From NCBI RefSeq assembly GCF_000409775.1, contig NZ_KE332392.1, forward strand, positions 38,410-102,409: a stretch of DNA of 64,000 nt, written 5' to 3'. The stretch is from Litchfieldella anticariensis FP35 = DSM 16096 (lineage in GTDB: Bacteria > Pseudomonadota > Gammaproteobacteria > Pseudomonadales > Halomonadaceae). Below are positions 1-64,000 of the stretch, in pieces. Below the pieces are notes generated by a model that was given only the letters and a program-made list of their open reading frames with translations, was not told the origin of the DNA and searched no databases. Position numbers and translations under genes: made by a program. Position 1 is the first letter of the stretch, and the number at the start of each line of letters is the position of its first letter.

Positions 1-2
1 GC

Positions 3-383
3 ATTTTGCATCCGCAGGATGCCGTCAGAGCCAGGTCGGCCGGTGTCGATGGCATCATTGTATCCAACCATGGTGGGCGCCAGTTGGATGGTACCGTGGC
101 TCCCATGAGGGCATTGCCATCAATCGTTCAGGCGGTGGAAGATTTGCCTGTCATGATCGATAGCGGCTTCCGACGCGGTAGCGATGTTCTCAAGGCCTTG
201 GGATTGGGTGCCAGATTCGTGTTCATCGGGCGTCCGTTCAACTATGCCGCGGCCTATGCTGGTAAGGCGGGAGTGGCACACGCCATTCACTTGCTGTCCG
301 ATGAAATCTCACGCAACACAGCATTGCTGGGAATTACACGGACAGCAGAGATGAGCCAAGCTCATCTCTGCAGGAATTGCTGA
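3..383 (+). CDS. FMN-dependent 2-hydroxyacid dehydrogenase, C-terminal part (5' end outside window)
   Basis: Only the last 126 codons are present; the frame is open to the left edge. The visible part contains VSNHGGRQLDG, the FMN/substrate loop of the lactate dehydrogenase-glycolate oxidase-mandelate dehydrogenase family, with its His-Gly-Gly-Arg, followed by DSGFRRGSDVLKALGLGA and FIGRP, the phosphate-binding end of the TIM barrel. Such enzymes oxidise an L-2-hydroxyacid to the 2-oxoacid, passing electrons to quinone or oxygen. The exact substrate cannot be read from this fragment. The end converges with the tartrate/malate dehydrogenase on the other strand, 8 bp away, and a 12-bp hairpin lies within the last codons. 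Confidence 0.85.
   Translation: MLHPQDAVRARSAGVDGIIVSNHGGRQLDGTVAPMRALPSIVQAVEDLPVMIDSGFRRGSDVLKALGLGARFVFIGRPFNYAAAYAGKAGVAHAIHLLSDEISRNTALLGITRTAEMSQAHLCRNC
345..371. terminator. Perfect 12-bp hairpin in the last codons of the hydroxyacid dehydrogenase
   Basis: GCAGAGATGAGC (345-356) and its exact complement (360-371) are separated by 3 nt. The hairpin is inside the coding tail and just before the stop, in a convergent gene pair. There is no U-run, so it is a weak terminator candidate; it may only stabilise the 3' ends of both messages. Confidence 0.4.
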
Positions 384-391
384 GTCGCACC

Positions 392-1465
392 TCAACCAGC
401 AATCCGCTCGGCAATTGCCTTGCCCAGGCTCTCGGTGCTGCCCTGGCCACGGAGATCCGGTGTCAGCGTCTGGGCATCGCCTTCGGCCAGCACGCTTTCA
501 ATGGCGTCGACGATGGCCGTGCCGGCCTCCTGATGTCCCAGGTGCTCCAGCATCATGGCCGCCGACCAGATCTGGCCGATGGGGTTGGCAATGCCTTTGC
601 CGGCGATGTCCGGGGCGCTGCCGTGGACCGGTTCGAACAGGCTGGGAAAGGTGCCTTCCGGGTTGATGTTGGCCGATGGTGCCACCCCGATGGTGCCGGT
701 GCAGGCAGGGCCCAGGTCGGAGAGGATATCGCCGAACAGGTTGCTGCCCACCACTACATCGAACCAATCAGGATGCATCACGAAGTTGGCGGTAAGGATG
801 TCGATATGGAACTTGTCGACACTGACCTCCGGGTATTTCTTGGCCATCTCCTCCACCCGCTCGTCCCAGTAGGGCATGGTGATGGAGATGCCGTTGGACT
901 TGGTGGCCGAGGTCAGTTTCTTGCGCGGGCGGGTTTGGGCCAGGTCGAAGGCATACTTGAGCACCCGGTCGATGCCGGTGCGAGTCATGACGGTTTCCTG
1001 GATCACCACCTCGCGTTCCGTGCCTTCGAACATCTTGCCACCGATGCTGGAATATTCGCCCTCGGTATTCTCGCGTACCACGTAGAAATCGATATCGCCT
1101 GACTGGCGATCGGCCAGTGGGCTCTTGATGCCGGGCATCAGCCTGCAGGGCCGCAGGTTGATGTACTGGTCGAAGCGACGGCGAAACTGTAGTAACGACC
1201 CCCACAAGGAAATGTGATCCGGCACTTTCTCCGGCCAACCCACAGCACCATAGAACAGCGCGTCGAAATCCTTGAGCTGATCGAACCAGTCGTCCGGCAG
1301 CATCTGACCGTGTTCGAGATAGTAGTCGCAGTTGCCGAACTCGAAGTGCCGGTATTCCAGATCAATGTCGAAACGCTTGGCGGCGGCTTCCAGGGCACGC
1401 AGTCCCTCGGGCATCACTTCGGTGCCGATGCCATCCCCGGCGATAACGGCGATTCTGTGGGTCAT
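392..1465 (-). CDS. Tartrate dehydrogenase / D-malate dehydrogenase (decarboxylating)
   Basis: This 357-residue member of the isocitrate/isopropylmalate dehydrogenase family would oxidise tartrate or D-malate with NAD and a divalent metal. It starts with IAVIAGDGIGTEV, and has the family substrate-binding arginines (FRRRFDQYINLRPCR), VRENTEGEYS, the catalytic Lys in TSATKSNG, and the metal/NAD region GSNLFGDILSDLGP followed by EPVHGSAPDIAGKG. The WGSLLQFRR and YINLRP pattern is that of the TtuC/DmlA group rather than LeuB. The ATG at 1465 follows GAGGAG. It is divergent from a LysR gene 105 bp away, the usual dmlA-dmlR arrangement, so that regulator probably controls it. D-malate versus tartrate specificity is not decidable here. 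Confidence 0.88.
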   Translation of the reverse strand: MTHRIAVIAGDGIGTEVMPEGLRALEAAAKRFDIDLEYRHFEFGNCDYYLEHGQMLPDDWFDQLKDFDALFYGAVGWPEKVPDHISLWGSLLQFRRRFDQYINLRPCRLMPGIKSPLADRQSGDIDFYVVRENTEGEYSSIGGKMFEGTEREVVIQETVMTRTGIDRVLKYAFDLAQTRPRKKLTSATKSNGISITMPYWDERVEEMAKKYPEVSVDKFHIDILTANFVMHPDWFDVVVGSNLFGDILSDLGPACTGTIGVAPSANINPEGTFPSLFEPVHGSAPDIAGKGIANPIGQIWSAAMMLEHLGHQEAGTAIVDAIESVLAEGDAQTLTPDLRGQGSTESLGKAIAERIAG

Positions 1466-1570
1466 GTCGTTCTCCTCTGGCTTGGTGAACCTAGTCTAGC
1501 CCTTGTTGTCGATTTGATAATCAGGCTAGAGTGAAACCCATTCTTGCGTTCAAGTGGATAATGAGAGGCC

Positions 1571-2515
1571 ATGGCCCAGCTCGACGATCTGGCTTTTTTC
1601 CAGCGCTTGGCTCAATGCGGAAGCCTCACGGCCACGGGGCGTGAGCTGGGGTTGTCGCTATCAGCGGTAAGCAAACGCTTGAAGCAACTCGAGGAGCGTC
1701 TGGGTGTCGAACTGGCTAGCCGCACCACGCGCCGGCTGACGCTGACTGCCGAAGGGGAATTGTATCTTGCCCGAGGTGCCATCATCCTCGACGAGCTCAG
1801 CGAGCTGGAAGAAACGCTGGGGGATCGTCAGGCCGAGTTGAGCGGGCGATTGCGGATCAATGCCACCTTTGGCTTCGGACGCCGCCATGTTGCGCCGTTG
1901 CTTTCTTCCTTCTGTGCGCGACACCCGCGCCTGGATGCGTGGCTAGAATTGACCAATTTTCCGCTTAACCTCAGTGACCATGGCTTCGACATCGGTATTC
2001 GGGTCGGTGAACCTCCCGATTCGCGATTGGTGGCGAGGCGCATCCTGGCCAACCGTCGGGTATTATGTGCCGCCCCCACTTATCTTGCCGGTAGAGTTGC
2101 CCCGCAGCATCCGAACGATCTGGGCGACCACCAGTGTCTGGTGCTGCGTGAAAACGATAGTGACTATGCGCTATGGCGCTTCGTGAGCTGCGACGACAGC
2201 GGGGAAGAACGTTCGGTCAAGGTTGGGGGTCGCTTGGCCAGTAACGATGGCGAGGTGATCACTCGTATGGCCCTGGACGGCCACGGTATCATGCTGCGTT
2301 CCTGGTGGGACGTGCACGAGCACCTTGTCAGCGGTCGGTTGGTGGAACTGTTGCCCGGCTGGCAGGGAGTGAGGGCGGATTTCTTTGCTGTCTACGATCA
2401 GCGTCGTCACGTCCCGGTACGAATACAAGCCTTCATCGCCTATCTTGAGGAAACAATGGCCGGACGGATTCCGCCATTGTCGTGTGCCTCGCAGCAAAGG
2501 GAGTCCATGATGTGA
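1571..2515 (+). CDS. LysR-family regulator (DmlR-like)
   Basis: A 314-residue LysR regulator. The N-terminal winged helix-turn-helix covers about residues 1-62 (FFQRLAQCGSLTATGRELGLS, then SKRLKQLEERLGVELASRTTRRL), followed by the effector-binding domain. The sequence belongs to the DmlR/AaeR-like branch, common next to dicarboxylate genes. It is divergent from the tartrate/D-malate dehydrogenase, so it probably activates that gene in response to its substrate. Its stop codon TGA (2513-2515) overlaps the GTG start of the downstream glycosyltransferase, an unexpected partner. The start at 1571 follows GAGAGG. Confidence 0.88.
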   Translation: MAQLDDLAFFQRLAQCGSLTATGRELGLSLSAVSKRLKQLEERLGVELASRTTRRLTLTAEGELYLARGAIILDELSELEETLGDRQAELSGRLRINATFGFGRRHVAPLLSSFCARHPRLDAWLELTNFPLNLSDHGFDIGIRVGEPPDSRLVARRILANRRVLCAAPTYLAGRVAPQHPNDLGDHQCLVLRENDSDYALWRFVSCDDSGEERSVKVGGRLASNDGEVITRMALDGHGIMLRSWWDVHEHLVSGRLVELLPGWQGVRADFFAVYDQRRHVPVRIQAFIAYLEETMAGRIPPLSCASQQRESMM

Positions 2516-3825
2516 ATATCTTGATGTTCACTAATACCTATCGGCCTATCGTAGGTGGAGTCAGTGAGTCGGTGCAGCGGCTCAAGAATCGCTTGCAGGC
2601 CGAGGGGCACCGGGTGTTGGTGGTGGCTCCCAAGATGCGTGGCCAGCCCCGACGTGAAAAAGACGTGGTGCGAGTGGCGGCGGTCCAGCATTTCAATGGC
2701 AGCGACTTTTCCTTACCGGTACCGATTCCCGGCCAGCTTTTCGAGGCCATCGAAGATTTCGATCCTGATATTATCCATTCCCATCATCCCTTCCTGCTCG
2801 GTGACACGGCCGCTAGGGCGGCGGATACCTACGGGTTGCCCCTGGTGTTCACTCACCACACGCTTTATGAGCATTACACTCACTATGTTCCCGGCGATTC
2901 GCCGCGTATGCAGCGATTCGCGGTAGCGCTCTCCACCGAATACACCCGACTATGCGAAGCGGTGATCGCGCCTAGTGAAAGCATTCGCGATTTGCTATTG
3001 CGACGTGGGGCCAATGTGAATATCACCGTGGCCCCTAGCGGGGTCGATACGCGACGGTTTGGCCGGGGGGATGGCACCATGTTGCGCCTGCGTTTGGGTA
3101 TTCCCCGGGGTGCCTACGTGGTCGGACATGTCGGCCGCCTGGCCAAGGAGAAGAATCTTCCCTTCCTTGCCGAAGCCGTGGCGCGCTTACTGCAGTGGCA
3201 ACGCGACGCCCATTTCCTGGTGGTGGGTGACGGCGATGCACGTGAATGCATGCAGCAGGAAGCGAGACGGTATGGGGTGGAGTCGCGTTTCCATTTCACC
3301 GGCCGTTTGCAAGGGCAGGCCTTGATCGACGCCTACCATGCCATGGATGTCTTCGCTTTCGCTTCGCATAGCGAGACCCAGGGCATGGTGTTGGTCGAGG
3401 CCATGGCGGCTGGCTTGCCAGTGGTGGCGATAACGGCACCAGGCGTTCGCGAAGTGCTGCGTGATGGCAGTAACGGCCGTCTGCTGATGCATGACGACAG
3501 CATGGGCATGACCATGGCGCTGGACGATTTGGCCGACCCTGAGCGTCGTCGCTCCATGAGCGTGGCAGCACATGGAGTCGCCGCCATGTTTGACGAAAGC
3601 CGCTGTGCCGCACGCTGCCTGGAGGTCTATCGTCGCGCTATTGCTGTAGGCGGTGCCTTCAGTCACGCCGACGACAACACGTGGGAGCGGGTGAGAAGTC
3701 GCCTCGGTGCGGAATGGCACATGCTGCTCCATCGTGGCCGCGTATTGCGGTCACTGCTGCAGGATGAACCGAGCGATAGAGCAACAGGTATCGATAGCGA
3801 GATTCACGATACGGCCCCCAAGTGA
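2512..3825 (+). CDS. Glycosyltransferase family 4 protein
   Basis: A 437-residue GT-B glycosyltransferase. The N-terminus (NILMFTNTYRPIVGGVSESV) carries the glycine-rich acceptor loop. The C-terminal GT4 core has GHVGRLAKEKN at about residues 205-215, followed by VVGDGDA and the E-x7-E nucleotide-sugar motif in SHSETQGMVLVEAMAAGLPVV. It resembles cytoplasmic enzymes that glycosylate lipids such as diacylglycerol, but donor and acceptor are unknown. I chose GTG at 2512, where homology begins, rather than the GTG at 2482; AAGGGAG ends 8 nt upstream. The start overlaps the regulator's stop, which implies translational coupling. About 60 extra C-terminal residues follow the catalytic core. Confidence 0.85.
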   Translation: MNILMFTNTYRPIVGGVSESVQRLKNRLQAEGHRVLVVAPKMRGQPRREKDVVRVAAVQHFNGSDFSLPVPIPGQLFEAIEDFDPDIIHSHHPFLLGDTAARAADTYGLPLVFTHHTLYEHYTHYVPGDSPRMQRFAVALSTEYTRLCEAVIAPSESIRDLLLRRGANVNITVAPSGVDTRRFGRGDGTMLRLRLGIPRGAYVVGHVGRLAKEKNLPFLAEAVARLLQWQRDAHFLVVGDGDARECMQQEARRYGVESRFHFTGRLQGQALIDAYHAMDVFAFASHSETQGMVLVEAMAAGLPVVAITAPGVREVLRDGSNGRLLMHDDSMGMTMALDDLADPERRRSMSVAAHGVAAMFDESRCAARCLEVYRRAIAVGGAFSHADDNTWERVRSRLGAEWHMLLHRGRVLRSLLQDEPSDRATGIDSEIHDTAPK

Positions 3826-3829
3826 TCCG

Positions 3830-4528
3830 TCACTCCGGGGATCGCGAGCGGCGCTGGCGTTGGCGCCAGTCGGCATAACGCTTCAACCCATACAACAGCG
3901 CGATCCCTACGACAATACCTCCCCCCGCCCATATCAGATCCTTGCGGTCGTCGGCAGTCAGCAGTGAACCGAGCTGACTGCCCAACAGTGTGACGCCGAC
4001 CAGGCCGGGCAGGATGCCGATCAACGAGCCCAACATGTAATCGCGAAAGCGCAAGTGAAAGGCGCCGGCCAGCATGTTGGTCAGGGTGAAGGGGGCCAGG
4101 GGCAGCAGGTTGACCAAGGTCATGGTGCGTACGCCGCGACCCGAGAGGTAGCGTGACAACCCTTGGAGACGTTGGCCGCCATGGCGCAGCAAGGCCTCAC
4201 GTCCAAGGCGGCGCCCCACCCAGTAGGTGCACATCGAGGTGGCGAGCGTGCCGGCCAAGGCATAACCGAATCCCCATACCGGCCCGAACATCAGGCCGGT
4301 CAAGGCAACCAGAATGCTCAAAGGGAACATCACGAGAGATGTGCCGATATAGATAGCCACGACGACGATAATGGCCCAGGCACTGTCTCGCCATGCCATC
4401 GAACCCTGGAGTAAGGCATAGAGCGTGCGGGCATCGAGTAGGTCCTTCATCGCCAGCCATTGCCACAGCAAGCCTAGGGCGGCCAATGTGGCCAACGCCA
4501 CTAGGGTTACAGTGAGGGATCGGGACAT
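3830..4528 (-). CDS. TVP38/TMEM64-family (DedA-like) membrane protein
   Basis: A 232-residue inner-membrane protein with about five or six hydrophobic segments. The central SNARE-associated (VTT) region includes FPLSILVALTGLMFGPVWGF, then GRRLGREAL and VNLLPLAPFTLTNMLAGAFH, which fit the re-entrant-loop signature of the family. DedA/TVP38 proteins are linked to lipid translocation and envelope homeostasis; no specific substrate is visible. I start at the ATG at 4528 (MSRSLTV) because the 16 upstream in-frame residues are polar and atypical. The gene converges with the glycosyltransferase, with only 4 bp between stops. Confidence 0.82.
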   Translation of the reverse strand: MSRSLTVTLVALATLAALGLLWQWLAMKDLLDARTLYALLQGSMAWRDSAWAIIVVVAIYIGTSLVMFPLSILVALTGLMFGPVWGFGYALAGTLATSMCTYWVGRRLGREALLRHGGQRLQGLSRYLSGRGVRTMTLVNLLPLAPFTLTNMLAGAFHLRFRDYMLGSLIGILPGLVGVTLLGSQLGSLLTADDRKDLIWAGGGIVVGIALLYGLKRYADWRQRQRRSRSPE

Positions 4529-4596
4529 GGGATGGTGGTCCTGCGCTGTATTACGTGAGCTACAGGATACGGACAACGTGCACTATGGCAATGTTC

Positions 4597-4648
4597 ACCG
4601 AGCAGGTCAGGCTAATGTGTGCACCGAGTCAGTCAGGCTGATGTGGCG
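4597..4648. repeat. Imperfect 26-bp tandem duplication over the mtfA stop codon
   Basis: Positions 4597-4622 and 4623-4648 are two adjacent 26-nt units matching at 19 positions, both containing TCAGGCT and ATGTG. The second unit contains the mtfA stop (4633-4635), so the duplication spans the gene's 3' end. Confidence 0.5.
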
Positions 4649-5442
4649 CCGGGCAGACGAGACAGCGGATCCTGGCGGAAGTAACGTGCGAGTAGGGCAT
4701 AGAGCTCGGGATAGGCGTTATGGAGGACATCCGGCGCACTGAAGAAATGCTCGCAACACACCGCATAGCATTCACCGGGGTGGCTGGCGGCGTAGTCGTC
4801 TATCGGCGTGTCCTCACCGCGCTCGAGCCGAGCCTGCAGATCGTCCCATACGGCCGTGAAGATACGGTGCCACTCGCGTGGATCGATGTCGCGCGGCAGT
4901 GGTGGGAAACCGGCGATATCGCTGGCGTTGCCCATGTCGAGCTTGTGTGCCAGTTCGTGGATCAGCACGTTGAAGCCGGTCCAGTCGCCGCTCTCCATCA
5001 GGTCGGTAAAGGAGACCACTATCGGCCCTTGATAGGAGGTTTCGCCGGCGCGCTCGTCGACGTATTCGTGCATGATGCCGAATTCGTCCATTTCTTCCAC
5101 CTGGCGCTGGAAAGAATCAGGCAGTACCAGTATCTCGTGAACGTTGGCAAAAGCATCCTGATGCTCGTGGTCGCGCCAGTTGAGGGTCAGCAGGCAGGCC
5201 TGGGCAGCCAGCGCGAGACGCGCCGACAGGTCGAAGTTGGTGGTTTCCGCCAGGTCAGGGTGCAGTGTCAGGCGTTTGTGGTGGGCGAAGTACCAGGCAC
5301 GGCGACCCAGGCGCGCTGCCTCATCATCATCGAGCGCGGCGAGTAGGGGAATGCGGCTGAGGGCTTCGCGCCAGGCCTCATCGGGAAACGGGTGGCGGGC
5401 CTCGAAGCGTTCGGCCCGCCAGCGGCGCCATTTATCGAGCAT
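4633..5442 (-). CDS. mtfA: MtfA-family zinc metallopeptidase (M90)
   Basis: A 269-residue cytosolic protein with the gluzincin motif HELAHKLD at residues 162-169 and a downstream acidic-Cys-rich helix (YAVCCEHFFSAPD) expected to supply the third zinc ligand. Length and layout match MtfA, an aminopeptidase that in Escherichia coli binds the Mlc repressor and so modulates ptsG. No Mlc homologue or PTS gene is nearby, so the regulatory role cannot be inferred. The next gene upstream on this strand, the GNAT-nitrilase fusion, ends 9 bp before its start, so the two are probably cotranscribed. Confidence 0.85.
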   Translation of the reverse strand: MLDKWRRWRAERFEARHPFPDEAWREALSRIPLLAALDDDEAARLGRRAWYFAHHKRLTLHPDLAETTNFDLSARLALAAQACLLTLNWRDHEHQDAFANVHEILVLPDSFQRQVEEMDEFGIMHEYVDERAGETSYQGPIVVSFTDLMESGDWTGFNVLIHELAHKLDMGNASDIAGFPPLPRDIDPREWHRIFTAVWDDLQARLERGEDTPIDDYAASHPGECYAVCCEHFFSAPDVLHNAYPELYALLARYFRQDPLSRLPGATSA

Positions 5443-5451
5443 GACTGAGTC

Positions 5452-7023
5452 TCAATTTTCTTCCTGCCTTCCCCCGGACTTCCACGACCAGTCACGCCAA
5501 CGCAAGTCGAACAGATCCTTGCGGCGGTCCTTGAGGTTGGTCACGGAGCCCTCGGCACGCACCACGGTCAGCCGCGTCAGGTCGAGATCGGAGAACATGA
5601 TCATCTCGGTGTTGGGGGTGGTCTCGGAGAGCACGGCATCGTGCGGGAAAGCGAAGTCCGACGGCGAGAACACGGATGACTGGGCATACTGGATATCGAG
5701 ATTCTCGATCGATGGCACGTTGCCCACGCTGCCGCACAACACCACGTAGCACTCGTTCTCGATGGCTCGCGCTTGGGAACAATGGCGTACACGCAAGTAG
5801 CCGTTCTTGGTGTCGGTCCAGAACGGCACGAACAGGATATCCATGTCTTGGTCAGCCAACAGCCGCGAGAGTTCGGGAAATTCCACGTCGTAGCAGATCT
5901 GGATGCCTACACGGCCGGCATCGGTCTGGAATACGCGCAGTTCGTCGCCACCCTCGATCACCCAATCACGCCGTTCCTGAGGCGTGATGTGGAGCTTGGC
6001 CTGGGATTCCAGGCTGCCGTCACGATGGCACAGATAGGAGACATTGTAGAGGTTGCCATTCTCACCGATCTCGATCATCGAGCCGGCCACGATATTGATG
6101 TTATAGGACACCGCCATGCGCGACAGTTCGGTTTTGAACTGCTCGGTGAAACCTGCGAGGTAACGAATGGCGGCCAATTGATCCTGCTGGGCGGCGCGAT
6201 CTTGGAGGCCCATCAGCGGCGCGTTGAACAACTCCGGGAATACGGCGAAGTCGCTTTGGTAACCGGACAGGGCATCAACGAAGTATTCGACCTGTTGCAG
6301 CACCGCTTCCACCGAGGCGAATTCACGCATCTGCCACTGTACGGCACCGACCCGCACCTGGGTGGGGCGAGTTTCCAGCACCCGCTCGGCTGGCTCGTAA
6401 AGGATGTTGTTCCACTCCAACAGAGTGGCGAAGCCCTGGGATTTCTCGTCTTCCGGCAGATACTTGCGCAGCAAGCGCTTGACCTGGAAGTCGTTGGCCA
6501 ACTGGAACGACAGGATGGGGTCGTGAATCTCCTTGCGCGACACCTTGTCGATGTACTCGGTTGGCGAGAGTTCGTCTGCGTGCTGGTGATAATTGGGGAT
6601 ACGACCGCCGGCGAGGATCGCGCGCAGGTTCATCGAGCGGCATAGCTCCTTACGCGCCTCGTACAGGCGTCGCCCCAGCCGGTAGCCGCGGTAGGCCGGG
6701 TCGATCAGCACGTCGAGCCCGTACATGGCATCGCCATCGGGGTCGTTGAGAATGGTCTCACGCTTGCCGATCAGATCGTCGTACTTGTGCGGATTGGAGA
6801 ACTCGTCGTAGTCGACCAGCGCGGTCAGGGCCACGCCAACTACCATCTCGTCGTCCTCAATCACGATCTGGCCATCGGGAAATTCGTCAATCAGTTTGTC
6901 GATGGTGAGCTTCGGCCAGGCGCCGCCGATATCCTCGTAGACCCGATCCATCAACGTCTTGAGCTGTGGGTAGTCGTCCGAGGTCAGGTTGCGCAGGTTG
7001 AGGTGCAGATCGTCGAGGGACAT
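5452..7023 (-). CDS. GNAT acetyltransferase - carbon-nitrogen hydrolase fusion
   Basis: A 523-residue two-domain protein. Residues about 5-210 form a GNAT acetyltransferase domain with the acetyl-CoA loop RGYRLGRRLYEAR. Residues about 225-515 form a nitrilase-superfamily domain with the complete triad: Glu in FPELF, Lys in KLHITP and Cys in QICYDVEFPE. The fusion is a recognised but biochemically obscure family. Possible chemistry is acetylation of an amine combined with hydrolysis of an amide, perhaps metabolite repair; no substrate can be assigned. I start at the ATG at 7023 (MSLDDLH), where GNAT homology begins and AGGAA sits upstream, rather than 30 codons earlier. Confidence 0.85.
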   Translation of the reverse strand: MSLDDLHLNLRNLTSDDYPQLKTLMDRVYEDIGGAWPKLTIDKLIDEFPDGQIVIEDDEMVVGVALTALVDYDEFSNPHKYDDLIGKRETILNDPDGDAMYGLDVLIDPAYRGYRLGRRLYEARKELCRSMNLRAILAGGRIPNYHQHADELSPTEYIDKVSRKEIHDPILSFQLANDFQVKRLLRKYLPEDEKSQGFATLLEWNNILYEPAERVLETRPTQVRVGAVQWQMREFASVEAVLQQVEYFVDALSGYQSDFAVFPELFNAPLMGLQDRAAQQDQLAAIRYLAGFTEQFKTELSRMAVSYNINIVAGSMIEIGENGNLYNVSYLCHRDGSLESQAKLHITPQERRDWVIEGGDELRVFQTDAGRVGIQICYDVEFPELSRLLADQDMDILFVPFWTDTKNGYLRVRHCSQARAIENECYVVLCGSVGNVPSIENLDIQYAQSSVFSPSDFAFPHDAVLSETTPNTEMIMFSDLDLTRLTVVRAEGSVTNLKDRRKDLFDLRWRDWSWKSGGRQEEN

Positions 7024-7286
7024 GGGCGTGTTCCTGATCGAAGTGTGTGATCGAGAGGCGATGGCGCATTCTAGCATGGGCATTGAATGCGCTTTGAGGG
7101 CCTGGAGCGTCATGCCGTTGTCATCATGTCATCACGCCATGGTCATACGCGACCGCGACGATAAATCAAGACAATGACGCCTGAGTGGCTACGCTTGAGA
7201 TAAAGCAGGGATGACCGATATGCCGTATCCAGACACTTATTCAGTGTTTCCTGTGATCGGCGAGTGCAATCAATACCAGGCAAATC

Positions 7287-8459
7287 ATGACCGATAACAA
7301 CAACAAGCGTATCCGACTAGAAGGCGTCAGCAAGGTATGGAGGGACGTGCCGGCCGTTGACCAGGCGTCCTTCGAGGTGATGCCCGGCGAGTTCGTGATC
7401 CTGTTGGGGCCGTCCGGCTGTGGCAAATCCACCACGCTGCGCATGATTGCGGGCCTCGAACGCGTCTCGGCGGGGCGTATCCATATCGGCGAACGCGAAG
7501 TGACGTCGATGCCGCCGGGAGATCGCGGTATCAGCATGGTATTCCAGTCCTATGCACTGTTCCCGCACCTGAACGTCGCCGACAACATCGTCTTCGGCTT
7601 GCGCAGCCGCAAGGTGCCCAAACCCGAACGCCAAGTGCGTCTCGATAAGGTGGCCCGGCTGGTGGGCCTCGAGAACTACCTGGATCGCAAGCCGGCCCAG
7701 CTCTCCGGCGGTCAACGCCAGCGCGTGGCACTGGCCCGGGCTATTATTTCCGAGCATCCAATATGTTTAATGGACGAGCCGCTTTCCAACCTCGATGCCC
7801 GGCTGCGCGGCGAGATGCGACGCGAGATCAAATCACTTCAGCAGCGCCTGGGCATGACGGTGATCTACGTTACTCACGACCAGGTAGAAGCCATGAGCAT
7901 GGGCGACCGCGTGATCCTGATGCAGGACGGTCGCATCGTGCAGGATGGCACGCCCGGCGATCTTTATAACCACCCGGCCACGGCATTCGCGGCAAGCTTC
8001 ATCGGCAGCCCGGCGATGAACCTGGTGCCACTCGTCGCCAGTCGTGATGGCGCCGCTATCGAGGGTGAACCGCGTTGTGCCATCGCCCCCCATCGGGCAG
8101 CCGGCTGCCAACTGGGCATTCGTCCGGAAGACATCCACATCGAGCCAGCGGAAGCTGCCGGCGTGCCGGCCGAGGTGCTTGATGAGGAGTACCTTGGCGC
8201 CGACACCATTATTCGACTGCGGGTAGGGAAGCAGGAACTGCGCGCTCGTCTGCCTGGGGTGATGTCGCTTAGTGGTGAAAGGTCCTGCCGCCTGCAGTGG
8301 ACGCCGAAAGCGGCTCACTTCTTCGCCAGTGAGGATGGGCGCCGGCTGGATCTCCAAGGTTATGACTTCGCAGCTGCCCGTGGCTGCGATTCTAGGGAAG
8401 ACGAGGCCCAGACCTCGACTGCACATGATGGGAACTACCCTCCAGGAGTGAACCGATGA
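7287..8459 (+). CDS. ABC importer ATP-binding protein (UgpC/MalK type)
   Basis: A 390-residue ATPase with Walker A GPSGCGKST (41-49), Q-loop VFQSYALFPH, signature LSGGQRQRVALARA, Walker B CLMDEPLSNLD, H-loop VTHD, and a C-terminal OB-fold (TOBE) extension of about 150 residues typical of the CUT1 group. It would energise import of the solute captured by the next gene, whose ATG overlaps this stop by 4 bp. The subfamily serves sugars, polyols and glycerol-3-phosphate. The C-terminal domain sometimes carries regulatory contacts, but none is recognisable. About 263 bp upstream contain no other gene and should hold the promoter. Confidence 0.92.
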   Translation: MTDNNNKRIRLEGVSKVWRDVPAVDQASFEVMPGEFVILLGPSGCGKSTTLRMIAGLERVSAGRIHIGEREVTSMPPGDRGISMVFQSYALFPHLNVADNIVFGLRSRKVPKPERQVRLDKVARLVGLENYLDRKPAQLSGGQRQRVALARAIISEHPICLMDEPLSNLDARLRGEMRREIKSLQQRLGMTVIYVTHDQVEAMSMGDRVILMQDGRIVQDGTPGDLYNHPATAFAASFIGSPAMNLVPLVASRDGAAIEGEPRCAIAPHRAAGCQLGIRPEDIHIEPAEAAGVPAEVLDEEYLGADTIIRLRVGKQELRARLPGVMSLSGERSCRLQWTPKAAHFFASEDGRRLDLQGYDFAAARGCDSREDEAQTSTAHDGNYPPGVNR

Positions 8460-9745
8460 GCTCGCGACTTCCTCATGCATTGAGTGGTTTGGCCGCTGCC
8501 GGCCTACTGATGGCTGCCGGTCAGTCATCCGCCCAGGACCAGGTCGAACTGACCATGTACTACCCTATCGCGGTTGGCGGTGCCCTGACCGAAGTGATCG
8601 ACGGTCTGGTCACCGACTTCGAGGCCGAACATCCGGACATCTCGGTGGATGCCATCTACGCCGGCAATTACGACGACACCCGGGTGCGCGCGATGTCGGC
8701 CATCGAGGCCGGCGATATCCCGCAACTCTCGGTGATGTTCTCGATCGATCTCTACGAGCTCATCGAACAGGATGTCATCGTCCCCTTCGACGACCTGGTG
8801 CAGAGCGATGAAGAGCGGGCATGGCTCGACAGCTTCTATCCGGCCCTGATGGAGAACGGCCGGCTCGACGGCAAGACCTACGGCATTCCCTTCCAGCGCT
8901 CGACCATCGTCTTCTACTGGAACAAGGATGTTTTCGAAGCGGCTGGCCTCGACCCCGAACGCCCGCCGGAAACCTGGCAGGAAATGGCCGAGATGGGCGC
9001 CGCCGTTCGCGAGGCAAGCAATGGCGAGCAGTGGGGCGTGATGGTGCCCTCCACCGGTTACCCCTACTGGATGTTCCAGGCCTTTGCCTTCCAGAACGGC
9101 CATCGCCTGATGAGCGACGACGGTACCGAGGTCTATTTCGATGATCCGGCTGCCATCGAGGCGCTGGAATACTGGGTGTCGCTGGCCAACGAGCATAACG
9201 CCATGCCTGCCGGCGCCATCGAATGGGGCACTCTGCGCCAGAATTTCATCGAACAGTCCACGGCGATGATGTGGCACAGCACCGGCAACCTCACCGCCGT
9301 GCGCAACGAGGCCAATTTCGACTTCGGCGTGGCCATGTTGCCCATGAACACCCAACGCGGCAGCCCCACCGGCGGTGGCAACTTCTATATCTTCAAGGGT
9401 ACCAGCGACGAGGAACAGCGTGCCGCCATGACCTTCATCCGTTGGATGACGGCACCGGAACGTGCCGCGGCTTGGTCGATGGAAACCGGCTACATGGGCG
9501 TGAGTCCGGCCGCCTACGAAACCGAGGCGCTGAGCAATTACGTCGAGGAATTCCCACCGGCGGCAGTGGCTCGCGATCAACTCGAGCATGCCACCGCCGA
9601 ACTAGCCACCTACCAGGGCGGCCGGGTGCGGCGTGCGCTCGACAATGCCGTACAGGCGGCGCTGACCGGGCAGATGTCGCCCGAAGAAGCGCTGAAGCAG
9701 GCCCAGGCCGAGGCTGACGCCGCGCTGCGCCGTTATGCACGCTGA
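8456..9745 (+). CDS. Extracellular solute-binding protein (UgpB-like)
   Basis: A 429-residue periplasmic binding protein with an N-terminal signal peptide (cleavage likely after QSSA, about residue 23). The mature protein has the cluster B fold: YYPIAVGGALTEVIDGLV, then GIPFQRSTIVFYWNKDVFEAAGLDP and GGGNFYIFKG. The pattern is closest to UgpB, the glycerol-3-phosphate/glycerophosphodiester receptor, but no enzyme gene in the cluster tests that assignment. It overlaps the ATPase gene by 4 bp. The permease genes follow only after a 169-bp gap containing a palindromic repeat, which may set their relative expression. Confidence 0.88.
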   Translation: MSSRLPHALSGLAAAGLLMAAGQSSAQDQVELTMYYPIAVGGALTEVIDGLVTDFEAEHPDISVDAIYAGNYDDTRVRAMSAIEAGDIPQLSVMFSIDLYELIEQDVIVPFDDLVQSDEERAWLDSFYPALMENGRLDGKTYGIPFQRSTIVFYWNKDVFEAAGLDPERPPETWQEMAEMGAAVREASNGEQWGVMVPSTGYPYWMFQAFAFQNGHRLMSDDGTEVYFDDPAAIEALEYWVSLANEHNAMPAGAIEWGTLRQNFIEQSTAMMWHSTGNLTAVRNEANFDFGVAMLPMNTQRGSPTGGGNFYIFKGTSDEEQRAAMTFIRWMTAPERAAAWSMETGYMGVSPAAYETEALSNYVEEFPPAAVARDQLEHATAELATYQGGRVRRALDNAVQAALTGQMSPEEALKQAQAEADAALRRYAR

Positions 9746-9791
9746 CGCTGAAGGCGCTCAGTCGGGGTCTGGGTTAGACGCAAACAGCGGT

Positions 9792-9890
9792 GCCGGGGGC
9801 GAGAGTCAATGAGGAGGCGCTGTGAATCCCTCCTTGGACGCTACATTTGCCATCCATGGCAAATGACCTCCTCATTGACCTGCCCCCGGC
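9792..9890. repeat. Compound palindromic intergenic element (REP/BIME-like)
   Basis: An outer imperfect inverted repeat (9792-9817 against 9867-9890, both containing GTCAATGAGGAGG in one orientation) encloses a perfect 10-bp inverted repeat CATTTGCCAT/ATGGCAAATG (9844-9853, 9856-9865) with a 2-nt spacer. The element sits within the ABC operon, between the binding-protein and permease genes. That location suits a stabiliser of the upstream mRNA segment. Other genomic copies are expected but cannot be checked here. Confidence 0.7.
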
Positions 9891-9914
9891 TCAGCTCCAG
9901 GCAGGAGACGTGAC

Positions 9915-10802
9915 ATGGCGAAACGGACCTCCGATCGCCGCATGCAGGTCTACGGTGCGCTGTTGTTGCTGCCGGCAGCAGTGTTGCTGGGTACTTTCGC
10001 CTATCTGCCGACGGTCGCCACCCTGATCAACAGCCTGTTCCTGCCCGGTTTTCGCGGCTCGCCACCGGAATTCGTCGGACTCGAAAACTATGCACTGCTG
10101 ATCGAGGACCGTACCTTCTGGAAGGTGGCGCGCAACAACCTGATCTATGCGCTGGGCACCATTCCCACTGCAATCGCCCTGGCGCTGGGCATGGCATTGT
10201 TCGTCAATGGTCGGCTGCCGGGGCGAGGCCTGGTACGCATGGCCTATTTCACCCCGACCATTCTGCCAATGATCGCCGCGGCGAATATCTGGATGTTTTT
10301 CTACGCGCCGCAGATCGGCTTATTCAACAACCTGCTGGGTGCGTTGGGTGTCACCGGCCCCAACTGGCTGGGCGACCCCAGCGTGGCACTTACCTCAGTG
10401 ATCGCGATGGCCGTGTGGAAGGAAGCCGGTTTCTTCATGATCTTCTACCTGGCGGCGTTGCAGAGCATTCCGCCTGAGCTGGAGGAGGCCGCCAACCTGG
10501 AAGGCACCAGCCGCTGGAGTTTCTTCTGGCGGGTAACCTTCCCGCTGTTGATGCCGACCACACTGTTCGTGCTGATCAATGCACTGATCAATGCGGTACG
10601 AGTGGTCGATCACCTGTTCATTCTCACCAAGGGCGGGCCCAACAACGCCACCAATCTATTGCTCTATTACGTCTACGAGAACGCCTTCTCGTTCTTCGAC
10701 CGCACCTACGCCGCGACCATCACTGTGATCATACTGCTGGTGCTCGCCGTGGTGGCCACTGTGAAGTTCACCGTGCTCGATCGACGCACGCACTATCAGT
10801 GA
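9915..10802 (+). CDS. ABC importer permease 1 (UgpA/MalF type)
   Basis: A 295-residue inner-membrane permease with six predicted transmembrane segments and the coupling-helix EAA loop ELEEAANLEGTSRWSFFWRVTFPLLMP at about residues 190-216. It pairs with the next gene as a heterodimeric CUT1-type channel. The ATG at 9915 follows AGGAGACGTGAC. It lies downstream of a palindromic repeat that separates it from the binding-protein gene. Confidence 0.9.
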   Translation: MAKRTSDRRMQVYGALLLLPAAVLLGTFAYLPTVATLINSLFLPGFRGSPPEFVGLENYALLIEDRTFWKVARNNLIYALGTIPTAIALALGMALFVNGRLPGRGLVRMAYFTPTILPMIAAANIWMFFYAPQIGLFNNLLGALGVTGPNWLGDPSVALTSVIAMAVWKEAGFFMIFYLAALQSIPPELEEAANLEGTSRWSFFWRVTFPLLMPTTLFVLINALINAVRVVDHLFILTKGGPNNATNLLLYYVYENAFSFFDRTYAATITVIILLVLAVVATVKFTVLDRRTHYQ

Positions 10803-10821
10803 ATTCAGCAAGGACCAGGCC

Positions 10822-11673
10822 ATGACCACGCCAACTGCCGCCGCACCCACGACGCCATCACGTCGCCTGGTTCGTGTTCCAAGCCTGGAGACCACTGCTG
10901 CGTGGCTGTTGGCGATTGTCTGGATATTCCCACTGCTATATGCCCTATGGGCAGCCTTCCATCCGCTGGCGTTCATGGTGCGCTTCGATCTGCTGGCACC
11001 GCTGACACTGGATAACTTCACCAATGCCTGGAACCAGGCCCCATTCGAGCGCTACTACCTGAATACCTTCCTGCTGGTTACTGGTATCGTCGCCGCCCAG
11101 TTCGTGGTCTGCACCCTGGCTGGCTTCGCCTTCGCACGCTTCCCGATCCCCGGCAAGGATACGCTGTTCATGCTGGTGTTGATTCAGCTATTCGTGTTTC
11201 CCGAAGTGCTGATCGTCGAGAATTATCGCATCGCCAGCGGCTTGGGGTTGGTCGACACCATCACCGGCATCGGCTTGCCCTATGTGGCCAGTGCCTTCGG
11301 TATCTTCCTATTGCGCCAGACCTTCAAGACCATTCCCCGCGAACTGGAAGACGCCGCCCGTGTGGAAGGCTGCGGTTGGATGGCGGTGCTACTCAAGGTC
11401 TACGTGCCGCTCGCCAAGCCCACCTACCTGGCCTATGGTCTAGTGTCGATCAGCCACCACTGGAACAACTTCCTGTGGCCGCTGGTGGTCACCAACTCGG
11501 TGGAAAGCCGCCCGCTGACGGTAGGGTTGGGGATTTTCTCGGCACCGGAAACCGGCGTCAACTGGGCCACCATCAGCGCCGCCACCCTGCTCAGCATTGC
11601 CCCATTACTTGTTGCCTTCCTGCTGTTCCAACGCCAGTTCGTGCAGTCATTCCTGCGAGCAGGGATTCGCTGA
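10822..11673 (+). CDS. ABC importer permease 2 (UgpE/MalG type)
   Basis: A 283-residue permease with six hydrophobic segments and the EAA loop ELEDAARVEGCGWMAVLLKVYVPLAKP; it ends in QRQFVQSFLRAGIR, the usual family tail. It lies 19 bp after permease 1 and closes the four-gene importer (ATPase, receptor, two permeases). The N-terminal 15 residues are rich in Ala, Thr and Pro and precede the first membrane helix. No substrate-specific enzyme is attached to the operon. Confidence 0.9.
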   Translation: MTTPTAAAPTTPSRRLVRVPSLETTAAWLLAIVWIFPLLYALWAAFHPLAFMVRFDLLAPLTLDNFTNAWNQAPFERYYLNTFLLVTGIVAAQFVVCTLAGFAFARFPIPGKDTLFMLVLIQLFVFPEVLIVENYRIASGLGLVDTITGIGLPYVASAFGIFLLRQTFKTIPRELEDAARVEGCGWMAVLLKVYVPLAKPTYLAYGLVSISHHWNNFLWPLVVTNSVESRPLTVGLGIFSAPETGVNWATISAATLLSIAPLLVAFLLFQRQFVQSFLRAGIR

Positions 11674-11787
11674 ATCCGCTCGAGTCAGCCGATTCATGGA
11701 AGATCACCAAGAATGGCTCCTGGCTGTCGATTCCAGACTGGCCTGTTCGACAAGGAAGTGAACAACCCCACCAGCGGAGCGACGACC

Positions 11788-12240
11788 ATGCGATTCATGA
11801 TCATTGTGAAGGCAAGCCAGGACTCGGAAGCCGGCAAGATGCCGAGCCATGAGTTACTGGAGGCAATGGGCAAGTACAACGAGGAACTGGTCAAGGCCGG
11901 CATCCTTCTCAGCGGCGAAGGGCTGCAGCCGAGCAGCAAGGGCGCGCGGGTACGCTTCTCGGGCGACCAGCACACCGTCATCGACGGCCCATTCCCCGAG
12001 ACCAAGGAGTTGATTGCCGGCTTCTGGCTGTGGCAGGTGAAATCGAAGGAAGAGGCCATCGAGTGGGTCAAGCGTTGCCCCAACCCGATGCCTGGCACTG
12101 AAGCCGAGATAGAGATTCGCCAGGTATTCGAGGATGAAGATTTCGGAGAGGAGTTCACGCCGGAGTTGCGCGAACAGGAAGAGCGTTGGCGTGCCCAGGC
12201 CGCTCAGAACGCTGAAGAAGCGAACCGCAAACCCCAATGA
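11788..12240 (+). CDS. YCII-related (DGPF-type) protein
   Basis: A 150-residue protein starting MRFMIIVKAS, with the YCII/DGPF fold: VIDGPFPETKELIAGFWLWQV matches the DGPF motif (residues about 71-75) and is followed by a ferredoxin-like second half. Family members occur near sigma factors and in small-molecule metabolism; activity is mostly unknown. The C-terminus is an unusual charged helix rich in Glu, Gln and Ala, possibly a coiled coil. I chose ATG 11788 because GGAG lies 8 nt upstream and homology starts there; 25 further upstream codons are open but unconvincing. Confidence 0.8.
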   Translation: MRFMIIVKASQDSEAGKMPSHELLEAMGKYNEELVKAGILLSGEGLQPSSKGARVRFSGDQHTVIDGPFPETKELIAGFWLWQVKSKEEAIEWVKRCPNPMPGTEAEIEIRQVFEDEDFGEEFTPELREQEERWRAQAAQNAEEANRKPQ

Positions 12241-12313
12241 CCTGGCAAGCTTCCTATGCTGGCCTCGTTGCTGATAGACGTGGCCAGCGCCTTCGGCATC
12301 TTGGAGGATCAAA

Positions 12314-12943
12314 ATGAAACTGTATGGATTTGGTCCCACCCGCTCGCTTCGTGTCCTTTGGGGATTGGGAGAGCTTGGTGCAGAATTCGAGTTTGTGTCG
12401 GTCAACCTGGTAGAAGGGGAGCACCTTCATCCAGAGTTTCTTCGCCTCAATCCTGCCGGCAAGGTCCCGGTATTGGTTGATGGTGACCTCGTGCTCACCG
12501 AGTCGGCGGCGATCGTTCTGTATCTGGCGGAAAAATATCCTGCCAAAGGATTGCTGCCTAGCGATATCAAGGAACGGGCACAGGTATATCGCTGGGTAAT
12601 GTTTGCGGTGACCGAGCTGGAACAGCCCCTGTGGCGGATTGCTAAACATACGATGTTATATCCAGAAGAAAAGCGTTTGCCCGCTGATATCGCGCTCGCA
12701 AGACAGGATTTCGTGGATATGGTCTCTGTGCTGGATCGACATATGGATGGGCGGCAATTCATCATAGGCGATGACATCACAGTCGCCGATTGTGTGACTG
12801 CCTATCTCATGGATTGGGCAAATGAGCTAGATTTTCTCAGCGACCTTCCACAACTTCGCGCGTATCTGCAACGCATGTATGCACGTCCCAGCGCACCCCC
12901 ACGTATCGCAGAGGCGTTCAGGGAGGTTTCGAAGAGTCCGTAA
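12314..12943 (+). CDS. Glutathione S-transferase
   Basis: A 209-residue two-domain GST. The thioredoxin-like N-domain (MKLYGFGPTRSLRVLW) has the cis-Pro segment GKVPVLVDGDL and the gamma-glutamyl-binding TESAAIVLYLAEKYP. The all-helical C-domain ends near ADCVTAYLMDW. The Ser or Thr after FGPTRS is the probable thiol-activating residue. It has a strong Shine-Dalgarno (GGAGGATCAAA). Codon use looks somewhat more A/T-rich than neighbouring genes, an eye estimate only. The substrate is unknown; GSTs of this type detoxify electrophiles. Confidence 0.88.
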   Translation: MKLYGFGPTRSLRVLWGLGELGAEFEFVSVNLVEGEHLHPEFLRLNPAGKVPVLVDGDLVLTESAAIVLYLAEKYPAKGLLPSDIKERAQVYRWVMFAVTELEQPLWRIAKHTMLYPEEKRLPADIALARQDFVDMVSVLDRHMDGRQFIIGDDITVADCVTAYLMDWANELDFLSDLPQLRAYLQRMYARPSAPPRIAEAFREVSKSP

Positions 12944-13386
12944 GTCCTGTGAAGCAGGCGTCTTGCCCCCGAGGGGGCTTCATAAAGATGCGGTTTATGT
13001 TGTCTATGCGTTGAAATTGCGTATTAAGGGAAAAGCCAGCAGGGGCGAGGACCAATGCCCGTCGTTCGATGGCGGTAAACAGCGAAGCTATGCTGGTGGT
13101 GAGGATCGCGTCCGAACACCGGCTGGCCGTTAGGGTCTGGGCCGGACATGCCATGGAGAAGGATGGCGGCGCGATCCTCACCAGTTTCAGTTAGTACCTG
13201 GTCGTTGAGGATGGTAAGCGTCATACGTCGAGCACCACACAATTCCTGCATACAAAAGGATACAATTGCGTAACAATATGCAATAGGAGCAGGGAGGTTC
13301 GAAGGGAACGACCGAGCAGGGAAACTCAATGTAGCAAGGAGGCACGAACAGGGGGTTCGTGGTGACTTGTGCAGGGAATAGCTCTC
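12944..13386. other. Region without a convincing gene
   Basis: About 440 bp between the GST and a terminator hairpin. On the minus strand short frames (ATG near 13224 running to 13024, and an adjoining frame down to about 12960) give plausible-looking peptide segments that would join only with a frameshift near 13110. I do not recognise a family. They may be the remains of a decayed gene. The stretch 13250-13285 is A/T-rich and promoter-like. Confidence 0.4.
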
Positions 13387-13419
13387 AAAGCCCGGCCGGT
13401 GGTATGACGGTCGGGCTTT
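13387..13419. terminator. Bidirectional intrinsic terminator candidate
   Basis: AAAGCCCGGCCG (13387-13398) pairs with CGGTCGGGCTTT (13408-13419), with one G-T mismatch and a 9-nt loop. A-rich and T-rich ends flank the stem. It lies between the GST region and the convergent VOC gene. Confidence 0.65.
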
Positions 13420-13439
13420 CTCGTTAGAGAAACACTAAA

Positions 13440-13883
13440 TCACTTGGCAAACAGCATTGAAATATTGGCGAAGGCCTTGATCTCCAGTGCGTTGCCGGAG
13501 GGATCGGAGAAAAACATCGTGGATTGTTCACCGGGCTGTCCCTTGAAGCGGGTGTATGGCTCGATGATGAACTCGATGCCTTGGGCCTGCAGCCGGCTGG
13601 CGATTGCTTCCCACTCGTCCACCGGGAGTACGATACCGAAATGGCGCACCGGCACATCGTGTCCGTCGACAGCGTTACGTTCGGCAAGGCCGGTTTCAGC
13701 GGGCGCCAGGTGCGCAACGATCTGGTGACCGTAGAAGTTGAAGTCGACCCAGTCGTCCGAGCTGCGCCCTTCGGGACAGCCAAGGATTTCACCGTAGAAC
13801 TTACGTGCCAAGGTGAGATCGTGCACCGGAAACGCGAGATGGAAAGGGGACATCATAGCGGGATTCGTGGTGGGAACCTGCAT
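13440..13883 (-). CDS. VOC-family (glyoxalase/dioxygenase fold) protein
   Basis: A 147-residue single-module pair of beta-alpha-beta-beta-beta units. [22 protein letters not shown] opens the first half. The second has VRHFGIVL, then [16 protein letters not shown], which supplies the usual metal-binding Glu. Members include glyoxalase I, fosfomycin-resistance enzymes and extradiol dioxygenases; this one is shorter and its reaction is unassigned. The ATG at 13883 is preceded by TAGGAG at 8 nt, which decides the start over a longer frame. The gene stands alone between terminator-like hairpins and the chaC-like gene. Confidence 0.82.
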
Positions 13884-14005
13884 GGCGGCGCTCCTACGAG
13901 TTGAGAGAATGACTGCCATGATAGGGAGACTCGACAAAAATAAAAATCCATATTGCTTAGTGCCGCCTATAGCGCCCTGGGGCAGTAGGCCGGGACTCAT
14001 TCCCT

Positions 14006-14572
14006 CTATGGCGGGCAACGACGCACCCGCTCCGCCAACTCGAATACGTGCCGATCCTCGGCGCCTAGCCCCTCGAGCGAGGTGGCCAGGTTCAACAGGT
14101 AGTCGCGGTTGGGGCCGCTGGGGCCGTGGGCGCTGGCGATTTGCTCCGCCATGGCATTGAGCGGTGCTTCACCGAGGAAGGCGGCGTTGTCTTCGGTGGC
14201 GATGTAGACCAGCCCTTCGGTGTGGCTGCCGTCGGTGAAATGTAGTGTCACGATCTCACGCAGGTAGCCGTTCTTCTCGCGAATATCCAGCGGACGCAGG
14301 GTCTCGGCATCAATGCGATAGGCCATGCCCTGGCAGATGGCGTCGGGTTCGTTAACCAGCGTGACGACGCGCCCAGGCGCTTTCGGCGTACCGCGGTGGT
14401 CATGCGAGCCTTGCCAGAAACGCCGTGCCCAGCCGCAAATGTGGGCGGGGTGGCGCTCATGGTAAGGAAACTCGGCCTTCCAGATCAGCGAGCCATAGCC
14501 GAATAGCCAGAGTTCGGCCTGGTCGTCGAAGGGCATGCGCTGTTGGTTGATATGTGTGGTATCGAGTGTCAT
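14006..14572 (-). CDS. chaC: ChaC-like gamma-glutamylcyclotransferase
   Basis: A 188-residue protein of the ChaC family that would cleave glutathione to 5-oxoproline and Cys-Gly in the cytoplasm. It shows the substrate-binding [14 protein letters not shown] near the N-terminus, [16 protein letters not shown], and the catalytic-Glu region HTEGLVYIA. The size fits bacterial ChaC. It is monocistronic on the minus strand. An alternative start is the internal Met 12 codons downstream (MPFDDQ). Confidence 0.86.
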
Positions 14573-14646
14573 GTCGCCAACATTATTGGGACTTTGCCGC
14601 CATTCTCAAGCATTTATTCAGTTGCATGCCCTGCGGGGAAAGAAAA

Positions 14647-14670
14647 CCTATGTCTCCATGGAGACATAGG
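14647..14670 (-). terminator. Perfect 24-bp palindrome, terminator of the LysR locus
   Basis: CCTATGTCTCCA (14647-14658) and its exact complement form a loop-minimal hairpin. On the minus strand the stem runs into GGTTTTCT, the layout of an intrinsic terminator for the broken LysR gene that ends 19 bp upstream. On the plus strand a run of T also follows after one C. Confidence 0.75.
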
Positions 14671-14688
14671 CTTTTGTACGGTCTCCAG

Positions 14689-15616
14689 TCAGCCCTCAAG
14701 TGCCATGAATTTGTGCAATTCCAAGTCGGGGTAGCGTTTCGAAACACTGCGACAGTCGCTACGCGTTTCTTCGATGATCCAGTCGCGCACTTCCGTGGCT
14801 GCAGGGCTTAGTGGTTTTTTGCGCGAGTGGATCAGGTGGCATAGACGTTCGGTAGCGATAGCCATGGGAGTGGCGGGGACCAGCGAGCCGACCGACCGCG
14901 ACGCCTTGCCCCAACAACGCCGCTTGCAGGACCACGGCATAATCGGAAAAGACCAGCGAATGTGCCGTGCCATGTGTTTCTTGATGGAACTGGGGAAAGT
15001 GCTCGAACCAATTGATTCGGCTGTCACTCAAGCTGATCAGGGTGGTCGTGTTCTCGCTGGTCGTTTCTTGCAGGTGTTGTTCACGGTACGCAGGGCTACA
15101 TACGGGCAGTAATATTTCGGGGAGTATGAGAGCCGCCTGATGATGGACATCTTCACCGCTCACGAAGCGTACCCCCAGATCGACATCGTCCACCGAGCCT
15201 TTGACGGAGCCGGAAATCAGCTGAAAACGCAGGTCAAGGGACGGAAACTGTTCCTGTAGTTTATGCATGCGTGGCATCAGCCAATGCGTCGTGAAGGCGG
15301 TGGAAACGGAGAGTGTCACGGTCTCCAATCCCGTGCTGCGCGCACGAATCTCCTGAATTGCCGCTTCGATATTGCGAAAGCCATCCACCACACCCTGATA
15401 CAGGATTTCGCCATTTTCCGTCAGTACGGTGCCTGCTGGCGTACGCACGAATAGCTTCGCTTCCAGATACTCCTCCAGAAGCGAGAGCATGCGGCTGACC
15501 GCCGGTTGGGTGACGCCCAACTCGGCAGCTGCCTTGGTGAAATTGCCACAGCGAGCGGCTGACTCGAAGACGAAGAGTGCGTTGGCGCTGGGTAATTGTC
15601 GGCGTAAGGTCGGCAT
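14689..15616 (-). pseudogene. LysR-family regulator (GcvA-like) with a 4-bp frameshift
   Basis: The N-terminal 240 or so residues are an intact LysR protein (HTH: NFTKAAAELGVTQPAVSRML). At 14888-14898 the plus strand reads CCGACCGACCG. Removing one CCGA copy joins ...LLGQGVAVG directly to SLVPATPMAIATERLCHLIH and continues to a TGA at 14689-14691, giving 307 residues, the family norm. As read, the frame instead yields a scrambled 40-residue tail ending at 14759. The gene is divergent from the Pot-type ABC and amine-oxidase operon and is its obvious candidate regulator. The DNA-binding domain is untouched. Sequencing error is an alternative. Confidence 0.85.
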
Positions 15617-15723
15617 AACTTCACGTTATGACAGTTCCAAGAATTTTGCAATTGCCCCGCATTCACCAATCTGCTGTACTCGGTTGCAACTCACGAATTC
15701 ATAAGTATAAGACGAGGAATTTC

Positions 15724-16833
15724 ATGAGCGAATACGAAAATGTCGGTGTGTCCATACGTTCGGTCAGCAAGCGTTATGGCAACACCCTAGCCTTGGATGA
15801 CATAACCTTAGATATTGAGCCGGGTGAGTTTGTCTCGCTGCTGGGACCATCGGGCTCGGGCAAGACCACTTTGCTTGGCGCCTTGGGCGGTTTTGTGATG
15901 CCGTCGTCAGGGTCGGTATGGATCGGCGATCAGGACGTGACCTACATGCCGCCCCACAAGCGCAATATAGGTGTGGTCTTCCAGAGTTATGCACTCTTCC
16001 CCCACATGACCGTTGGCGAGAACGTGGCGTTTCCGCTGCGCGCCCGACGCTTGCCCAAGTCCACCTGGCCAGAACGGGTGCGCCAGGCGCTGGCAATGGT
16101 AGAGCTGGAGGGCTACCAGGACCGAGGCATCTCCCAACTTTCGGGCGGCCAGCGCCAGCGAGTGGCACTGGCTCGTGCCATGGTCTTCGAGCCACGCCTG
16201 ATTCTCATGGATGAGCCCTTGTCGGCGCTGGACAAGCAGCTTCGCGAAACGATGCAGATCGAGCTGCGCCAACTGCACCGCAAGCTTGGCGCGACGATCG
16301 TCTATGTTACCCACGACCAGCGCGAAGCACTGACCATGAGCGACCGGGTGGCCATCCTCAAGGACGGCAAGCTGGTACAGATCGGTGCTCCCGAGACACT
16401 GCACAACGATCCCAAGGACTCCTTCGTGGCGAGCTTCATCGGTGACTCCACCCTGTTGCCGGTGACCCGGGTCGATGCCCACAGCGTCAAGCTAGGCAAG
16501 TTCACCCTGCACTCGGCCAGGCCTGTGTCCACGCACCCGGAGCTGCTTCTGGCAGTACAGACCGAGAAGCTGTTGATCGATGACGAGCGGCATGAGGCCG
16601 GCGTCAATCGCCTGAATTGCCGTGTCCGCGAGGTGGTGTATCAGGGCGACAGCTTGAGGCTGTTCCTCGAGTTGGAGGACGGAACCCACATCAGCTTGCG
16701 CCAGCCTAGCCATCACCTGGGCCAGCAGAAGATTCCACCGATCGGCGAAAGCCTGACAGTGGTCCTGCATCCGGAGGACACCATCATCGTGCCCCGCGCC
16801 GGATGCCAATACCCGGCGGCCAACGTCGCCTGA
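15724..16833 (+). CDS. Spermidine/putrescine-type ABC ATP-binding protein (PotA-like)
   Basis: A 369-residue ATPase with Walker A GPSGSGKTT (41-49), Q-loop VFQSYALFPHM, signature LSGGQRQRVALARAMV, Walker B LILMDEPLSALD and a C-terminal TOBE domain. It is the first gene of a long operon with HAD, amine oxidase, receptor and two permeases. It should energise uptake of the compound degraded by the neighbouring enzymes. ATG 15724 is preceded by GAGGAA; the 32 upstream in-frame codons are not conserved-looking. The intergenic space to the divergent LysR is 107 bp and should carry both promoters. Confidence 0.9.
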   Translation: MSEYENVGVSIRSVSKRYGNTLALDDITLDIEPGEFVSLLGPSGSGKTTLLGALGGFVMPSSGSVWIGDQDVTYMPPHKRNIGVVFQSYALFPHMTVGENVAFPLRARRLPKSTWPERVRQALAMVELEGYQDRGISQLSGGQRQRVALARAMVFEPRLILMDEPLSALDKQLRETMQIELRQLHRKLGATIVYVTHDQREALTMSDRVAILKDGKLVQIGAPETLHNDPKDSFVASFIGDSTLLPVTRVDAHSVKLGKFTLHSARPVSTHPELLLAVQTEKLLIDDERHEAGVNRLNCRVREVVYQGDSLRLFLELEDGTHISLRQPSHHLGQQKIPPIGESLTVVLHPEDTIIVPRAGCQYPAANVA

Positions 16834-16873
16834 CATCACCTCGAAGCACAAGAAACAGGAGTCATTGACGATC

Positions 16874-17572
16874 ATGGATCTTTCCAATTTCAAGGTTCTG
16901 ACGTTCGACGTCGTGGGTACGCTGATCGATTTCGAAACAGGTGTGCTGGAAGCGGTCCGTCGCATCGGTGGAAACGCTGCCCAGGACTTGAGCGACACGA
17001 CCATTTTCGATGCCTATAAGCGGGGACGCGATCGTTTCCCAGGACGCTCGAGCAGTGCCATGGCGAATGTCTACCGTTCGCTGGCCGAGGAGTTGCAGCT
17101 GCCTGCCGATACGGATTCAGCGGAGGCCTTCCAGATGGCGGTATTCCGTTGGCCGGCGTTTGAGGATTCGGTGGCAGCGCTCAAGCGCCTGCGCAAGCAC
17201 TTCCGGTTAGTGGCCATGACCAATGCCGATCGCACCGCCTTTACCTGCTATTCACACACGCTCGAAGACCCGTTCGACGACAGCGTGACCTGCGACGATA
17301 CCGGGGTAGCCAAGCCTAACCCGCAGTTCTTCGCTTACAACCGTGGCCGTCAGGCAGCCAATGGCTACAAGTTCTCGGAAATCCTGCATGTCGCGCAAAG
17401 CCAATATCACGACATCGGCATCGCCAAGGAACTGGGCTACACCACCTGCTGGATCGAGAGGCGTCAGGGACTGCAGGGCTTTGGCGGTACGCCCGAGCCG
17501 AAGCAGATGACCAAGCCGGACTTCCACTTCCCCACGCTCAAGGCTTTGGCCGACGCCGTGGAGGGTGTGTGA
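16874..17572 (+). CDS. HAD-superfamily hydrolase (haloacid dehalogenase type II-like)
   Basis: A 232-residue HAD hydrolase. Motif I is FDVVGTLIDFE with the nucleophile Asp and the Thr; motif II is MTNADR; motif III Lys is in GVAKPNPQFF; motif IV is QSQYHDIGIAKELG. The layout is that of type II dehalogenase-like proteins, but Asn-Ala replaces the usual Ser-Asn-Gly of motif II, so phosphatase or another hydrolytic role is as likely as dehalogenation. It sits between the ATPase and the FAD oxidase, an arrangement that ties it to the imported substrate. ATG 16874 is preferred over TTG 16865, which is only 3 nt from AGGAG. Confidence 0.82.
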   Translation: MDLSNFKVLTFDVVGTLIDFETGVLEAVRRIGGNAAQDLSDTTIFDAYKRGRDRFPGRSSSAMANVYRSLAEELQLPADTDSAEAFQMAVFRWPAFEDSVAALKRLRKHFRLVAMTNADRTAFTCYSHTLEDPFDDSVTCDDTGVAKPNPQFFAYNRGRQAANGYKFSEILHVAQSQYHDIGIAKELGYTTCWIERRQGLQGFGGTPEPKQMTKPDFHFPTLKALADAVEGV

Positions 17573-17573
17573 C

Positions 17574-18881
17574 ATGAGTGGGCCGCTGCCGGGTGCCGGG
17601 ATCGCCTCGTTATGGCGCGACACAGCAGACACGGAGCTCGACTTGCCGTGCCTGAATGGCGATACCCAGGCTGATGTCGCCATCATCGGAGCGGGCTATA
17701 CCGGACTAGCGGCGGCCCACCGCCTGGCACAACGCGGCGTTTCACCCATCGTGGTGGATGCCAACCCAATCGGCTGGGGGGCCAGTGGACGAAATGGCGG
17801 CGTAGTATCGGCCAAGTTCCGCTTGTCGTTCCCCTCCATCGCGCAGGCCCATGGCATGGCGGTGGCGCGCATCATGCATCGTCTTTGTCATCAGGCAGTG
17901 GACGAGGTGGAGGGGTTGATTGATGACTATGGTCTGTCAGGCGCCCGATTTACCCGCTGTGGCAACCTGCGTTGTGCCCACACCGAGCGGGCGTTTCGCT
18001 GCATCACCGAAGAGGCCGAGTGGATGCGGCGCGAGCTGGGTGACGACTCGCTGCGTTGCCTGTCGGCAGGTGAGGTGGCGGAGGAGACCGGTTCTCATGC
18101 GTTCACCGGCGGCGTATTGAGTAGTGGCGTTGGTACGTTGCATCCACTGGGTTACGTACGTGGGCTGGCCGAAGGCCTGACGCAACGCCATGGCGAGATA
18201 CTCTTCGAACGGTCCCCGGCAACCGGCATTCATCGCGAAAGTGACGGCGTTCGAGTCGTCACCACAAGCGGAGAGATCCGTGCACGACAGGCGATCATGG
18301 CTACCAACGCCTATTCGGATCTCACCTCGGTCAGCGCCATGATCAAGTCGCGCCTGGTGCCGTTCAGGAGTTCGATCATCGCCACCGAGGTACTGCCGAC
18401 GACGTTGCAGGAGCGGTTGCTGGTCAATGCCAGGAGCTATGGAGAGACCCGTCGCATGATGCGTTGGTTTCGCAAGGTGGACGGGCGCTTCGTGTTCGGG
18501 GGACGAGGCGCGTTTGGTAAACGCGACTCGAAATCGGCTTTCGATGCCCTGCAGCGGGCCATGGTATCGATGTTCCCCGACCTGGCCGGTATCGATATCA
18601 CGCATCGCTGGTCAGGCCATGTCGGCATGACGCTGGACGCCTTGCCTCATGTTGGCCGGTTTGACGACCGGCTGTGTTACGCCGCCGGTTACAACGGCGC
18701 CGGCGTGGCAATGTCCACGTTGCTCGGACGCCTGGCAGCGGATTTCGCCATTGGCGAGACGCCGGAAGTAGCGCTGCTGGAGACGAGCCGTCTCAAGGCT
18801 GTTCCGTTCTATCCCTTGCGTGAGGTGGGTATTCGTCTGGTAGCAGGTTGGTACCAGTTCCTTGATGCGGTCGGGCGCTAG
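17574..18881 (+). CDS. FAD-dependent oxidoreductase, DAO family (PuuB-like)
   Basis: A 435-residue flavoprotein with the dinucleotide-binding motif VAIIGAGYTGLAAAHRL (about 35-51) and a GWGASGRNGG second FAD contact. The C-terminal THRWSGHVGMTLDALPHVG and YAAGYNGAGVAMST are typical of the DadA/PuuB branch. Relatives oxidise secondary amines such as gamma-glutamylputrescine or N-methyl amino acids, releasing an aldehyde and amine with peroxide. Here it is flanked by Pot-type transport genes and a semialdehyde dehydrogenase, consistent with amine oxidation to a semialdehyde. The start is one base after the HAD stop codon. Confidence 0.88.
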   Translation: MSGPLPGAGIASLWRDTADTELDLPCLNGDTQADVAIIGAGYTGLAAAHRLAQRGVSPIVVDANPIGWGASGRNGGVVSAKFRLSFPSIAQAHGMAVARIMHRLCHQAVDEVEGLIDDYGLSGARFTRCGNLRCAHTERAFRCITEEAEWMRRELGDDSLRCLSAGEVAEETGSHAFTGGVLSSGVGTLHPLGYVRGLAEGLTQRHGEILFERSPATGIHRESDGVRVVTTSGEIRARQAIMATNAYSDLTSVSAMIKSRLVPFRSSIIATEVLPTTLQERLLVNARSYGETRRMMRWFRKVDGRFVFGGRGAFGKRDSKSAFDALQRAMVSMFPDLAGIDITHRWSGHVGMTLDALPHVGRFDDRLCYAAGYNGAGVAMSTLLGRLAADFAIGETPEVALLETSRLKAVPFYPLREVGIRLVAGWYQFLDAVGR

Positions 18882-18928
18882 GCGCCCCAAGCGCGCATCG
18901 ACATATCAGCAGAAGCGGAGACTACAAG

Positions 18929-19984
18929 ATGAAATATACGCAATGCTTGAATGCTCTGGTGGGGTCGGCTGTTGTACTGGCGGGAGCCTTGGGTACATCC
19001 CATAGCCTGGCAGCGGAGCAGATCACTTTCGTTTCCCAAGGAGGGGCTTATCAGGACGCCCAGACAGAGGCCATTCTCGATCCTGTCGCCGAGGCGTTGG
19101 GTATCACCATCCATCAGGACAGTGCGCCTGACGCCTGGCCAATGATTCGCACCCAGGGCACGACCGGTCAGGCGGTATGGGATGTCGTCGATACGCCGCC
19201 TCTGAACTGCATACGCGGTGGAGATCAAGAACTGATCGAGCCACTCGATTTCAGCCGTATCCCCAATGCCGAGTCGATGCCCGAGGCGTACAAGACTCCT
19301 TACTCCGTTGCCTATGAATTTTACTCCAGCGTATTGGCATACAATCCCGATGCATTCGACGGTAATCCGCCCCAGAGTTGGGAAGATTTCTGGAATGTCG
19401 AGGAGTTTCCCGGCAACCGCGCATTGCGCAATCACCCTCTGGGTACGCTTGAGGCCGCACTTCTGGCGGATGGGGTGGCGCCTGAAGACCTCTACCCGCT
19501 GGACGTCGACCGGGCCTTCGCCAAGCTCGAGGAAATCAAACCGCATATTACTACCTGGTGGACCTCAGGCGGCCAGTCAGCCCAACTGCTTTATGATGGT
19601 GAAGTGGACATGCTGATGATGTGGAACGGCCGGGTCAGCGCCATCATGAATGAGGGAGCGAGTGCCGATTTCACTTACAATGAGGGCATCCTCCAGACCA
19701 CGCACCTTTGCATTATCAAGGATGCCCCCAACCTGGACACGGCGTTCAAATTCGTCAATGCCGCCATCGATCCCCAGTACCAAGCCAACTTGCCTCTCCA
19801 TATCGACTATGGCCCGGGCAATCCCGCCGCTTTCGATACCGGCAAGATCTCCGAAGAACGCTCCCAGGAGCTACCTAGTTTTCCGGAGAATGCCGAGCGT
19901 CAGGTGCTGATGTCCTACGAATGGTGGTCGTCTCCTGAAGGTGAAGAAGCCGAGCGGCGTTGGCTCGAGTTCATGCAGCAATGA
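18929..19984 (+). CDS. Polyamine-type ABC substrate-binding protein (PotD-like)
   Basis: A 351-residue periplasmic receptor with a signal peptide (cleavage after SLAA, about residue 29) and the PotD/AfuA fold: ITFVSQGGAYQDAQTEAILDP, then WDVVDTPP and AYNPDAF. Acidic ligand residues are plentiful, as expected for a cationic amine. Its own Shine-Dalgarno (AGCGGAG) precedes ATG 18929. It sits 47 bp after the oxidase gene. The ligand may be a polyamine or another amino compound; the enzyme set argues for one that yields a C4-type semialdehyde. Confidence 0.86.
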   Translation: MKYTQCLNALVGSAVVLAGALGTSHSLAAEQITFVSQGGAYQDAQTEAILDPVAEALGITIHQDSAPDAWPMIRTQGTTGQAVWDVVDTPPLNCIRGGDQELIEPLDFSRIPNAESMPEAYKTPYSVAYEFYSSVLAYNPDAFDGNPPQSWEDFWNVEEFPGNRALRNHPLGTLEAALLADGVAPEDLYPLDVDRAFAKLEEIKPHITTWWTSGGQSAQLLYDGEVDMLMMWNGRVSAIMNEGASADFTYNEGILQTTHLCIIKDAPNLDTAFKFVNAAIDPQYQANLPLHIDYGPGNPAAFDTGKISEERSQELPSFPENAERQVLMSYEWWSSPEGEEAERRWLEFMQQ

Positions 19985-20060
19985 ACGTGCCGGTGCTGCA
20001 CGCCGTTACGGCGTGCAGCACCTGACGTGTCGTCTCCGATTTTCAGACAGGAGAAGTGTC

Positions 20061-20963
20061 TTGAAAGCCACCGCCGTCAATGATCGTTACGCTCCCATTA
20101 GCAGCATCGATCCCTCATCACGTCATCACCGCCGAGAACATGCACTGATGCTGCTGCTGATGTCACCAGCCGTGCTGGTGGTATTTTTGCTGCTCATCGT
20201 TCCTTTGACCTGGTTGATCGGGCAGTCCTTCTATGCCGAGGGGGTGCTTAGCCTGGAGCATTACCGTCGAATCTTCACTGAGGGGATCTACTGGAATACC
20301 TTCGCGTTGACGTTTCGGATTAGCATCATCGTGACGCTTCTGGCATTGCTGATGGGCTATCCGATCGCTTATGCCGCCTCGATACTTCCGCAACGTTGGG
20401 CAATGCTGGTGTTGGCTCTGGTCATCCTGCCGTTCTGGACCAGTGTACTGGTCAGGGCCTACGCCTGGTTGATCCTTCTGCAACGCTCCGGAGTGATCAA
20501 CAAGACCCTGCTAGGAACCGGCGTCATCGATTCTCCCCTCTCCCTAGTGCATAACGAGCTGGGGACGATCATTGCCACCGTGCATATCCTGCTCCCATTC
20601 ATGGTCTTGCCGCTATACGCCACCATGCAGAAGATCCCGCGCGACCTGTTGCTGGCCGGCGCCAGTCTCGGCGGCAGTCCGTTGCATGTGTTCCTGCGTG
20701 TGTTCCTACCGCTGTCGCTGAGTGGTGTCCTGGCAGGCATGACATTGGTGTTCGTGCTGTGTCTCGGCTTCTACATCACCCCTGAGTTGATGGGAGGCGG
20801 CCGCACGGTCATGGCGTCGATGTTGGTGAGCCGTAATATCCAGCTTTACAGCGATTGGGGAGCGGCCAGTGCGGTTAGCGTGGTGCTGTTGATATGCGTT
20901 CTGGCCATCTTCTACGTGGTCAGCCGCTTGATCTCCCTTGAGAAGATACTGGGGGTGAAATGA
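20061..20963 (+). CDS. ABC permease (PotB-like)
   Basis: A 300-residue inner-membrane protein, about six helices, with the EAA-type loop PRDLLLAGASLGGSPLHVFLRVFLPLSLSG. The likely start is TTG at 20061 with AGGAG 7 nt upstream. The longer frame from 19941 overlaps the receptor gene's 3' end and lacks the family pattern. It overlaps the next permease by 4 bp (ATGA). Confidence 0.86.
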   Translation: MKATAVNDRYAPISSIDPSSRHHRREHALMLLLMSPAVLVVFLLLIVPLTWLIGQSFYAEGVLSLEHYRRIFTEGIYWNTFALTFRISIIVTLLALLMGYPIAYAASILPQRWAMLVLALVILPFWTSVLVRAYAWLILLQRSGVINKTLLGTGVIDSPLSLVHNELGTIIATVHILLPFMVLPLYATMQKIPRDLLLAGASLGGSPLHVFLRVFLPLSLSGVLAGMTLVFVLCLGFYITPELMGGGRTVMASMLVSRNIQLYSDWGAASAVSVVLLICVLAIFYVVSRLISLEKILGVK

Positions 20964-21751
20964 ACAAGTTATCCCTGAGCCGAATTGTCTTTATCGGTTA
21001 CGTTGTCCTGGTGCTGGTCTTCCTGATCCTGCCGGTCTTGGTGGTGATACCGATGTCATTCTCGGACAGCCGATTCCTGTCCTTCCCACCTCCCGGCTAT
21101 TCAGTGCGCTGGTACGACACTTTCTTCAGCAATCTAGGCTGGATGTCGGCGGCCAAGACCAGCCTCACCGTGGCGATTGCAACGACGTTGATTGCTACGC
21201 CAGTGGGCGTGGCGGCGGCCTATGCCATCAATTGTTCAACACACTGGAGCATGCGTTACCTGAAGATCGTGCTGCTGTTGCCATTGATCGTGCCGATCAT
21301 CATCGTCGCTGCGGGAGTATTCTTCATCTACGCCTTCTCAGGAATGTTGCATACCATTTCTGGCTTGGTCATGGCCGATGTGATGCTGGCGCTGCCATAT
21401 GTCGTCACTGCCGTGACAGCGGGTCTGCACGGCTTCGATCAGACGCAGGAGATGGTGGCCAGGAGCTTGGGAATGAACCGCTTCCGCAGCTTCATGGCCG
21501 TGACATTGCCGCAGATCAAACCCAGTGTGATAACCGGTGCCATCTTCGCTTTCATACAGGCACTGGATGAAACCATGGTGGCACTGTTCATTTCCGGCGG
21601 TCAGAACCAGACCCTGACGGTACGCATGTTCACCGCGCTGCGTGACGAGATAGACCCGACCATCGCGGCTATCAGCACGCTGCTGACTGCCACCTCTTTT
21701 GCTCTGGTGATAATGATGGCAATGGCTCGCAAGCAGGCGTCGGCCCGTTGA
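20960..21751 (+). CDS. ABC permease (PotC-like)
   Basis: A 263-residue permease with six hydrophobic stretches and the coupling loop QEMVARSLGMNRFRSFMAVTLPQIKPSV. It completes the PotABCD-type importer, whose genes are unusually split by the HAD and oxidase genes between ATPase and receptor. Translation is probably coupled to the preceding permease through the ATGA overlap. Confidence 0.9.
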   Translation: MNKLSLSRIVFIGYVVLVLVFLILPVLVVIPMSFSDSRFLSFPPPGYSVRWYDTFFSNLGWMSAAKTSLTVAIATTLIATPVGVAAAYAINCSTHWSMRYLKIVLLLPLIVPIIIVAAGVFFIYAFSGMLHTISGLVMADVMLALPYVVTAVTAGLHGFDQTQEMVARSLGMNRFRSFMAVTLPQIKPSVITGAIFAFIQALDETMVALFISGGQNQTLTVRMFTALRDEIDPTIAAISTLLTATSFALVIMMAMARKQASAR

Positions 21752-21858
21752 TCGCCGTTGGGTAGAAGATAGCGTCTGGCGGCAGTTCTATTCCAAGTGG
21801 ACTCGTCGCACGGTAGGTCCTGGCCAGTCACGCGCTGGGTTGATGGGAGAATCTTGTC

Positions 21859-22782
21859 ATGAGTTTCGTCTACAACGCTGACCCTGAGCGTGGTCGGGAG
21901 TGGCAGCGCCTGTTCGCCCTGCGCGCGCCGGATATCGACTTTCGCTTTTGGCCGGATGTCGGTTGCCCCGCAGACGTGCGCTATCTGGGCACGTGGGCGC
22001 CGATAGAGGATTTGGCCCGTTTTCCAAATCTCGAGGTGGTGTTTTCACTCGGTGCGGGTGTCGATCAGTTCGAGTTCGATAGCATCCCCTCTCGTGTGCC
22101 GCTGGTGCGCATGCAGGAGCCGGGCATCGTCACCACCATGCAAGAGTACGCCATCATGGCGGTACTGGCACTGCATCGCGATCTGGTCCATTACATTGCC
22201 CAGCAGCGAAAGCGTATCTGGGAGCCACGTCGGGTATTGCCGGCGGCACGACGCAGGGTTGGCATTCTGGGTCTGGGGCAACTCGGTGCGGCAGTCGCAG
22301 AGCGCTTGAGTGGTCTGGGTTTTGCCTGCCGGGGCTGGAGTCGTTCCCCACGTGACATTCCCGGCGTGGAGTGCTTTTCGGGCGAAAAGGAGCTACCGGA
22401 CTTCCTTGCCGAAAGCGAGATTCTTGTTTGCTTGCTGCCGCTGACCGGGCTTACCCGCGGCATCCTGAATGCCGCACTGTTTTCCCAACTGCCGCGTGGC
22501 GCTTCGCTGGTCAATGTCGGCCGTGGCCCGCACCTGATCACGCCGGATCTGCTGGACGCCCTGGACTCCGGACAGCTATCGGCAGCGGTGCTGGATGTGT
22601 TCGACCCCGAGCCGCCACCGGAAGAGCATCCCATCTGGTCCCATCCACGAATATTGCTGACACCTCATGTGGCTAGCATGACGCAGCCGGAGAGTGCGAT
22701 CGACATGGTGCTGGACAACATTGCCCGACACCGCGCAGGGCAGGAAATGCTCGGCACCGTAGACCGACAGCGCGGTTACTGA
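21859..22782 (+). CDS. ghrA: Glyoxylate/hydroxypyruvate reductase A-type 2-hydroxyacid dehydrogenase
   Basis: A 307-residue D-isomer-specific 2-hydroxyacid dehydrogenase. The NAD(P) Rossmann motif is GILGLGQLGAAVAERL (about residues 134-149). Substrate residues include the Arg in NVGRGPHL and the C-terminal catalytic His in TPHVASMTQP. Length and pattern match GhrA rather than the longer PGDH forms. It should reduce a 2-oxoacid such as glyoxylate or hydroxypyruvate to the hydroxyacid. GGGAGA precedes the start. It lies 107 bp downstream of the permease and in line with the aldehyde dehydrogenase, so it probably belongs to the same catabolic set. Confidence 0.85.
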   Translation: MSFVYNADPERGREWQRLFALRAPDIDFRFWPDVGCPADVRYLGTWAPIEDLARFPNLEVVFSLGAGVDQFEFDSIPSRVPLVRMQEPGIVTTMQEYAIMAVLALHRDLVHYIAQQRKRIWEPRRVLPAARRRVGILGLGQLGAAVAERLSGLGFACRGWSRSPRDIPGVECFSGEKELPDFLAESEILVCLLPLTGLTRGILNAALFSQLPRGASLVNVGRGPHLITPDLLDALDSGQLSAAVLDVFDPEPPPEEHPIWSHPRILLTPHVASMTQPESAIDMVLDNIARHRAGQEMLGTVDRQRGY

Positions 22783-22863
22783 TTCACCGATAACATATTG
22801 CCACGAATAGCGATCGTTGCGCCGCTCGTCGGCGCCCTTGTGCCACAACGACAGGATAACGAC

Positions 22864-24315
22864 ATGAACCAAGCGACATCCCTTCTTCGTCAACAGTGCT
22901 ATATCGATGGCACTTGGGTCTCGGCCGCCGATGGCCGTACCGTGCCTGTTTACAACCCCTCGACCGGTGAGGCCATCGGCAGCGTACCCAGTCTCTCGGC
23001 ACAGGAGGTGCGTAGCGCCATTCGCGCCGCTGAAGTTGCTGGCGCCTTATGGGCGGCGCTGACCGCCAAGGCGCGTGCCGTGATCCTACGTCGCTGGTTC
23101 GAGCTGTGCATGGAGCAGCAGGAAGCGCTGGCCCAGCTGTTGACCCTGGAGCAGGGCAAGCCGTTGACTGAGGCCCGTGGTGAGATCGCCTACGGCTCGG
23201 CCTTCATCGAATGGTTCGCCGAGGAAGCCAAGCGGGTCTACGGCGACATCATCCCCAGCACCGGCGAAGGCCGCCGCATCATGGTTCTCAAGCAGCCAGT
23301 AGGCGTGGTGGCGGCGATCACGCCGTGGAACTTCCCCAATGCCATGATCACCCGTAAGGCTGCTGCCGCCCTGGCGGCGGGCTGCAGCATCGTGATCAAG
23401 CCGGCCAGCGCCACGCCGTTCTCGGCTCTGGCGTTGGCCGAATTGGCCGAGCAGGCGGGCGTCCCCAAGGGGGTGTTGAATATCGTTACTGGGCAGGCCT
23501 CCGTGGTCGGCAACGAACTGGCCGATAACTCGACGGTGCGCAAGCTCTCCTTCACCGGTTCCACTGAGGTCGGCAAACTGCTCATGGAGCGCTGCGCCAA
23601 GACCGTGAAGAAGGTTTCCATGGAATTGGGCGGCAACGCGCCCTTCATCATCTTCGACGATGCCGACCTGGATGCCGCCGTGGCAGGGGTAATGGCCTCC
23701 AAGTTCCGCAACACCGGTCAGACCTGCGTGTGCGCCAACCGGGTGTTCGTGCAGAACGGCATCTACGATGCCTTCGCCGACAAGCTCAAGGCCGCCGTCG
23801 AGGCGCTGGCGGTGGGTGACGGCTTCGAGGAAGGTATCACGCTTGGGCCGCTGATCGACGAGCGCGCCGTGGCCAAGGTCAAGGAACATATCGGGGATGC
23901 CGTGGCGGGTGGTGCCCATCTACTGACGGGAGGCACGGCTCATCCGCGTGGTGGCAACTTCCTGCAACCGGCAATTCTCACCGACGTCCCCCGCGACGCC
24001 CTGCTGATGCGCGAAGAAACCTTCGGTCCGGTGGCACCACTGATCCGCTTCGACAGTGAAGAAGAGGCCATTGCCCTGGCCAACGATACGCCCTTTGGCC
24101 TGGCCAGCTACTTTTATACCCGCGACCTGGCGCGCTCCTGGCGTGTCTCGGAAGCTCTCGAATTCGGCATCGTCGGCTTGAACGAGGGCATCATCTCCAG
24201 CGAGGTGGCACCCTTCGGCGGCATCAAGGAGTCGGGCATCGGTCGCGAAGGCTCGAAGTACGGTATCGACGACTACATCGAGATCAAGTACCTGTGTGTA
24301 GGTGGTATTCGCTGA
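22864..24315 (+). CDS. gabD: NAD(P)-dependent succinate-semialdehyde-type dehydrogenase
   Basis: A 483-residue aldehyde dehydrogenase of the GabD group. Conserved elements are the Asn of TPWNFPNAM, the general base Glu254 in MELGGNAPF and the catalytic Cys288 in NTGQTCVCANR. The end KESGIGREGSKYGIDDYIEIKY is typical of GabD. It would oxidise succinate semialdehyde or a close homologue to the diacid. In this island it is the obvious second step after the amine oxidase. ATG 22864 follows AGGATAA; the frame extends 22 codons further upstream without support. Confidence 0.9.
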   Translation: MNQATSLLRQQCYIDGTWVSAADGRTVPVYNPSTGEAIGSVPSLSAQEVRSAIRAAEVAGALWAALTAKARAVILRRWFELCMEQQEALAQLLTLEQGKPLTEARGEIAYGSAFIEWFAEEAKRVYGDIIPSTGEGRRIMVLKQPVGVVAAITPWNFPNAMITRKAAAALAAGCSIVIKPASATPFSALALAELAEQAGVPKGVLNIVTGQASVVGNELADNSTVRKLSFTGSTEVGKLLMERCAKTVKKVSMELGGNAPFIIFDDADLDAAVAGVMASKFRNTGQTCVCANRVFVQNGIYDAFADKLKAAVEALAVGDGFEEGITLGPLIDERAVAKVKEHIGDAVAGGAHLLTGGTAHPRGGNFLQPAILTDVPRDALLMREETFGPVAPLIRFDSEEEAIALANDTPFGLASYFYTRDLARSWRVSEALEFGIVGLNEGIISSEVAPFGGIKESGIGREGSKYGIDDYIEIKYLCVGGIR

Positions 24316-24343
24316 TGTATCTCATCGGACAAGGATAATCGTC

Positions 24344-24525
24344 ATGCATAACGCAGAACTCAAGCTACATTATGTCGTCAGTGGCGACGACGATAGTTGG
24401 TCGATAAGGCCTAGCTCGACAAGGTGATGCATGTCTGCCGCTTTCGTGCCGACGAGGATTTCGAGATGATCGTCCAGATACATGTCGAGGACGAGGGAAT
24501 CAAGGTGCCACGAGGTGACGCATGA
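24344..24525 (+). pseudogene. Small (about 60-codon) ORF apparently split by a 1-base deletion
   Basis: ATG 24344, with AAGGATAA just upstream, opens 27 codons (MHNAELKLHYVVSGDDDSWS and on to a TGA at 24425). The next frame then encodes LDKVMHVCRFRADEDFEMIV and ends at a TGA that overlaps the next gene's ATG (ATGA). Adding one base before the TAG at 24412 would fuse the two into one acidic protein of about 60 residues. The peptide quality and the spacing between two operon genes suggest a real small gene, either broken or mis-sequenced. I do not recognise the family. The second half could also be translated alone from ATG 24427. Confidence 0.55.
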
Positions 24526-25409
24526 ACAACAAACGTATCGGGTTTATCGGAACGGGACTGATGGGCGAGCCCATGGCGCTCAACCTGCTGGCAGCCGGCT
24601 ATGAACTGCAAGCCTGGAACCGCTCCCCGGAAAAGCTGGACAGGATCGTGGCGGCCGGGGGCATGGCATGCGATACGCCCACCGCAGCTGCTACCGGCGT
24701 GGATTTCCTGATCTGCATGCTGAGCGATGGCCCGACCTGCGACGCGGTGCTGTTTGGCAGCGAAGACAAGAGTGCCGTCGACGCCCTGACGCCCGGCGCC
24801 ATACTGATCGTGATGAGTTCGATTCCGGTGGAAACGGCCGTCGAGCAGGCCAGGCAATGTGAAGACCGCGATGTGGGCTACCTGGATGCCCCGGTATCGG
24901 GTGGTCAGAAAGGCGCCATGGATGCCACCCTGGCGATTATGGTGGGTGGTGCCAGTAAGACGTTCGATCAGGCGCAGGACGTGCTCTCTGTCATGGGCCG
25001 CACGGTGCATGTCGGCCCCGCCGGCACTGGCCAGCAAACCAAACTGGCCAACCAGATGATTGTCGCCAGCACCATTGCCACTGTGGCCGAGGCCTTACTG
25101 TTCGCCGAGCGAGGAGGGGCCGACCCGGTGAAGGTGCGAGATGCCCTGGCCAGAGGTTTCGCCGATTCGCCGATACTTCGCCAGCATGGTCAGCGCATGC
25201 TCGAAGAGAATTACGAGCCGGGCGGTGCAGCCAAATATCAACTCAAGGATACCCGTACCGCACTAGAGCGGGCCGAAGCGTTGGGACTGGAACTACCCAT
25301 TGCACGTACGGCCGATGCGCTGTTTGCCGCCATGGTCGAGCATGGCGATGGCGACCTCGACCACAGCGGTTTGATGCGCGAGCTCAGGCGTCTCAATTCA
25401 CAACCGTAG
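24522..25409 (+). CDS. 3-hydroxyisobutyrate dehydrogenase-family oxidoreductase
   Basis: A 295-residue beta-hydroxyacid dehydrogenase. The N-terminal Rossmann motif is GFIGTGLMGEPMALNLLAAGY; the substrate signature is DAPVSGGQKGAMDATL; the catalytic Lys lies in GPAGTGQQTKLANQM. Family members interconvert 3-hydroxyisobutyrate, tartronate semialdehyde or succinate semialdehyde with the corresponding hydroxyacids. With the semialdehyde dehydrogenase upstream it may act as the reductive branch for the same aldehyde. Its start overlaps the end of the small broken ORF (ATGA). It is the last gene of the island. Confidence 0.87.
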   Translation: MNNKRIGFIGTGLMGEPMALNLLAAGYELQAWNRSPEKLDRIVAAGGMACDTPTAAATGVDFLICMLSDGPTCDAVLFGSEDKSAVDALTPGAILIVMSSIPVETAVEQARQCEDRDVGYLDAPVSGGQKGAMDATLAIMVGGASKTFDQAQDVLSVMGRTVHVGPAGTGQQTKLANQMIVASTIATVAEALLFAERGGADPVKVRDALARGFADSPILRQHGQRMLEENYEPGGAAKYQLKDTRTALERAEALGLELPIARTADALFAAMVEHGDGDLDHSGLMRELRRLNSQP

Positions 25410-25511
25410 CGGTGCAAGGCCAAGGCCCAGCAACTGATTCTTCATAGAAACACCCCGAAGGTTGGATTGGGTGTCCAACTGATGTTGTGCTGCAAGCGAT
25501 GAGAACAGGGA

Positions 25512-25883
25512 ATGAAGTTACAACACTCTTGGTGGGTGGCAGTGGGCACTATGCTGATATCGGCCTGTAGCGGGGGCGAGAGGATGTCCAACGATTCCGC
25601 AGACTTGCTCTACGGCCGCTGGGCAGCCGAGCCGGCCTGGTGTGAGTCTGATGGTGAGGGCACACCGATTACCCTCTCGAAAGGGCGCTTCGAAGGACGT
25701 GAAAATGTCTGCGAGATGGAAACGTCTCCAGTGGGCGAAAGCGAATGGACGGCCGAACTGCAATGTTCGGGCGAGGGAATGGCCAGCAGCGAACGCCTTC
25801 GCATGCATGTCGAAGATGACGCCATGACGCTGACCTATCTCGACCGCGATGGTGCCGTGGTGTCACTCACGCGTTGCCCTTGA
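25512..25883 (+). CDS. Small secreted lipoprotein, unknown function
   Basis: A 123-residue protein with a short lipoprotein signal ending in the lipobox LISAC (Cys19), so it should be lipid-anchored in the envelope. The mature part has four Cys (WCE, VCE, QCS and the terminal RCP), which could form two disulphides, and an alternating beta-strand pattern resembling lipocalin-like inhibitor domains. I recognise no family. It converges with the DksA-like gene, whose stop is 2 bp away. Confidence 0.7.
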   Translation: MKLQHSWWVAVGTMLISACSGGERMSNDSADLLYGRWAAEPAWCESDGEGTPITLSKGRFEGRENVCEMETSPVGESEWTAELQCSGEGMASSERLRMHVEDDAMTLTYLDRDGAVVSLTRCP

Positions 25884-25884
25884 T

Positions 25885-26151
25885 TCAGCGCAGTTGACTG
25901 TCCTTGCTGCCGCGTCGATTGTAGCCGCTGAACACGGTGCGTTGCTTGTCGCGCTCGCTCTGGCAGCCGATGCACAGGCGTACGCCCTTGATGGCGTCGC
26001 GGCGTGCTTGCGGGATCTCGTCGCCGCACTCCTCGCAGTGACTCAGGCTTTCGCCTTGAGGTAACTCGCTGCGCGCCCGCTGCAGCGCGTCCTCGATGGT
26101 GCTGTCGATCTGCTCCTGCACGGCACCGTCCCTCGACCAACCTCCAGCCAT
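25885..26151 (-). CDS. DksA/TraR-family zinc-finger protein (YbiI-like)
   Basis: An 88-residue protein with a C4 zinc finger (CEECGDEIPQARRDAIKGVR then CIGCQ) preceded by a short acidic coiled coil. This is the layout of the short TraR/YbiI group, about half the length of DksA. Such proteins may bind the RNA polymerase secondary channel. The Asp pair at a coiled-coil tip that defines DksA activity is not obvious. It lies upstream of the BCCT gene's 3' end on the same strand, with no sign of an operon. Confidence 0.83.
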   Translation of the reverse strand: MAGGWSRDGAVQEQIDSTIEDALQRARSELPQGESLSHCEECGDEIPQARRDAIKGVRLCIGCQSERDKQRTVFSGYNRRGSKDSQLR

Positions 26152-26292
26152 GATGTCGTCTCCTTCGGCTCTCGATGAGCCGTCTACCGATCCTGACAGT
26201 CTGGGCTATTCGAACGGTTCGGACCACTCCTCCCGGTCCCGTCTCGCCGGGCCCGGGGGAGCAAGTCGTTTCAATGACGTATTCAGCGTTCT

Positions 26293-27942
26293 TCAGGCAG
26301 GTTTGCGGCGCAGCTGGCGCAGCTCGCCATTCAGCGCTTTGATGATGGTGTAGCACATCAACAGCATCACGATAGAGAACGGAATCGCCGTCGCCGTCAC
26401 CCCGGCCTGAAGCGCCGACAGGCCGCCGCCGAGAAGCAACACGATGGCGATCAATCCTTCCACCGTTGCCCAGAACATCCGCTGGGGCCTGGGAGCATCG
26501 ATCTTGCCGCCGGCCGTGATGGTATCGATCACCAGGGAGCCGGAATCCGACGAGGTGACGAAGAAAATCAACGCCAGAATGATGCCAAGCGTCGACATCA
26601 GGCCCGTCAGCGGCAGTTCGTTCAGCATGCCGAACAGCGACAGCTCGGGGCTGTAATTGTCGATCACGTGGGCTTTGACCAGGCTGTTGCCGGGGTCGGC
26701 ATAGAGCTGATCGAGCGCGATGCCACCGAAGACGCCCATCCAGATGAAGATGAACAGACTGGGAATCACCAACACACAGATCACGAATTCCCGAATCGTG
26801 CGCCCACGAGACACCCGAGCGATGAACATGCCGACGAACGGTGCCCAGCTGACCCACCAGGCCCAGTAGAAGACTGACCATGCTTGACGATAGGCATCAT
26901 CGTCACGACCGAAGGGGGCCGACAACGGCACGAACTCCGTCACATAGGTCGAGAGCCCCGACCAGAACCCGTTCAGGCCCACCAGCGTAGGGCCGGCGAA
27001 CAGTACGAAGAAGAAGAACAACACGGCCAGGATCATATTGATCTCGGAGAGCTTTTTCACGCCGCCCTCGAGGCCACGCCAGACCGACACCAGTGCCACT
27101 GCCGTTACCAGCAGGATAACGATGACCTGAAAGGTGGTGCTGATCTCCAGACCAAAGACGAAATTCATCCCTGCATTGGCCTGCTGTGCCCCGAGTCCAA
27201 GCGCCGTGGCCAGTCCAAACAAGGTGGAAAACACCGCCAGGATGTCGATCACATGCCCCCACCAACCCCAGACACGATCGCCGAGGATCGGGAAAAACGC
27301 CGAACGAATGGAGAATGGCAGGCCCTTGTTATAGGAAAAAATGGCCAGAGCCAACGCCATGACCACATAGACGGCCCAACCATGTATGCCCCAATGGAGA
27401 AAGGTGCCGGCAAGGCCCAGGGCAGTTGCTTCAGGAATGGCCTCCGGGTTCAGTTCACCATCAGCCCCGAAAGGAGAAGCAATGCCCAATGGCAAGGAGA
27501 CGTTGGCATGATAGACCGGCTCCAGCACACTGAAGAACAACAGTCCGATACCGATGCCAGCGGTGAACAGCATCGCAAACCAGGACAGGTAACTGTGCTC
27601 CGGTCGGGCATTGGGCCCCCCCAGCCTGACCGACCCATAGGGCAGGACGACGAGCGCTATACAGAACAGGATGAAGAAATCCACCACGATCATGAAATAC
27701 CAGTCCAGCGTCCCGGTAGAGAAACCGACAATGGACTGGAAAAGGCTCCCCGCTCTCTCCGGAAACAACAGGGTGAGAACTATGAAGACGATCGAAGCGA
27801 GCGCCGATACGATAAAGACTCGATTGTGTATGTCGAAGCCGATAGGCCCCAGTCGACCTTTGACATTGTCTTGGCCAACGATGTAATCCGTTTGCATGTC
27901 GCTAGTCATGGGAGGCGACACCGGGTCGCTCGGAATGTTCAT
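26293..27942 (-). CDS. BCCT-family transporter (betaine/choline/carnitine type)
   Basis: A 549-residue sodium- or proton-coupled symporter with about 12 membrane helices. The family core is visible: GWAVYVVMALALAIFSYNKG, then the signature FVGMFIARVSRGRTIREF at about residues 375-392 and FFVTSSDSGSLVIDTI. The N-terminus is a 40-residue hydrophilic tail, and the C-terminus is short, so it lacks the long osmosensory tail of BetT and BetP. It lies 130 bp downstream of sulP-betC on the same strand, which makes choline-O-sulfate, choline or betaine the likely cargo. RBS AAGGAG. Confidence 0.88.
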   Translation of the reverse strand: MNIPSDPVSPPMTSDMQTDYIVGQDNVKGRLGPIGFDIHNRVFIVSALASIVFIVLTLLFPERAGSLFQSIVGFSTGTLDWYFMIVVDFFILFCIALVVLPYGSVRLGGPNARPEHSYLSWFAMLFTAGIGIGLLFFSVLEPVYHANVSLPLGIASPFGADGELNPEAIPEATALGLAGTFLHWGIHGWAVYVVMALALAIFSYNKGLPFSIRSAFFPILGDRVWGWWGHVIDILAVFSTLFGLATALGLGAQQANAGMNFVFGLEISTTFQVIVILLVTAVALVSVWRGLEGGVKKLSEINMILAVLFFFFVLFAGPTLVGLNGFWSGLSTYVTEFVPLSAPFGRDDDAYRQAWSVFYWAWWVSWAPFVGMFIARVSRGRTIREFVICVLVIPSLFIFIWMGVFGGIALDQLYADPGNSLVKAHVIDNYSPELSLFGMLNELPLTGLMSTLGIILALIFFVTSSDSGSLVIDTITAGGKIDAPRPQRMFWATVEGLIAIVLLLGGGLSALQAGVTATAIPFSIVMLLMCYTIIKALNGELRQLRRKPA

Positions 27943-28072
27943 GAGTACTTCTCCTTATTATAATACGATGTAGAACTTAAGGTTGTTGTCATAAGCCCAC
28001 ACTGTTGGAGTCATGGAATAACGGCAGTACTTTTCTCGTGTTTGAATTGTCTGTGTGTCATGGGGTTTCCTC

Positions 28073-29722
28073 TCATATTGTTATTGCTATTGGCTTGTCA
28101 TGGTGGTGGTCGTTGTCGACGAGGCCCGCCCGTTGCAAGCGAGCCATGACGTCAGGCTTTGTCCAGGCCAGGTACAGTTTTCCGCCTCGGGCATGGCAAA
28201 GGCGTGCTTGGCGCTGGAGTAGATGGATGCCGCTCAGGTCGATGAAGTTGATGCCCGCCGCCAGAACCACCAGGGTTGGTTGGTCGAAACGTTCGAGCCG
28301 TCGGGAGACCGATTCGCAGGCACCGAAGAACAGCGATCCGTCGATTCTGACTACATTACAGCATGGCTCCTCCACGGCTTGCTGGATGGTTTGTGGAGCT
28401 TGTGACAGCGTGCATTCGACCACCGGCGGCCGGGTGGTGCGGCGCAGGTAGAGTGCCAACGAGGCCAGCACGCCGAAGTAGATGGCGATTTCCAAGGCCA
28501 GCAGCAGGGTGCTGAAGAAAGTGATCAATAGCACCGCCGCTTCCGAGCGGCTGATAGCCAGTGCCTCGCGAATGCTATGCCGATCGACCAGCTTGGCGGC
28601 GATCAGCAACAGCTGGCCGGCCAGGGCGGGCATCGGTATGTGGTGCAGCAGTGGTGCTGCGAGCAGCACGATCGGGATCAGGAACAGCGCGGATAATACC
28701 GCTGCCAGTGGCGAACAGGCTCCTGCACTGGCGTTGAGTCCCGCGCGGGTGAGCGACCCCGACGAGACATACCCGGAGAAGAAGGCGCCGCCGAGATTGG
28801 ACAGCCCCTGGCCGATGAACTCCTGGTTATTATTCAGCCGCTCGCCCGAGCGCGCAGCGAAGGCCCGTGCGATCGCTGCGGTTTGGACCAATCCCAGAAG
28901 CCCCAGGGCGATGGCGCCAGGTGTCAGTAAGCGCAGGGTATCGAGGGAAAGGTCTGGCGCCGAGAGCGGGGGCAGGCCGGCCGGCACCTCAGCAATGCGC
29001 AGGATCTCGACTCGCTGCGGATCGAGCCAGGCGGCCAGCAGCGAGGCGGTCACGAGCGACAGCAGCATGCCCGGCCAGCGTGGCAGCCAGCGTTGGAACG
29101 CCAGACAAGCGGCGAGTGTGAACCCGGCGATCAGCACGGCATCGGGGCGGATGTCGCCGAGCCGTGCGAACAGCTGGGGCCAGACATCGAGAAAGCCGCT
29201 GCTCCCCAGGGGGGCTAGCCCCAGTGCATAGGGTAGCTGGCTGGTGGCGATGATCAGTGCGGCACCGGCGGTGAAACCCGTCACCACCGAATGCGAGACG
29301 AGATCGACCAGCACTCCCAGTCGTGCCAGGCCCAGCAACAGCTGGAAGGCGCCGGCAAGAAAGGTCAGCGTCAGCACCAGGGTGATGAACTCACTGCTTC
29401 CCGCCTCGGCGAAGGGGCGGAGGGTGGCGAACAGCGCGATCGACAGTGCCGCCGTCGGCCCGCAGACCATCTGCCGTGAAGAACCAAACAACGCAGCCAG
29501 AATGGCCGGGACGATGGCAGTGTACAGGCCATACTCCGGGGGTAGCCCGGCTAGCAAGGCATAGGCTACCCCTTGAGGCACGACCAGCACCGCACCAGTC
29601 AAGCCGGCGATGGCATCGGCACGCAGCGAACGCGAGGTCTGCTGCGGCAGCCAGCCGAGAAACGGCAACCAACGCTGTAGCCTGGCCGGTTGCCGGCGGA
29701 GGTCGGTCGGCGACGTCATCAT
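28073..29722 (-). CDS. SulP-family anion permease with STAS domain
   Basis: A 549-residue inner-membrane anion transporter. The N-terminal signature region is VVPQGVAYALLAGLPPEYGLYTAIVPAI, followed by about 10-12 helices and a cytoplasmic STAS domain from about residue 430 (VVRIDGSLFFGACESV, then INFIDLSGIHLL). SulP proteins move sulfate, bicarbonate or dicarboxylates. Its ATG overlaps the betC stop (ATGA), so it is tightly coupled to choline-sulfatase. It may carry choline-sulfate in, or deal with the sulfate released by hydrolysis. Confidence 0.88.
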   Translation of the reverse strand: MMTSPTDLRRQPARLQRWLPFLGWLPQQTSRSLRADAIAGLTGAVLVVPQGVAYALLAGLPPEYGLYTAIVPAILAALFGSSRQMVCGPTAALSIALFATLRPFAEAGSSEFITLVLTLTFLAGAFQLLLGLARLGVLVDLVSHSVVTGFTAGAALIIATSQLPYALGLAPLGSSGFLDVWPQLFARLGDIRPDAVLIAGFTLAACLAFQRWLPRWPGMLLSLVTASLLAAWLDPQRVEILRIAEVPAGLPPLSAPDLSLDTLRLLTPGAIALGLLGLVQTAAIARAFAARSGERLNNNQEFIGQGLSNLGGAFFSGYVSSGSLTRAGLNASAGACSPLAAVLSALFLIPIVLLAAPLLHHIPMPALAGQLLLIAAKLVDRHSIREALAISRSEAAVLLITFFSTLLLALEIAIYFGVLASLALYLRRTTRPPVVECTLSQAPQTIQQAVEEPCCNVVRIDGSLFFGACESVSRRLERFDQPTLVVLAAGINFIDLSGIHLLQRQARLCHARGGKLYLAWTKPDVMARLQRAGLVDNDHHHDKPIAITI

Positions 29723-31266
29723 GGCTGATCAGAAGAGACTACCGGGAAGCGTGCACGCCGCTCGAGATCGTCCAGGTCGATGGTGTTGCGCATGTATTGC
29801 GTGCTGGCATCGAATGCTGGCTGGTGATCCCAGGGGGTGACCTTGCCCTGCATGAGCGCGCGTGAGACCAGCTTGCGGCGTCGCTGGCTGGCAATCACCT
29901 CGTCATGCAGTCGTTCATAGTCCCAGCGGCTCGCGACCTCGTTGCGGAACTGCTTGCACAGATCCAGGTGCGCCGGGTCCTCGGCCAGGTTGTTGAGTTC
30001 CAATGGATCGGCCTCGAGGTCGAACAACTGGTCCGGGTCCGGTGCCGTGTGGACGAACTTGTAGCGTCCACGGCGAATCATCAGCAGCGGCGCTATGGCG
30101 CCTTCACCAAGGTATTCGCCAATCACTTCGTCGTGGCCACCGTTGCCGGTCAGATGCGGTAACAGGCTGCGACCGTCGACGGGCACCGCATATTCTGGAG
30201 CCTTGCCGTCATGGGCGATCTCGGCAAACGTGGGTAGCAGATCCATGGTCGATACCGATTCGCTGACCCGCCCTGGTGCGAAGTGCCCCGGCGCACGGAT
30301 GATCATCGGCACGCGTGCCGAGTCCTCAAACCAGCTCATCTTGTACCAGAGGCCACGTTCTCCCAGCATGTCGCCGTGGTCGCCGGAGAATACGATGATG
30401 GTGTCTTCGTCGAGCCCGGTTTCTTTCAAGGCCTTCAGCACGGAGCCGATCTGATCGTCGACATAGCTGATCGCCCCGTAATAGGCATGGCGTGCGTTGC
30501 GAATCTGCTCGTCACTGACGGTGTCCTCGTCGAGCTGATAGACATGGCGCAGGCGCTTGGAATGTGGGTCCATCAGCTCGCGTGAGTAGGGCACACGAGG
30601 CATATCGATGTCGTCGTGGTCGTAGCGATCCCAGTACTCCTGCGGGATGGTGTAGGGATCGTGGGGATGAGTCAGCGATACGGTCAGGCAGAAGGGACGC
30701 TGCTCGCCATTGCGTGCCGGGTTGTTACGAACATAGTCGTAAAGAAAGCGCTTGGCACGGAAGGCGACCTCGTCGTCGAAGTCGAGCTGGTTGGAGCGCA
30801 CGCAGGGGCCAGCCTGGGTGACCGAGGACATGTTGTGGTAGTAGGTTGGTCGGGTTTCGAAGTTCTCCCAGTCGACGAACCAGCCATAGTCGGCCGGATA
30901 GATGTCGGTCGTCAGGCGTTCCTCGAAGCCATGGAGTTGATCCGGACCGCAGAAGTGCATCTTGCCGGACAATGCGGTGTAGTAGCCGGCGTCGCGCAGG
31001 TAATGGGCGAAGGTCGGAGTGTCGGCGGAAAAGTCGGCGGCGTTGTCGTAGCCACCGATGCGCGATGGTAGCTGGCCGGCCATCAATGTGAAACGTGATG
31101 GCGCGCACAGTGGGCTGTTGCAATATGCCGAATCGAAGACCACGCCTTCCGCGGCCAGGCGTGACAGGTGCGGCGTCTTGACCAGCGGGTGACCGTAGAT
31201 GGGCAGGGCCGACGCCGTCATCTGATCGGCCATCAGGAACAGGATGTTAGGTTGCTTGCGCGACAT
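29719..31266 (-). CDS. betC: Choline-sulfatase
   Basis: A 515-residue type I sulfatase hydrolysing choline-O-sulfate to choline and sulfate in the cytoplasm. It begins KQPNILFLMADQ with the metal-binding Asp. Cys54 in CAPSR is the residue converted to formylglycine, and the second metal site is FSGDHGDMLGERGLWYK. The C-terminal choline-sulfatase domain (CKQFRNEVASRWDYERLHDEV) supports BetC over other sulfatases. ATG 31266 is the homology start; 72 upstream codons are open but unconserved. It heads a betC-sulP unit and is divergent from a LysR gene. The choline product would feed glycine betaine synthesis (betA/betB not in the window). Confidence 0.92.
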   Translation of the reverse strand: MSRKQPNILFLMADQMTASALPIYGHPLVKTPHLSRLAAEGVVFDSAYCNSPLCAPSRFTLMAGQLPSRIGGYDNAADFSADTPTFAHYLRDAGYYTALSGKMHFCGPDQLHGFEERLTTDIYPADYGWFVDWENFETRPTYYHNMSSVTQAGPCVRSNQLDFDDEVAFRAKRFLYDYVRNNPARNGEQRPFCLTVSLTHPHDPYTIPQEYWDRYDHDDIDMPRVPYSRELMDPHSKRLRHVYQLDEDTVSDEQIRNARHAYYGAISYVDDQIGSVLKALKETGLDEDTIIVFSGDHGDMLGERGLWYKMSWFEDSARVPMIIRAPGHFAPGRVSESVSTMDLLPTFAEIAHDGKAPEYAVPVDGRSLLPHLTGNGGHDEVIGEYLGEGAIAPLLMIRRGRYKFVHTAPDPDQLFDLEADPLELNNLAEDPAHLDLCKQFRNEVASRWDYERLHDEVIASQRRRKLVSRALMQGKVTPWDHQPAFDASTQYMRNTIDLDDLERRARFPVVSSDQP

Positions 31267-31405
31267 GGGGCCTCCTCTTGTTGTAGAAGCGAGCTGTAAT
31301 TGCGGGTGCTCGAACCGCGTCTTGACTGGCTGTCGCAACAGTCTCTCTGCTAATCTCAAGGTCTGTAAACTCGGTAAATTTTTATGGGAGGCATTAGTCA
31401 AGCTA

Positions 31406-32323
31406 ATGTCGTGGATAGCTAGGGCGGCGTCGCCCAACAGTTTGCGGGTGTTCGAGGCGGCGGCTCGGCATCTGAGTTTCACTGCCGCGGCACGCGAACT
31501 GCGCTCGACGCAGTCGGCCGTCAGCCAGCAGATACGTACCTTGGAAGAGAATCTCGGCTTGCCGTTGTTCGAGCGTATTTACCGTGGGGTGCAGTTGACC
31601 GAGGCGGGGCAGGCGCTTTTCGTCGGTGTGCAGGAAGGCTTTGCGACCATCGATCGCACGATCGACCGTCTCCAGCATCGGCATCGCCATCCGCACGTGA
31701 ACATTCTCACCGACTTTTCGTTCGCGGCTTACTGGCTGATGCCGCGGCTGCCGCGCTTCCGTGAACAGCATCCGCATATCGACGTGCGCATCGTGACCAA
31801 TCAGGGCGTTCTCGATTGGCGTACTCAGGAAGTGGACATCGCCATCCTGTTTTGCGATGAGCGGACTTTGGCGAGTGGGGTGCCACAGTTGTTCCAGGAA
31901 GAGGTCTTACCGGTCTGCAGTCCGGGCTTCCTGCAGCAGCATGGGCCGCTCGAAAATCTCGAAACACTCAGCGAGGCGCCACTTTTGACATTGACCGCCG
32001 AGCAGGGACAGAGCTGGCTGGACTGGCCGAGCTACTTCGAGCAACTGGCGGGCACCGGCTATCTGGGTTCGTCGGAACTGACGTTCAATAACTATACGTT
32101 GCTGATCCAGGCAGCGATCGCCGGTCAGGGTGTCGGAATGGGATGGCGAGGACTGATCGACGATATGCTCGACAGCGGGATGCTGGTCGGTTTGCAAGAC
32201 CTCCGTCTGTGCACGCCGCGTGGCTACGGATTGATCGATGCCCGGCCGGATTCCCCTGGCGAAGCGAAACGGGCTTTTCAGGAATGGGTACTGGCCTGTG
32301 CGGAGGGGATGAGGGTCGAGTGA
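31406..32323 (+). CDS. LysR-family regulator, probable choline-sulfate activator
   Basis: A 305-residue LysR protein with an N-terminal HTH (LSFTAAARELRSTQSAVSQQI) and an effector domain. It resembles the choline-sulfate utilisation regulators usually encoded beside betC, and is divergent from betC with 139 bp between. I therefore infer control of betC-sulP and perhaps the BCCT gene. ATG 31406 is preferred; GGGAGG lies 14 nt upstream, slightly far, and the frame remains open to 31244. Confidence 0.84.
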   Translation: MSWIARAASPNSLRVFEAAARHLSFTAAARELRSTQSAVSQQIRTLEENLGLPLFERIYRGVQLTEAGQALFVGVQEGFATIDRTIDRLQHRHRHPHVNILTDFSFAAYWLMPRLPRFREQHPHIDVRIVTNQGVLDWRTQEVDIAILFCDERTLASGVPQLFQEEVLPVCSPGFLQQHGPLENLETLSEAPLLTLTAEQGQSWLDWPSYFEQLAGTGYLGSSELTFNNYTLLIQAAIAGQGVGMGWRGLIDDMLDSGMLVGLQDLRLCTPRGYGLIDARPDSPGEAKRAFQEWVLACAEGMRVE

Positions 32324-32341
32324 CCCCCATCCAGCATGCGG

Positions 32342-32593
32342 TCAAATACCCAGAATTCCCTTGGCATCGTTCAGTGTCTCCACGGATTGGTCATGCTCGC
32401 CATCGTTGTGATATTGCTCACCTTGCTGGCGTAGTTCGCGAACCTTCTCGAGCTGACCCTCGTCGAGTTCGGCAACCACGGCTTCATCGGCCAGTGCCTC
32501 GTCGATTTCCCCCATCAACGAGGGGCACATGTGGGCCCAGGCCGGTGACATGAACAGCATGAGCGCAAGTGCGGCAAACAGTTTTTTGATCAT
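32342..32593 (-). CDS. Small secreted protein, unknown function
   Basis: An 83-residue protein with a clear signal peptide (MIKKLFAALALMLFMSPAWA, cleavage after residue 20). The mature part is an acidic, mostly helical 63-residue peptide beginning HMCPSLMGEIDEAL. One Cys and no metal motif are visible, apart from His at the mature N-terminus. GGGAGGA precedes ATG 32593, so expression is likely. It converges with the LysR gene with 18 bp between. Related proteins appear in halophilic gammaproteobacteria as hypothetical proteins, to my recollection; I assign no function. Confidence 0.7.
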   Translation of the reverse strand: MIKKLFAALALMLFMSPAWAHMCPSLMGEIDEALADEAVVAELDEGQLEKVRELRQQGEQYHNDGEHDQSVETLNDAKGILGI

Positions 32594-32856
32594 TTTCCAT
32601 CCTCCCTGCGGTGGTAGTAGGACGTTCGATCCCAAGCACATTGACTCACTGGCCATATCGCCGTCGCATTGATGAGGCGATGGCTCAGGCAGCGTCCAAC
32701 CCGCTGAAGTATAGTTCCAAGTAGAGAAAACGGCTTTTGCCGTGCTCTCATCGTTACGCCGATCGATCGACTCATGTCGGCTTGGCGTCTTGGCCGAACT
32801 CTGGGACGATTCCTATTCCTAAATATAATGATTGGCTGGCGAGGAGCGAATTACCG

Positions 32857-33960
32857 ATGCCTGATGCACGCCGCTTCATTGAATTGCCAGGCCCTGTGCG
32901 CATGTATCGTGGTGGCGAACTGCCATCCGTGACCATTGCCTATGAGACCTGGGGCGAGCTTCGCGGCCAGGGCGACAACGCGCTGCTACTGTTCACTGGA
33001 TTGTCGCCCAGCGCACACGCGGCGTCCTCGATGGCTGATCCATCACCTGGCTGGTGGGAATATATGATCGGGCCGGGCAAGCCCATCGACACCGAGCGGT
33101 TCTTCGTCATTGCCATCAACTCGCTCGGCAGTTGCTTCGGTTCCACCGGCCCTGCTTCGATCAATCCGGCTACCGGGCAACCCTATCGACTCGACTTCCC
33201 CAAGCTTTCGGTGGAGGACATCGTGGCGGCCGCACGCGGCGCGTGCCGTGCCCTTGGCATCGACCATGTACACACCGTGGCCGGCGCTTCGCTAGGCGGT
33301 ATGGACGCGCTCGCCTACGCCGTCATGTATCCAGGCACCTACCGCGACATCATCAGTATCTCGGCGGCTGCCCATGCGACCCCGTTCACCATTGCCCTGC
33401 GCTCCATTCAACGCGAGGCGGTACGTGCCGACCCGGCCTGGGCCGGTGGCAACTACGCACCGGGCGAGGGCCCGAAAGATGGCATGCGTGTGGCACGCCA
33501 ACTCGGCATTCTCACTTACCGTTCCGCCGAGGAGTGGTTACAGCGCTTCGATCGTGAACGACTCGAAGGCTCAGACGACAGCGCGAACCCGTTCGCGATG
33601 GCGTTCCAGGTACAGTCCTATATGGAGGCGAACGCACGTAAATTCGCCGACAGGTTCGATGCCAACTGCTATCTCTATCTGTCGCAGGCAATGGATCTGT
33701 TCGACATGGCCGAGCACGGCGACGGCTCGCTGGAGGCCGCTGTCCGACGAATCGATGCGAAGCGTGCGCTGGTTGCCGGTGTGACGACCGACTGGCTGTT
33801 CCCGCTGTGGCAGCAGCGGCAGGTCGCCGAATTGCTGGAGCATGCCGGGGTAGCCGTCAGCTACCACGAACTCGGCTCGATTCAGGGGCATGATGCCTTC
33901 CTGGTCGATAGCGAACGCTTCGCGCCGATGGTGGCGGAGTTTCTAGCGCATAGTTCCTGA
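32857..33960 (+). CDS. metX: Homoserine O-acyltransferase family (MetX-like) protein
   Basis: A 367-residue alpha/beta-hydrolase-fold acyltransferase. Nucleophile elbow GASLGGMD puts the catalytic Ser at residue 145; the acid is in TTDWLFP and the His in GHDAFLVD. The oxyanion region LLFTGLSPSAHA and INSLGSCFGSTGP match MetX, which acylates homoserine in methionine synthesis. GASLGG replaces the GGSLGG of many MetX proteins, and the first 40 or so residues are short, so a related acyltransferase or hydrolase is possible. No metW follows, unlike the usual metXW pair. ATG 32857 follows GAGGAGC; the 263 bp upstream show a GCCAT/ATGGC hairpin but no recognised riboswitch. Confidence 0.78.
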   Translation: MPDARRFIELPGPVRMYRGGELPSVTIAYETWGELRGQGDNALLLFTGLSPSAHAASSMADPSPGWWEYMIGPGKPIDTERFFVIAINSLGSCFGSTGPASINPATGQPYRLDFPKLSVEDIVAAARGACRALGIDHVHTVAGASLGGMDALAYAVMYPGTYRDIISISAAAHATPFTIALRSIQREAVRADPAWAGGNYAPGEGPKDGMRVARQLGILTYRSAEEWLQRFDRERLEGSDDSANPFAMAFQVQSYMEANARKFADRFDANCYLYLSQAMDLFDMAEHGDGSLEAAVRRIDAKRALVAGVTTDWLFPLWQQRQVAELLEHAGVAVSYHELGSIQGHDAFLVDSERFAPMVAEFLAHSS

Positions 33961-33969
33961 ACCCCAAGC

Positions 33970-34371
33970 TCAGCCGATGGCGGCGACTCCTGCCTTGGCG
34001 ATCTGCACGTCCTGATCCGGCTTGACGCCGGAAACGCCCACGGTGCCAGCGACCTGGCCATCGACCAATACCGGCACGCCGCCGGAGAGCATGCCCGAGA
34101 GCGGAGCGGAGAGGAACGCGTTGCGGCCGCCGTTGATCATCTCTTCGAAGGCCTGCGTCTCGCGGGCGCCGAGGGCGGAACTACGTGCCTTCTCGGTGGC
34201 CACGCTTGGGGTCATCGGTGCAGCGCCATCGAGGCGGCGCAGGCCGAGAAGATGGCCGCCATCGTCGGCCACGGCGATGGTCACTGCCCAACCATTGGCC
34301 TCGGCTTCCTGCTGCGCGGCATCGAGGATGGCGTTGACGTCGGCGAGGGTGAGTACGGTTTTGGTTTTCAT
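33970..34371 (-). CDS. glcG: GlcG/HbpS-family protein
   Basis: A 133-residue protein with the GlcG/HbpS fold: ILDAAQQEAEANGWAVTIAV, DDGGHLLGLRRLDGA, then GGVPVLVDGQVAGTVGVSG. It is the last gene of the glc operon, as in Escherichia coli glcDEFG. The molecular role of GlcG is unclear; HbpS relatives bind haem or cobalamin. It is separated from glcF by an 81-bp spacer holding a heptamer repeat. A second GlcG-type protein is encoded at 40324. Confidence 0.85.
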   Translation of the reverse strand: MKTKTVLTLADVNAILDAAQQEAEANGWAVTIAVADDGGHLLGLRRLDGAAPMTPSVATEKARSSALGARETQAFEEMINGGRNAFLSAPLSGMLSGGVPVLVDGQVAGTVGVSGVKPDQDVQIAKAGVAAIG

Positions 34372-34394
34372 TGTGGTGCTCCTTGGTTGATATT

Positions 34395-34457
34395 GGCTTC
34401 GGGCTTCGGGCTTCGGGCTTCGGGCTTCGGGCTTCGGGCTTCGGGCTTCGGGCTACG
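34395..34457. repeat. Heptanucleotide tandem repeat (8 perfect copies of GGCTTCG plus one variant)
   Basis: Eight exact copies of GGCTTCG fill 34395-34450 and a ninth copy reads GGCTACG (34451-34457). The array lies between glcF and glcG on their minus strand, where it reads as CGAAGCC repeats. The glcF stop codon TAG (34453-34455) lies inside the variant ninth copy. A 7-bp unit is prone to copy-number change. Confidence 0.95.
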
Positions 34458-35724
34458 GGCTGCTCGTAGCCCGAGGCTCGTTGCTCGTAGCTGGTGTCAA
34501 TGCCTCATCGACGATTTCGATCCAATGCCTGACGGGCGTTCTACCGGCACCGGCGAGATGGGTCTGACAGCCGATATTGGCGGTGACGATCAATTCTGGA
34601 TCGCCGGCTTCCAGGGCGTCGAGCTTGTTGTCACGCAACTGGGTCGCCAGTTCCGGCTGGGTGATCGAGTAGGTGCCCGCTGAGCCGCAGCATAGATGGG
34701 CATCCTGTACTGGTGTCAGCGAGAACCCTAACTGCGTCAATACAGCTTCCACGGCACCACTGAGCTTCTGGGCATGTTGCAGGGTACAGGGGCAGTGAAA
34801 AGCCAGTCGTTTGCTCTCTTTGATGGCCAGGGCGTCGAGATCCTCGCCGCGTAGGACTTCCACCAGGTCCTTGGCCAGCTCGCTGATGCGCTTGGCCTTT
34901 TCGGCGTAGTCAGGGTCGTCGGCGAGCATTTCGCCGTACTCCTTGACGAAGGCACCGCAGCCGCTGGCGGTTTGCACGATGGCCTCACAGCCGTTCTCCA
35001 CGTGCGGCCACCAGGCATCGATATTGGCGCGCATGCGGGCGCGGCCATCGTTCTGGGCATTCAAGTGATAGTCGATGGCGCCGCAGCAACCGGCTTCCGG
35101 CGCCGGGGTCAGGCCGATGCCCAGCCGGTCGAGCACCCGAGCGGTGGCGGCATTGGTGTTGGGTGACAGACCCGGTTGCACGCAGCCTTCGAGAATCAGC
35201 ATCTGACGGGTGTGGCGCTTACCATCCGGGCGCTTGCCGGCATCCACCGGCGCTAGCGGCATCTTGTCCCTGAGCGTGCCGGGCACCAGCGGTCGGAAGG
35301 TCAGTCCCAGCTTGAGCAGTGCCTGGAAACGCTTGGGGTCGACCAGTGCCTTGCGTAACCCATAGAGCAACGCGCGTTCGCTGGCCTTGCGTGGCACCCG
35401 ACGTTCGATCTCGGCGCGGCCGATGTCGAGCAGCTTGTGGTATTCGACACCGGAGGGACAGGTGGTTTCGCAGTTGCGGCAGGTCAGACAACGATCCAGG
35501 TGCAGTCGGGTCTCCTCGGTGACCTGGTCGTCGTCGTCACGGCTCTCCAGTAGTTCCTTCATCAGGTAGATGCGCCCGCGTGGGCCGTCCCGCTCGTCAC
35601 CCAGTAACTGATAGGTGGGGCAGGTGGCGTTGCAGAACCCGCAGTGCACGCAGGTGCGCAGTACTCGGTCCGCCTCGCGGATGTGCGGCTTCTTGAGGTC
35701 TTCCTCGGTGAAATGGGTCTGCAT
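34453..35724 (-). CDS. glcF: Glycolate oxidase iron-sulfur subunit
   Basis: A 423-residue membrane-associated subunit with two ferredoxin-type clusters: C25-x2-C28-x2-C31-x3-C35 and C80-x2-C83-x2-C86-x3-C90. Two CCG domains follow (GCCGAIDYH, CCGSAGTYS), expected to bind further iron-sulfur. It passes electrons from GlcD/GlcE to the quinone pool. The start is 3 bp after the glcE stop. The last 12 or so residues, rich in Ser, Ala and Thr, are encoded by repetitive GCTACGAGC-type DNA that merges into the heptamer array, so the C-terminus looks repeat-derived. Confidence 0.93.
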   Translation of the reverse strand: MQTHFTEEDLKKPHIREADRVLRTCVHCGFCNATCPTYQLLGDERDGPRGRIYLMKELLESRDDDDQVTEETRLHLDRCLTCRNCETTCPSGVEYHKLLDIGRAEIERRVPRKASERALLYGLRKALVDPKRFQALLKLGLTFRPLVPGTLRDKMPLAPVDAGKRPDGKRHTRQMLILEGCVQPGLSPNTNAATARVLDRLGIGLTPAPEAGCCGAIDYHLNAQNDGRARMRANIDAWWPHVENGCEAIVQTASGCGAFVKEYGEMLADDPDYAEKAKRISELAKDLVEVLRGEDLDALAIKESKRLAFHCPCTLQHAQKLSGAVEAVLTQLGFSLTPVQDAHLCCGSAGTYSITQPELATQLRDNKLDALEAGDPELIVTANIGCQTHLAGAGRTPVRHWIEIVDEALTPATSNEPRATSSP

Positions 35725-35727
35725 GTC

Positions 35728-36813
35728 TTAGAGCTCCGCGTACAATCGGCCGGGATTGAAGATCCCATGGGGATCGAGCTCGGCCTTGAGATTGCGGTGA
35801 TATTTGGCGACCACCGGCGCTAGCGGTGTGAATGGCTCGATGCAGCCTCCCTCTTCGTAAGGGGTGTAGCAGGTGGCGTGACCGCCGGCGCGGATTGCCG
35901 CGTCACGAATGGTGTCGGCCGAAGCCTCGCTTCGCAGCCAGCGCTGGGCGCCCGCCCAGTCGTAGACGGTGTCTCCTTCGATCTTCAACTCGGGGATATG
36001 GTTGGGCAGCGACAGCCGCCATAGCGGACGGGTATCGTCACTGGAGAAAAACGCCAGGCGTTGTTCGCGCAGATCGATCCAGAAACCGTTGTCGAGGTCG
36101 TCACCGCCCAGGTGCTCACGAGTCGCAGCCACCGAGCTGGGGCCGCCTTCCAGGCGCAGATGCAGGGCGCCGTCATACCAGGCGGCAGCTGTCACGGGAA
36201 GTGGCTGCCGGCCCCATTCGGCGAGTTTGTCCAGCGCCTCTTGCAGTGGCATTTCCAGGCGCAGGCTGTGGTGGGCGCCCGGCTTGGGCAATACCTTTAG
36301 CGAGACTTCGGTCAGTACGCCCAACGTTCCTTGGGCACCGACCATCAGGCGCGACAGGTCATAGCCGGCAACGTTCTTCATTACCTCACCACCGAAGCGC
36401 AGCTCCTTGCCTTCGAAGGTGATCACCTTCGAACCAAGCACGAAGTCGCGCACCGCGCCGGCCCAAGGACGCCGTGGTCCGGATAGGCCGGTGGCGATCA
36501 TGCCGCCGACGGTGGCGGCTTCGCCGAAGTGAGGCGGTTCGCAGCCGAGCATCTGGCCCTCAGCATCCAGCGCTGCCTCGAGTTCCATCAGTGGGGTCCC
36601 GGCGCGTACCGAAACGATCAGCTCCACTGGGTCATAGTGGCGAATTCCACGATGCGCCAGGGTGGAGAGCGTCTCGCCTTCCACTCGGCGGCCGTAGAAG
36701 GCCTTGGTATCGCCGCCGACGATCTTGAGCGGCGTCTTGTCACGATGGGCCTGGCGCACGCGTTCGCAAAGCGCCTCGGCCATGTCTTGATCGTTCTGCT
36801 GTGTCACGGTCAT
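35728..36813 (-). CDS. glcE: Glycolate oxidase FAD-binding subunit
   Basis: A 361-residue FAD-binding type 4 (PCMH) protein, shorter than GlcD. The FAD-binding region shows RAGTPLMELEAALDAEG, then GGMIATGLSGPRRPWAGAVRDFVLG and KNVAGYDLSRLMVGAQGTLGV. It forms the GlcDEF complex that oxidises glycolate to glyoxylate. It sits between glcD (9 bp upstream) and glcF (3 bp downstream). RBS AAGAGA is weak. Confidence 0.93.
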   Translation of the reverse strand: MTVTQQNDQDMAEALCERVRQAHRDKTPLKIVGGDTKAFYGRRVEGETLSTLAHRGIRHYDPVELIVSVRAGTPLMELEAALDAEGQMLGCEPPHFGEAATVGGMIATGLSGPRRPWAGAVRDFVLGSKVITFEGKELRFGGEVMKNVAGYDLSRLMVGAQGTLGVLTEVSLKVLPKPGAHHSLRLEMPLQEALDKLAEWGRQPLPVTAAAWYDGALHLRLEGGPSSVAATREHLGGDDLDNGFWIDLREQRLAFFSSDDTRPLWRLSLPNHIPELKIEGDTVYDWAGAQRWLRSEASADTIRDAAIRAGGHATCYTPYEEGGCIEPFTPLAPVVAKYHRNLKAELDPHGIFNPGRLYAEL

Positions 36814-36822
36814 GGTTATCTC

Positions 36823-38322
36823 TTAAAAGCGCGGCAATTCCGGAAACGGCAGCTCGTTGTTATGCACATGCATGGCGCCGAACTCGGCGCAGCGCTGCAG
36901 CGTGGGGATGTTCTTGCCCGGGTTGAGTAGACGATGCTTGTCGAAAGCCGCCTTCACCGCGTGGAAGACGGTAATTTCGTCGGGCTGGAACTGGGCGCAC
37001 ATCTGGTTGATCTTCTCGCGTCCCACGCCGTGCTCGCCGGTGATGCTGCCGCCGGCCTCCACGCACAGTTCGAGGATCTTGCCGCCGACCTCTTCGGCCA
37101 GTTCCAGTTCACCAGGCTTGTTGGCATCGAACAGGATCAACGGGTGCATATTGCCGTCGCCAGCATGGAAGACATTGGCCACTGGCAGGCCGGATTCTTC
37201 GGACAGCGCCGCGATGCCCTTGAGCACGTGCGGCAGCTCGCGACGAGGAATGGTGCCGTCCATGCAGTAGTAGTCCGGTGACATGCGGCCCACGGCGGGG
37301 AAGGCATTCTTGCGCCCGGCCCAGAATTTGGCACGTTCGGCGTCGTCGTGGGCCTGGCGGATATCGGTAGCACCGGCAGCCTCGAGCACGCCACGTACCG
37401 TGGCACAGTCGTCGTCGACATCGGCTTCCACGCCATCGAGCTCGCACAACAGGATGGCTTCGGCTTCCACCGGATAACCGGCCTTGACGAAGTCCTCGGC
37501 GGCCTGGATCGCCAGCTTGTCCATCATCTCCAGCCCACCGGGGATGATACCGGCAGCGATGATGTCGCCAACCGCCTTGCCGGCCTTCTCGATGTCGTCG
37601 AAGCTGGCCATCAGTACCTTGGCGGTCTCGGGCTTGGGCAGCAGCTTGACGGTGACTTCGGTGACCACACCCAGCATGCCTTCGGAACCGGTGAACAGGG
37701 CAAGCAGATCGAAGCCGGGGGAGTCGAAGGCCTCCGAGCCGAGTGTCATGCGCTCGCCCTCGATGGTGATCACCTCGACCTCGAGCACGTTGTGCACGGT
37801 CAGGCCGTACTTCAGACAGTGCACGCCGCCGGCGTTCTCGGCCACGTTGCCGCCAATCGAGCAGGCGATCTGTGACGAGGGGTCTGGTGCGTAGTAGAGC
37901 CCGTAAGGCGCGGCAGCCTCGGAGATGGCCAGGTTGCGCACCCCAGGCTGGACGCGGGCGATGCGTGCCTTGGGATCGAGCTCGAGGATCTGCTTGAAGC
38001 GCGACATCACCAGCAGCACACCTTGCTCCAACGGTAGTGCACCACCTGAGAGACCGGTACCGGCGCCCCGGGTAACCACTGGTACGCCCAGCGAATGGCA
38101 GGTCTTGAGCAAGGTTTCGACCTGGTCGAGGGTATGCGGCAGCGCGACCAGCATCGGTAGTACCCGATAGGCGGACAAACCATCACATTCGAAGGGGCGC
38201 AGATCCTCTTCGCGGTGCAGTAGGGTCATGTCTGGCAGCGCCTGGCTGAGCGTCGCCAACACCTGCTGTTTGTCGTTGTCCGGCAACTCACCGTCGAGTT
38301 GCGCGTCGTAGAGGATATTCAT
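36823..38322 (-). CDS. glcD: Glycolate oxidase catalytic subunit
   Basis: A 499-residue flavoprotein with the FAD-binding loop TRGAGTGLSGGALPLEQGV (residues 84-102), NVAENAGGVHCLKYG, and the C-terminal substrate/metal region GDGNMHPLILFD and GSITGEHGVG. It oxidises glycolate (and commonly D-lactate) and is the first gene of the glc operon. The intergenic region to glcC carries two palindromes. AGAGGA is 6 nt from the ATG. Confidence 0.95.
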   Translation of the reverse strand: MNILYDAQLDGELPDNDKQQVLATLSQALPDMTLLHREEDLRPFECDGLSAYRVLPMLVALPHTLDQVETLLKTCHSLGVPVVTRGAGTGLSGGALPLEQGVLLVMSRFKQILELDPKARIARVQPGVRNLAISEAAAPYGLYYAPDPSSQIACSIGGNVAENAGGVHCLKYGLTVHNVLEVEVITIEGERMTLGSEAFDSPGFDLLALFTGSEGMLGVVTEVTVKLLPKPETAKVLMASFDDIEKAGKAVGDIIAAGIIPGGLEMMDKLAIQAAEDFVKAGYPVEAEAILLCELDGVEADVDDDCATVRGVLEAAGATDIRQAHDDAERAKFWAGRKNAFPAVGRMSPDYYCMDGTIPRRELPHVLKGIAALSEESGLPVANVFHAGDGNMHPLILFDANKPGELELAEEVGGKILELCVEAGGSITGEHGVGREKINQMCAQFQPDEITVFHAVKAAFDKHRLLNPGKNIPTLQRCAEFGAMHVHNNELPFPELPRF

Positions 38323-38422
38323 GTCATGTCCTCTCTAAGCGATGAGACAGGTCTTGTCTGCTGTTATTTGGATGGTGCCAACAATCTGCGCGTTCGAGGC
38401 TTACCTGTCCAGTCTGTGGTGC

Positions 38423-38437
38423 ACTGGTCTGACCAGT
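38423..38437. promoter_or_regulatory. Probable GlcC operator
   Basis: ACTGGTCTGACCAGT is a perfect 15-bp palindrome (odd centre) containing the FadR/GntR-type core TGGTCTGACCA. It lies between divergent glcD and glcC, where GlcC should act. Confidence 0.8.
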
Positions 38438-38452
38438 TGTTTTGCGTTATTG

Positions 38453-38467
38453 TGGAAAGTATTTCCA
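38453..38467. promoter_or_regulatory. Second palindrome in the glcC-glcD promoter region
   Basis: TGGAAAGTATTTCCA has 6-bp perfect arms and a 3-bp spacer. It is 15 bp from the GlcC-like operator and 41 bp upstream of the glcC ATG. It may be a second operator half or an autoregulatory site. Confidence 0.5.
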
Positions 38468-38508
38468 ATTTACACTCTTGAGATTCGAATGAAAGGGCTA
38501 AACTGAAA

Positions 38509-39291
38509 ATGTTGCCTCCAGGCGAACGCATCGTGACCGCACGCACACCCGATACCGTGGCCGCCCAGCTCGAGCAACTGATCCTCGATGGAGTCTTCCG
38601 GCCCGGACAGCTGCTTCCTTCCGAGCGGCGTCTGTGCGACCGGTTGGACGTGTCGCGCTCCTCGCTGCGTGAGGGACTGCGCATCTTGCGTAGCAAGGGC
38701 ATTATCGAAACTCGTCAGGGCAGGGGGTCGGTCGTTGCCCAGCTAGTACCGCCGCGTGACGATAATCCGCTGATGCACCTGTTCCGCGATCATCCGCGCA
38801 CCCTCTACGATCTGCTGGAAGTTCGTGCCCTGCTCGAAGGCGAATCGGCGCGTCTGGCGGCCAGCCGTGGCACCCCGACGGATCGAGTGCTGATCACGCG
38901 CCGTTACGACGAGATGGCCGACTACGTGGCCAAGGCGGGCGCGGACAGTATCGATGTCGAGCGTCTGGCCCGCCTCGACCACGCGTTCCATTTGGCGATC
39001 TGCCAGGCCTCGCACAATCCGGTGCTCGTGCATACGCTGCAGAGCCTGACCGACCTGCTGCTGAGCTCGGTCTTCGCCTCGGTGAAGCATCTCTACCATC
39101 GTCCACGCTCGCGCGAGATGCTCAATCGCCAGCATGCGCGTTTGCATCGTGCGGTGATCGAAGGCAAGCCGGAGCTGGCGCGGCGCGTAGCGCTGGAACA
39201 CCTGTCGAGTATCGGTGAGAGCCTGCGCGAGATCGACGCCGAAGATCGCCGGCTGGAGCGCTCGGCGATGCGGCTGGAGGAGTGGGAGTGA
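38509..39291 (+). CDS. glcC: GntR-family transcriptional regulator of glycolate utilisation
   Basis: A 260-residue FadR/FCD-subfamily regulator. The winged HTH covers about residues 18-85 (PSERRLCDRLDVSRSSLREGL, then KGIIETRQGRGSVV), followed by an all-helical FCD effector domain with the metal-binding His pattern (RLDHAFHLAICQASHN). It is divergent from glcD, as GlcC is in Escherichia coli, and should respond to glycolate. The intergenic TGGTCTGACCA fits its binding class. Confidence 0.9.
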   Translation: MLPPGERIVTARTPDTVAAQLEQLILDGVFRPGQLLPSERRLCDRLDVSRSSLREGLRILRSKGIIETRQGRGSVVAQLVPPRDDNPLMHLFRDHPRTLYDLLEVRALLEGESARLAASRGTPTDRVLITRRYDEMADYVAKAGADSIDVERLARLDHAFHLAICQASHNPVLVHTLQSLTDLLLSSVFASVKHLYHRPRSREMLNRQHARLHRAVIEGKPELARRVALEHLSSIGESLREIDAEDRRLERSAMRLEEWE

Positions 39292-39318
39292 GTGTTTAGC
39301 GGCGTCCTCGAAGCCAGT

Positions 39319-40002
39319 TCAGGAATTGGCAGCGCTGGGAGAGGCTTCTTCCTCAATAACGCCGGAAAGCGAGGCGACCTCGAGTTTGTTGCACAGGTGG
39401 TCGCGCAGGATCTGTCCGAGCAGGGGCCCGTCGCGTTTCTTTAGGGCCGCGATCATGTTCTCGTGATCCTCGACCGCTTGGCGCCAGAAGGTATCGGTCA
39501 TCTGCTTGGAGTAACGCACGCGTTTCACGCGTTGGCTCAGATTGTTGTACATCTCCTGAAGCACCTCGTTGTTGGAGGCGGCCAGGATACTTTCGTGAAT
39601 CTGTTGATTGACCTGGAAGTATTCCTGCAATTCCCGTTTGCGATAGTGATCGAGCATGCGCTCGTGCAACCCGCAGATCTTGTCTATCTCCTTGTCGCTG
39701 ATGTGCTGGCAGGCCAGCTCTCCCGATAGCCCTTCCAGCGCACTCATCAGGTCATAGGTGTCCTTGACCATCTTTAGGGTCAGGCGCATCACCCGAGCGC
39801 CACGATTGGGCAAGAGTTCGACCAATCCTTCCGAGGCCAGTACCTTCAGCGCTTCACGCAACGGAGTGCGCGATACCCCAAAACTCTCGCAAAGCTCCTT
39901 CTCGGAGATGCGCTCGCCGGGCATCAATTCGCCGCGCTCGATCAGGTCACGAACACGGTCTGCCACTTCACGGTAAAGGTTTCGGTGCTGAATCTTGCTC
40001 AT
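39319..40002 (-). CDS. GntR-family (FCD) regulator of the TRAP/CoA island (inferred)
   Basis: A 227-residue GntR protein. The HTH lies at about residues 30-75 (ISEKELCESFGVSRTPLREA, then GLVELLPNRGARV) and the FCD domain follows (YFQVNQQIHESILAASNNEVL). It is convergent with glcC and divergent from the GlcG-like and TRAP genes. I infer that it controls that island and binds the A/T-flanked TGAATTCA sites at 40251, 40961 and 46160. The effector is presumably the imported acid or its CoA ester. Confidence 0.85.
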   Translation of the reverse strand: MSKIQHRNLYREVADRVRDLIERGELMPGERISEKELCESFGVSRTPLREALKVLASEGLVELLPNRGARVMRLTLKMVKDTYDLMSALEGLSGELACQHISDKEIDKICGLHERMLDHYRKRELQEYFQVNQQIHESILAASNNEVLQEMYNNLSQRVKRVRYSKQMTDTFWRQAVEDHENMIAALKKRDGPLLGQILRDHLCNKLEVASLSGVIEEEASPSAANS

Positions 40003-40051
40003 GATCAGGTTCCTTTGATGTGGGCGCTGTGTGCCACTCCCGTGTTGCCTT

Positions 40052-40192
40052 AGAGGGTGTTTACAAACTACTGCGCTAGGTCATGCTGCGTTGAAATCAG
40101 CCTTAAAATGCTCATTTACAACCTCGTAAACTCCGCTTTTTCGGCTGATTTCGCCTTGCCTGACCGTCGCTCGTCACATTTGTAAACCCTCT
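40052..40192. repeat. Nested palindromic element (MITE/REP-like), about 141 bp
   Basis: The ends are inverted repeats (AGAGGGTGTTTACAAAC at 40052, matching AGAGGG-TTTACAAA read from the right end). Inside, GAAATCAGCC (from 40093) pairs with GGCTGATTTC (from 40143), and TTTACAACCTCGTAAA forms a third, central hairpin. The three nested stems can fold into one long cruciform. No ORF is present. I expect further copies elsewhere in the genome. Confidence 0.7.
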
Positions 40193-40250
40193 TGCCGCTG
40201 CTGAAATATTCACCTTGCCGGTGGTGAGCTTGCCATTGTCATTTGGTGGT

Positions 40251-40266
40251 ATTATGAATTCAAAAT
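40251..40266. promoter_or_regulatory. Candidate GntR operator, site A
   Basis: ATTATGAATTCAAAAT contains the palindrome TGAATTCA (40255-40262) with A/T flanks, 58 bp before the GlcG-like gene. It matches sites B and C. Confidence 0.6.
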
Positions 40267-40323
40267 GCTAAAAGGTATAGCCACCCGTTCCACAAGAACA
40301 CATCGACAATCACAGGAGTTCCC

Positions 40324-40785
40324 ATGGCAGGCAAGGTTTTCCGTTGTAGCGTACAACTTTCACGCCTCCAGGGCAGGGCGATCCTCGACGGCGCTTTTGC
40401 CAAGGCTCAGGAAGAGGAGATGGAGCCGCTAAGTGTGGTCGTGCTGGATAGCGGTGGGAATATCGTGGCGGCCGAGCGTGAAGATGGATGTGCACCGCTA
40501 AGGATACCGGTTGCTCGGGGCAAGGCCTTTGCCGCGCTTGGCAATGGCGCTGCCAGTGGCGTGGTGGGTGAACGTAATGCCGAGCGTCCCGCGTTTCTGG
40601 CCAGTGTGGCGGCGGCGTCGGGAGGCCAGTTCATCCCGGTGGCGGGCGGCGTGTTGATTCTGGATGACGGTGAACGGGTCATTGGTGCCGTAGGGGTCAG
40701 TGGCGCGTCTTCCGCCGAGGATGAAAGTGCGGCCATTGCCGGTATCGAAGCCGCTGGTCTGGCTTGGGGGCTAGAGCCGGATTGA
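40324..40785 (+). CDS. GlcG/HbpS-family protein, second copy
   Basis: A 153-residue GlcG-type protein (AILDGAFAKAQEEEMEPLSVVVLD, RIPVARGKAFAALG, then GGVLILDDGERVIGAVGVSG) diverged from the glc operon copy. It is the first gene facing the GntR regulator and precedes the TRAP genes by 336 bp. Such proteins often accompany dicarboxylate or hydroxyacid catabolism; a binding or chaperone role for a cofactor is possible. RBS CAGGAG sits 6 nt from ATG. A hairpin follows the stop. Confidence 0.82.
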   Translation: MAGKVFRCSVQLSRLQGRAILDGAFAKAQEEEMEPLSVVVLDSGGNIVAAEREDGCAPLRIPVARGKAFAALGNGAASGVVGERNAERPAFLASVAAASGGQFIPVAGGVLILDDGERVIGAVGVSGASSAEDESAAIAGIEAAGLAWGLEPD

Positions 40786-40798
40786 TTTCGATGTGCTT

Positions 40799-40833
40799 CA
40801 GAGGTCATGACCATGTACTGGCCATGGCCTCTG
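40799..40833. terminator. Hairpin after the second GlcG-like gene
   Basis: CAGAGGTCATG and CATGGCCTCTG form an 11-bp stem with one G-T pair around a 13-nt loop. There is no clean U-run, so it may attenuate rather than stop transcription into the TRAP genes. Confidence 0.45.
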
Positions 40834-40960
40834 GTTCTCATGCCCTTTTCCTACCTCCTCACATTCCTCTCTCCCTGCTTTTTACTGCAACCAACTGATC
40901 TGGAAGTCTTCTTCCGGACTCGTCAAAGCGCCGAGACTAAAGTTTAATACCTAATTCTTA

Positions 40961-40976
40961 ATTTTGAATTCAAATT
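40961..40976. promoter_or_regulatory. Candidate GntR operator, site B
   Basis: ATTTTGAATTCAAATT contains TGAATTCA (40965-40972) within a perfect 12-bp palindrome TTTGAATTCAAA. It lies about 150 bp upstream of dctP in an A/T-rich, promoter-like stretch. Confidence 0.65.
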
Positions 40977-41121
40977 GAGGCGGTGAGGTTGGAACGCAGA
41001 ATATCCCGACCTGAAAGTCCGGCCTGTCCGCAGGCTGTCTTTCGCGATGGAGTACGCCATCGCGGGTAACCTCTCCCGATGGCGAAATCGATACAAAAAC
41101 AAGCCCGAAGTGGAGTTCAGC

Positions 41122-42099
41122 ATGAAATTCCTCAAGACAGCTCTTGCCGCGACCGTCGTGGCACTCGGAGTCCACGCCACTACTGCCAGTGCCCAAGAAA
41201 TCGAGATCAAGTTCGGTCATGTAGGGGGGCCAGGCTCCCTGTTCGAAAAATCCGCCAACGAATTCGCCCGCCTGGCCAACGAACGCCTCGAAGGAAAGGC
41301 AGAAGTGGTGACCTACGGCTCCAGCCAGTTGGGTACCGATGCCCAACTGCTCAATAAGCTCAAGCTCGGTACGGTGGACCTGGCACTGCCGTCGTCGATC
41401 ATGAGCAGCGTGGCGCCCGAGTTCTCTCTGTTCGAAATGCCCTATCTCGTCGAGGATCGCGATCACATGCGGCGGATACGGGATGAGGTACTGAGAGATG
41501 TCTTCTACGATGCGGCCGAAAGCAAGAATTACCGCATCATCGGCATCTGGGAGAACGGTTTCCGCCAGATCACCAACAACGTCAGGCCGATCAACGAGCC
41601 TGCCGACCTCGAAGGGATCAAGTTGAGGACCCCGAATGGCGTTTGGCGCGTGGACATGTTCAAGACCTACGGCGCCAATCCGGCACCGATGGCACTCTCC
41701 GAAGCATTCGTGGCGCTACAGACGGGAGCCATGGATGGGCAGGAGAACCCCTTGGTGCAGATCTACTCCCAGCGCTTCCAGGAAGTGCAGGACTATCTCT
41801 CCCTTTCCAATCACGTCTACACCCCGGCCTATGTGTTGGCAGGGGCGAGCTGGAGCCGCTTGCCCGAGGATGTACAGCAGGTGCTGATCGAGACCGCCGA
41901 GGAAGTCGAGGCGTATGCCCTGCAACAGGGCGCCATGCTCGACGATAACCTCCTCGCCAAATTCGAAGAGGCTGGGATGGAGATCAACGAGGTGGATACC
42001 CAGGCCTTCGTCGACGGCTCCTCCGTGATCTACGAACGGTTTGCCGGCGAAGTCGAGGGTGGCCAGGAACTCCTGGAGCGAGTGGACGAGCTGCGCTAG
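41122..42099 (+). CDS. dctP: TRAP transporter solute-binding protein (DctP family)
   Basis: A 325-residue periplasmic receptor with signal peptide (cleavage after TASA, about residue 24). It has the DctP fold: IKFGHVGGPGSLFEKSANEF, then EGIKLRTPNGVWRVDMFKTYG with the conserved ligand-binding Arg, and ALQTGAMDGQENPLVQI. It should bind an organic acid carboxylate. It is upstream of DctQ and DctM in one operon. The start at ATG 41122 has GGAG 8 nt before; the ORF is open 25 codons upstream but unsupported. Confidence 0.9.
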   Translation: MKFLKTALAATVVALGVHATTASAQEIEIKFGHVGGPGSLFEKSANEFARLANERLEGKAEVVTYGSSQLGTDAQLLNKLKLGTVDLALPSSIMSSVAPEFSLFEMPYLVEDRDHMRRIRDEVLRDVFYDAAESKNYRIIGIWENGFRQITNNVRPINEPADLEGIKLRTPNGVWRVDMFKTYGANPAPMALSEAFVALQTGAMDGQENPLVQIYSQRFQEVQDYLSLSNHVYTPAYVLAGASWSRLPEDVQQVLIETAEEVEAYALQQGAMLDDNLLAKFEEAGMEINEVDTQAFVDGSSVIYERFAGEVEGGQELLERVDELR

Positions 42100-42195
42100 G
42101 AATCGTGTAGCCCAGCTTCCTATGGGGCATGTCTCATGAATGGCGCCGCCGTTACGAGGCATGTCCATCCCTCAACTTTTCAGGAGATGAACATC

Positions 42196-42768
42196 GTGTC
42201 CTTGCGTAATGTCAAGGCTGCCTACCAGAGGCTGCTGGAAGTCATTGTTTTCCTGAACATGCTGGCGCTGTCACTGGTTGTCATCGTCGGCTTCATGTCG
42301 CGCCTGCTGGGCTCACCGTTCAGTTGGTACGACGAGGTCGCCTCCATCGGTCTCGCCTGGCTCACCTATTACGGGGCAGCCCTGGCGGCGGCGAAGGGAG
42401 CGCACATCACTTGCCCCAGCATCATCAACATGGCGTCTCCGCGTATTCGGCTGCCTGTAGCGTTGCTGGCCGTGGCCATCACCATCGCGTTCTTCGTGCT
42501 GCTCGGCTACACGGGATGGCAGGTCGTGATGATCCTGGAGGGATCGACCCTGGTGAGCCTGACCAGTATCCCCTTGCAGCTGACCCAATCGGTCATTCCC
42601 ATCGGTGCTGCACTGTTCATCATCGCCGAGTTGCTGCGTCTACCGGAGGTGATCGAAAGTGCCCGCGGTGCGGGGTTCGTGGATCACGAGTTGGAAGAGG
42701 CGGGCATCAACCCTGACGATATCCACGCGACAGGACCGGACGGGATCAAGATTCCCGACCGTGCCTGA
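42196..42768 (+). CDS. dctQ: TRAP transporter small permease (DctQ family)
   Basis: A 190-residue membrane protein with four helices and the DctQ pattern (NMLALSLVVIVGFMSRLL, FSWYDEVASIGLAWLTYYGA). I prefer the GTG at 42196: AGGAG is 9 nt upstream of it but directly abuts the ATG at 42187, which leaves no room for that start. The C-terminus is a hydrophilic 35-residue tail (VDHELEEAGINPDDIHATGP) longer than usual. Confidence 0.85.
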   Translation: MSLRNVKAAYQRLLEVIVFLNMLALSLVVIVGFMSRLLGSPFSWYDEVASIGLAWLTYYGAALAAAKGAHITCPSIINMASPRIRLPVALLAVAITIAFFVLLGYTGWQVVMILEGSTLVSLTSIPLQLTQSVIPIGAALFIIAELLRLPEVIESARGAGFVDHELEEAGINPDDIHATGPDGIKIPDRA

Positions 42769-42800
42769 CGGACATCAGAGAACCATCAGGAGCATAGGAA

Positions 42801-44084
42801 ATGATCATTCTATCGATGTTCGTTGGGCTGATTCTGCTGATCTTGATCAACGTGCCGGTCGCAATTGCCCTGGGAATCGTCGGTGCGCTGGCGACCGTCG
42901 CCAGCTTCGGCACCTTGGCTCTACCCAACGTGGGTATGGTGATGTTCGATGGTGCCACCAAGTTTCCCTTGATCGCGATTCCGCTCTTCATCCTGGCCGG
43001 CGCCATCATGAACGCGTCGAGTATTTCTCGCCGCCTGATCGATCTAGCCATGGCCATGGTGGGTTTCATCAAGGGCGGCCTGTCCATGGTGACGATCGGG
43101 GCATCCATCTTCTTTGCCGAAATATCCGGATCGGCCGTGGCGGGGGTATCGGCCATTGGCAGCATTCTGATCCCGGCAATGCGCAAGAAGGGATACTCGA
43201 AGGAATTCTCCGCTGCCATCTCATCGTCGGCTGCCAGTCTTGCCATCATCCTTCCGCCTTCCATTCCCATGATTCTCTATGCCGTCATGTCCGGGGAGTC
43301 GGTGGTGAAGATGTTCATCGCCGGGATATTCCCTGGCTTGCTCGGGGCGATGGGCTTGGCCGCCATGTGCTACTACCTGGCGAGGAAGCATGGTTTTCCC
43401 TCGGAAGGGAAATTCCAGGCGATGCGGCTATGGGAGGCGTTCAAGAATGCCATCTGGGCCCTGCTGATCCCGGTCATCATCCTGGGCGGTATCTTCGGCG
43501 GTATCGTTACCGCGACCGAAGGCGCGGCATTGGCAGTGGTCGTCGCCATCTTCATCAGCGCCGTGATCTACCGGGAATTCAATCTGAAGATCTTCTACAA
43601 GTCGTGCATCGATGCTGGTGTTCAGACAGCGGTGGTCATGCTGCTGGTGGCCAGTTCAGCAGTGGTGGGGTTGTACCTGACGGAGACGCAGATTCCCCAG
43701 CAACTGGCGAACTCCATCAGCGATCTGACCAGCAACAAGTACATCATTCTGGCGCTGCTTAACATCATCTTCCTGATTCTCGGCATCTTCCTGCACTCGG
43801 CGGCCGCCATCATCCTGGTGGTGCCTATCGTGCTGCCGCTGGTCGTCGAAGTGGGTATCGACCCGCTGCATTTCGGTCTGATCGTGACGCTGAACCTGGC
43901 CATCGGGCAGCAGACGCCGCCGGTGGCAAGCGTATTGATCGCGTCATGTTCGATCGCACGCTCGGATATCTGGGCCACGACTCGTACCAACCTGTGGTTC
44001 ATCGGCGTGCTGTTCGCGATCCTGATGATCAATACCTACATCCCGGACTTCGCCCTGGCTCTCGTCAACCTGATCTATGGCTGA
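42801..44084 (+). CDS. dctM: TRAP transporter large permease (DctM family)
   Basis: A 427-residue permease with about 12 membrane segments that forms the sodium-dependent transport unit. It shows GGLSMVTIGASIFFAEISGSAVAG, SSAASLAIILPPSIPMILYAV and NLAIGQQTPPVASVL, all DctM hallmarks. It is 32 bp after dctQ and followed by the crotonase-fold gene in the same operon. Confidence 0.93.
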   Translation: MIILSMFVGLILLILINVPVAIALGIVGALATVASFGTLALPNVGMVMFDGATKFPLIAIPLFILAGAIMNASSISRRLIDLAMAMVGFIKGGLSMVTIGASIFFAEISGSAVAGVSAIGSILIPAMRKKGYSKEFSAAISSSAASLAIILPPSIPMILYAVMSGESVVKMFIAGIFPGLLGAMGLAAMCYYLARKHGFPSEGKFQAMRLWEAFKNAIWALLIPVIILGGIFGGIVTATEGAALAVVVAIFISAVIYREFNLKIFYKSCIDAGVQTAVVMLLVASSAVVGLYLTETQIPQQLANSISDLTSNKYIILALLNIIFLILGIFLHSAAAIILVVPIVLPLVVEVGIDPLHFGLIVTLNLAIGQQTPPVASVLIASCSIARSDIWATTRTNLWFIGVLFAILMINTYIPDFALALVNLIYG

Positions 44085-44144
44085 TTGGAGCGGTGCTGAC
44101 GGCAACCCATGCCGACAGCATTGTCGTGAAAACGGAGAAGCTAA

Positions 44145-44930
44145 ATGAGCAATGACAGTCTCTTGTACGAAGAGAAGAATGGCGTGGCCTGGATCGGTTT
44201 CAACCGTCCTCAAAGCCGTAACGCCATGACCTGGGCCATGTACGACGCGCTCGAAGAACGCTGCGATCGACTTGTCGAGGACGATGGCGTTCACGCCGTG
44301 GTGCTCTATGGCGTCGGTGGCGAAGCCTTCGTGGCAGGCACCGACATTACCCAGTTCACCCACTTCTCGGAGCCGCATGATGCCATCGACTACGAGCGGC
44401 GCATCGATCAGGTCGTCGGTAAGCTCGAATCGCTCGACAAACCCACCATCGCGCTGATCGAAGGGGCCTGTGTCGGCGGCGGCGCGGCGCTGGCCATGGT
44501 CTGCGACTTCCGCTACTGCACACCGTCGATGAAGTTCGGCGTACCCATCGCCCGGACCCTCGGCAATACCTTGTCGATCACCAATGTCTCGCGGCTGGTC
44601 GACATGATCGGCATCGCCCGCACCAAGGAAGTACTGATGATGGCCAAGCTGTTCGGCGCTGACGAGGCGCATCGGATCGGTCTGGTCAACGGGGTCTTCT
44701 CAGCGCAGACAATCGAGGACGAGGTGTCCGCCATCGCTGCCGAATTCGCCAAGCGTGCTCCGCTGACGGTTCAGGCCAGCAAGGCGTTGGTGGGGCGGGT
44801 TCAAGCCCATCGCAGAGCGGCTTTCGACGCCAGCGACGACTGGGTCACGACCTGCTACATGAGCCGGGATTTCAAGGCGGCCGTCGACAAGTTCGTCAAC
44901 AAGACGACGTTCGAATGGGCGGGAAACTAA
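44145..44930 (+). CDS. Crotonase-fold protein lacking both hydratase glutamates
   Basis: A 261-residue enoyl-CoA hydratase/isomerase-superfamily protein. The oxyanion-hole segments are present: FVAGTDI (about 62-68) and CVGGGAALAMVCD (109-121). Aligning with classical hydratase by eye, the catalytic Glu after GGG-C is Ala115, and the Glu of the FGQPE motif is Ile135 (FGVPI). A canonical hydration is therefore unlikely. Other crotonase chemistry (isomerisation, C-C cleavage, decarboxylation, dehalogenation or hydrolysis of a CoA ester) is more plausible. It sits between TRAP genes and a CoA-transferase, so its substrate should be the CoA thioester of the imported acid. Confidence 0.88.
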   Translation: MSNDSLLYEEKNGVAWIGFNRPQSRNAMTWAMYDALEERCDRLVEDDGVHAVVLYGVGGEAFVAGTDITQFTHFSEPHDAIDYERRIDQVVGKLESLDKPTIALIEGACVGGGAALAMVCDFRYCTPSMKFGVPIARTLGNTLSITNVSRLVDMIGIARTKEVLMMAKLFGADEAHRIGLVNGVFSAQTIEDEVSAIAAEFAKRAPLTVQASKALVGRVQAHRRAAFDASDDWVTTCYMSRDFKAAVDKFVNKTTFEWAGN

Positions 44931-44953
44931 TATACGACATCGAGAATGAACGA

Positions 44954-46141
44954 ATGCTGCCACTCCAAAAGCTGAAAGTATTGGACGTCTCACAGATCAT
45001 GGCCGGCCCTTATTGCACCATGGTGCTGGCTGATATGGGCGCGGACGTCATCAAGGTCGAGAAGCTCAAGGGCGGTGACGACAGTCGCCAGATGGGGCCT
45101 TACGTCAATGATGAGTCGACCTGCTTCTCGCAGATCAACCGCAACAAGAAAAGCATCTCGCTCAATCTTAAGGACGAGCGGGCCCGCGAGATATTCTACC
45201 GTCTGGCCGCCGATGCGGATGTGGTCGTCGAGAATTACCGGCCGGGTGTCACCCAGTCGCTCAAGATCGACTACGAGACACTCAAGGAGATCAATCCAGG
45301 CATCATCTACTGCTCGATCTCCGGTTACGGACAAACCGGCCCTTATAGCCACCGGGGTGGTTTCGATCTGGTTGCCCAGGGGATGACCGGACTGATGTCG
45401 ATGACCGGTGAGAAGGGCGGGCGTCCGCTGAAGACCGGCATTGCCGTGTATGACATTGGTGCGGGTATCACGGCGGTCTATTCCATCCTCGCGGCCTATA
45501 TTCACAAGATGACTAGTGGCGAAGGGCAGCACATCGACATTGCCATTGCCGAGTGCGGACTCCCCTGGTTCACCTGGGAAGCAGCGGCCTACTTTGCCGA
45601 GGGCAAGGTGCCCGAGCCAACCGGTTGGCGACATCGCGTTTCCGCTCCCTATCAGGCGATCAAGGCACGCGATGGCTACCTGATGCTTGGCTGCGCCAAC
45701 CAGCGTACCTGGGAGCGTTTCTGCCAGGACGTGCTCGAACGCGAAGACTTGCTTGCCGATGAACGGTTCCTGACCAATTTCGACCGCGGCCAGCATGTCG
45801 AGGAACTGGAGGCGCTGCTCGAATCGATCATGGCCGAGCGGGATACGGCGTACTGGCTGGAACGTTGCGACAAGGCCGGTGTCCCGGCGGGTCCGATCAA
45901 CGACTTCGCCGAGGCCATGCAGGACGAGCACTATCTGGCGCGTGGCATGGTGCAGGAGATGGAGCATCCGGTGATTGGCAGGATGAAGACCATTGGCTTC
46001 CCCAGCAAGTTCTCGGCGACGCCGTCGCAGATTCGCAGTCCCGCGCCATTGTTCGCTCAGCATACCGATGAAGTGTTGCTGGAGCTGGGGCTTTCAAGGG
46101 ATGAGCTAGGAGCCTTGCGCGCGGATGGTTGCATCAAGTAA
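44954..46141 (+). CDS. Class III CoA-transferase (CaiB/BaiF family)
   Basis: A 395-residue formyl-CoA transferase-type enzyme. Key elements are MAGPYCTMVLADMGADVIKVE (about 16-36), the catalytic Asp167 in AVYDIGAG and DLVAQGMTGLMSMTG. It swaps CoA between acids, activating the imported acid before the crotonase-fold step. Substrate choice cannot be read from sequence; relatives act on formate/oxalate, carnitine, mesaconate, itaconate and benzylsuccinate. RBS is weak. ATG 44954 is chosen; 13 earlier codons are open. Confidence 0.9.
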   Translation: MLPLQKLKVLDVSQIMAGPYCTMVLADMGADVIKVEKLKGGDDSRQMGPYVNDESTCFSQINRNKKSISLNLKDERAREIFYRLAADADVVVENYRPGVTQSLKIDYETLKEINPGIIYCSISGYGQTGPYSHRGGFDLVAQGMTGLMSMTGEKGGRPLKTGIAVYDIGAGITAVYSILAAYIHKMTSGEGQHIDIAIAECGLPWFTWEAAAYFAEGKVPEPTGWRHRVSAPYQAIKARDGYLMLGCANQRTWERFCQDVLEREDLLADERFLTNFDRGQHVEELEALLESIMAERDTAYWLERCDKAGVPAGPINDFAEAMQDEHYLARGMVQEMEHPVIGRMKTIGFPSKFSATPSQIRSPAPLFAQHTDEVLLELGLSRDELGALRADGCIK

Positions 46142-46159
46142 CGCTTTTTTTAAACGAAT

Positions 46160-46175
46160 ATATTGAATTCATTAT
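46160..46175. promoter_or_regulatory. Candidate GntR operator, site C
   Basis: ATATTGAATTCATTAT contains TGAATTCA (46164-46171) with A/T flanks like sites A and B. It lies 23 bp before the aminotransferase ATG and so may control an internal promoter. Confidence 0.6.
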
Positions 46176-46198
46176 CAAAAATACAAAGAGGCGCTTCC

Positions 46199-47407
46199 AT
46201 GCTGAAACTCGACTTTCATCCGTCCGGCCGCCACTTCCTGCAAATTCCCGGCCCCTCGCCTGTACCGGATCGTATCCTGCGTGCCATGAGCCTGCCGACC
46301 ATTGACCATCGGGGACCGGAATTCGGTGCTCTTGGATTGGCGTTGCTGGACAAGATCAAGCGGATCTTCAAGACCGAAAGCCCGGTGATCATCTACCCGG
46401 CTTCCGGTACCGGTGCCTGGGAAGCGGCGCTTTCCAATACCCTTTCACCCGGTGACAAGGTGTTGATGTTCGAGACCGGCCATTTCGCCACCCTGTGGCA
46501 CAAGATGGCGCGTCGCCTGGGACTCGAGCCGGAATTCATCGGTCTGCCGGGGTATGAAGGGTGGCGCCACGGGGTCCAGGCTGACATGATCGAGTCACGT
46601 CTCAAGGACGATGTTCGCCACGAGATCAAGGCGGTCTGTGTGGTGCACAACGAAACTTCCACCGGTGTGACCAGCGATATCGCCGCGGTGCGCCGGGCCA
46701 TCGATGCCGCCGGGCATCCGGCGCTACTCATCGTTGACACCATTTCCGGCCTGGCTTGCGCTGATTATCGCCACGACGAGTGGGGCGTCGACGTCACCGT
46801 ATCCGGTTCGCAGAAGGGGCTCATGCTGCCGCCGGGGATCAGCTTCAATGCGCTTTCCGACAAGGCGATCGCTGTTAGCCAGAAGGCACGACTGCCCAAG
46901 AGTTTCTGGGCCTGGGACGAGATTCTCGAGGCCAACAAGAACGGCTACTGGCCTTATACCCCCAATACCAATCTACTTTACGGCCTCAACGAGGCGCTCG
47001 ACATGCTACTCGAAGAGGGCTTCGATCATGTGCTCGAACGCCATCAGCGTTGGGCGGCCGGGGTGCGTACCGCCGTGGAGGCATGGGGGCTCGAGATCCA
47101 GTGCCAGGATCCAACGGTCTACTCACCGGTATTGACCGGCGTGGTAATGCCAGAAGGAATCGATGCCGATGAGGTGCGACGGATCATCTACGAACGCTTC
47201 GATCTGTCGCTGGGCATGGGGCTCGGCAAGGCCAAAGGCAAGATGTTCCGCATTGGCCATCTGGGAGATTGCAATGACCTGACACTGATCGCCACCCTCG
47301 GCGGCTGTGAAGCTGGCATGAAGCTCGCCGGGGTGGCGCTCAAGGGCAGTGGGGTGACCGCTGCACTTGACTATTTCGCCAATCACCCGCTCAAGGGCGA
47401 CAACTGA
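46199..47407 (+). CDS. Class V aminotransferase (serine/alanine-glyoxylate type)
   Basis: A 402-residue PLP enzyme with fold type I features: LQIPGPSPVPDRILRAMS, the phosphate-binding YPASGTGAWEAALSN, and VDTISGLACADYRHDEWGVDV. The PLP Lys206 is in SGSQKGLMLPPG. Members transfer the amino group of serine, alanine or aspartate to glyoxylate, giving glycine. This fits a product of glycolate oxidation or of the preceding CoA-ester cleavage. GAGG precedes ATG 46199, and site C lies just upstream. Confidence 0.88.
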   Translation: MLKLDFHPSGRHFLQIPGPSPVPDRILRAMSLPTIDHRGPEFGALGLALLDKIKRIFKTESPVIIYPASGTGAWEAALSNTLSPGDKVLMFETGHFATLWHKMARRLGLEPEFIGLPGYEGWRHGVQADMIESRLKDDVRHEIKAVCVVHNETSTGVTSDIAAVRRAIDAAGHPALLIVDTISGLACADYRHDEWGVDVTVSGSQKGLMLPPGISFNALSDKAIAVSQKARLPKSFWAWDEILEANKNGYWPYTPNTNLLYGLNEALDMLLEEGFDHVLERHQRWAAGVRTAVEAWGLEIQCQDPTVYSPVLTGVVMPEGIDADEVRRIIYERFDLSLGMGLGKAKGKMFRIGHLGDCNDLTLIATLGGCEAGMKLAGVALKGSGVTAALDYFANHPLKGDN

Positions 47408-47445
47408 TCCGCCGGTACCGTGCTAGGTATGGCTAAGGAGGAACA

Positions 47446-50442
47446 ATGACGTCCTTGACTGATAACCACCACGCGCGAGATGCCAGGATCAAGCCAGTGA
47501 CCGAGATGGAAGCCCGGCTCAAGCGGGAACTGGCCGGTGACGTGCTGTTCGATCATGCCTCGCGGGGGCGCTACTCGACGGACGCATCGATCTACCAGAT
47601 TACACCGGTTGGCGTGGTGATTCCCCGTCATCAACGGGATCTGGGGCTTGCCCTGGAGATCGCCAGGGATGCAGGGGTGCCCGTACTGGCGCGTGGCGCT
47701 GGTACCAGCCAGTGTGGCCAGACGGTCGGCGAGGCGCTGGTGATCGACACCACGCGCCATCTCAATGGCGTGGTCGAGTTCGATGCCGAAGCACGTACCG
47801 TGGTGGTCGAACCGGGTATCGTGCTCGATCACCTCAATGCCTGGCTCAAGCCCCATGGGCTTTGGTACCCGGTGGATGTTTCCACCAGTGCTCAATGCAC
47901 CATCGGTGGCATGGCCGGCAATAACTCCTGCGGCTCACGTTCGATCCGTTACGGCAATATGGTGCACAACGTGCTCGGCGTGGATGCCGTACTGCCCGAT
48001 GGTAACGAGGTGGGCTTCGGCTTCGTCGACGAACTGGCCGAAGGGAGCAAGGCGCGTCATTTGGCCGACCGGGTTCGGGCGATTGCCGAGCGTGTGGGTC
48101 CCGAGATTCGCGAGCATTTCCCCAAGGTGCTGCGCCGCGTCGGTGGCTATAACCTGGATCTGTTCGATTGCCAGAACCCCAAGCCCTACGACCCGGATGG
48201 CCGGGCCAACCTGGCGCACCTGCTGGTCGGTTCCGAGGGCACGCTAGGGGTGAGTCGACGGATCAAGCTGCGGCTCTCACCTCTTCCCAAGCACAAGGTA
48301 CTGGGAGTGGTGAATTTCCCCACTTTCTACCAGGCCATGGATGTCACGCAGCATATCGTCAAGCTCGATCCTTCCGCCGTGGAGTTGGTCGACCGCACCA
48401 TGATCGATCTTTCACTGGAGAATCCGGCCTTTCGTCCGGTGATCGAGAAGGCCTTGATCGGTCGGCCCGACGCGGTGCTGCTGGTGGAGTTTGCAGGGCA
48501 GGATCGCGATGCCCAGCTTCAAGCGTTATCCCGTCTCAATGAGCTAATGGCCGATCTGGGCCTGCCGGGCTCTGTGGTCGACATGCCCGAGCCAGCCGAG
48601 CAGGCAGCATTGTGGAACGTGCGCAAGGCGGGACTCAACATCATGATGAGCATGAAGGGGGATGGCAAGCCGGTCTCCTTCATCGAGGACTGCGCAGTAC
48701 CGCTTGAACATCTCGCTGAGTATACCGACAAGCTGACCCAGGTATTCCACCGCTACGGTACCGAAGGCACCTGGTATGCCCACGCCAGTGTGGGGACACT
48801 GCATGTACGTCCCATTCTCGATATGCGCCGCGACGGTGCGGAGAAGATGCGCGAGATCGCTGAGCAGGCCTCAGCACTCGTGCGGGAGTACAAAGGGGCC
48901 TATTCCGGCGAGCACGGCGATGGTCTGTGTCGAGGCGAATGGGTGGCCTGGCAGTTCGGCGAGACGATCAATGATGCCTTCCGGGAGATCAAGGCGCTCT
49001 TCGACCCGGAAAACCGCTTCAATCCGGGCAAGATCGTCGACACGCCGCAGATGGACGACGATCGCTATTTTCGTTTTCCCCGGCATTACAAGACGATTCC
49101 GTTGACGCCCGTATTCGACTGGTCGGCGTGGAACGTCAAACGCGATCCACTCACCGGCGAACAGAGTGCACCGGGCAGCGCTGGCGATCCCACCCATGGC
49201 CTGGCCATGGCAGTGGAGATGTGCAACAACAACGGCCATTGCCGCAAGTTCGATGCCGGTACCATGTGCCCCAGCTATCGGATCACCAAGGAGGAGCAGC
49301 ACCTGACCCGCGGCCGAGCCAATACCTTGCGCCTGGTGCTTTCCGGTCAGCTGGGCGAGGAGGGGTTGGCCGGTGACGATGTGAAGGAGGTGCTGGATCT
49401 GTGTGTGTCCTGCAAGGGTTGCAAGCGCGACTGCCCGACGGGCGTCGACATGGCCAAGTTCAAGATCGAGGCGCGGGCCGCTCGAGTGAGCGCCAAGGGG
49501 TTGTCACTGCGCGATCGCTTCGTCGGTGAACTGCCGCGCTATGCGCCTTGGGCCTCACGCTTTTCGAGCTTGGTGAACGCCACGGAGCGGGTGCCGTTCA
49601 TTGCCAGCCGCATCAAGCGGGGGTTGGGTCTTGCTCCACAGCGTACCTTGCCGACCTTCCATGGCAATTTCCTGGGTGAGTCACATGCTACTCAGGGCAA
49701 CACCACCCGTGAGGTGATGCTGTTCGTCGATACCTTCAACAACTATATGGAGGGCGATAATGCACGAGCAGCCAAGCGTGTGCTCGAGGCTGCCGGTTAC
49801 CGTGTACATCTCAATGTCCGAAAGGGAGAGCGACCACTGTGCTGTGGACGCACCTATCTCTCCTCGGGCCAGTTCGACAGGGCAAAGAGGGAGGCACGTC
49901 GCACGCTGGACCACCTGATGCCCTATGTGGATCGTGGTGTGGCCATCGTCGGGCTCGAGCCATCGTGTCTGCTCACCATGCGCGACGAGTTCCTGCAGTA
50001 CGGGTTCGGCGATGAAGCCAAGAGACTGTCGGACGCGGCCTACCTGTTCGAGGAATTCCTGGTCAAGGCACGAGCCGCCGATGAGTTGCCCTTGGAACTC
50101 AAGCCAGTTGGGCACAGGCGTGCCATGCTGCATGGGCACTGCCATCAGAAGGCCTTCGATGCCGTGCGCCCTGTCGAGCAGGTATTGAGATGGATTCCTG
50201 GCCTCGAGGTCACGACCATCGAATCCTCCTGCTGTGGCATGGCGGGCAGCTTCGGCTATGAGGTCGAACACTACGAAGCCTCCATGCAGATGGCCGAGCT
50301 GTCGCTCCTGCCGGCGATTCGTGAGTCGGACAACGACGCTGTGCTGGTGGCCGACGGGACCAGCTGTCGGCACCAAATTCATGATGGTAGTGGCCGCGAG
50401 GCGATTCACGTGGCCAGGCTCCTGGAGCAGGCGTTGGCTTGA
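47446..50442 (+). CDS. FAD- and Fe-S-containing 2-hydroxyacid dehydrogenase (YdiJ-like fusion)
   Basis: A 998-residue protein fusing a GlcD-type FAD module (LARGAGTSQCG at 81-91) to a GlcF-type iron-sulfur module. The clusters include Cys593-NNNGHC with MCPSY, and Cys653-VSCKGCKRDCPTG; two CCG motifs follow at about residues 799 and 928 (CCGRTYL, CCGMAGS). The length and order match YdiJ, recently reported as a D-2-hydroxyglutarate dehydrogenase. It probably oxidises a D-2-hydroxyacid and feeds electrons to an unidentified carrier. It is the longest gene in the window and lies between the aminotransferase and threonine aldolase. Confidence 0.9.
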   Translation: MTSLTDNHHARDARIKPVTEMEARLKRELAGDVLFDHASRGRYSTDASIYQITPVGVVIPRHQRDLGLALEIARDAGVPVLARGAGTSQCGQTVGEALVIDTTRHLNGVVEFDAEARTVVVEPGIVLDHLNAWLKPHGLWYPVDVSTSAQCTIGGMAGNNSCGSRSIRYGNMVHNVLGVDAVLPDGNEVGFGFVDELAEGSKARHLADRVRAIAERVGPEIREHFPKVLRRVGGYNLDLFDCQNPKPYDPDGRANLAHLLVGSEGTLGVSRRIKLRLSPLPKHKVLGVVNFPTFYQAMDVTQHIVKLDPSAVELVDRTMIDLSLENPAFRPVIEKALIGRPDAVLLVEFAGQDRDAQLQALSRLNELMADLGLPGSVVDMPEPAEQAALWNVRKAGLNIMMSMKGDGKPVSFIEDCAVPLEHLAEYTDKLTQVFHRYGTEGTWYAHASVGTLHVRPILDMRRDGAEKMREIAEQASALVREYKGAYSGEHGDGLCRGEWVAWQFGETINDAFREIKALFDPENRFNPGKIVDTPQMDDDRYFRFPRHYKTIPLTPVFDWSAWNVKRDPLTGEQSAPGSAGDPTHGLAMAVEMCNNNGHCRKFDAGTMCPSYRITKEEQHLTRGRANTLRLVLSGQLGEEGLAGDDVKEVLDLCVSCKGCKRDCPTGVDMAKFKIEARAARVSAKGLSLRDRFVGELPRYAPWASRFSSLVNATERVPFIASRIKRGLGLAPQRTLPTFHGNFLGESHATQGNTTREVMLFVDTFNNYMEGDNARAAKRVLEAAGYRVHLNVRKGERPLCCGRTYLSSGQFDRAKREARRTLDHLMPYVDRGVAIVGLEPSCLLTMRDEFLQYGFGDEAKRLSDAAYLFEEFLVKARAADELPLELKPVGHRRAMLHGHCHQKAFDAVRPVEQVLRWIPGLEVTTIESSCCGMAGSFGYEVEHYEASMQMAELSLLPAIRESDNDAVLVADGTSCRHQIHDGSGREAIHVARLLEQALA

Positions 50443-50470
50443 ACCATGGTCCATTGTTGGGAAGGGGCTT

Positions 50471-50498
50471 GAGAGGGTCGCAAGGCTCTCTCTTTTTT
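50471..50498 (+). terminator. Intrinsic terminator candidate after the 998-residue dehydrogenase
   Basis: GAGAG pairs with CTCTC around GGTCGCAAGG, and TTTTTT follows. The stem is short. It would separate this gene from the threonine aldolase 68 bp downstream. Confidence 0.55.
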
Positions 50499-50566
50499 AT
50501 TGGCATGACGTTTCTATCGGCACGACGAGGCCTCGGCAAGGGGCGCCGGAGATTTGGGATGACAAC

Positions 50567-51583
50567 ATGATGATCGATCTACGCAGCGATACCGTGACAC
50601 GGCCGACACCTGGCATGCGTGAGGCGATGCTCGACGCACCGGTAGGCGACGATGTGTGGGGTGACGACCCCAGTGTGGCAGCGCTCGAGGCTATACTCGC
50701 TGAACGCGCCGGCTACCCATCGGCGCTGTTCTTCCCTTCCGGCACACAGAGCAACCTGGCGGCCTTGATGTCGCATTGTGGGCGAGGCGATGAATTCATC
50801 GCCGGACAGTACTCGCACATCTACCGTGACGAGGGCGGAGGAGCGGCAGTACTCGGCGGCATCCAGCCGCAGCCCATCGAGCAGGACGCGAATGGCTGTC
50901 TACCACTCGATAAGGTGGAGGCGGCCGTCAAGGGCGAGGATATTCACCATGCCCGTACGCGGCTGATCGCCTTGGAGAATACCTTTCGCGGCAAGGTACT
51001 GTCTCAAGACCATGTCGAGCGCCTGGTGAATTTTGCCGCCGAACATGGCTTGGCGACACACCTGGATGGCGCCCGTCTGTTCAATGCTTGTGTCGAGACA
51101 GGACAGCCCTTGTCAGCCCTATGTACTGGATTCGATTCCGTATCGGTGTGTTTTTCAAAGGGACTGGGGGCACCGGTCGGTTCGCTATTGATGGGTGGCG
51201 AGGCATTCATTGCCCAAGCGCGTCGCTGGCGCAAGACATTGGGAGGTGGAATGCGCCAGGCCGGCATTCTGGCCGCCGGATGTCGCTATGCCTTGGAGCA
51301 TCAGGTCGAACGCCTTGCCGATGATCACCGCCATGCCCGGCTACTGGCTGAGGGGCTATCGCAGATCGACGAGGTCGAGGTGCTGGCCTGTGATACCAAT
51401 ATGGTTTTCATCGAGATTCCGGAGTGCCATCGAGAAGAACTGAAGATATTTCTTCAGATGCAGGGAGTGTTGATTGCGGTCTCGACACGCCTTCGCCTGG
51501 TGACCCACCTGGATGTCCGTGAGGACGATATCCGATACGTCATACGCTGCATAGGCGACTATTTTGCCGGGCAGCGAGTTTGA
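50567..51583 (+). CDS. ltaE: Low-specificity L-threonine aldolase
   Basis: A 338-residue PLP enzyme cleaving L-threonine or L-allo-threonine to glycine and acetaldehyde. It opens IDLRSDTVTRPTPGMREAM. The PLP Lys198 is in FSKGLGAPVGS, preceded by HLDGARLFNA. It is the glycine-producing partner that suits the aminotransferase upstream. ATG 50567 (or the adjacent ATG 50570) is the homology start; a longer frame reaching 50234 overlaps the previous gene and is spurious. RBS is weak. Confidence 0.9.
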   Translation: MMIDLRSDTVTRPTPGMREAMLDAPVGDDVWGDDPSVAALEAILAERAGYPSALFFPSGTQSNLAALMSHCGRGDEFIAGQYSHIYRDEGGGAAVLGGIQPQPIEQDANGCLPLDKVEAAVKGEDIHHARTRLIALENTFRGKVLSQDHVERLVNFAAEHGLATHLDGARLFNACVETGQPLSALCTGFDSVSVCFSKGLGAPVGSLLMGGEAFIAQARRWRKTLGGGMRQAGILAAGCRYALEHQVERLADDHRHARLLAEGLSQIDEVEVLACDTNMVFIEIPECHREELKIFLQMQGVLIAVSTRLRLVTHLDVREDDIRYVIRCIGDYFAGQRV

Positions 51584-51629
51584 GAGGAGGGTCGCAGAGA
51601 CTACGGCGATCTATCGAGATGGTGGTGCG

Positions 51630-51661
51630 CGATGCCCGCAGCCGTTCGGCCGCGGGCATCG
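51630..51661. terminator. Strong hairpin between convergent ltaE and lactate permease genes
   Basis: CGATGCCCGC and GCGGGCATCG are exact complements (51630-51639, 51652-51661) and enclose a further GCCG/CGGC stem. With no U-run it is likely a shared 3'-end structure for both genes. Confidence 0.6.
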
Positions 51662-51676
51662 AGGCCGTGAGCCATC

Positions 51677-53377
51677 TCAGCCCAACTGCATCAGGGCATC
51701 GCTGATGCCAAACCCATAGAAGGCGATCAACGCAATGATGCCGGTGAAGATGACGTAATAGAGCGTCGGCAGGATGGTCTTGCGCAACGTCGTTCCCTCA
51801 CGTCCCAACAGGCCAACTGTCGCCGAGGCCGCCACCACGTTGTGGATGGCGATCATGTTGCCCGCCGCGGCACCTACCGCCTGTAGAGCTACCATCATTG
51901 CCGTGGACAGCCCGAGTTGCTGGGCCACGTTGAACTGGAAGTCGGACAGCATCAGGTTGGACACGGTGTTGGAGCCAGCAATGAAGGCACCCAAACCGCC
52001 CACGGCCGGGGCGAAGAACGGGTAGATGCTGCCTACGCTATCCGCCACGGCTTGTGCCATGGCCACTGGCATGGATACCAGGTCGGCGGCATTGATGCCC
52101 GAGTTGATCAGGATCCGCACCATGGGGATGGTGAAGATCAGCACGAAACCAGCACCAAGAATGGTCTTGGTCGACTCGCCAAAGGCCTCCTTGACTTCGC
52201 CCGTGCGCATGCGGTGCAGACCGATGGTCAGCAGCACCACGATCAGCAGGATACCGCCTGGCAGATAGAGGGGTTCGATACTGCCGGATACTCCGGCTTC
52301 GCCGAGGATATTGCTCCAGCCAACACTCAATGAGGTCAGCGCGCTCTTCACCGGTTCCACGGTGCGTGAGATCACCAGCAGCACCGCCAGCAACACGTAG
52401 GGAACCCAGCCCATGAAGGTCGAGATGGGAGCCTTGCCGACGACCTCGTCCATCTTGATCTCGAGCTTGCCGATCCATTCGTCCGGCCAGGACGTGCTTT
52501 CCGGGAAATCCCAGACATCCTTGGGTATCAGGAAACCCTTGCGCGCTGCCGGCACGACGATGGCCAGGCCAACCATAGCGCCGATCATCGACGGGAATTC
52601 CGGTCCCAACAGTACCCCTGCCAGCATGTAGGGCACCACGAAGCAGATGCCGGCAAAGATCGCGAACGGTGCGATCGACAGGCCTTCCTTCCAGGAGCGG
52701 TTGGCCCCGAAGAAGCGCACCATGATCAGCACCAGGATCAACGGCATCAGAATGCCCACGATGCCGTGCACGATGGCCACTTCCGCAGCGATCAAACGGA
52801 AGTACTCCAGCCATGAGGCGCCTCCGGCCGTCAGTTGCTCGGTGATGCCGGCTTGATTGATGCCACCCGAGACACCAACCACGATCGGCGTGCCCACGGC
52901 GCCGAACGACACCGGTGTGGATTGGATCATCATACCCACCACCACGGCAGCCAGTGCCGGGAAGCCCAGCGCCACCATCAAGGGAGCAGCCACCGCCGCT
53001 GGCGTTCCGAAGCCCGAGGCCCCTTCGATAAAACAGCCGAACAGCCAGGCAACGATGATCGCTTGTACGCGCCGGTCGGGGCTGATGCCCGAGAAACCAT
53101 TGCGAATCGCCTTGATGCCACCGGAGTGCTTCAAGGTGTTGAGCAGCAGAATGGCGCCGAAAATGATCCACAGGATCGATACCGTGAGGATCAAGCCTTG
53201 GAAGGTCGAAGCAACGACCCGATTGAAACTCATCTCCCAGCCGAACAAGGCGATTAGTGCGGTGACGATGAACACGATGGGCATGGCCACCTTGGCGGCC
53301 ATACGAAACCCGATCAACAGCACGCCTGCCAACACCAATGGCAGGAAGGCGAGCAGTGGGAGCAACGTGGAATCCAT
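51677..53377 (-). CDS. lctP: L-lactate permease family transporter (LctP)
   Basis: A 566-residue inner-membrane permease with about 12-14 helices. The family signature regions are [21 protein letters not shown] (about residues 110-130), [19 protein letters not shown] and [15 protein letters not shown]. It imports L-lactate, D-lactate or glycolate with protons. It faces threonine aldolase and lies at the end of the acid island. An LldR-like palindrome 84 bp upstream of its start points to lactate-type GntR control. AGAGGACG precedes ATG 53377. Confidence 0.92.
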
Positions 53378-53460
53378 GAAACGAACGTCCTCTTGTCGTT
53401 ATCAGCGAGTGTTTAGCGAGAGCACGATAATCGGAGTAGCCTAGGCTTGGCTATATCTGG

Positions 53461-53481
53461 ATAATTGGTATTACCAATTAT
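53461..53481. promoter_or_regulatory. LldR-like operator upstream of lctP
   Basis: A perfect 21-bp palindrome centred on T53471. Its core AATTGGTATTACCAATT contains TGGTATTACCA, the GntR/FadR half-site layout. From memory it closely resembles the Escherichia coli LldR operator AATTGGCCCTACCAATT. No LldR gene is in the window. Confidence 0.8.
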
Positions 53482-53581
53482 GAATTATTCGGAAAATATG
53501 GGATAACTCGTTATATTTAAAATGCTTTCATGCGTACATGGGGCTGAGAAACGAGGTGAATGAAAGAGCGGAGTTCGACTA

Positions 53582-53662
53582 ATGGACAAGGACTTGGACC
53601 GAAGCCTTGCTGTCATGCTGGGGTATGAGGGAACGGGCCCAACGGCTGAGATGTCCGACTGA
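53582..53662 (+). CDS. Possible 26-residue leader peptide or remnant
   Basis: ATG 53582 to TGA 53660-53662 encodes MDKDLDRSLAVMLGYEGTGP and six more residues. Its stop overlaps an ATG of the next frame. It is tiny and without a clear ribosome-binding site, so it is low confidence. Confidence 0.25.
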   Translation: MDKDLDRSLAVMLGYEGTGPTAEMSD

Positions 53663-53679
53663 TGACGCGAGGAGGCGAT

Positions 53680-54390
53680 ATGACCAGACGACTATATGAC
53701 TTATGCGGTATCGACGAAGAGCTGCGCTTTTCGCCCTATTGTTGGCGTGTCAAGTACGCCTTGGCACACAAGGGGCTTGATTACGAGACACAGCCTTGGC
53801 ACTTCACCGACAAGCAGGAACTGGCTTTCGCCAACCATGACAAGGTCCCGGTACTCGTCGACGGCGATGAGGTGGTTACCGAAAGCTACGAGATTTTGCA
53901 TTACCTTGATCGCGTCTATCCCGACAGGCCGCTGTTGGGCGATACCCAGGCCGAGGCCCGGGCGCGTTTCTTCAAGTTCTATGCCGAGCGCTCGCTGGCA
54001 CCTGGCATGATGCGCACCATCATCATGGATCTGCTCAACGCCATACATCCCAAGGATCGCGATTATTTTCGCGAGACGCGGGAGAAGCGCTTTGGACGTA
54101 CTCTCGAAGAGTTCCACTCACCAGCCAAAGGTCTGTCCCAGCTCGATCAGGCACTGGAGCCATTGCGAGGCCTATTGGGCGAGAGCAATTTCGTCGATGG
54201 CGATGCCCCAGCAGCGGCAGATTACCTATTGTTTGGCCCCTTCATGTGGGCGCGTATCGTGTCCACCGCGGACCTGGTTTCCAATGCCGACCCAGTCTAT
54301 GCCTGGATGGAACGCATGCTCGACCTGCATGGCGGTTTGGGGCGCAGTGCCATGCGCATCGTCGATATAGAAGGAGCCTACGACGCTTGA
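53680..54390 (+). CDS. Glutathione S-transferase family protein
   Basis: A 236-residue GST-fold protein. The N-domain is RLYDLCGIDEELRFSPYCWRVK, with Ser-Pro-Tyr-Cys-Trp at the thiol site, then KVPVLVDGDEVVTESYEILHYL. The helical C-domain follows from about residue 95. The Cys-containing active-site segment recalls Omega- or Beta-type GSTs, which can act as thiol transferases. The strong GAGGAGG is 4-5 nt before ATG 53680. It is 59 bp upstream of a second GST. Confidence 0.85.
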   Translation: MTRRLYDLCGIDEELRFSPYCWRVKYALAHKGLDYETQPWHFTDKQELAFANHDKVPVLVDGDEVVTESYEILHYLDRVYPDRPLLGDTQAEARARFFKFYAERSLAPGMMRTIIMDLLNAIHPKDRDYFRETREKRFGRTLEEFHSPAKGLSQLDQALEPLRGLLGESNFVDGDAPAAADYLLFGPFMWARIVSTADLVSNADPVYAWMERMLDLHGGLGRSAMRIVDIEGAYDA

Positions 54391-54449
54391 TAGTCCGCTA
54401 TGTCGGGGAATGTGTAATGTTGTCGGGATAAGAGACACGGGAGGTTGTT

Positions 54450-55139
54450 ATGATCGATCTTTACTACTGGACGACACCCAACGGCCACAAGATCACGATC
54501 TTCCTCGAGGAAGCGGGTCTCGAATACCATATCCGGCCGGTCAATATCGGTCGCGGTCAGCAGTTCGCGCCGGAGTTCCTGGAAATTGCCCCCAACAACC
54601 GCATTCCGGCCATCGTCGACCAGACGCCTATGGATGGCGGTCAACCGCTGCCTCTGTTCGAATCGGGAGCCATTCTCGAGTACCTGGCCGACAAGACCGG
54701 CAAGTTCCTGCCCAAGACCGGGCGTGAGCGCTACGTGACCCTGCAGTGGCTCTACTGGCAGATGGCGAATCTGGGGCCCATGGCTGGACAGAACCATCAT
54801 TTCCGCAATTACGCGCCGGAGAAGATCGAATACGCCATCGAGCGCTATGTGCGAGAGACTGCCCGGCTCTATGGGGTGCTCGACAAACGCCTCGACGATC
54901 ATGAATTCGTCGGTGGTGTGGATTATTCGATTGCCGATATGGCGATCTGGCCGTGGATTCGCTCCCACGACAACCAAGGTCAGGATCTCGAGGATTATCC
55001 CAATCTGCAGCGCTGGTTCCGTGCCATCGAAGATCGCTCCGCGGTCAAGCGCGCGATTGCACGAGCAGAAGAGGTCAATCCCAAGGATGGCGTGGAAATG
55101 GACGATGAAGCGCGCCGTTATCTGTTCGGGCGGGAGTGA
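54450..55139 (+). CDS. Glutathione S-transferase, Nu class (YfcG-like)
   Basis: A 229-residue GST starting MIDLYYWTTPNGHKI. Thr9 and Asn11 correspond to the disulfide-bond oxidoreductase residues of YfcG, which works with two glutathione molecules rather than as a conjugating GST. NRIPAIVDQTP and FESGAILEYLADKTGKFLP complete the glutathione site. The gene likely shares transcription with the GST upstream. A GGGCGAT hairpin follows its stop. Confidence 0.88.
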   Translation: MIDLYYWTTPNGHKITIFLEEAGLEYHIRPVNIGRGQQFAPEFLEIAPNNRIPAIVDQTPMDGGQPLPLFESGAILEYLADKTGKFLPKTGRERYVTLQWLYWQMANLGPMAGQNHHFRNYAPEKIEYAIERYVRETARLYGVLDKRLDDHEFVGGVDYSIADMAIWPWIRSHDNQGQDLEDYPNLQRWFRAIEDRSAVKRAIARAEEVNPKDGVEMDDEARRYLFGRE

Positions 55140-55166
55140 CGTTATTTTCCCTTTGCAGTAACACGA

Positions 55167-55191
55167 ATCGCCCGGCCCTTGGTTGGGCGAT
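55167..55191. terminator. Hairpin between GST and gamma-carbonic anhydrase genes
   Basis: ATCGCCC (55167-55173) pairs exactly with GGGCGAT (55185-55191). There is no U-run. The next gene's ribosome-binding site begins 5 bp later. Confidence 0.4.
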
Positions 55192-55208
55192 CACTTAGGA
55201 GACGTTGA

Positions 55209-55733
55209 GTGGCGATCTATCAATACGATGAACTGGTGCCTGAGGTACATGACGAGGTGTTCGTTGCCGAAACCGCCGATGTGATGGGCAATGTGATTCT
55301 GCGTTCGGGTTCCAGCGTGTGGTATCAGGCCGTCATCCGTGGCGATAACGACATCATCGACATCGGTGAAGGTAGCAATGTGCAGGATGGTGCCATCATG
55401 CACACCGACCCGGGATACCCGCTCAAGGTTGGCGCAGGGGTGACCATCGGCCATCAGGCCATGCTGCACGGTTGCACCATTGGTGACGGATCCCTGGTCG
55501 GCATTCAAGCCGTCGTACTGAATGGGGCGGTGATCGGCAAGAACTGTCTGGTGGCGGCCGGTGCCGTGGTAACCGAGGGCAAGGAATTTCCGGACAATTC
55601 GTTGATTGTCGGAGCACCGGCCCGAGTGGTCCGTGAGCTTTCCGAGCAAGCGATCGAAGGCTTGCGGGAAAACGCCCGACATTACGTGTCGAATGGCCAG
55701 CGACACAAGGCAAGGATCAAACGGATCGATTGA
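55209..55733 (+). CDS. Gamma-carbonic anhydrase-like hexapeptide protein (YrdA type)
   Basis: A 174-residue left-handed beta-helix protein. The three zinc-site histidines of the gamma class appear as His65 (GAIMHTD), His82 (IGHQAM) and His87 (MLHGC). Hexapeptide repeats run through the centre and a C-terminal helix follows. YrdA-type proteins often lack measurable CO2 hydration, so activity is uncertain. It begins with GTG 55209, 8 nt after AGGAG. A CCCCGTC/GACGGGG hairpin lies downstream. Confidence 0.87.
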
Positions 55734-55754
55734 TCAGCCAGTCTACCCTACCCG

Positions 55755-55773
55755 CCCCGTCTGCTTGACGGGG
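55755..55773 (+). terminator. Terminator-like hairpin
   Basis: CCCCGTC (55755-55761) and GACGGGG (55767-55773) form a 7-bp GC stem with a 5-nt loop after the gamma-carbonic anhydrase gene. Only TAT follows, so efficiency is doubtful. Confidence 0.45.
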
Positions 55774-55832
55774 TATGGCCTGCGACCTAGGTTGTGGATA
55801 ACGACGACAAGACAACCAACAAGTCGAGCCTG

Positions 55833-55927
55833 GTGATATGGCTCGTGACGCTTTCCTTCTCGATGGCTCCGTCAATAGTCGACGTCACCTGAAGTGGCTC
55901 GAGTCACCAGTCAGATTGCCATATCAC
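55833..55927. promoter_or_regulatory. Spaced inverted repeat upstream of proV
   Basis: GTGATATGGC (55833-55842) and its exact complement GCCATATCAC (55918-55927) are 75 bp apart, ending 25 bp before proV. They may be a looping operator pair or a long-stem leader. Confidence 0.5.
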
Positions 55928-55952
55928 GGGGTATGAGAGCCCAGGCAATGGT

Positions 55953-57254
55953 ATGGGTGATGATACCGATCTTACCGCAGGGACGGAGGAGAAGATCCGT
56001 GTAGAGCATCTGTTCAAGATTTTCGGCGCGGACCCTCAAGATACCATAAGGCGAATACGGGACGGCGCCTCGAAAGAGCAGATCTATGCCGAAACGGCAT
56101 CGGTGGCTGCTGTCTCTGATGTTTCCTTCAGCGTCAATCAGGGGGAGATCTTCGTCGTCATGGGATTGTCCGGTTCGGGCAAGTCGACGTTGATCCGCTG
56201 TATCAACCGCCTGATAGAGCCGACAGAAGGGCGCATCCTGCTCGATGGGGAAGACATCGTCGGCATGGATGTCGAAGGCCTGCGTCGTTTGCGGCTAAAC
56301 AAGCTGTCCATGGTCTTCCAACACTTCGCGCTGTTTCCTCACAAGACCGTCGGCGAAAACGTCGAGTACGGCCTGAAGATTCGTGGCTTGTCCGCTCGTG
56401 AGCGTCGCGAGAAAGCCGTAAGGGCGCTGGAACAGGTCGGGCTGGCGGCTTATACCGATGTCCCTCCCGATAATCTTAGCGGCGGCATGCAGCAGCGTGT
56501 CGGTCTGGCCCGCGGCTTGGCGGTGGATCCCGAAATCATGCTGATGGACGAACCGTTCAGCGCCCTCGACCCCTTGATCCGGCGTGACATGCAGGATGAG
56601 TTGTTGGCCCTTCAGCAGCAGTTGCACATGACCATCATCTTCATCACCCATGATCTCCACGAGGCACTGCGCATCGGTGACCGCATCGCGATCATGAAGG
56701 ATGGACGTTTCGTGCAGATGGGCACGCCGGAAGAGATCGTGGCCAATCCCGCCGACGATTACGTCTCTGCCTTCACGCGTGATGTCGACCGTAGCCGTGT
56801 CTTCCGTGCCCATTTGCTACGTCGCGACGCCCATGCTCTGAGCCCGGATACTGCCATCGAGACGGCTCTCGAGCGCTTCGAAAGCCTGGGGCGCGAGGCA
56901 TTGTACGTGGTCGATGGACACGGCCGTCCCTTAGGCGTGGTGCGACGCCATGATCTCGAGCGAGCGGGGCAGACGATCCTGCAAGACTCGCTGATCGATG
57001 ACTTCCCCTCGGCTCAGGAATCCCAGGAGTTGATCGAACTCTATACCGCTTGTGCCAAGGGCTTACCGGTTGCGTTAGTCGACGATGATGGCCACCTCGA
57101 TGGCGTGATCGATCCATTGGAGGTATTCCAGATACTGGGCGGCGGGAGCGACGTGAGCGTCGAGGAGGGCAACACATCGGTGCAGAGTGGCAAGCCGGGT
57201 CGGTCGACCATTCACACGGGCACGCTCGAGACGAGGAGGACAGACCATGGCTGA
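55953..57254 (+). CDS. proV: Glycine betaine/proline ABC ATP-binding protein
   Basis: A 433-residue ATPase of the OpuAA/ProV group. Walker A GLSGSGKST is at 71-79, then signature LSGGMQQRVGLARG and Walker B IMLMDEPFSALDPLIR. C-terminal tandem CBS-type domains (ETALERFESLGREALYVVDG, VALVDDDGHLDGVIDPLEVF) serve as ionic-strength sensors in relatives. The ATP-driven uptake of betaine or proline betaine complements the BCCT system. A 219-bp upstream region holds a 10-bp spaced inverted repeat. RBS is weak. Confidence 0.92.
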   Translation: MGDDTDLTAGTEEKIRVEHLFKIFGADPQDTIRRIRDGASKEQIYAETASVAAVSDVSFSVNQGEIFVVMGLSGSGKSTLIRCINRLIEPTEGRILLDGEDIVGMDVEGLRRLRLNKLSMVFQHFALFPHKTVGENVEYGLKIRGLSARERREKAVRALEQVGLAAYTDVPPDNLSGGMQQRVGLARGLAVDPEIMLMDEPFSALDPLIRRDMQDELLALQQQLHMTIIFITHDLHEALRIGDRIAIMKDGRFVQMGTPEEIVANPADDYVSAFTRDVDRSRVFRAHLLRRDAHALSPDTAIETALERFESLGREALYVVDGHGRPLGVVRRHDLERAGQTILQDSLIDDFPSAQESQELIELYTACAKGLPVALVDDDGHLDGVIDPLEVFQILGGGSDVSVEEGNTSVQSGKPGRSTIHTGTLETRRTDHG

Positions 57255-58179
57255 CCAGATCTCCGACTACTATACGCTGCCACTCGATGATTGGATCGAG
57301 TTCTTCGTCAAGGACTGGCTGGTGCCGAATTTCCGCCCCGCCTTCCGCGCCGTACAGTGGCCGATCGACCAGGTGCTGAGCGGCCTCGAGGATTTCCTGC
57401 TGTGGTTGCCGTATCCGGTATTCGTGGTGGTGGTGCCGTTGATTGCTTGGCGCGTCGCCGGTCGAGGCGTAGCAGGCTTCACATTGCTGTCGCTGTTATT
57501 CCTCGATCTGTTGGGGATCTGGCGGGAAACCATGGTGACGCTGGCGATGATTGTCACCGCTGTCACCTTCTGTGTGATCGTGGGGGTACCGCTGGGAATT
57601 CTCGCCGCGCGTAGCGATCGTTTCTACAGCTTCATCCGTCCGATTCTGGACATCATGCAGACGATCCCGCCCTTCGTGTATCTGGTCCCAATCGTCATGC
57701 TGTTCGGGGTTGGCATCGTTCCAGGTGTCATTGCCACCATCATCTTCGCCTTGCCGCCGGTAATTCGCTTGACCAACCTCGGCATTCGTCAGGTGCAGGC
57801 CGAACTGGTGGAGGCAGGGCTTGCCTTCGGATCGACGCGACGCCAGCTACTGTTCGAGATCCAGATTCCCCTGGCGCTGCGTACCATCATGGCGGGTCTC
57901 AACCAGACGCTGATGCTGTCGCTATCGATGGTGGTGATTGCAGCCCTGATCGGGGCTGGCGGCCTGGGACTGACGGTGTTCACCGGGCTGGGGCGCCTCG
58001 ATGTTGGTCGTGCCTCGCTGGGCGGCATCGGCATCGTGCTGTTGGCGATCATGCTGGATCGGATTACCCAAGCGCTCGGCGAAGGAGGACGCTCGAAGGC
58101 CTCAGGTCAAAAAGATACCTTGACCCGTTTGTTCAAGGGACTGGTGCAAGGGAGCAAGGCATACAACAAGAAGTCGTGA
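57247..58179 (+). CDS. proW: Glycine betaine/proline ABC permease
   Basis: A 310-residue permease with an N-terminal periplasmic segment and about six to seven helices. The coupling loop is VEAGLAFGSTRRQLLFEIQIPLALRTI, and GLNQTLMLSLSMVVIAALIGAGGLG is a ProW hallmark. ATG 57247 lies 8 bp inside proV with GGAGGA upstream, so translation is coupled. Shorter N-terminus than Escherichia coli ProW (354 residues). Confidence 0.92.
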   Translation: MADQISDYYTLPLDDWIEFFVKDWLVPNFRPAFRAVQWPIDQVLSGLEDFLLWLPYPVFVVVVPLIAWRVAGRGVAGFTLLSLLFLDLLGIWRETMVTLAMIVTAVTFCVIVGVPLGILAARSDRFYSFIRPILDIMQTIPPFVYLVPIVMLFGVGIVPGVIATIIFALPPVIRLTNLGIRQVQAELVEAGLAFGSTRRQLLFEIQIPLALRTIMAGLNQTLMLSLSMVVIAALIGAGGLGLTVFTGLGRLDVGRASLGGIGIVLLAIMLDRITQALGEGGRSKASGQKDTLTRLFKGLVQGSKAYNKKS

Positions 58180-58236
58180 CCGGATCGCTCGACAGGCTTC
58201 TTCGTTGGGAGGTCCCACAACAGAGGAGGATGCCTT

Positions 58237-59286
58237 ATGAAGACGACGTTCAAGACATGTCAACGGTTCCTGCTGGCTGGAGCCGCCACGATGCTGTTGT
58301 TGGCGCCGGCTTGGCAAGCCGTTGCGGACCAGCATATGCCTGGCGAAGGCGTGACGGTGACACCGGCACGTGCCACTTGGGACACCGGTTGGTTTCAGGC
58401 CGCCGTCTACAGCCAAGTCCTGGCGGAACTGGGCTATGAAGTGGACCGCCCCACCACCTTGGACAACCCGCCGTTCTACCAGTCGGTGGCCCAGGGCGAT
58501 GTGGATTTCTGGGTCAATGGTTGGTTCCCGCTGCACAATACCTATCGCGATACCTTCGAGCAGGGAGCTGAATTGATTGGTTATGTCGCCAAGGGGGGGG
58601 CTCTTCAGGGCTATCTGGTCGACAAGAAAACTGCCGACGAACACGGCATTACCAATCTCGAGGACTTCAAGAAACCCGAGATCAAGTCGCTGTTCGATTC
58701 CAACGACGACGGCAAGGCCGAAATGGTTGCCTGCCCTCCAGGCTGGGGCTGTGAACTGGTGATCTCCCACCATATGGAGGCCTATGCTCTCACCGAGCAT
58801 ATCGAACCGATCAAGGCCAGCTATTCCGCCTCCATGGCCGATGCCATGGGACGTTACCAGCAAGGAGAACCGATCTTCTTCTACACCTGGACGCCCAACT
58901 GGACGGTGGGCATGCTGAAACCAGGAGAGGACGTGGTCTGGATTACGGTCGAGGAAGCCAACTTGCCCGAAGACCAGAAACAGTTCGAGGATGCCACCGT
59001 GGTCGAGGGGGTCGAAGGTTGTGTCGAGGACCCCTGCAACCTGGGTTGGCCGGCTAATGATATTCGGCCGGTGGTAAACAGCGAGTTCGCGAAGAACAAT
59101 CCGGCAGCGGCCAAGCTATTCGAAGTGATGAGTATTCCTCTTGACGCTATCTTCGCCCAGAACGCCAAGATGTTCGATGGTGAAGATAGCGAGGAAGACA
59201 TTCAACGTCACGCTCAGGAGTGGGTCGAGGAGAACCGGGAGCAAGTGGACGGATGGCTGGAGCAGGCGCGTCAGGCCGCAATGTAA
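58237..59286 (+). CDS. proX: Glycine betaine/proline ABC substrate-binding protein
   Basis: A 349-residue periplasmic receptor with signal peptide (cleavage after QAVA, about residue 30). The ligand cage should use Trp residues in GDVDFWVNGWFPLHNTY, PGWGCELVISHH and FFYTWTPNWTVG. The two Cys of EGCVEDPCNLGWP may form a disulphide. The C-terminal helix is acidic (EDSEEDIQRHAQEWVEENRE), typical of halophilic secreted proteins. It has a good RBS (GAGGAGG) and is followed by a strong terminator. Confidence 0.92.
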   Translation: MKTTFKTCQRFLLAGAATMLLLAPAWQAVADQHMPGEGVTVTPARATWDTGWFQAAVYSQVLAELGYEVDRPTTLDNPPFYQSVAQGDVDFWVNGWFPLHNTYRDTFEQGAELIGYVAKGGALQGYLVDKKTADEHGITNLEDFKKPEIKSLFDSNDDGKAEMVACPPGWGCELVISHHMEAYALTEHIEPIKASYSASMADAMGRYQQGEPIFFYTWTPNWTVGMLKPGEDVVWITVEEANLPEDQKQFEDATVVEGVEGCVEDPCNLGWPANDIRPVVNSEFAKNNPAAAKLFEVMSIPLDAIFAQNAKMFDGEDSEEDIQRHAQEWVEENREQVDGWLEQARQAAM

Positions 59287-59317
59287 GTCTTCCCGACAAC
59301 ACGATGTTCGAGCAATC

Positions 59318-59344
59318 AGCGGGGCCTCACGAGGCCCCGCTTTC
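59318..59344 (+). terminator. Intrinsic terminator of proVWX
   Basis: AGCGGGGCCTC (59318-59328) and GAGGCCCCGCT (59331-59341) form an 11-bp perfect stem (loop at least 4 nt in practice) followed by TTT. It also faces the convergent dehydratase gene. Confidence 0.85.
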
Positions 59345-59374
59345 ATGCTGCACTAGGCGGTTTCCAGAAAAAGC

Positions 59375-60322
59375 TTACAGCAGCTCCGCGAGTTCATCCC
59401 AGCCCATGTTGCCACCGGTCACCACCACCACGACATCTCCCTGTGGTGGTAGCTCGGATGTACCTTTCAACAATTCGGCGGCGCCCACCGCTGCACCGGG
59501 TTCGACGAACAGCTTGGCATTCAGCATCAGGTGGCGCATGGCGTCGACGATGGCGTCGTCATCGACACTGGTCAGGGCATCGACATGCTGGCGACACAAG
59601 GGATAGGTATGCTCACCGACAATCGCCGCAGCCAGGCTCTTGGCGCAGGTGTCGACCTTGTCCAGTTGCTGAGGGCCGTTGTGTGTCCAGGCGTGAGCCA
59701 TGCTTGCCGCCCCTATCGGCTCCACTCCGAGCAAGCATAGTTCCGGGCGTAGCGTGCGCACGGCAACGCCAATGCCGGAGATCAGGCCGCCACCGCCGAT
59801 CGGGCAAAGAATGGCGGAGGTGTCCGGCGCCTGCTCGAGGATCTCCAGACCCACAGTGCCCTGGCCGGCGATGATGCGTGGGTTGTCGTAGGGATGCACC
59901 AAGGTGAGTCCACGTTCTTCCACCAGACGATGCATCAGTACCCAGGCATCATTGATGTCACCATGCAGAATCACCTCGGCACCTAGCGCGCGGCTGCCTT
60001 CGATCTTGACCGGGCTGGCGTTCTCGGGCATGACGATGGTCACCTCGACCCCCGCATCGCGTGCCGCCCAGGCCAGGCCCAAGGCATGATTGCCTGCCGA
60101 CACGGCACCCAGCCCCCTGGCCAGCTCCTCGTGGCTGGCGGTGCGCACCCAGTTAAGTGCCCCTCGGGCCTTGAACGAGCCGGTGCGCTGGAACAGTTCT
60201 CCCTTGAGCCATACTCTTCGCCCCAGACGTTCCGACAGGACATGGTCGGCGACCAAAGGTGTTGCCTCGAGGGTATCGCTGATGGTGTCTCGGGCGTTCT
60301 GGATGTTCTCGAGGGTGATCAT
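59375..60322 (-). CDS. Threonine/serine dehydratase (TdcB-type)
   Basis: A 315-residue PLP-dependent beta-elimination enzyme without the C-terminal regulatory ACT-like domain of IlvA. PLP Lys51 is in GSFKARGA; the phosphate-binding glycine loop is PIGGGGLISGIG; the C-terminal Ser contact is in TGGNMG. It deaminates threonine or serine to 2-oxobutyrate or pyruvate and ammonia; threo-3-hydroxyaspartate dehydratases look alike. ATG 60322 has AAGGAG 6 nt before. It is divergent from putA with 329 bp between. Confidence 0.88.
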   Translation of the reverse strand: MITLENIQNARDTISDTLEATPLVADHVLSERLGRRVWLKGELFQRTGSFKARGALNWVRTASHEELARGLGAVSAGNHALGLAWAARDAGVEVTIVMPENASPVKIEGSRALGAEVILHGDINDAWVLMHRLVEERGLTLVHPYDNPRIIAGQGTVGLEILEQAPDTSAILCPIGGGGLISGIGVAVRTLRPELCLLGVEPIGAASMAHAWTHNGPQQLDKVDTCAKSLAAAIVGEHTYPLCRQHVDALTSVDDDAIVDAMRHLMLNAKLFVEPGAAVGAAELLKGTSELPPQGDVVVVVTGGNMGWDELAELL

Positions 60323-60445
60323 GGGCTCTCCTTGAGAGGGAAGAGTGCGGAGCCTCGAACAACGGTTCAGGAGCCAGGGGCAAGAGTCCAATCAGTGCGC
60401 TATCTAAACTAGCATGTCAATATCGTTGAAACGAGGTTGACCTGA

Positions 60446-60553
60446 ATCTCGACGTCGACCAAGCCATCAGTCATCGTCTTCAAGTCGGTGGGTGTCTCAG
60501 TGAAGGATCTGGCGGCCGCCATTGTGGCGCTGGAAACGGTGGGCGCAACCTGA
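60446..60553 (+). pseudogene. C-terminal remnant of ornithine cyclodeaminase family
   Basis: A 35-residue open stretch with no start reads SVIVFKSVGVSVKDLAAAIV and ends ETVGAT-stop at 60551-60553. FKSxGxxxxDLAAA is the characteristic C-terminal motif of ornithine cyclodeaminase/mu-crystallin proteins. An in-frame TGA at 60443 and the short space to the dehydratase show that the other 270 or so residues are gone. Ornithine cyclodeaminase makes proline, the substrate of the putA gene 98 bp downstream. Confidence 0.7.
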
Positions 60554-60651
60554 GCCGGAACGCCACATCTACAGCATTGCCTTTCGACAAGAACGACAAC
60601 ATCCGAACCGGCGCATCGACGATGCGTTTCGGGTAGCTAGGGGGATCGACC

Positions 60652-63600
60652 ATGAGCGAAGATACCATGCGCCACCATGACACTGTGAGCGAGTCACGGG
60701 CGCGCATCCGCGCCTACTATGCAGCCGACGAGGCAGAGGTGCTGCGCGGGCTGGTCGAACGTATCAGGCTGTCGGAGGACGACCGTCGGAAGGTGGCCGC
60801 CGTCGGCGCCAACTATGTGGAGCGCGTGCGCAAGGAAACCTCGCCCTCGATGATGGAGGCGTTCCTGGCCGAATACGGGCTCTCGACCGCCGAGGGCGTC
60901 GGTCTCATGTGCCTGGCAGAGGCGCTGCTGCGCGTGCCCGACGCGGAGACCATCGACGATCTTATCCACGACAAGATCGAGCCGTCCGACTGGGGCGCGC
61001 ATCTGGGCAAGTCGTCGTCGTCGATGGTCAACGCCTCGACCTGGGCACTGATGCTGACCGGCAAGGTGCTGGAGGACGATCCTAAGGGCCCGGTGCGGGC
61101 GCTGCGCGGCCTGGTGCGCCGGATGGGCGAACCGGTGGTGCGCACCGCGGTCGGTCAGTCGATGAAGATCCTCGGACGCCAGTTCGTGCTCGGCCAGACC
61201 ATCGAGGAGGGCATGAAGAATGCCCGCGAACTCGAGAAACAGGGCTACACCTATTCCTACGACATGCTGGGCGAGGCGGCGCGTACCGACGCCGATGCGG
61301 TGCGCTATCACGAGGCCTACGCCAAGGCGATCGCCGCGATCGCCAAGCAGGCCAAGGGCGACGTGCGGGGAAGCCCCGGCATCTCGGTGAAACTCTCGGC
61401 GCTGCATCCGCGCTATGAATACACCCACCGCGACACGGTGATGACCGAACTCGTGCCGCGTGCGCTGGAACTGGCGCAGCAGGCGGCCAAGGCCAATATC
61501 GGCTTCAACATTGACGCCGAGGAACAGGACCGGCTGGATTTGTCGCTCGACGTGATCGAGGCGCTGCTGTCCGACCCCCGCCTTGCCGGATGGGACGGAT
61601 TCGGGATCGTGGTGCAGGCCTACGGGCGTCGCGCCGCGCCGGTGATCGAGACGCTCTACGACCTCGCCGAGCGGCTCGACCGCAAGATCATGGTGCGGCT
61701 GGTGAAAGGCGCCTACTGGGACACCGAGATCAAGCTGGCGCAGGAGATGGGCGTCGAGACTTTCCCGGTCTTCACCCGCAAGGTCAACACCGATGTCAGC
61801 TACATGGCCTGCGCGCAGCTGCTGCTTGACCGGCGCGACCGCATCTATCCGCAGTTCGCGACCCACAACGCCCATACCTGCGCCGCCGTCGTCGCCATGG
61901 CGGGCGACGACAAGGACAGCTTCGAGTTCCAGCGCCTGCACGGCATGGGCGAGTCGCTGCACCACATCGTGAAGCAGTCGGAGGGCACGCGATGCCGTAT
62001 CTACGCCCCGGTCGGCGCGCACCGTGATCTGCTGGCCTATCTGGTACGCCGCCTGCTGGAGAACGGGGCGAACTCCTCGTTCGTGAACCAGGTAGTGGAC
62101 AGCTCAATTCCCTCGAGCGAGGTCTCAAAGGACCCGGTGGCCGAGATGCAGCGCCTGGGCGACGCCATCTCCAGTCCGTCGATCTCCCTGCCCGGCCAGC
62201 TCTTCGCTCCCGAGCGGAAGAACTCCCGTGGTTTTCGGATCAACGAACCCGCCTCGATCCTGCCATTGTTGGCAGCGCGCGAGGAATTCGCTGACACCAC
62301 CTGGATCGCCGGGCCCATGCTGGCAGGAAACCCAGCGCCGCAGGGGCCGGCTCGCGATGCCATTTCCCCTGCCGACAGCTCACGCGTAGTCGGAAAGGTG
62401 CATGAGGCGACTCCGTCCGAGGTGTCGGCCGCGCTCGACGCCGCCGAGGACGGCTTCCGCGACTGGTCGGCGCGGCCGGTGGCCGAGCGGGCCGAGATGC
62501 TGCGCCGGACCGCCGATCTCTACGAGGAACACATCGCTGAGCTGACCGTGAGCGCGACGCGCGAAGCCGGCAAGATGATTCTCGATGGCATCGCCGAGGT
62601 GCGCGAGGCGGTCGATTTCCTGCGCTACTACGCAAACGAGATCGAGCGGCTGGAGATGGAAGAGCCCGGCGGCGCCCGCGGTATCTTCGTCTGCATTAGC
62701 CCGTGGAACTTTCCGCTCGCCATCTTTACCGGCCAGATCGCGGCAGCGCTGGCGGCAGGCAACGCGGTGCTCGCCAAGCCCGCCGAGCAAACGCCACTGA
62801 TCGCCGCTCGTGCTGTGGAACTGATGCGTGAGGCTGGCCTGCCGGAGGCGGCGCTGCAATTGTTGCCCGGCGACGGGCCGACGGTGGGCGGGCCGCTGAC
62901 CAGCGATCCACGGATCGCCGGTGTCTGCTTCACCGGCTCGACTGAGGTGGCGCAGATTATCCACAAGACCCTGGCGCAGAACGCAGGCCCGGATGCGGTG
63001 CTGATCGCCGAGACCGGCGGGCTGAATGCCATGATCGTGGACTCGACGGCACTGACCGAGCAGGCGGTGCGCGACATCCTGATCTCATCCTTCCAATCGG
63101 CCGGCCAGCGTTGTTCAGCGCTCAGGATGCTCTATGTCCAGGAAGAGGCGCGAGACCGGCTGCTGACGATGCTCGACGGGGCGATGGACGCGCTCGCCAT
63201 TGGCGACCCGTGGCGTACCGACACCGACGTCTCGCCGGTCATCGACGCCGAGGCGCGGGACAGCATCAGCGCCTATGTGGCGGCGCAGGAAAAGACCGGC
63301 AATGTACTGAAGAAGCTGCCCGCGCCGGACGGCGGCACCTTTGTCACTCCAGCCGTGGTCAAGGTCGGGGGCATCGATGATCTCGAGCGCGAGATATTCG
63401 GCCCGATCCTGCACGTGGCCACGTTCAAGGCGCGGGATATCGACAAGGTGGTCGATGCGATCAACGCCAGGGGCTACGGGCTGACCTTCGGCCTGCATAC
63501 CCGGATCGACGACCGCGTGCAGCAGATCGTCGAACGTATCCATGTCGGCAATATCTATGTCAATCGCAACCAGATCGGCGCCATCGTCGGCTCCCAGCCC

Positions 63601-64000
63601 TTTGGGGGCGAGGGCCTCTCGGGCACCGGGCCCAAGGCCGGCGGCCCGCTTTACGCCAATCGGTTCCGCCGCACCGCCACCGCCGAGAGCTACGAGGCGC
63701 CCCAGGGCGACGCCGTGACACTCGGGGATCTCCAGTCGGCCATCGACGGGCTGGATTCGCGCAACTGGGCAGCGCGACCCGATCGGGTCGAGGTGCTGCG
63801 CAAGGCGCTCTCCGGTAAACGCGGCGTGATCCGCAAGGCACTCGCCGAGACCGCCGCCCTGGACATGACGCCACATACGCTTCCGGGGCCGACGGGGGAA
63901 AGCAACCGGCTGTCGTTTTATCCGAAGGGCCCGGTGCTCTGCCTCGGGCCGACGCTCGATATCGCCGTCGCCCAGGCGGCGCAGGCGCTCGGCGCGGGCT
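60652..64000 (+). CDS. putA: Bifunctional proline dehydrogenase / P5C dehydrogenase (3' end outside window)
   Basis: The first 1116 codons of PutA. The proline dehydrogenase barrel spans about residues 150-480 (FNIDAEEQDRLDLSLDVIEA, RLVKGAYWDTEIK, ENGANSSFVNQ). The glutamate-semialdehyde dehydrogenase domain follows from about 550 (SPWNFPLAIFTGQIAAALAA, ETGGLNAMIVDSTA) with catalytic Cys821 in GQRCSALR. The N-terminal ribbon-helix-helix domain of gammaproteobacterial PutA is missing, so it should not autoregulate. The wording of the N-terminus (FLAEYGLSTAEGVGLMCLAE, SDWGAHLGKSSSSMVNASTW) recalls Rhodobacterales proteins, and base composition looks more G/C-rich than upstream. No stop codon appears before the window edge. 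Confidence 0.93.
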   Translation, partial: MSEDTMRHHDTVSESRARIRAYYAADEAEVLRGLVERIRLSEDDRRKVAAVGANYVERVRKETSPSMMEAFLAEYGLSTAEGVGLMCLAEALLRVPDAETIDDLIHDKIEPSDWGAHLGKSSSSMVNASTWALMLTGKVLEDDPKGPVRALRGLVRRMGEPVVRTAVGQSMKILGRQFVLGQTIEEGMKNARELEKQGYTYSYDMLGEAARTDADAVRYHEAYAKAIAAIAKQAKGDVRGSPGISVKLSALHPRYEYTHRDTVMTELVPRALELAQQAAKANIGFNIDAEEQDRLDLSLDVIEALLSDPRLAGWDGFGIVVQAYGRRAAPVIETLYDLAERLDRKIMVRLVKGAYWDTEIKLAQEMGVETFPVFTRKVNTDVSYMACAQLLLDRRDRIYPQFATHNAHTCAAVVAMAGDDKDSFEFQRLHGMGESLHHIVKQSEGTRCRIYAPVGAHRDLLAYLVRRLLENGANSSFVNQVVDSSIPSSEVSKDPVAEMQRLGDAISSPSISLPGQLFAPERKNSRGFRINEPASILPLLAAREEFADTTWIAGPMLAGNPAPQGPARDAISPADSSRVVGKVHEATPSEVSAALDAAEDGFRDWSARPVAERAEMLRRTADLYEEHIAELTVSATREAGKMILDGIAEVREAVDFLRYYANEIERLEMEEPGGARGIFVCISPWNFPLAIFTGQIAAALAAGNAVLAKPAEQTPLIAARAVELMREAGLPEAALQLLPGDGPTVGGPLTSDPRIAGVCFTGSTEVAQIIHKTLAQNAGPDAVLIAETGGLNAMIVDSTALTEQAVRDILISSFQSAGQRCSALRMLYVQEEARDRLLTMLDGAMDALAIGDPWRTDTDVSPVIDAEARDSISAYVAAQEKTGNVLKKLPAPDGGTFVTPAVVKVGGIDDLEREIFGPILHVATFKARDIDKVVDAINARGYGLTFGLHTRIDDRVQQIVERIHVGNIYVNRNQIGAIVGSQPFGGEGLSGTGPKAGGPLYANRFRRTATAESYEAPQGDAVTLGDLQSAIDGLDSRNWAARPDRVEVLRKALSGKRGVIRKALAETAALDMTPHTLPGPTGESNRLSFYPKGPVLCLGPTLDIAVAQAAQALGAG

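Follow-up and report, generated by a model that had tools for sequence, protein, structure and literature searches.

Which acid is handled by the genes that lie beside glcDEFG in Litchfieldella anticariensis FP35 = DSM 16096, and how many of these genes belong together? The candidate acid-catabolic block occupies positions 39319-53377 of the window, that is, the whole 64,000-nt stretch of contig NZ_KE332392.1 analyzed here, and every gene named in the original prediction was seen as an open reading frame at its proposed place. The glc genes (glcDEFG and glcC, 33970-39291) directly adjoin it, as had also been proposed; glcC, glcD (PRK11230), glcE, and glcF pass an NCBIfam cut-off, while glcD falls narrowly below a second model (TIGR00387, 561.7 vs 567.9) and glcG below its own (156 vs 246). 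A GntR/FCD-family gene on the minus strand (39319-40002; Pfam GntR and FCD above cut-off) encodes the predicted local regulator and adjoins hbpS/dctPQM in many of the fetched loci. On the plus strand follow genes for an HbpS/GlcG-like protein (40324-40785; PF03928, 90.7 bits, cut-off 25) and for the three subunits of a TRAP transporter, namely the solute-binding protein DctP (41122-42099; TIGR00787, 217 bits, cut-off 175), the small permease DctQ (42136-42768; PF04290), and the large permease DctM (42801-44084; TIGR00786, 394 bits, cut-off 268), all of them above the Pfam cut-offs (271/23.4, 73.7/28.3, and 368.8/23.8, respectively). The dctP reading frame opens at 41047, and the start at 41122 was chosen for its signal-peptide-like MKFLK. 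Next come a crotonase-fold protein (44145-44930), a class III (CaiB/Frc/SUGCT-type) CoA-transferase (44915-46141), a class V aminotransferase of the serine/aspartate-glyoxylate type (agt, 46199-47407, with a reading frame that opens at TTG 46163), and a YdiJ-like GlcD-GlcF-type FAD/FeS 2-hydroxyacid dehydrogenase (47446-50442; FAD_binding_4, FAD-oxidase_C, Fer4, and CCG domains). An LtaE-family (L-threonine-aldolase-family) protein (plus strand, about 50567-51583; NF041359 and PRK10534 above cut-off) and an LctP-family permease (minus strand, 51677-53377) complete the block.

Comparison with other genomes revealed that the stretch from the TRAP genes to the YdiJ-like gene is one conserved gene unit. 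Genes for dctPQM, the crotonase, the CoA-transferase, the aminotransferase, and the YdiJ-like enzyme stand in the window's order in 42 of the 80 fetched loci, which is far beyond chance. A gene order not conserved elsewhere had been set beforehand as grounds for refuting the original prediction, which survives this test: loci of Halomonadaceae, Stutzerimonas, and Pseudomonas share the order, and the same core set recurs in rearranged order in Limimaricola, Endozoicomonas, and further genomes. Altogether, the unit was found in named Alpha- and Gammaproteobacteria and in further Pseudomonadota, including a 1.2 Mb genome with a more distant crotonase. Of the 151 family genomes, 45 carry an orthologue of the aminotransferase, and exactly these also carry that of the YdiJ-like protein; all 45 are within the 54 that have the crotonase. 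This count leaves out G001, G013, and G125 (YdiJ paralogues only 37-39% identical), extra low-identity copies, and a second, 61% copy in G059. Two genome draws are assumed to comprise one and the same set of 398 genomes. Of the fetched crotonase loci with no aminotransferase next door, a hand-picked 26 were compared, two of which (L048 and L051) carry one further on.

A shared operator-like site further ties these genes together. The palindrome TATTATGAATTCAAAATT lies upstream of hbpS (40250-40267, as TATTATGAATTCAAAATG), dctP (40960-40977, with weaker overlapping matches at 40939-40953), and agt (46159-46176), so that this block holds three of the five sites found in the 5.07-Mb genome. It is present at 11 or more of its 14 letters in 40 of the 44 regions upstream of the GntR/FCD gene. 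A matrix built from the gntR/hbpS upstream regions, which makes the hbpS score circular, was matched in independent tests upstream of dctP in 43/43 cases and of agt in 34/42, at a threshold reached by 52 of 1000 random 360-base segments; a few loci lack hbpS, and there the sequence upstream of dctP coincides with the region used to build the matrix. The palindrome is probably the control site of the unit, which would probably be under one GntR regulator.

The boundaries of the unit proved narrower than originally predicted: ltaE, lctP, and glcDEFG are not supported as pathway members, and none of them carries the operator in relatives (upstream of ltaE in 0/12, lctP in 0/26, and glcD in 0/31 regions), which makes them probable neighbors or accessories. 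Eight Stutzerimonas and Pseudomonas loci hold the core without any of these genes. That ltaE would share the transcription block is likewise at odds with a predicted intrinsic terminator between ydiJ and ltaE (50471-50492, plus strand), the putative end of the core operon in this genome, and with the presence of ltaE in only 13 of the 80 loci. Terminator-like sites are overall at chance (9 found vs 10.4 expected), and this one was called for its long stem and its run of T. A site of this kind follows ydiJ in 2/45 sequences, those of the window and of L044, a rate close to that of the control after caiB (2/54); we therefore discarded it as a conserved boundary and read it as speaking for this genome alone. 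A Sigma-70 promoter scan stayed below chance (3 found vs 6.3 expected). A single pathway spanning all of 39319-53377, with LtaE and LctP, together with glcDEFG could draw on the fact that ltaE, lctP, and glc are all neighbors in many Halomonas loci, that ltaE lies 3' of ydiJ in 13 relatives (at -7 to 98 bases, with a CaiE-like gene behind it in 9 of the 13), where LtaE could use glycine and glyoxylate, and on a weak operator match (9.1 bits, vs 15.8-35.7 bits for the 40 model sites) at 53469 upstream of lctP in the window. Set against the operator-free relatives, the terminator, and the eight core-only loci, this wide reading is most improbable, and LtaE is an accessory at most, outside the conserved core. 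A gamma-carbonic-anhydrase/PaaY/CaiE-like hexapeptide protein encoded ~4.8 kb after ydiJ (55209-55733, plus strand) is a frequent partner and scores below the corresponding NCBIfam cut-offs (gamma-CA 176.8/250, PaaY 143.4/319.6, CaiE 124.8/305).

We then asked what the core enzymes may do. The assignment of the CoA-transferase to class III held, with a full-length PF02515 match (1-366 of 366; 440.8 bits, cut-off 23.3). In the alignment, its D151 falls on an Asp of both 10uh and 9br6, within the GG-x-D segment that carries the active-site Asp of this class. The protein remains under the cut-offs of the NCBIfam models for succinate-glutarate (330/750), mesaconate (281/700), CoA:oxalate (269/522), formyl-CoA (249/504), and carnitine (133/413) transferases. 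The first 16 bases of its reading frame lie within the crotonase gene, and an internal start at M14 is possible. As second copies in the same genome we rejected two other class III transferases (35-36% identical, no family crotonase within ~7 kb on either side) and a third, which is a two-domain DddD-like protein. For DctP, the solved relatives with the best scores are a protein named as a dicarboxylate binder (174 bits) and several sialic-acid binders (169 bits); assigning a ligand from them was set aside. The aminotransferase best matches 6pk1, 'Serine--glyoxylate aminotransferase', among PDB sequences (372 bits, next best 153) and stays under the BhcA model NF045640 (447.3 bits, cut-off 650). 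The YdiJ-like protein, with a C653 cluster motif and CCG at 799 and 929, scores below the YdiJ D-2-hydroxyglutarate dehydrogenase model NF049975 (501.9 bits, cut-off 1350) as well as GlcD (204/568) and GlcF (81/333), related domains being joined here in one chain; no NCBIfam model listed for this protein or for the aminotransferase reaches its cut-off.

The crotonase belongs to its superfamily by both Pfam ECH_1 and fold, and exceeds the cut-off of the NCBIfam enoyl-CoA hydratase model PRK06144 (344.7 vs 272). At the positions aligned to rat E144 and E164, it carries A115 and I135, and all 53 sequences compared are devoid of both glutamates (A/G/S/N/T/V at 115, I/V at 135), as expected for the non-hydratase crotonase originally predicted; because both catalytic residues are gone, a classical hydratase is unlikely. 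A Glu two residues past position 135 appears in 3 of 17 aligned crotonases, and Y83, E84, T138, N141, D232, and Y238 are invariant. The predicted structure (mean pLDDT 76) matches crotonases, which confirms the fold and does not choose the reaction. In structural score, the decarboxylase ranks behind a hydratase with no known role (28.1), enoyl-CoA isomerases (about 27), and CarB (26.6), and in sequence the methylmalonyl-CoA decarboxylase (YgfG) model PRK11423 yields 110.9 vs a cut-off of 257. Both glutamates are also absent from MenB-like crotonases, which form C-C bonds, and this loss thus does not pick decarboxylation. AcuN, the transferase of acrylate catabolism, is a class III enzyme too. 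The acrylate pathway of Halomonas HTNK1/D47 encodes a CoA-transferase and a crotonase-family hydratase (AcuN-AcuK) together, so that a like pair acts on a small acid in the same bacterial family, as described in the accessible part of that report (PMC13104084). An AcuN/AcuK- or CaiB/CaiD-like pair would transfer CoA to an unsaturated or hydroxy acid for hydration, dehydration, or epimerization, followed by oxidation by the YdiJ-like enzyme. The same two families in tandem, the CaiE-like partner, the PRK06144 name, and the occurrence of AcuNK and DddD in Halomonas (PMC13104084, accessible part) are consistent with this scheme. However, AcuK/AcuH is a true hydratase linked to ddd genes, AcuH has two essential Glu where the present crotonases have none, the accessible parts of both reports name no aminotransferase or YdiJ-like enzyme (PMC13104084, PMC5651017), and the carnitine model is far from reached. 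We accordingly set AcuNK-type hydration aside and regard such a pair as very unlikely here.

Our tentative reading, possible rather than probable, is that the unit imports a small hydroxy-diacid, likely tartronate (hydroxymalonate), and converts it via its CoA ester to glycolate, glyoxylate, and glycine. DctPQM would import the diacid. The CoA-transferase would activate it with the CoA of glycolyl-CoA, so that tartronyl-CoA is formed and glycolate released; loss of CO2 from tartronyl-CoA, catalyzed by the glutamate-less crotonase, would regenerate glycolyl-CoA and close an ATP-free CoA cycle. The YdiJ-like enzyme, with the GlcG-like HbpS, may then oxidize glycolate to glyoxylate, the aminotransferase may convert glyoxylate to glycine, and the CaiE/PaaY-like protein may rescue CoA from dead-end esters. 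Tartronate itself is a guess from chemistry, and tartrate fits nearly as well. Retro-aldol cleavage is a close rival, if rather doubtful in its own right. In this scheme, tartryl-CoA (or another 3-carboxy-3-hydroxyacyl-CoA) would arise by action of the CoA-transferase and be cleaved by the crotonase to give glyoxylate and glycolyl-CoA; glycolate would be released as CoA is passed on, and both products would reach glycine through the YdiJ-like enzyme and the aminotransferase. Speaking against it, tartrate dehydrogenase would suit a glycerate-to-tartronate route just as well, HIBADH-like and SSADH-like enzymes in series are harder to account for, and evidence for a tartrate-specific transporter is nil. 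Speaking against the tartronate reading in turn, the HIBADH-like gene is under its model cut-off (168 vs 341), and genes of this type, like those for SSADH and PdxA-like proteins, are frequent in sugar-acid loci as well. One companion, the MR_MLE neighbor in L053, is clearly homologous to L-fuconate dehydratases, which are among its closest solved relatives (570 bits); considered as a D-tartrate dehydratase, it thus tells nothing on tartrate.

The unit could also run in the opposite direction, with glycolate or a relative imported and oxidized to glyoxylate by the YdiJ-like enzyme, which the crotonase would aldol-join to an acyl-CoA before the CoA-transferase frees a hydroxy-diacid (e.g., malate), in a CoA-recycling substitute for malate synthase. 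MenB-type crotonases do form C-C bonds, glc genes lie next door in many Halomonas loci, and the aminotransferase/YdiJ-like pair occurs without a nearby CoA pair in L186, L187, L192, L196, and L197, so that this pair may serve as a sink further down the route; for L186 and L187, no CoA pair was found within the 19 kb fetched and no close crotonase in their genomes. Other aminotransferase loci carry a different crotonase that retains one Glu (L185, L200, and L203) or both (L189). Given these loci, the CoA step is one of several arrangements, which weighs against the tartronate reading. On the other hand, TRAP, crotonase, and CoA-transferase genes are adjacent and co-read, and Salinicola loci keep these three together whereas genus g4 (taken as Salinicola) has the aminotransferase and YdiJ-like genes elsewhere. 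This links the CoA pair with uptake, and the reverse direction is quite unlikely.

The tartronate cycle has partial counterparts among known systems. The methylmalonyl-CoA decarboxylase YgfG/ScpB, whose model the crotonase hardly approaches, is partnered with a CoA-transferase of another class. The beta-hydroxyaspartate cycle (BhcA-D) with the glc operon shares an aminotransferase of the nearest glyoxylate family, glycolate oxidation feeding it, and in some genomes a nearby aldolase, but the present enzyme falls short of BhcA and the unit adds TRAP, CoA-transferase, and crotonase. Oxalyl-CoA decarboxylase is a ThDP enzyme, not a crotonase, and the Frc models are not reached here. Like the scheme proposed above, formyl-CoA:oxalate CoA-transferase and oxalyl-CoA decarboxylase do place a class III transferase in a closed, ATP-free cycle of small-diacid decarboxylation, in the accessible part of the account (PMC3720670). 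Glycolyl-CoA and tartronyl-CoA are likewise intermediates of the tartronyl-CoA (TaCo) bypass, an engineered photorespiration route called new-to-nature in the available text; however, its engineered carboxylase works opposite to the decarboxylation proposed here (PMC10729300). We found no description of the present gene combination in the open-licence literature searched.

Since the unit reaches well past Halomonas, the acid eaten is probably common in nature. Many genomes would also carry a wrong enzyme name, because the NCBIfam model says enoyl-CoA hydratase for proteins in which the hydratase residues are missing. With an operator-like site, a fixed gene set, and few candidate acids, the nature of the substrate lends itself to direct testing. 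A natural ATP-free tartronyl-CoA/glycolyl-CoA cycle across Pseudomonadota, taking tartronate to glycolate, glyoxylate, and glycine via a class III CoA-transferase and a new glutamate-less crotonase decarboxylase, is on balance unlikely. If true, tartronyl-CoA would be a natural metabolite beyond its engineered use, and engineering of glycolyl-CoA carboxylation would have a natural decarboxylase to start from.

The window belongs to contig C16 of a 5.07-Mb genome that its nearest named relatives mark as Halomonadaceae-like. An ORF and domain check located every gene named in the original prediction where it had been called in the window. DctP, DctM, GlcC, GlcD, GlcE, GlcF and the threonine-aldolase family protein scored above an NCBIfam cut-off, LctP barely so (341.6 against 341.15). 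The crotonase passed only the PRK06144 'enoyl-CoA hydratase' subfamily model among the 25 NCBIfam models listed (344.7, cut-off 272). Four others scored too low for the models they match, with 447 of 650 (BhcA) for the aminotransferase, 502 of 1350 for the YdiJ-like protein, 156 of 246 for glcG and at best 330 of 750 for the CoA-transferase. The CaiE/PaaY-like gene at 55209-55733 is present in 38/56 sequences examined, window included. Between it and lctP, the stretch 53662-55139 carries glutathione transferase genes of beta-etherase-like and disulfide-bond-oxidoreductase-like type, each scoring under its model's cut-off; many Halomonas loci also have one or both of them close to the cluster.

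Scanning of genomes with a crotonase alignment yielded 80 loci, 42 of which keep the window order dctP, dctQ, dctM, crotonase, CoA-transferase, aminotransferase and YdiJ-like gene, including loci of Halomonas, Billgrantia, Vreelandella, Stutzerimonas and Pseudomonas. Two others (L048 and L051) hold the same set rearranged, and a Marinobacter contig (L039) stops after the CoA-transferase. The single pathway block originally envisaged is supported for this order and not for glc, ltaE and lctP, which were absent from the fetched stretch of 8 Stutzerimonas/Pseudomonas loci among the 42 and lack operator sites in relatives. Within the Halomonas-type loci (L006-L060), whose enzymes are 69-91% identical, DctQ splits into groups of ~40-50%, 59-63% and 78-87% identity, and Stutzerimonas combines more distant enzymes with a DctQ of 70-77% identity, a pattern suggestive of transporter exchange.

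Regions upstream of gntR (44 sequences) share a palindrome with consensus TATTATGAATTCAAAATT. Strong matches occur in the window at 40250, upstream of hbpS, at 40960, upstream of dctP and accompanied by weaker overlapping matches, and at 46159, just ahead of agt, the aminotransferase gene; a weak one (9.1 bits) lies at 53469, upstream of lctP. Allowing up to one mismatch, the core pattern occurs at five places in the whole genome, three of them these strong matches, and a reversed control pattern gave none. Among up to 43 relatives scanned, and against a background of 52/1000 random segments scoring as a site, sites preceded dctP in 43/43, agt in 34/42 and hbpS in 39/39 (this last count being circular), crotonase in only 2/43, and ydiJ (0/42), ltaE (0/12), lctP (0/26), glcD (0/31) and glcC (0/24) in none. 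From this pattern we predict a regulon comprising hbpS, dctPQM-crotonase-CoA-transferase and agt-ydiJ. The window's genome has a predicted terminator behind ydiJ (50471-50492), which is not conserved (2/45 sequences). In 13 relatives ltaE lies closely behind ydiJ, followed in nine by the CaiE-like gene, and may therefore be an accessory there.

Tests of co-occurrence, uncorrected for kinship among genomes, found the crotonase in 54/151 genomes of the family, and the aminotransferase and the YdiJ-like orthologue (72% identity or more) in an identical 45, all within those 54. In one genus (g4, presumably Salinicola, with 11 genomes) the latter two genes lie together, but are separated from the crotonase by at least 12 kb or placed on a different contig. 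Across the phylum sample (n=398, kinship likewise ignored), the aminotransferase was present at E <= 1e-100 in 38/42 crotonase genomes versus 31/356 others, and at 57% identity or more in 34/42 versus 11/356.

Beyond the family, plasmid records of Limimaricola (L086; YdiJ-like, aminotransferase, DctPQM, crotonase, CoA-transferase) and Acidiphilium (L087; CoA-transferase, crotonase, sodium-symporter-family transporter, aminotransferase) carry the unit, as do Endozoicomonas (L072; aminotransferase, DctPQM, crotonase, CoA-transferase, GntR, YdiJ-like gene), a one-contig 1.2-Mb genome (L203; YdiJ-like, aminotransferase, DctPQM, a more distant crotonase, CoA-transferase) and further genomes with DctPQM or TctC-type transporters. 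At L186, L187, L192, L195, L196 and L197 the aminotransferase and YdiJ-like genes lie together, with no crotonase/CoA-transferase pair in the fetched stretch; the phylum-sample search found no close crotonase in the genomes of the first two, and those of the other four encode one elsewhere. The aminotransferase/YdiJ-like pair can therefore exist independently, with the CoA pair perhaps serving as a feeder. Two protein matches labelled Ectocarpus sp., P0053 (75% identity with the window's crotonase) and P0207 (89% with its aminotransferase), probably derive from bacterial contigs inside the algal assembly. A contig labelled Klebsiella pneumoniae MAG (L081) encodes a 52% identical crotonase of the same family, and its label may be wrong. 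Another such crotonase (L166) lies ~2 kb from a JetA (Wadjet defence) gene at 5705-7120.

The component families are already known, as are CoA-transferase plus crotonase pairs such as AcuNK and CaiB/CaiD; our searches of the open-licence literature listed no paper describing such a pair together with both a YdiJ-like enzyme and a glyoxylate aminotransferase. Elsewhere in the same genome (contig C15, L180:8151-10658, minus strand), an 835-aa ORF near SSADH-like and GcvA-like LysR genes has two CoA_transf_3 domains, the architecture of the DMSP lyase DddD.

Several features bear on the products. The aminotransferase, whose nearest model is BhcA, has serine-glyoxylate aminotransferase as nearest solved structure (372 bits; next 153), and the YdiJ-like chain joins GlcD-like and GlcF-like domains. 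An HbpS/GlcG-like gene adjoins the YdiJ-like gene in L160, L161 and L163, resembling glcG's place within the glc operon; in L192 the pair has a BhcC-like 3-hydroxyaspartate aldolase gene (372 of 690) as neighbour; and L-serine ammonia-lyase and GcvA-like regulator genes follow the CoA-transferase in Salinicola L061. Collectively, these features suggest that the outflow is glycolate, glyoxylate and glycine.

As to substrate, 26 crotonase loci were picked mostly for having no close aminotransferase (two do have one). Counting in each case the query's own source locus, HIBADH/tartronate-semialdehyde-reductase-like genes occurred in 10/26, SSADH-like and PdxA-like genes in 9/26 each, CaiE-like genes in 11/26, GlcD-like dehydrogenases in 6/26 and tartrate dehydrogenase in 2/26. 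In another locus group (L175, L177, L088, L091) an amidohydrolase-family gene recurs by the CoA pair, accompanied at some of these loci by a HIBADH-like or an RraA-family gene, hinting at a further substrate. The tartrate-dehydrogenase neighbours agree with a close and nearly as probable alternative, retro-aldol cleavage of tartryl-CoA by the crotonase, which would give the same end products as a tartronate route. Tartronate is our best explanation, held with low confidence: placed in series, the companion enzymes would convert a hydroxyacid such as glycerate, through a semialdehyde, to a malonate-type diacid, whose CoA ester would be decarboxylated to a 2-hydroxyacid CoA ester. With tartronate as the diacid the product would be glycolate, which the YdiJ-like enzyme and the aminotransferase could turn into glycine.
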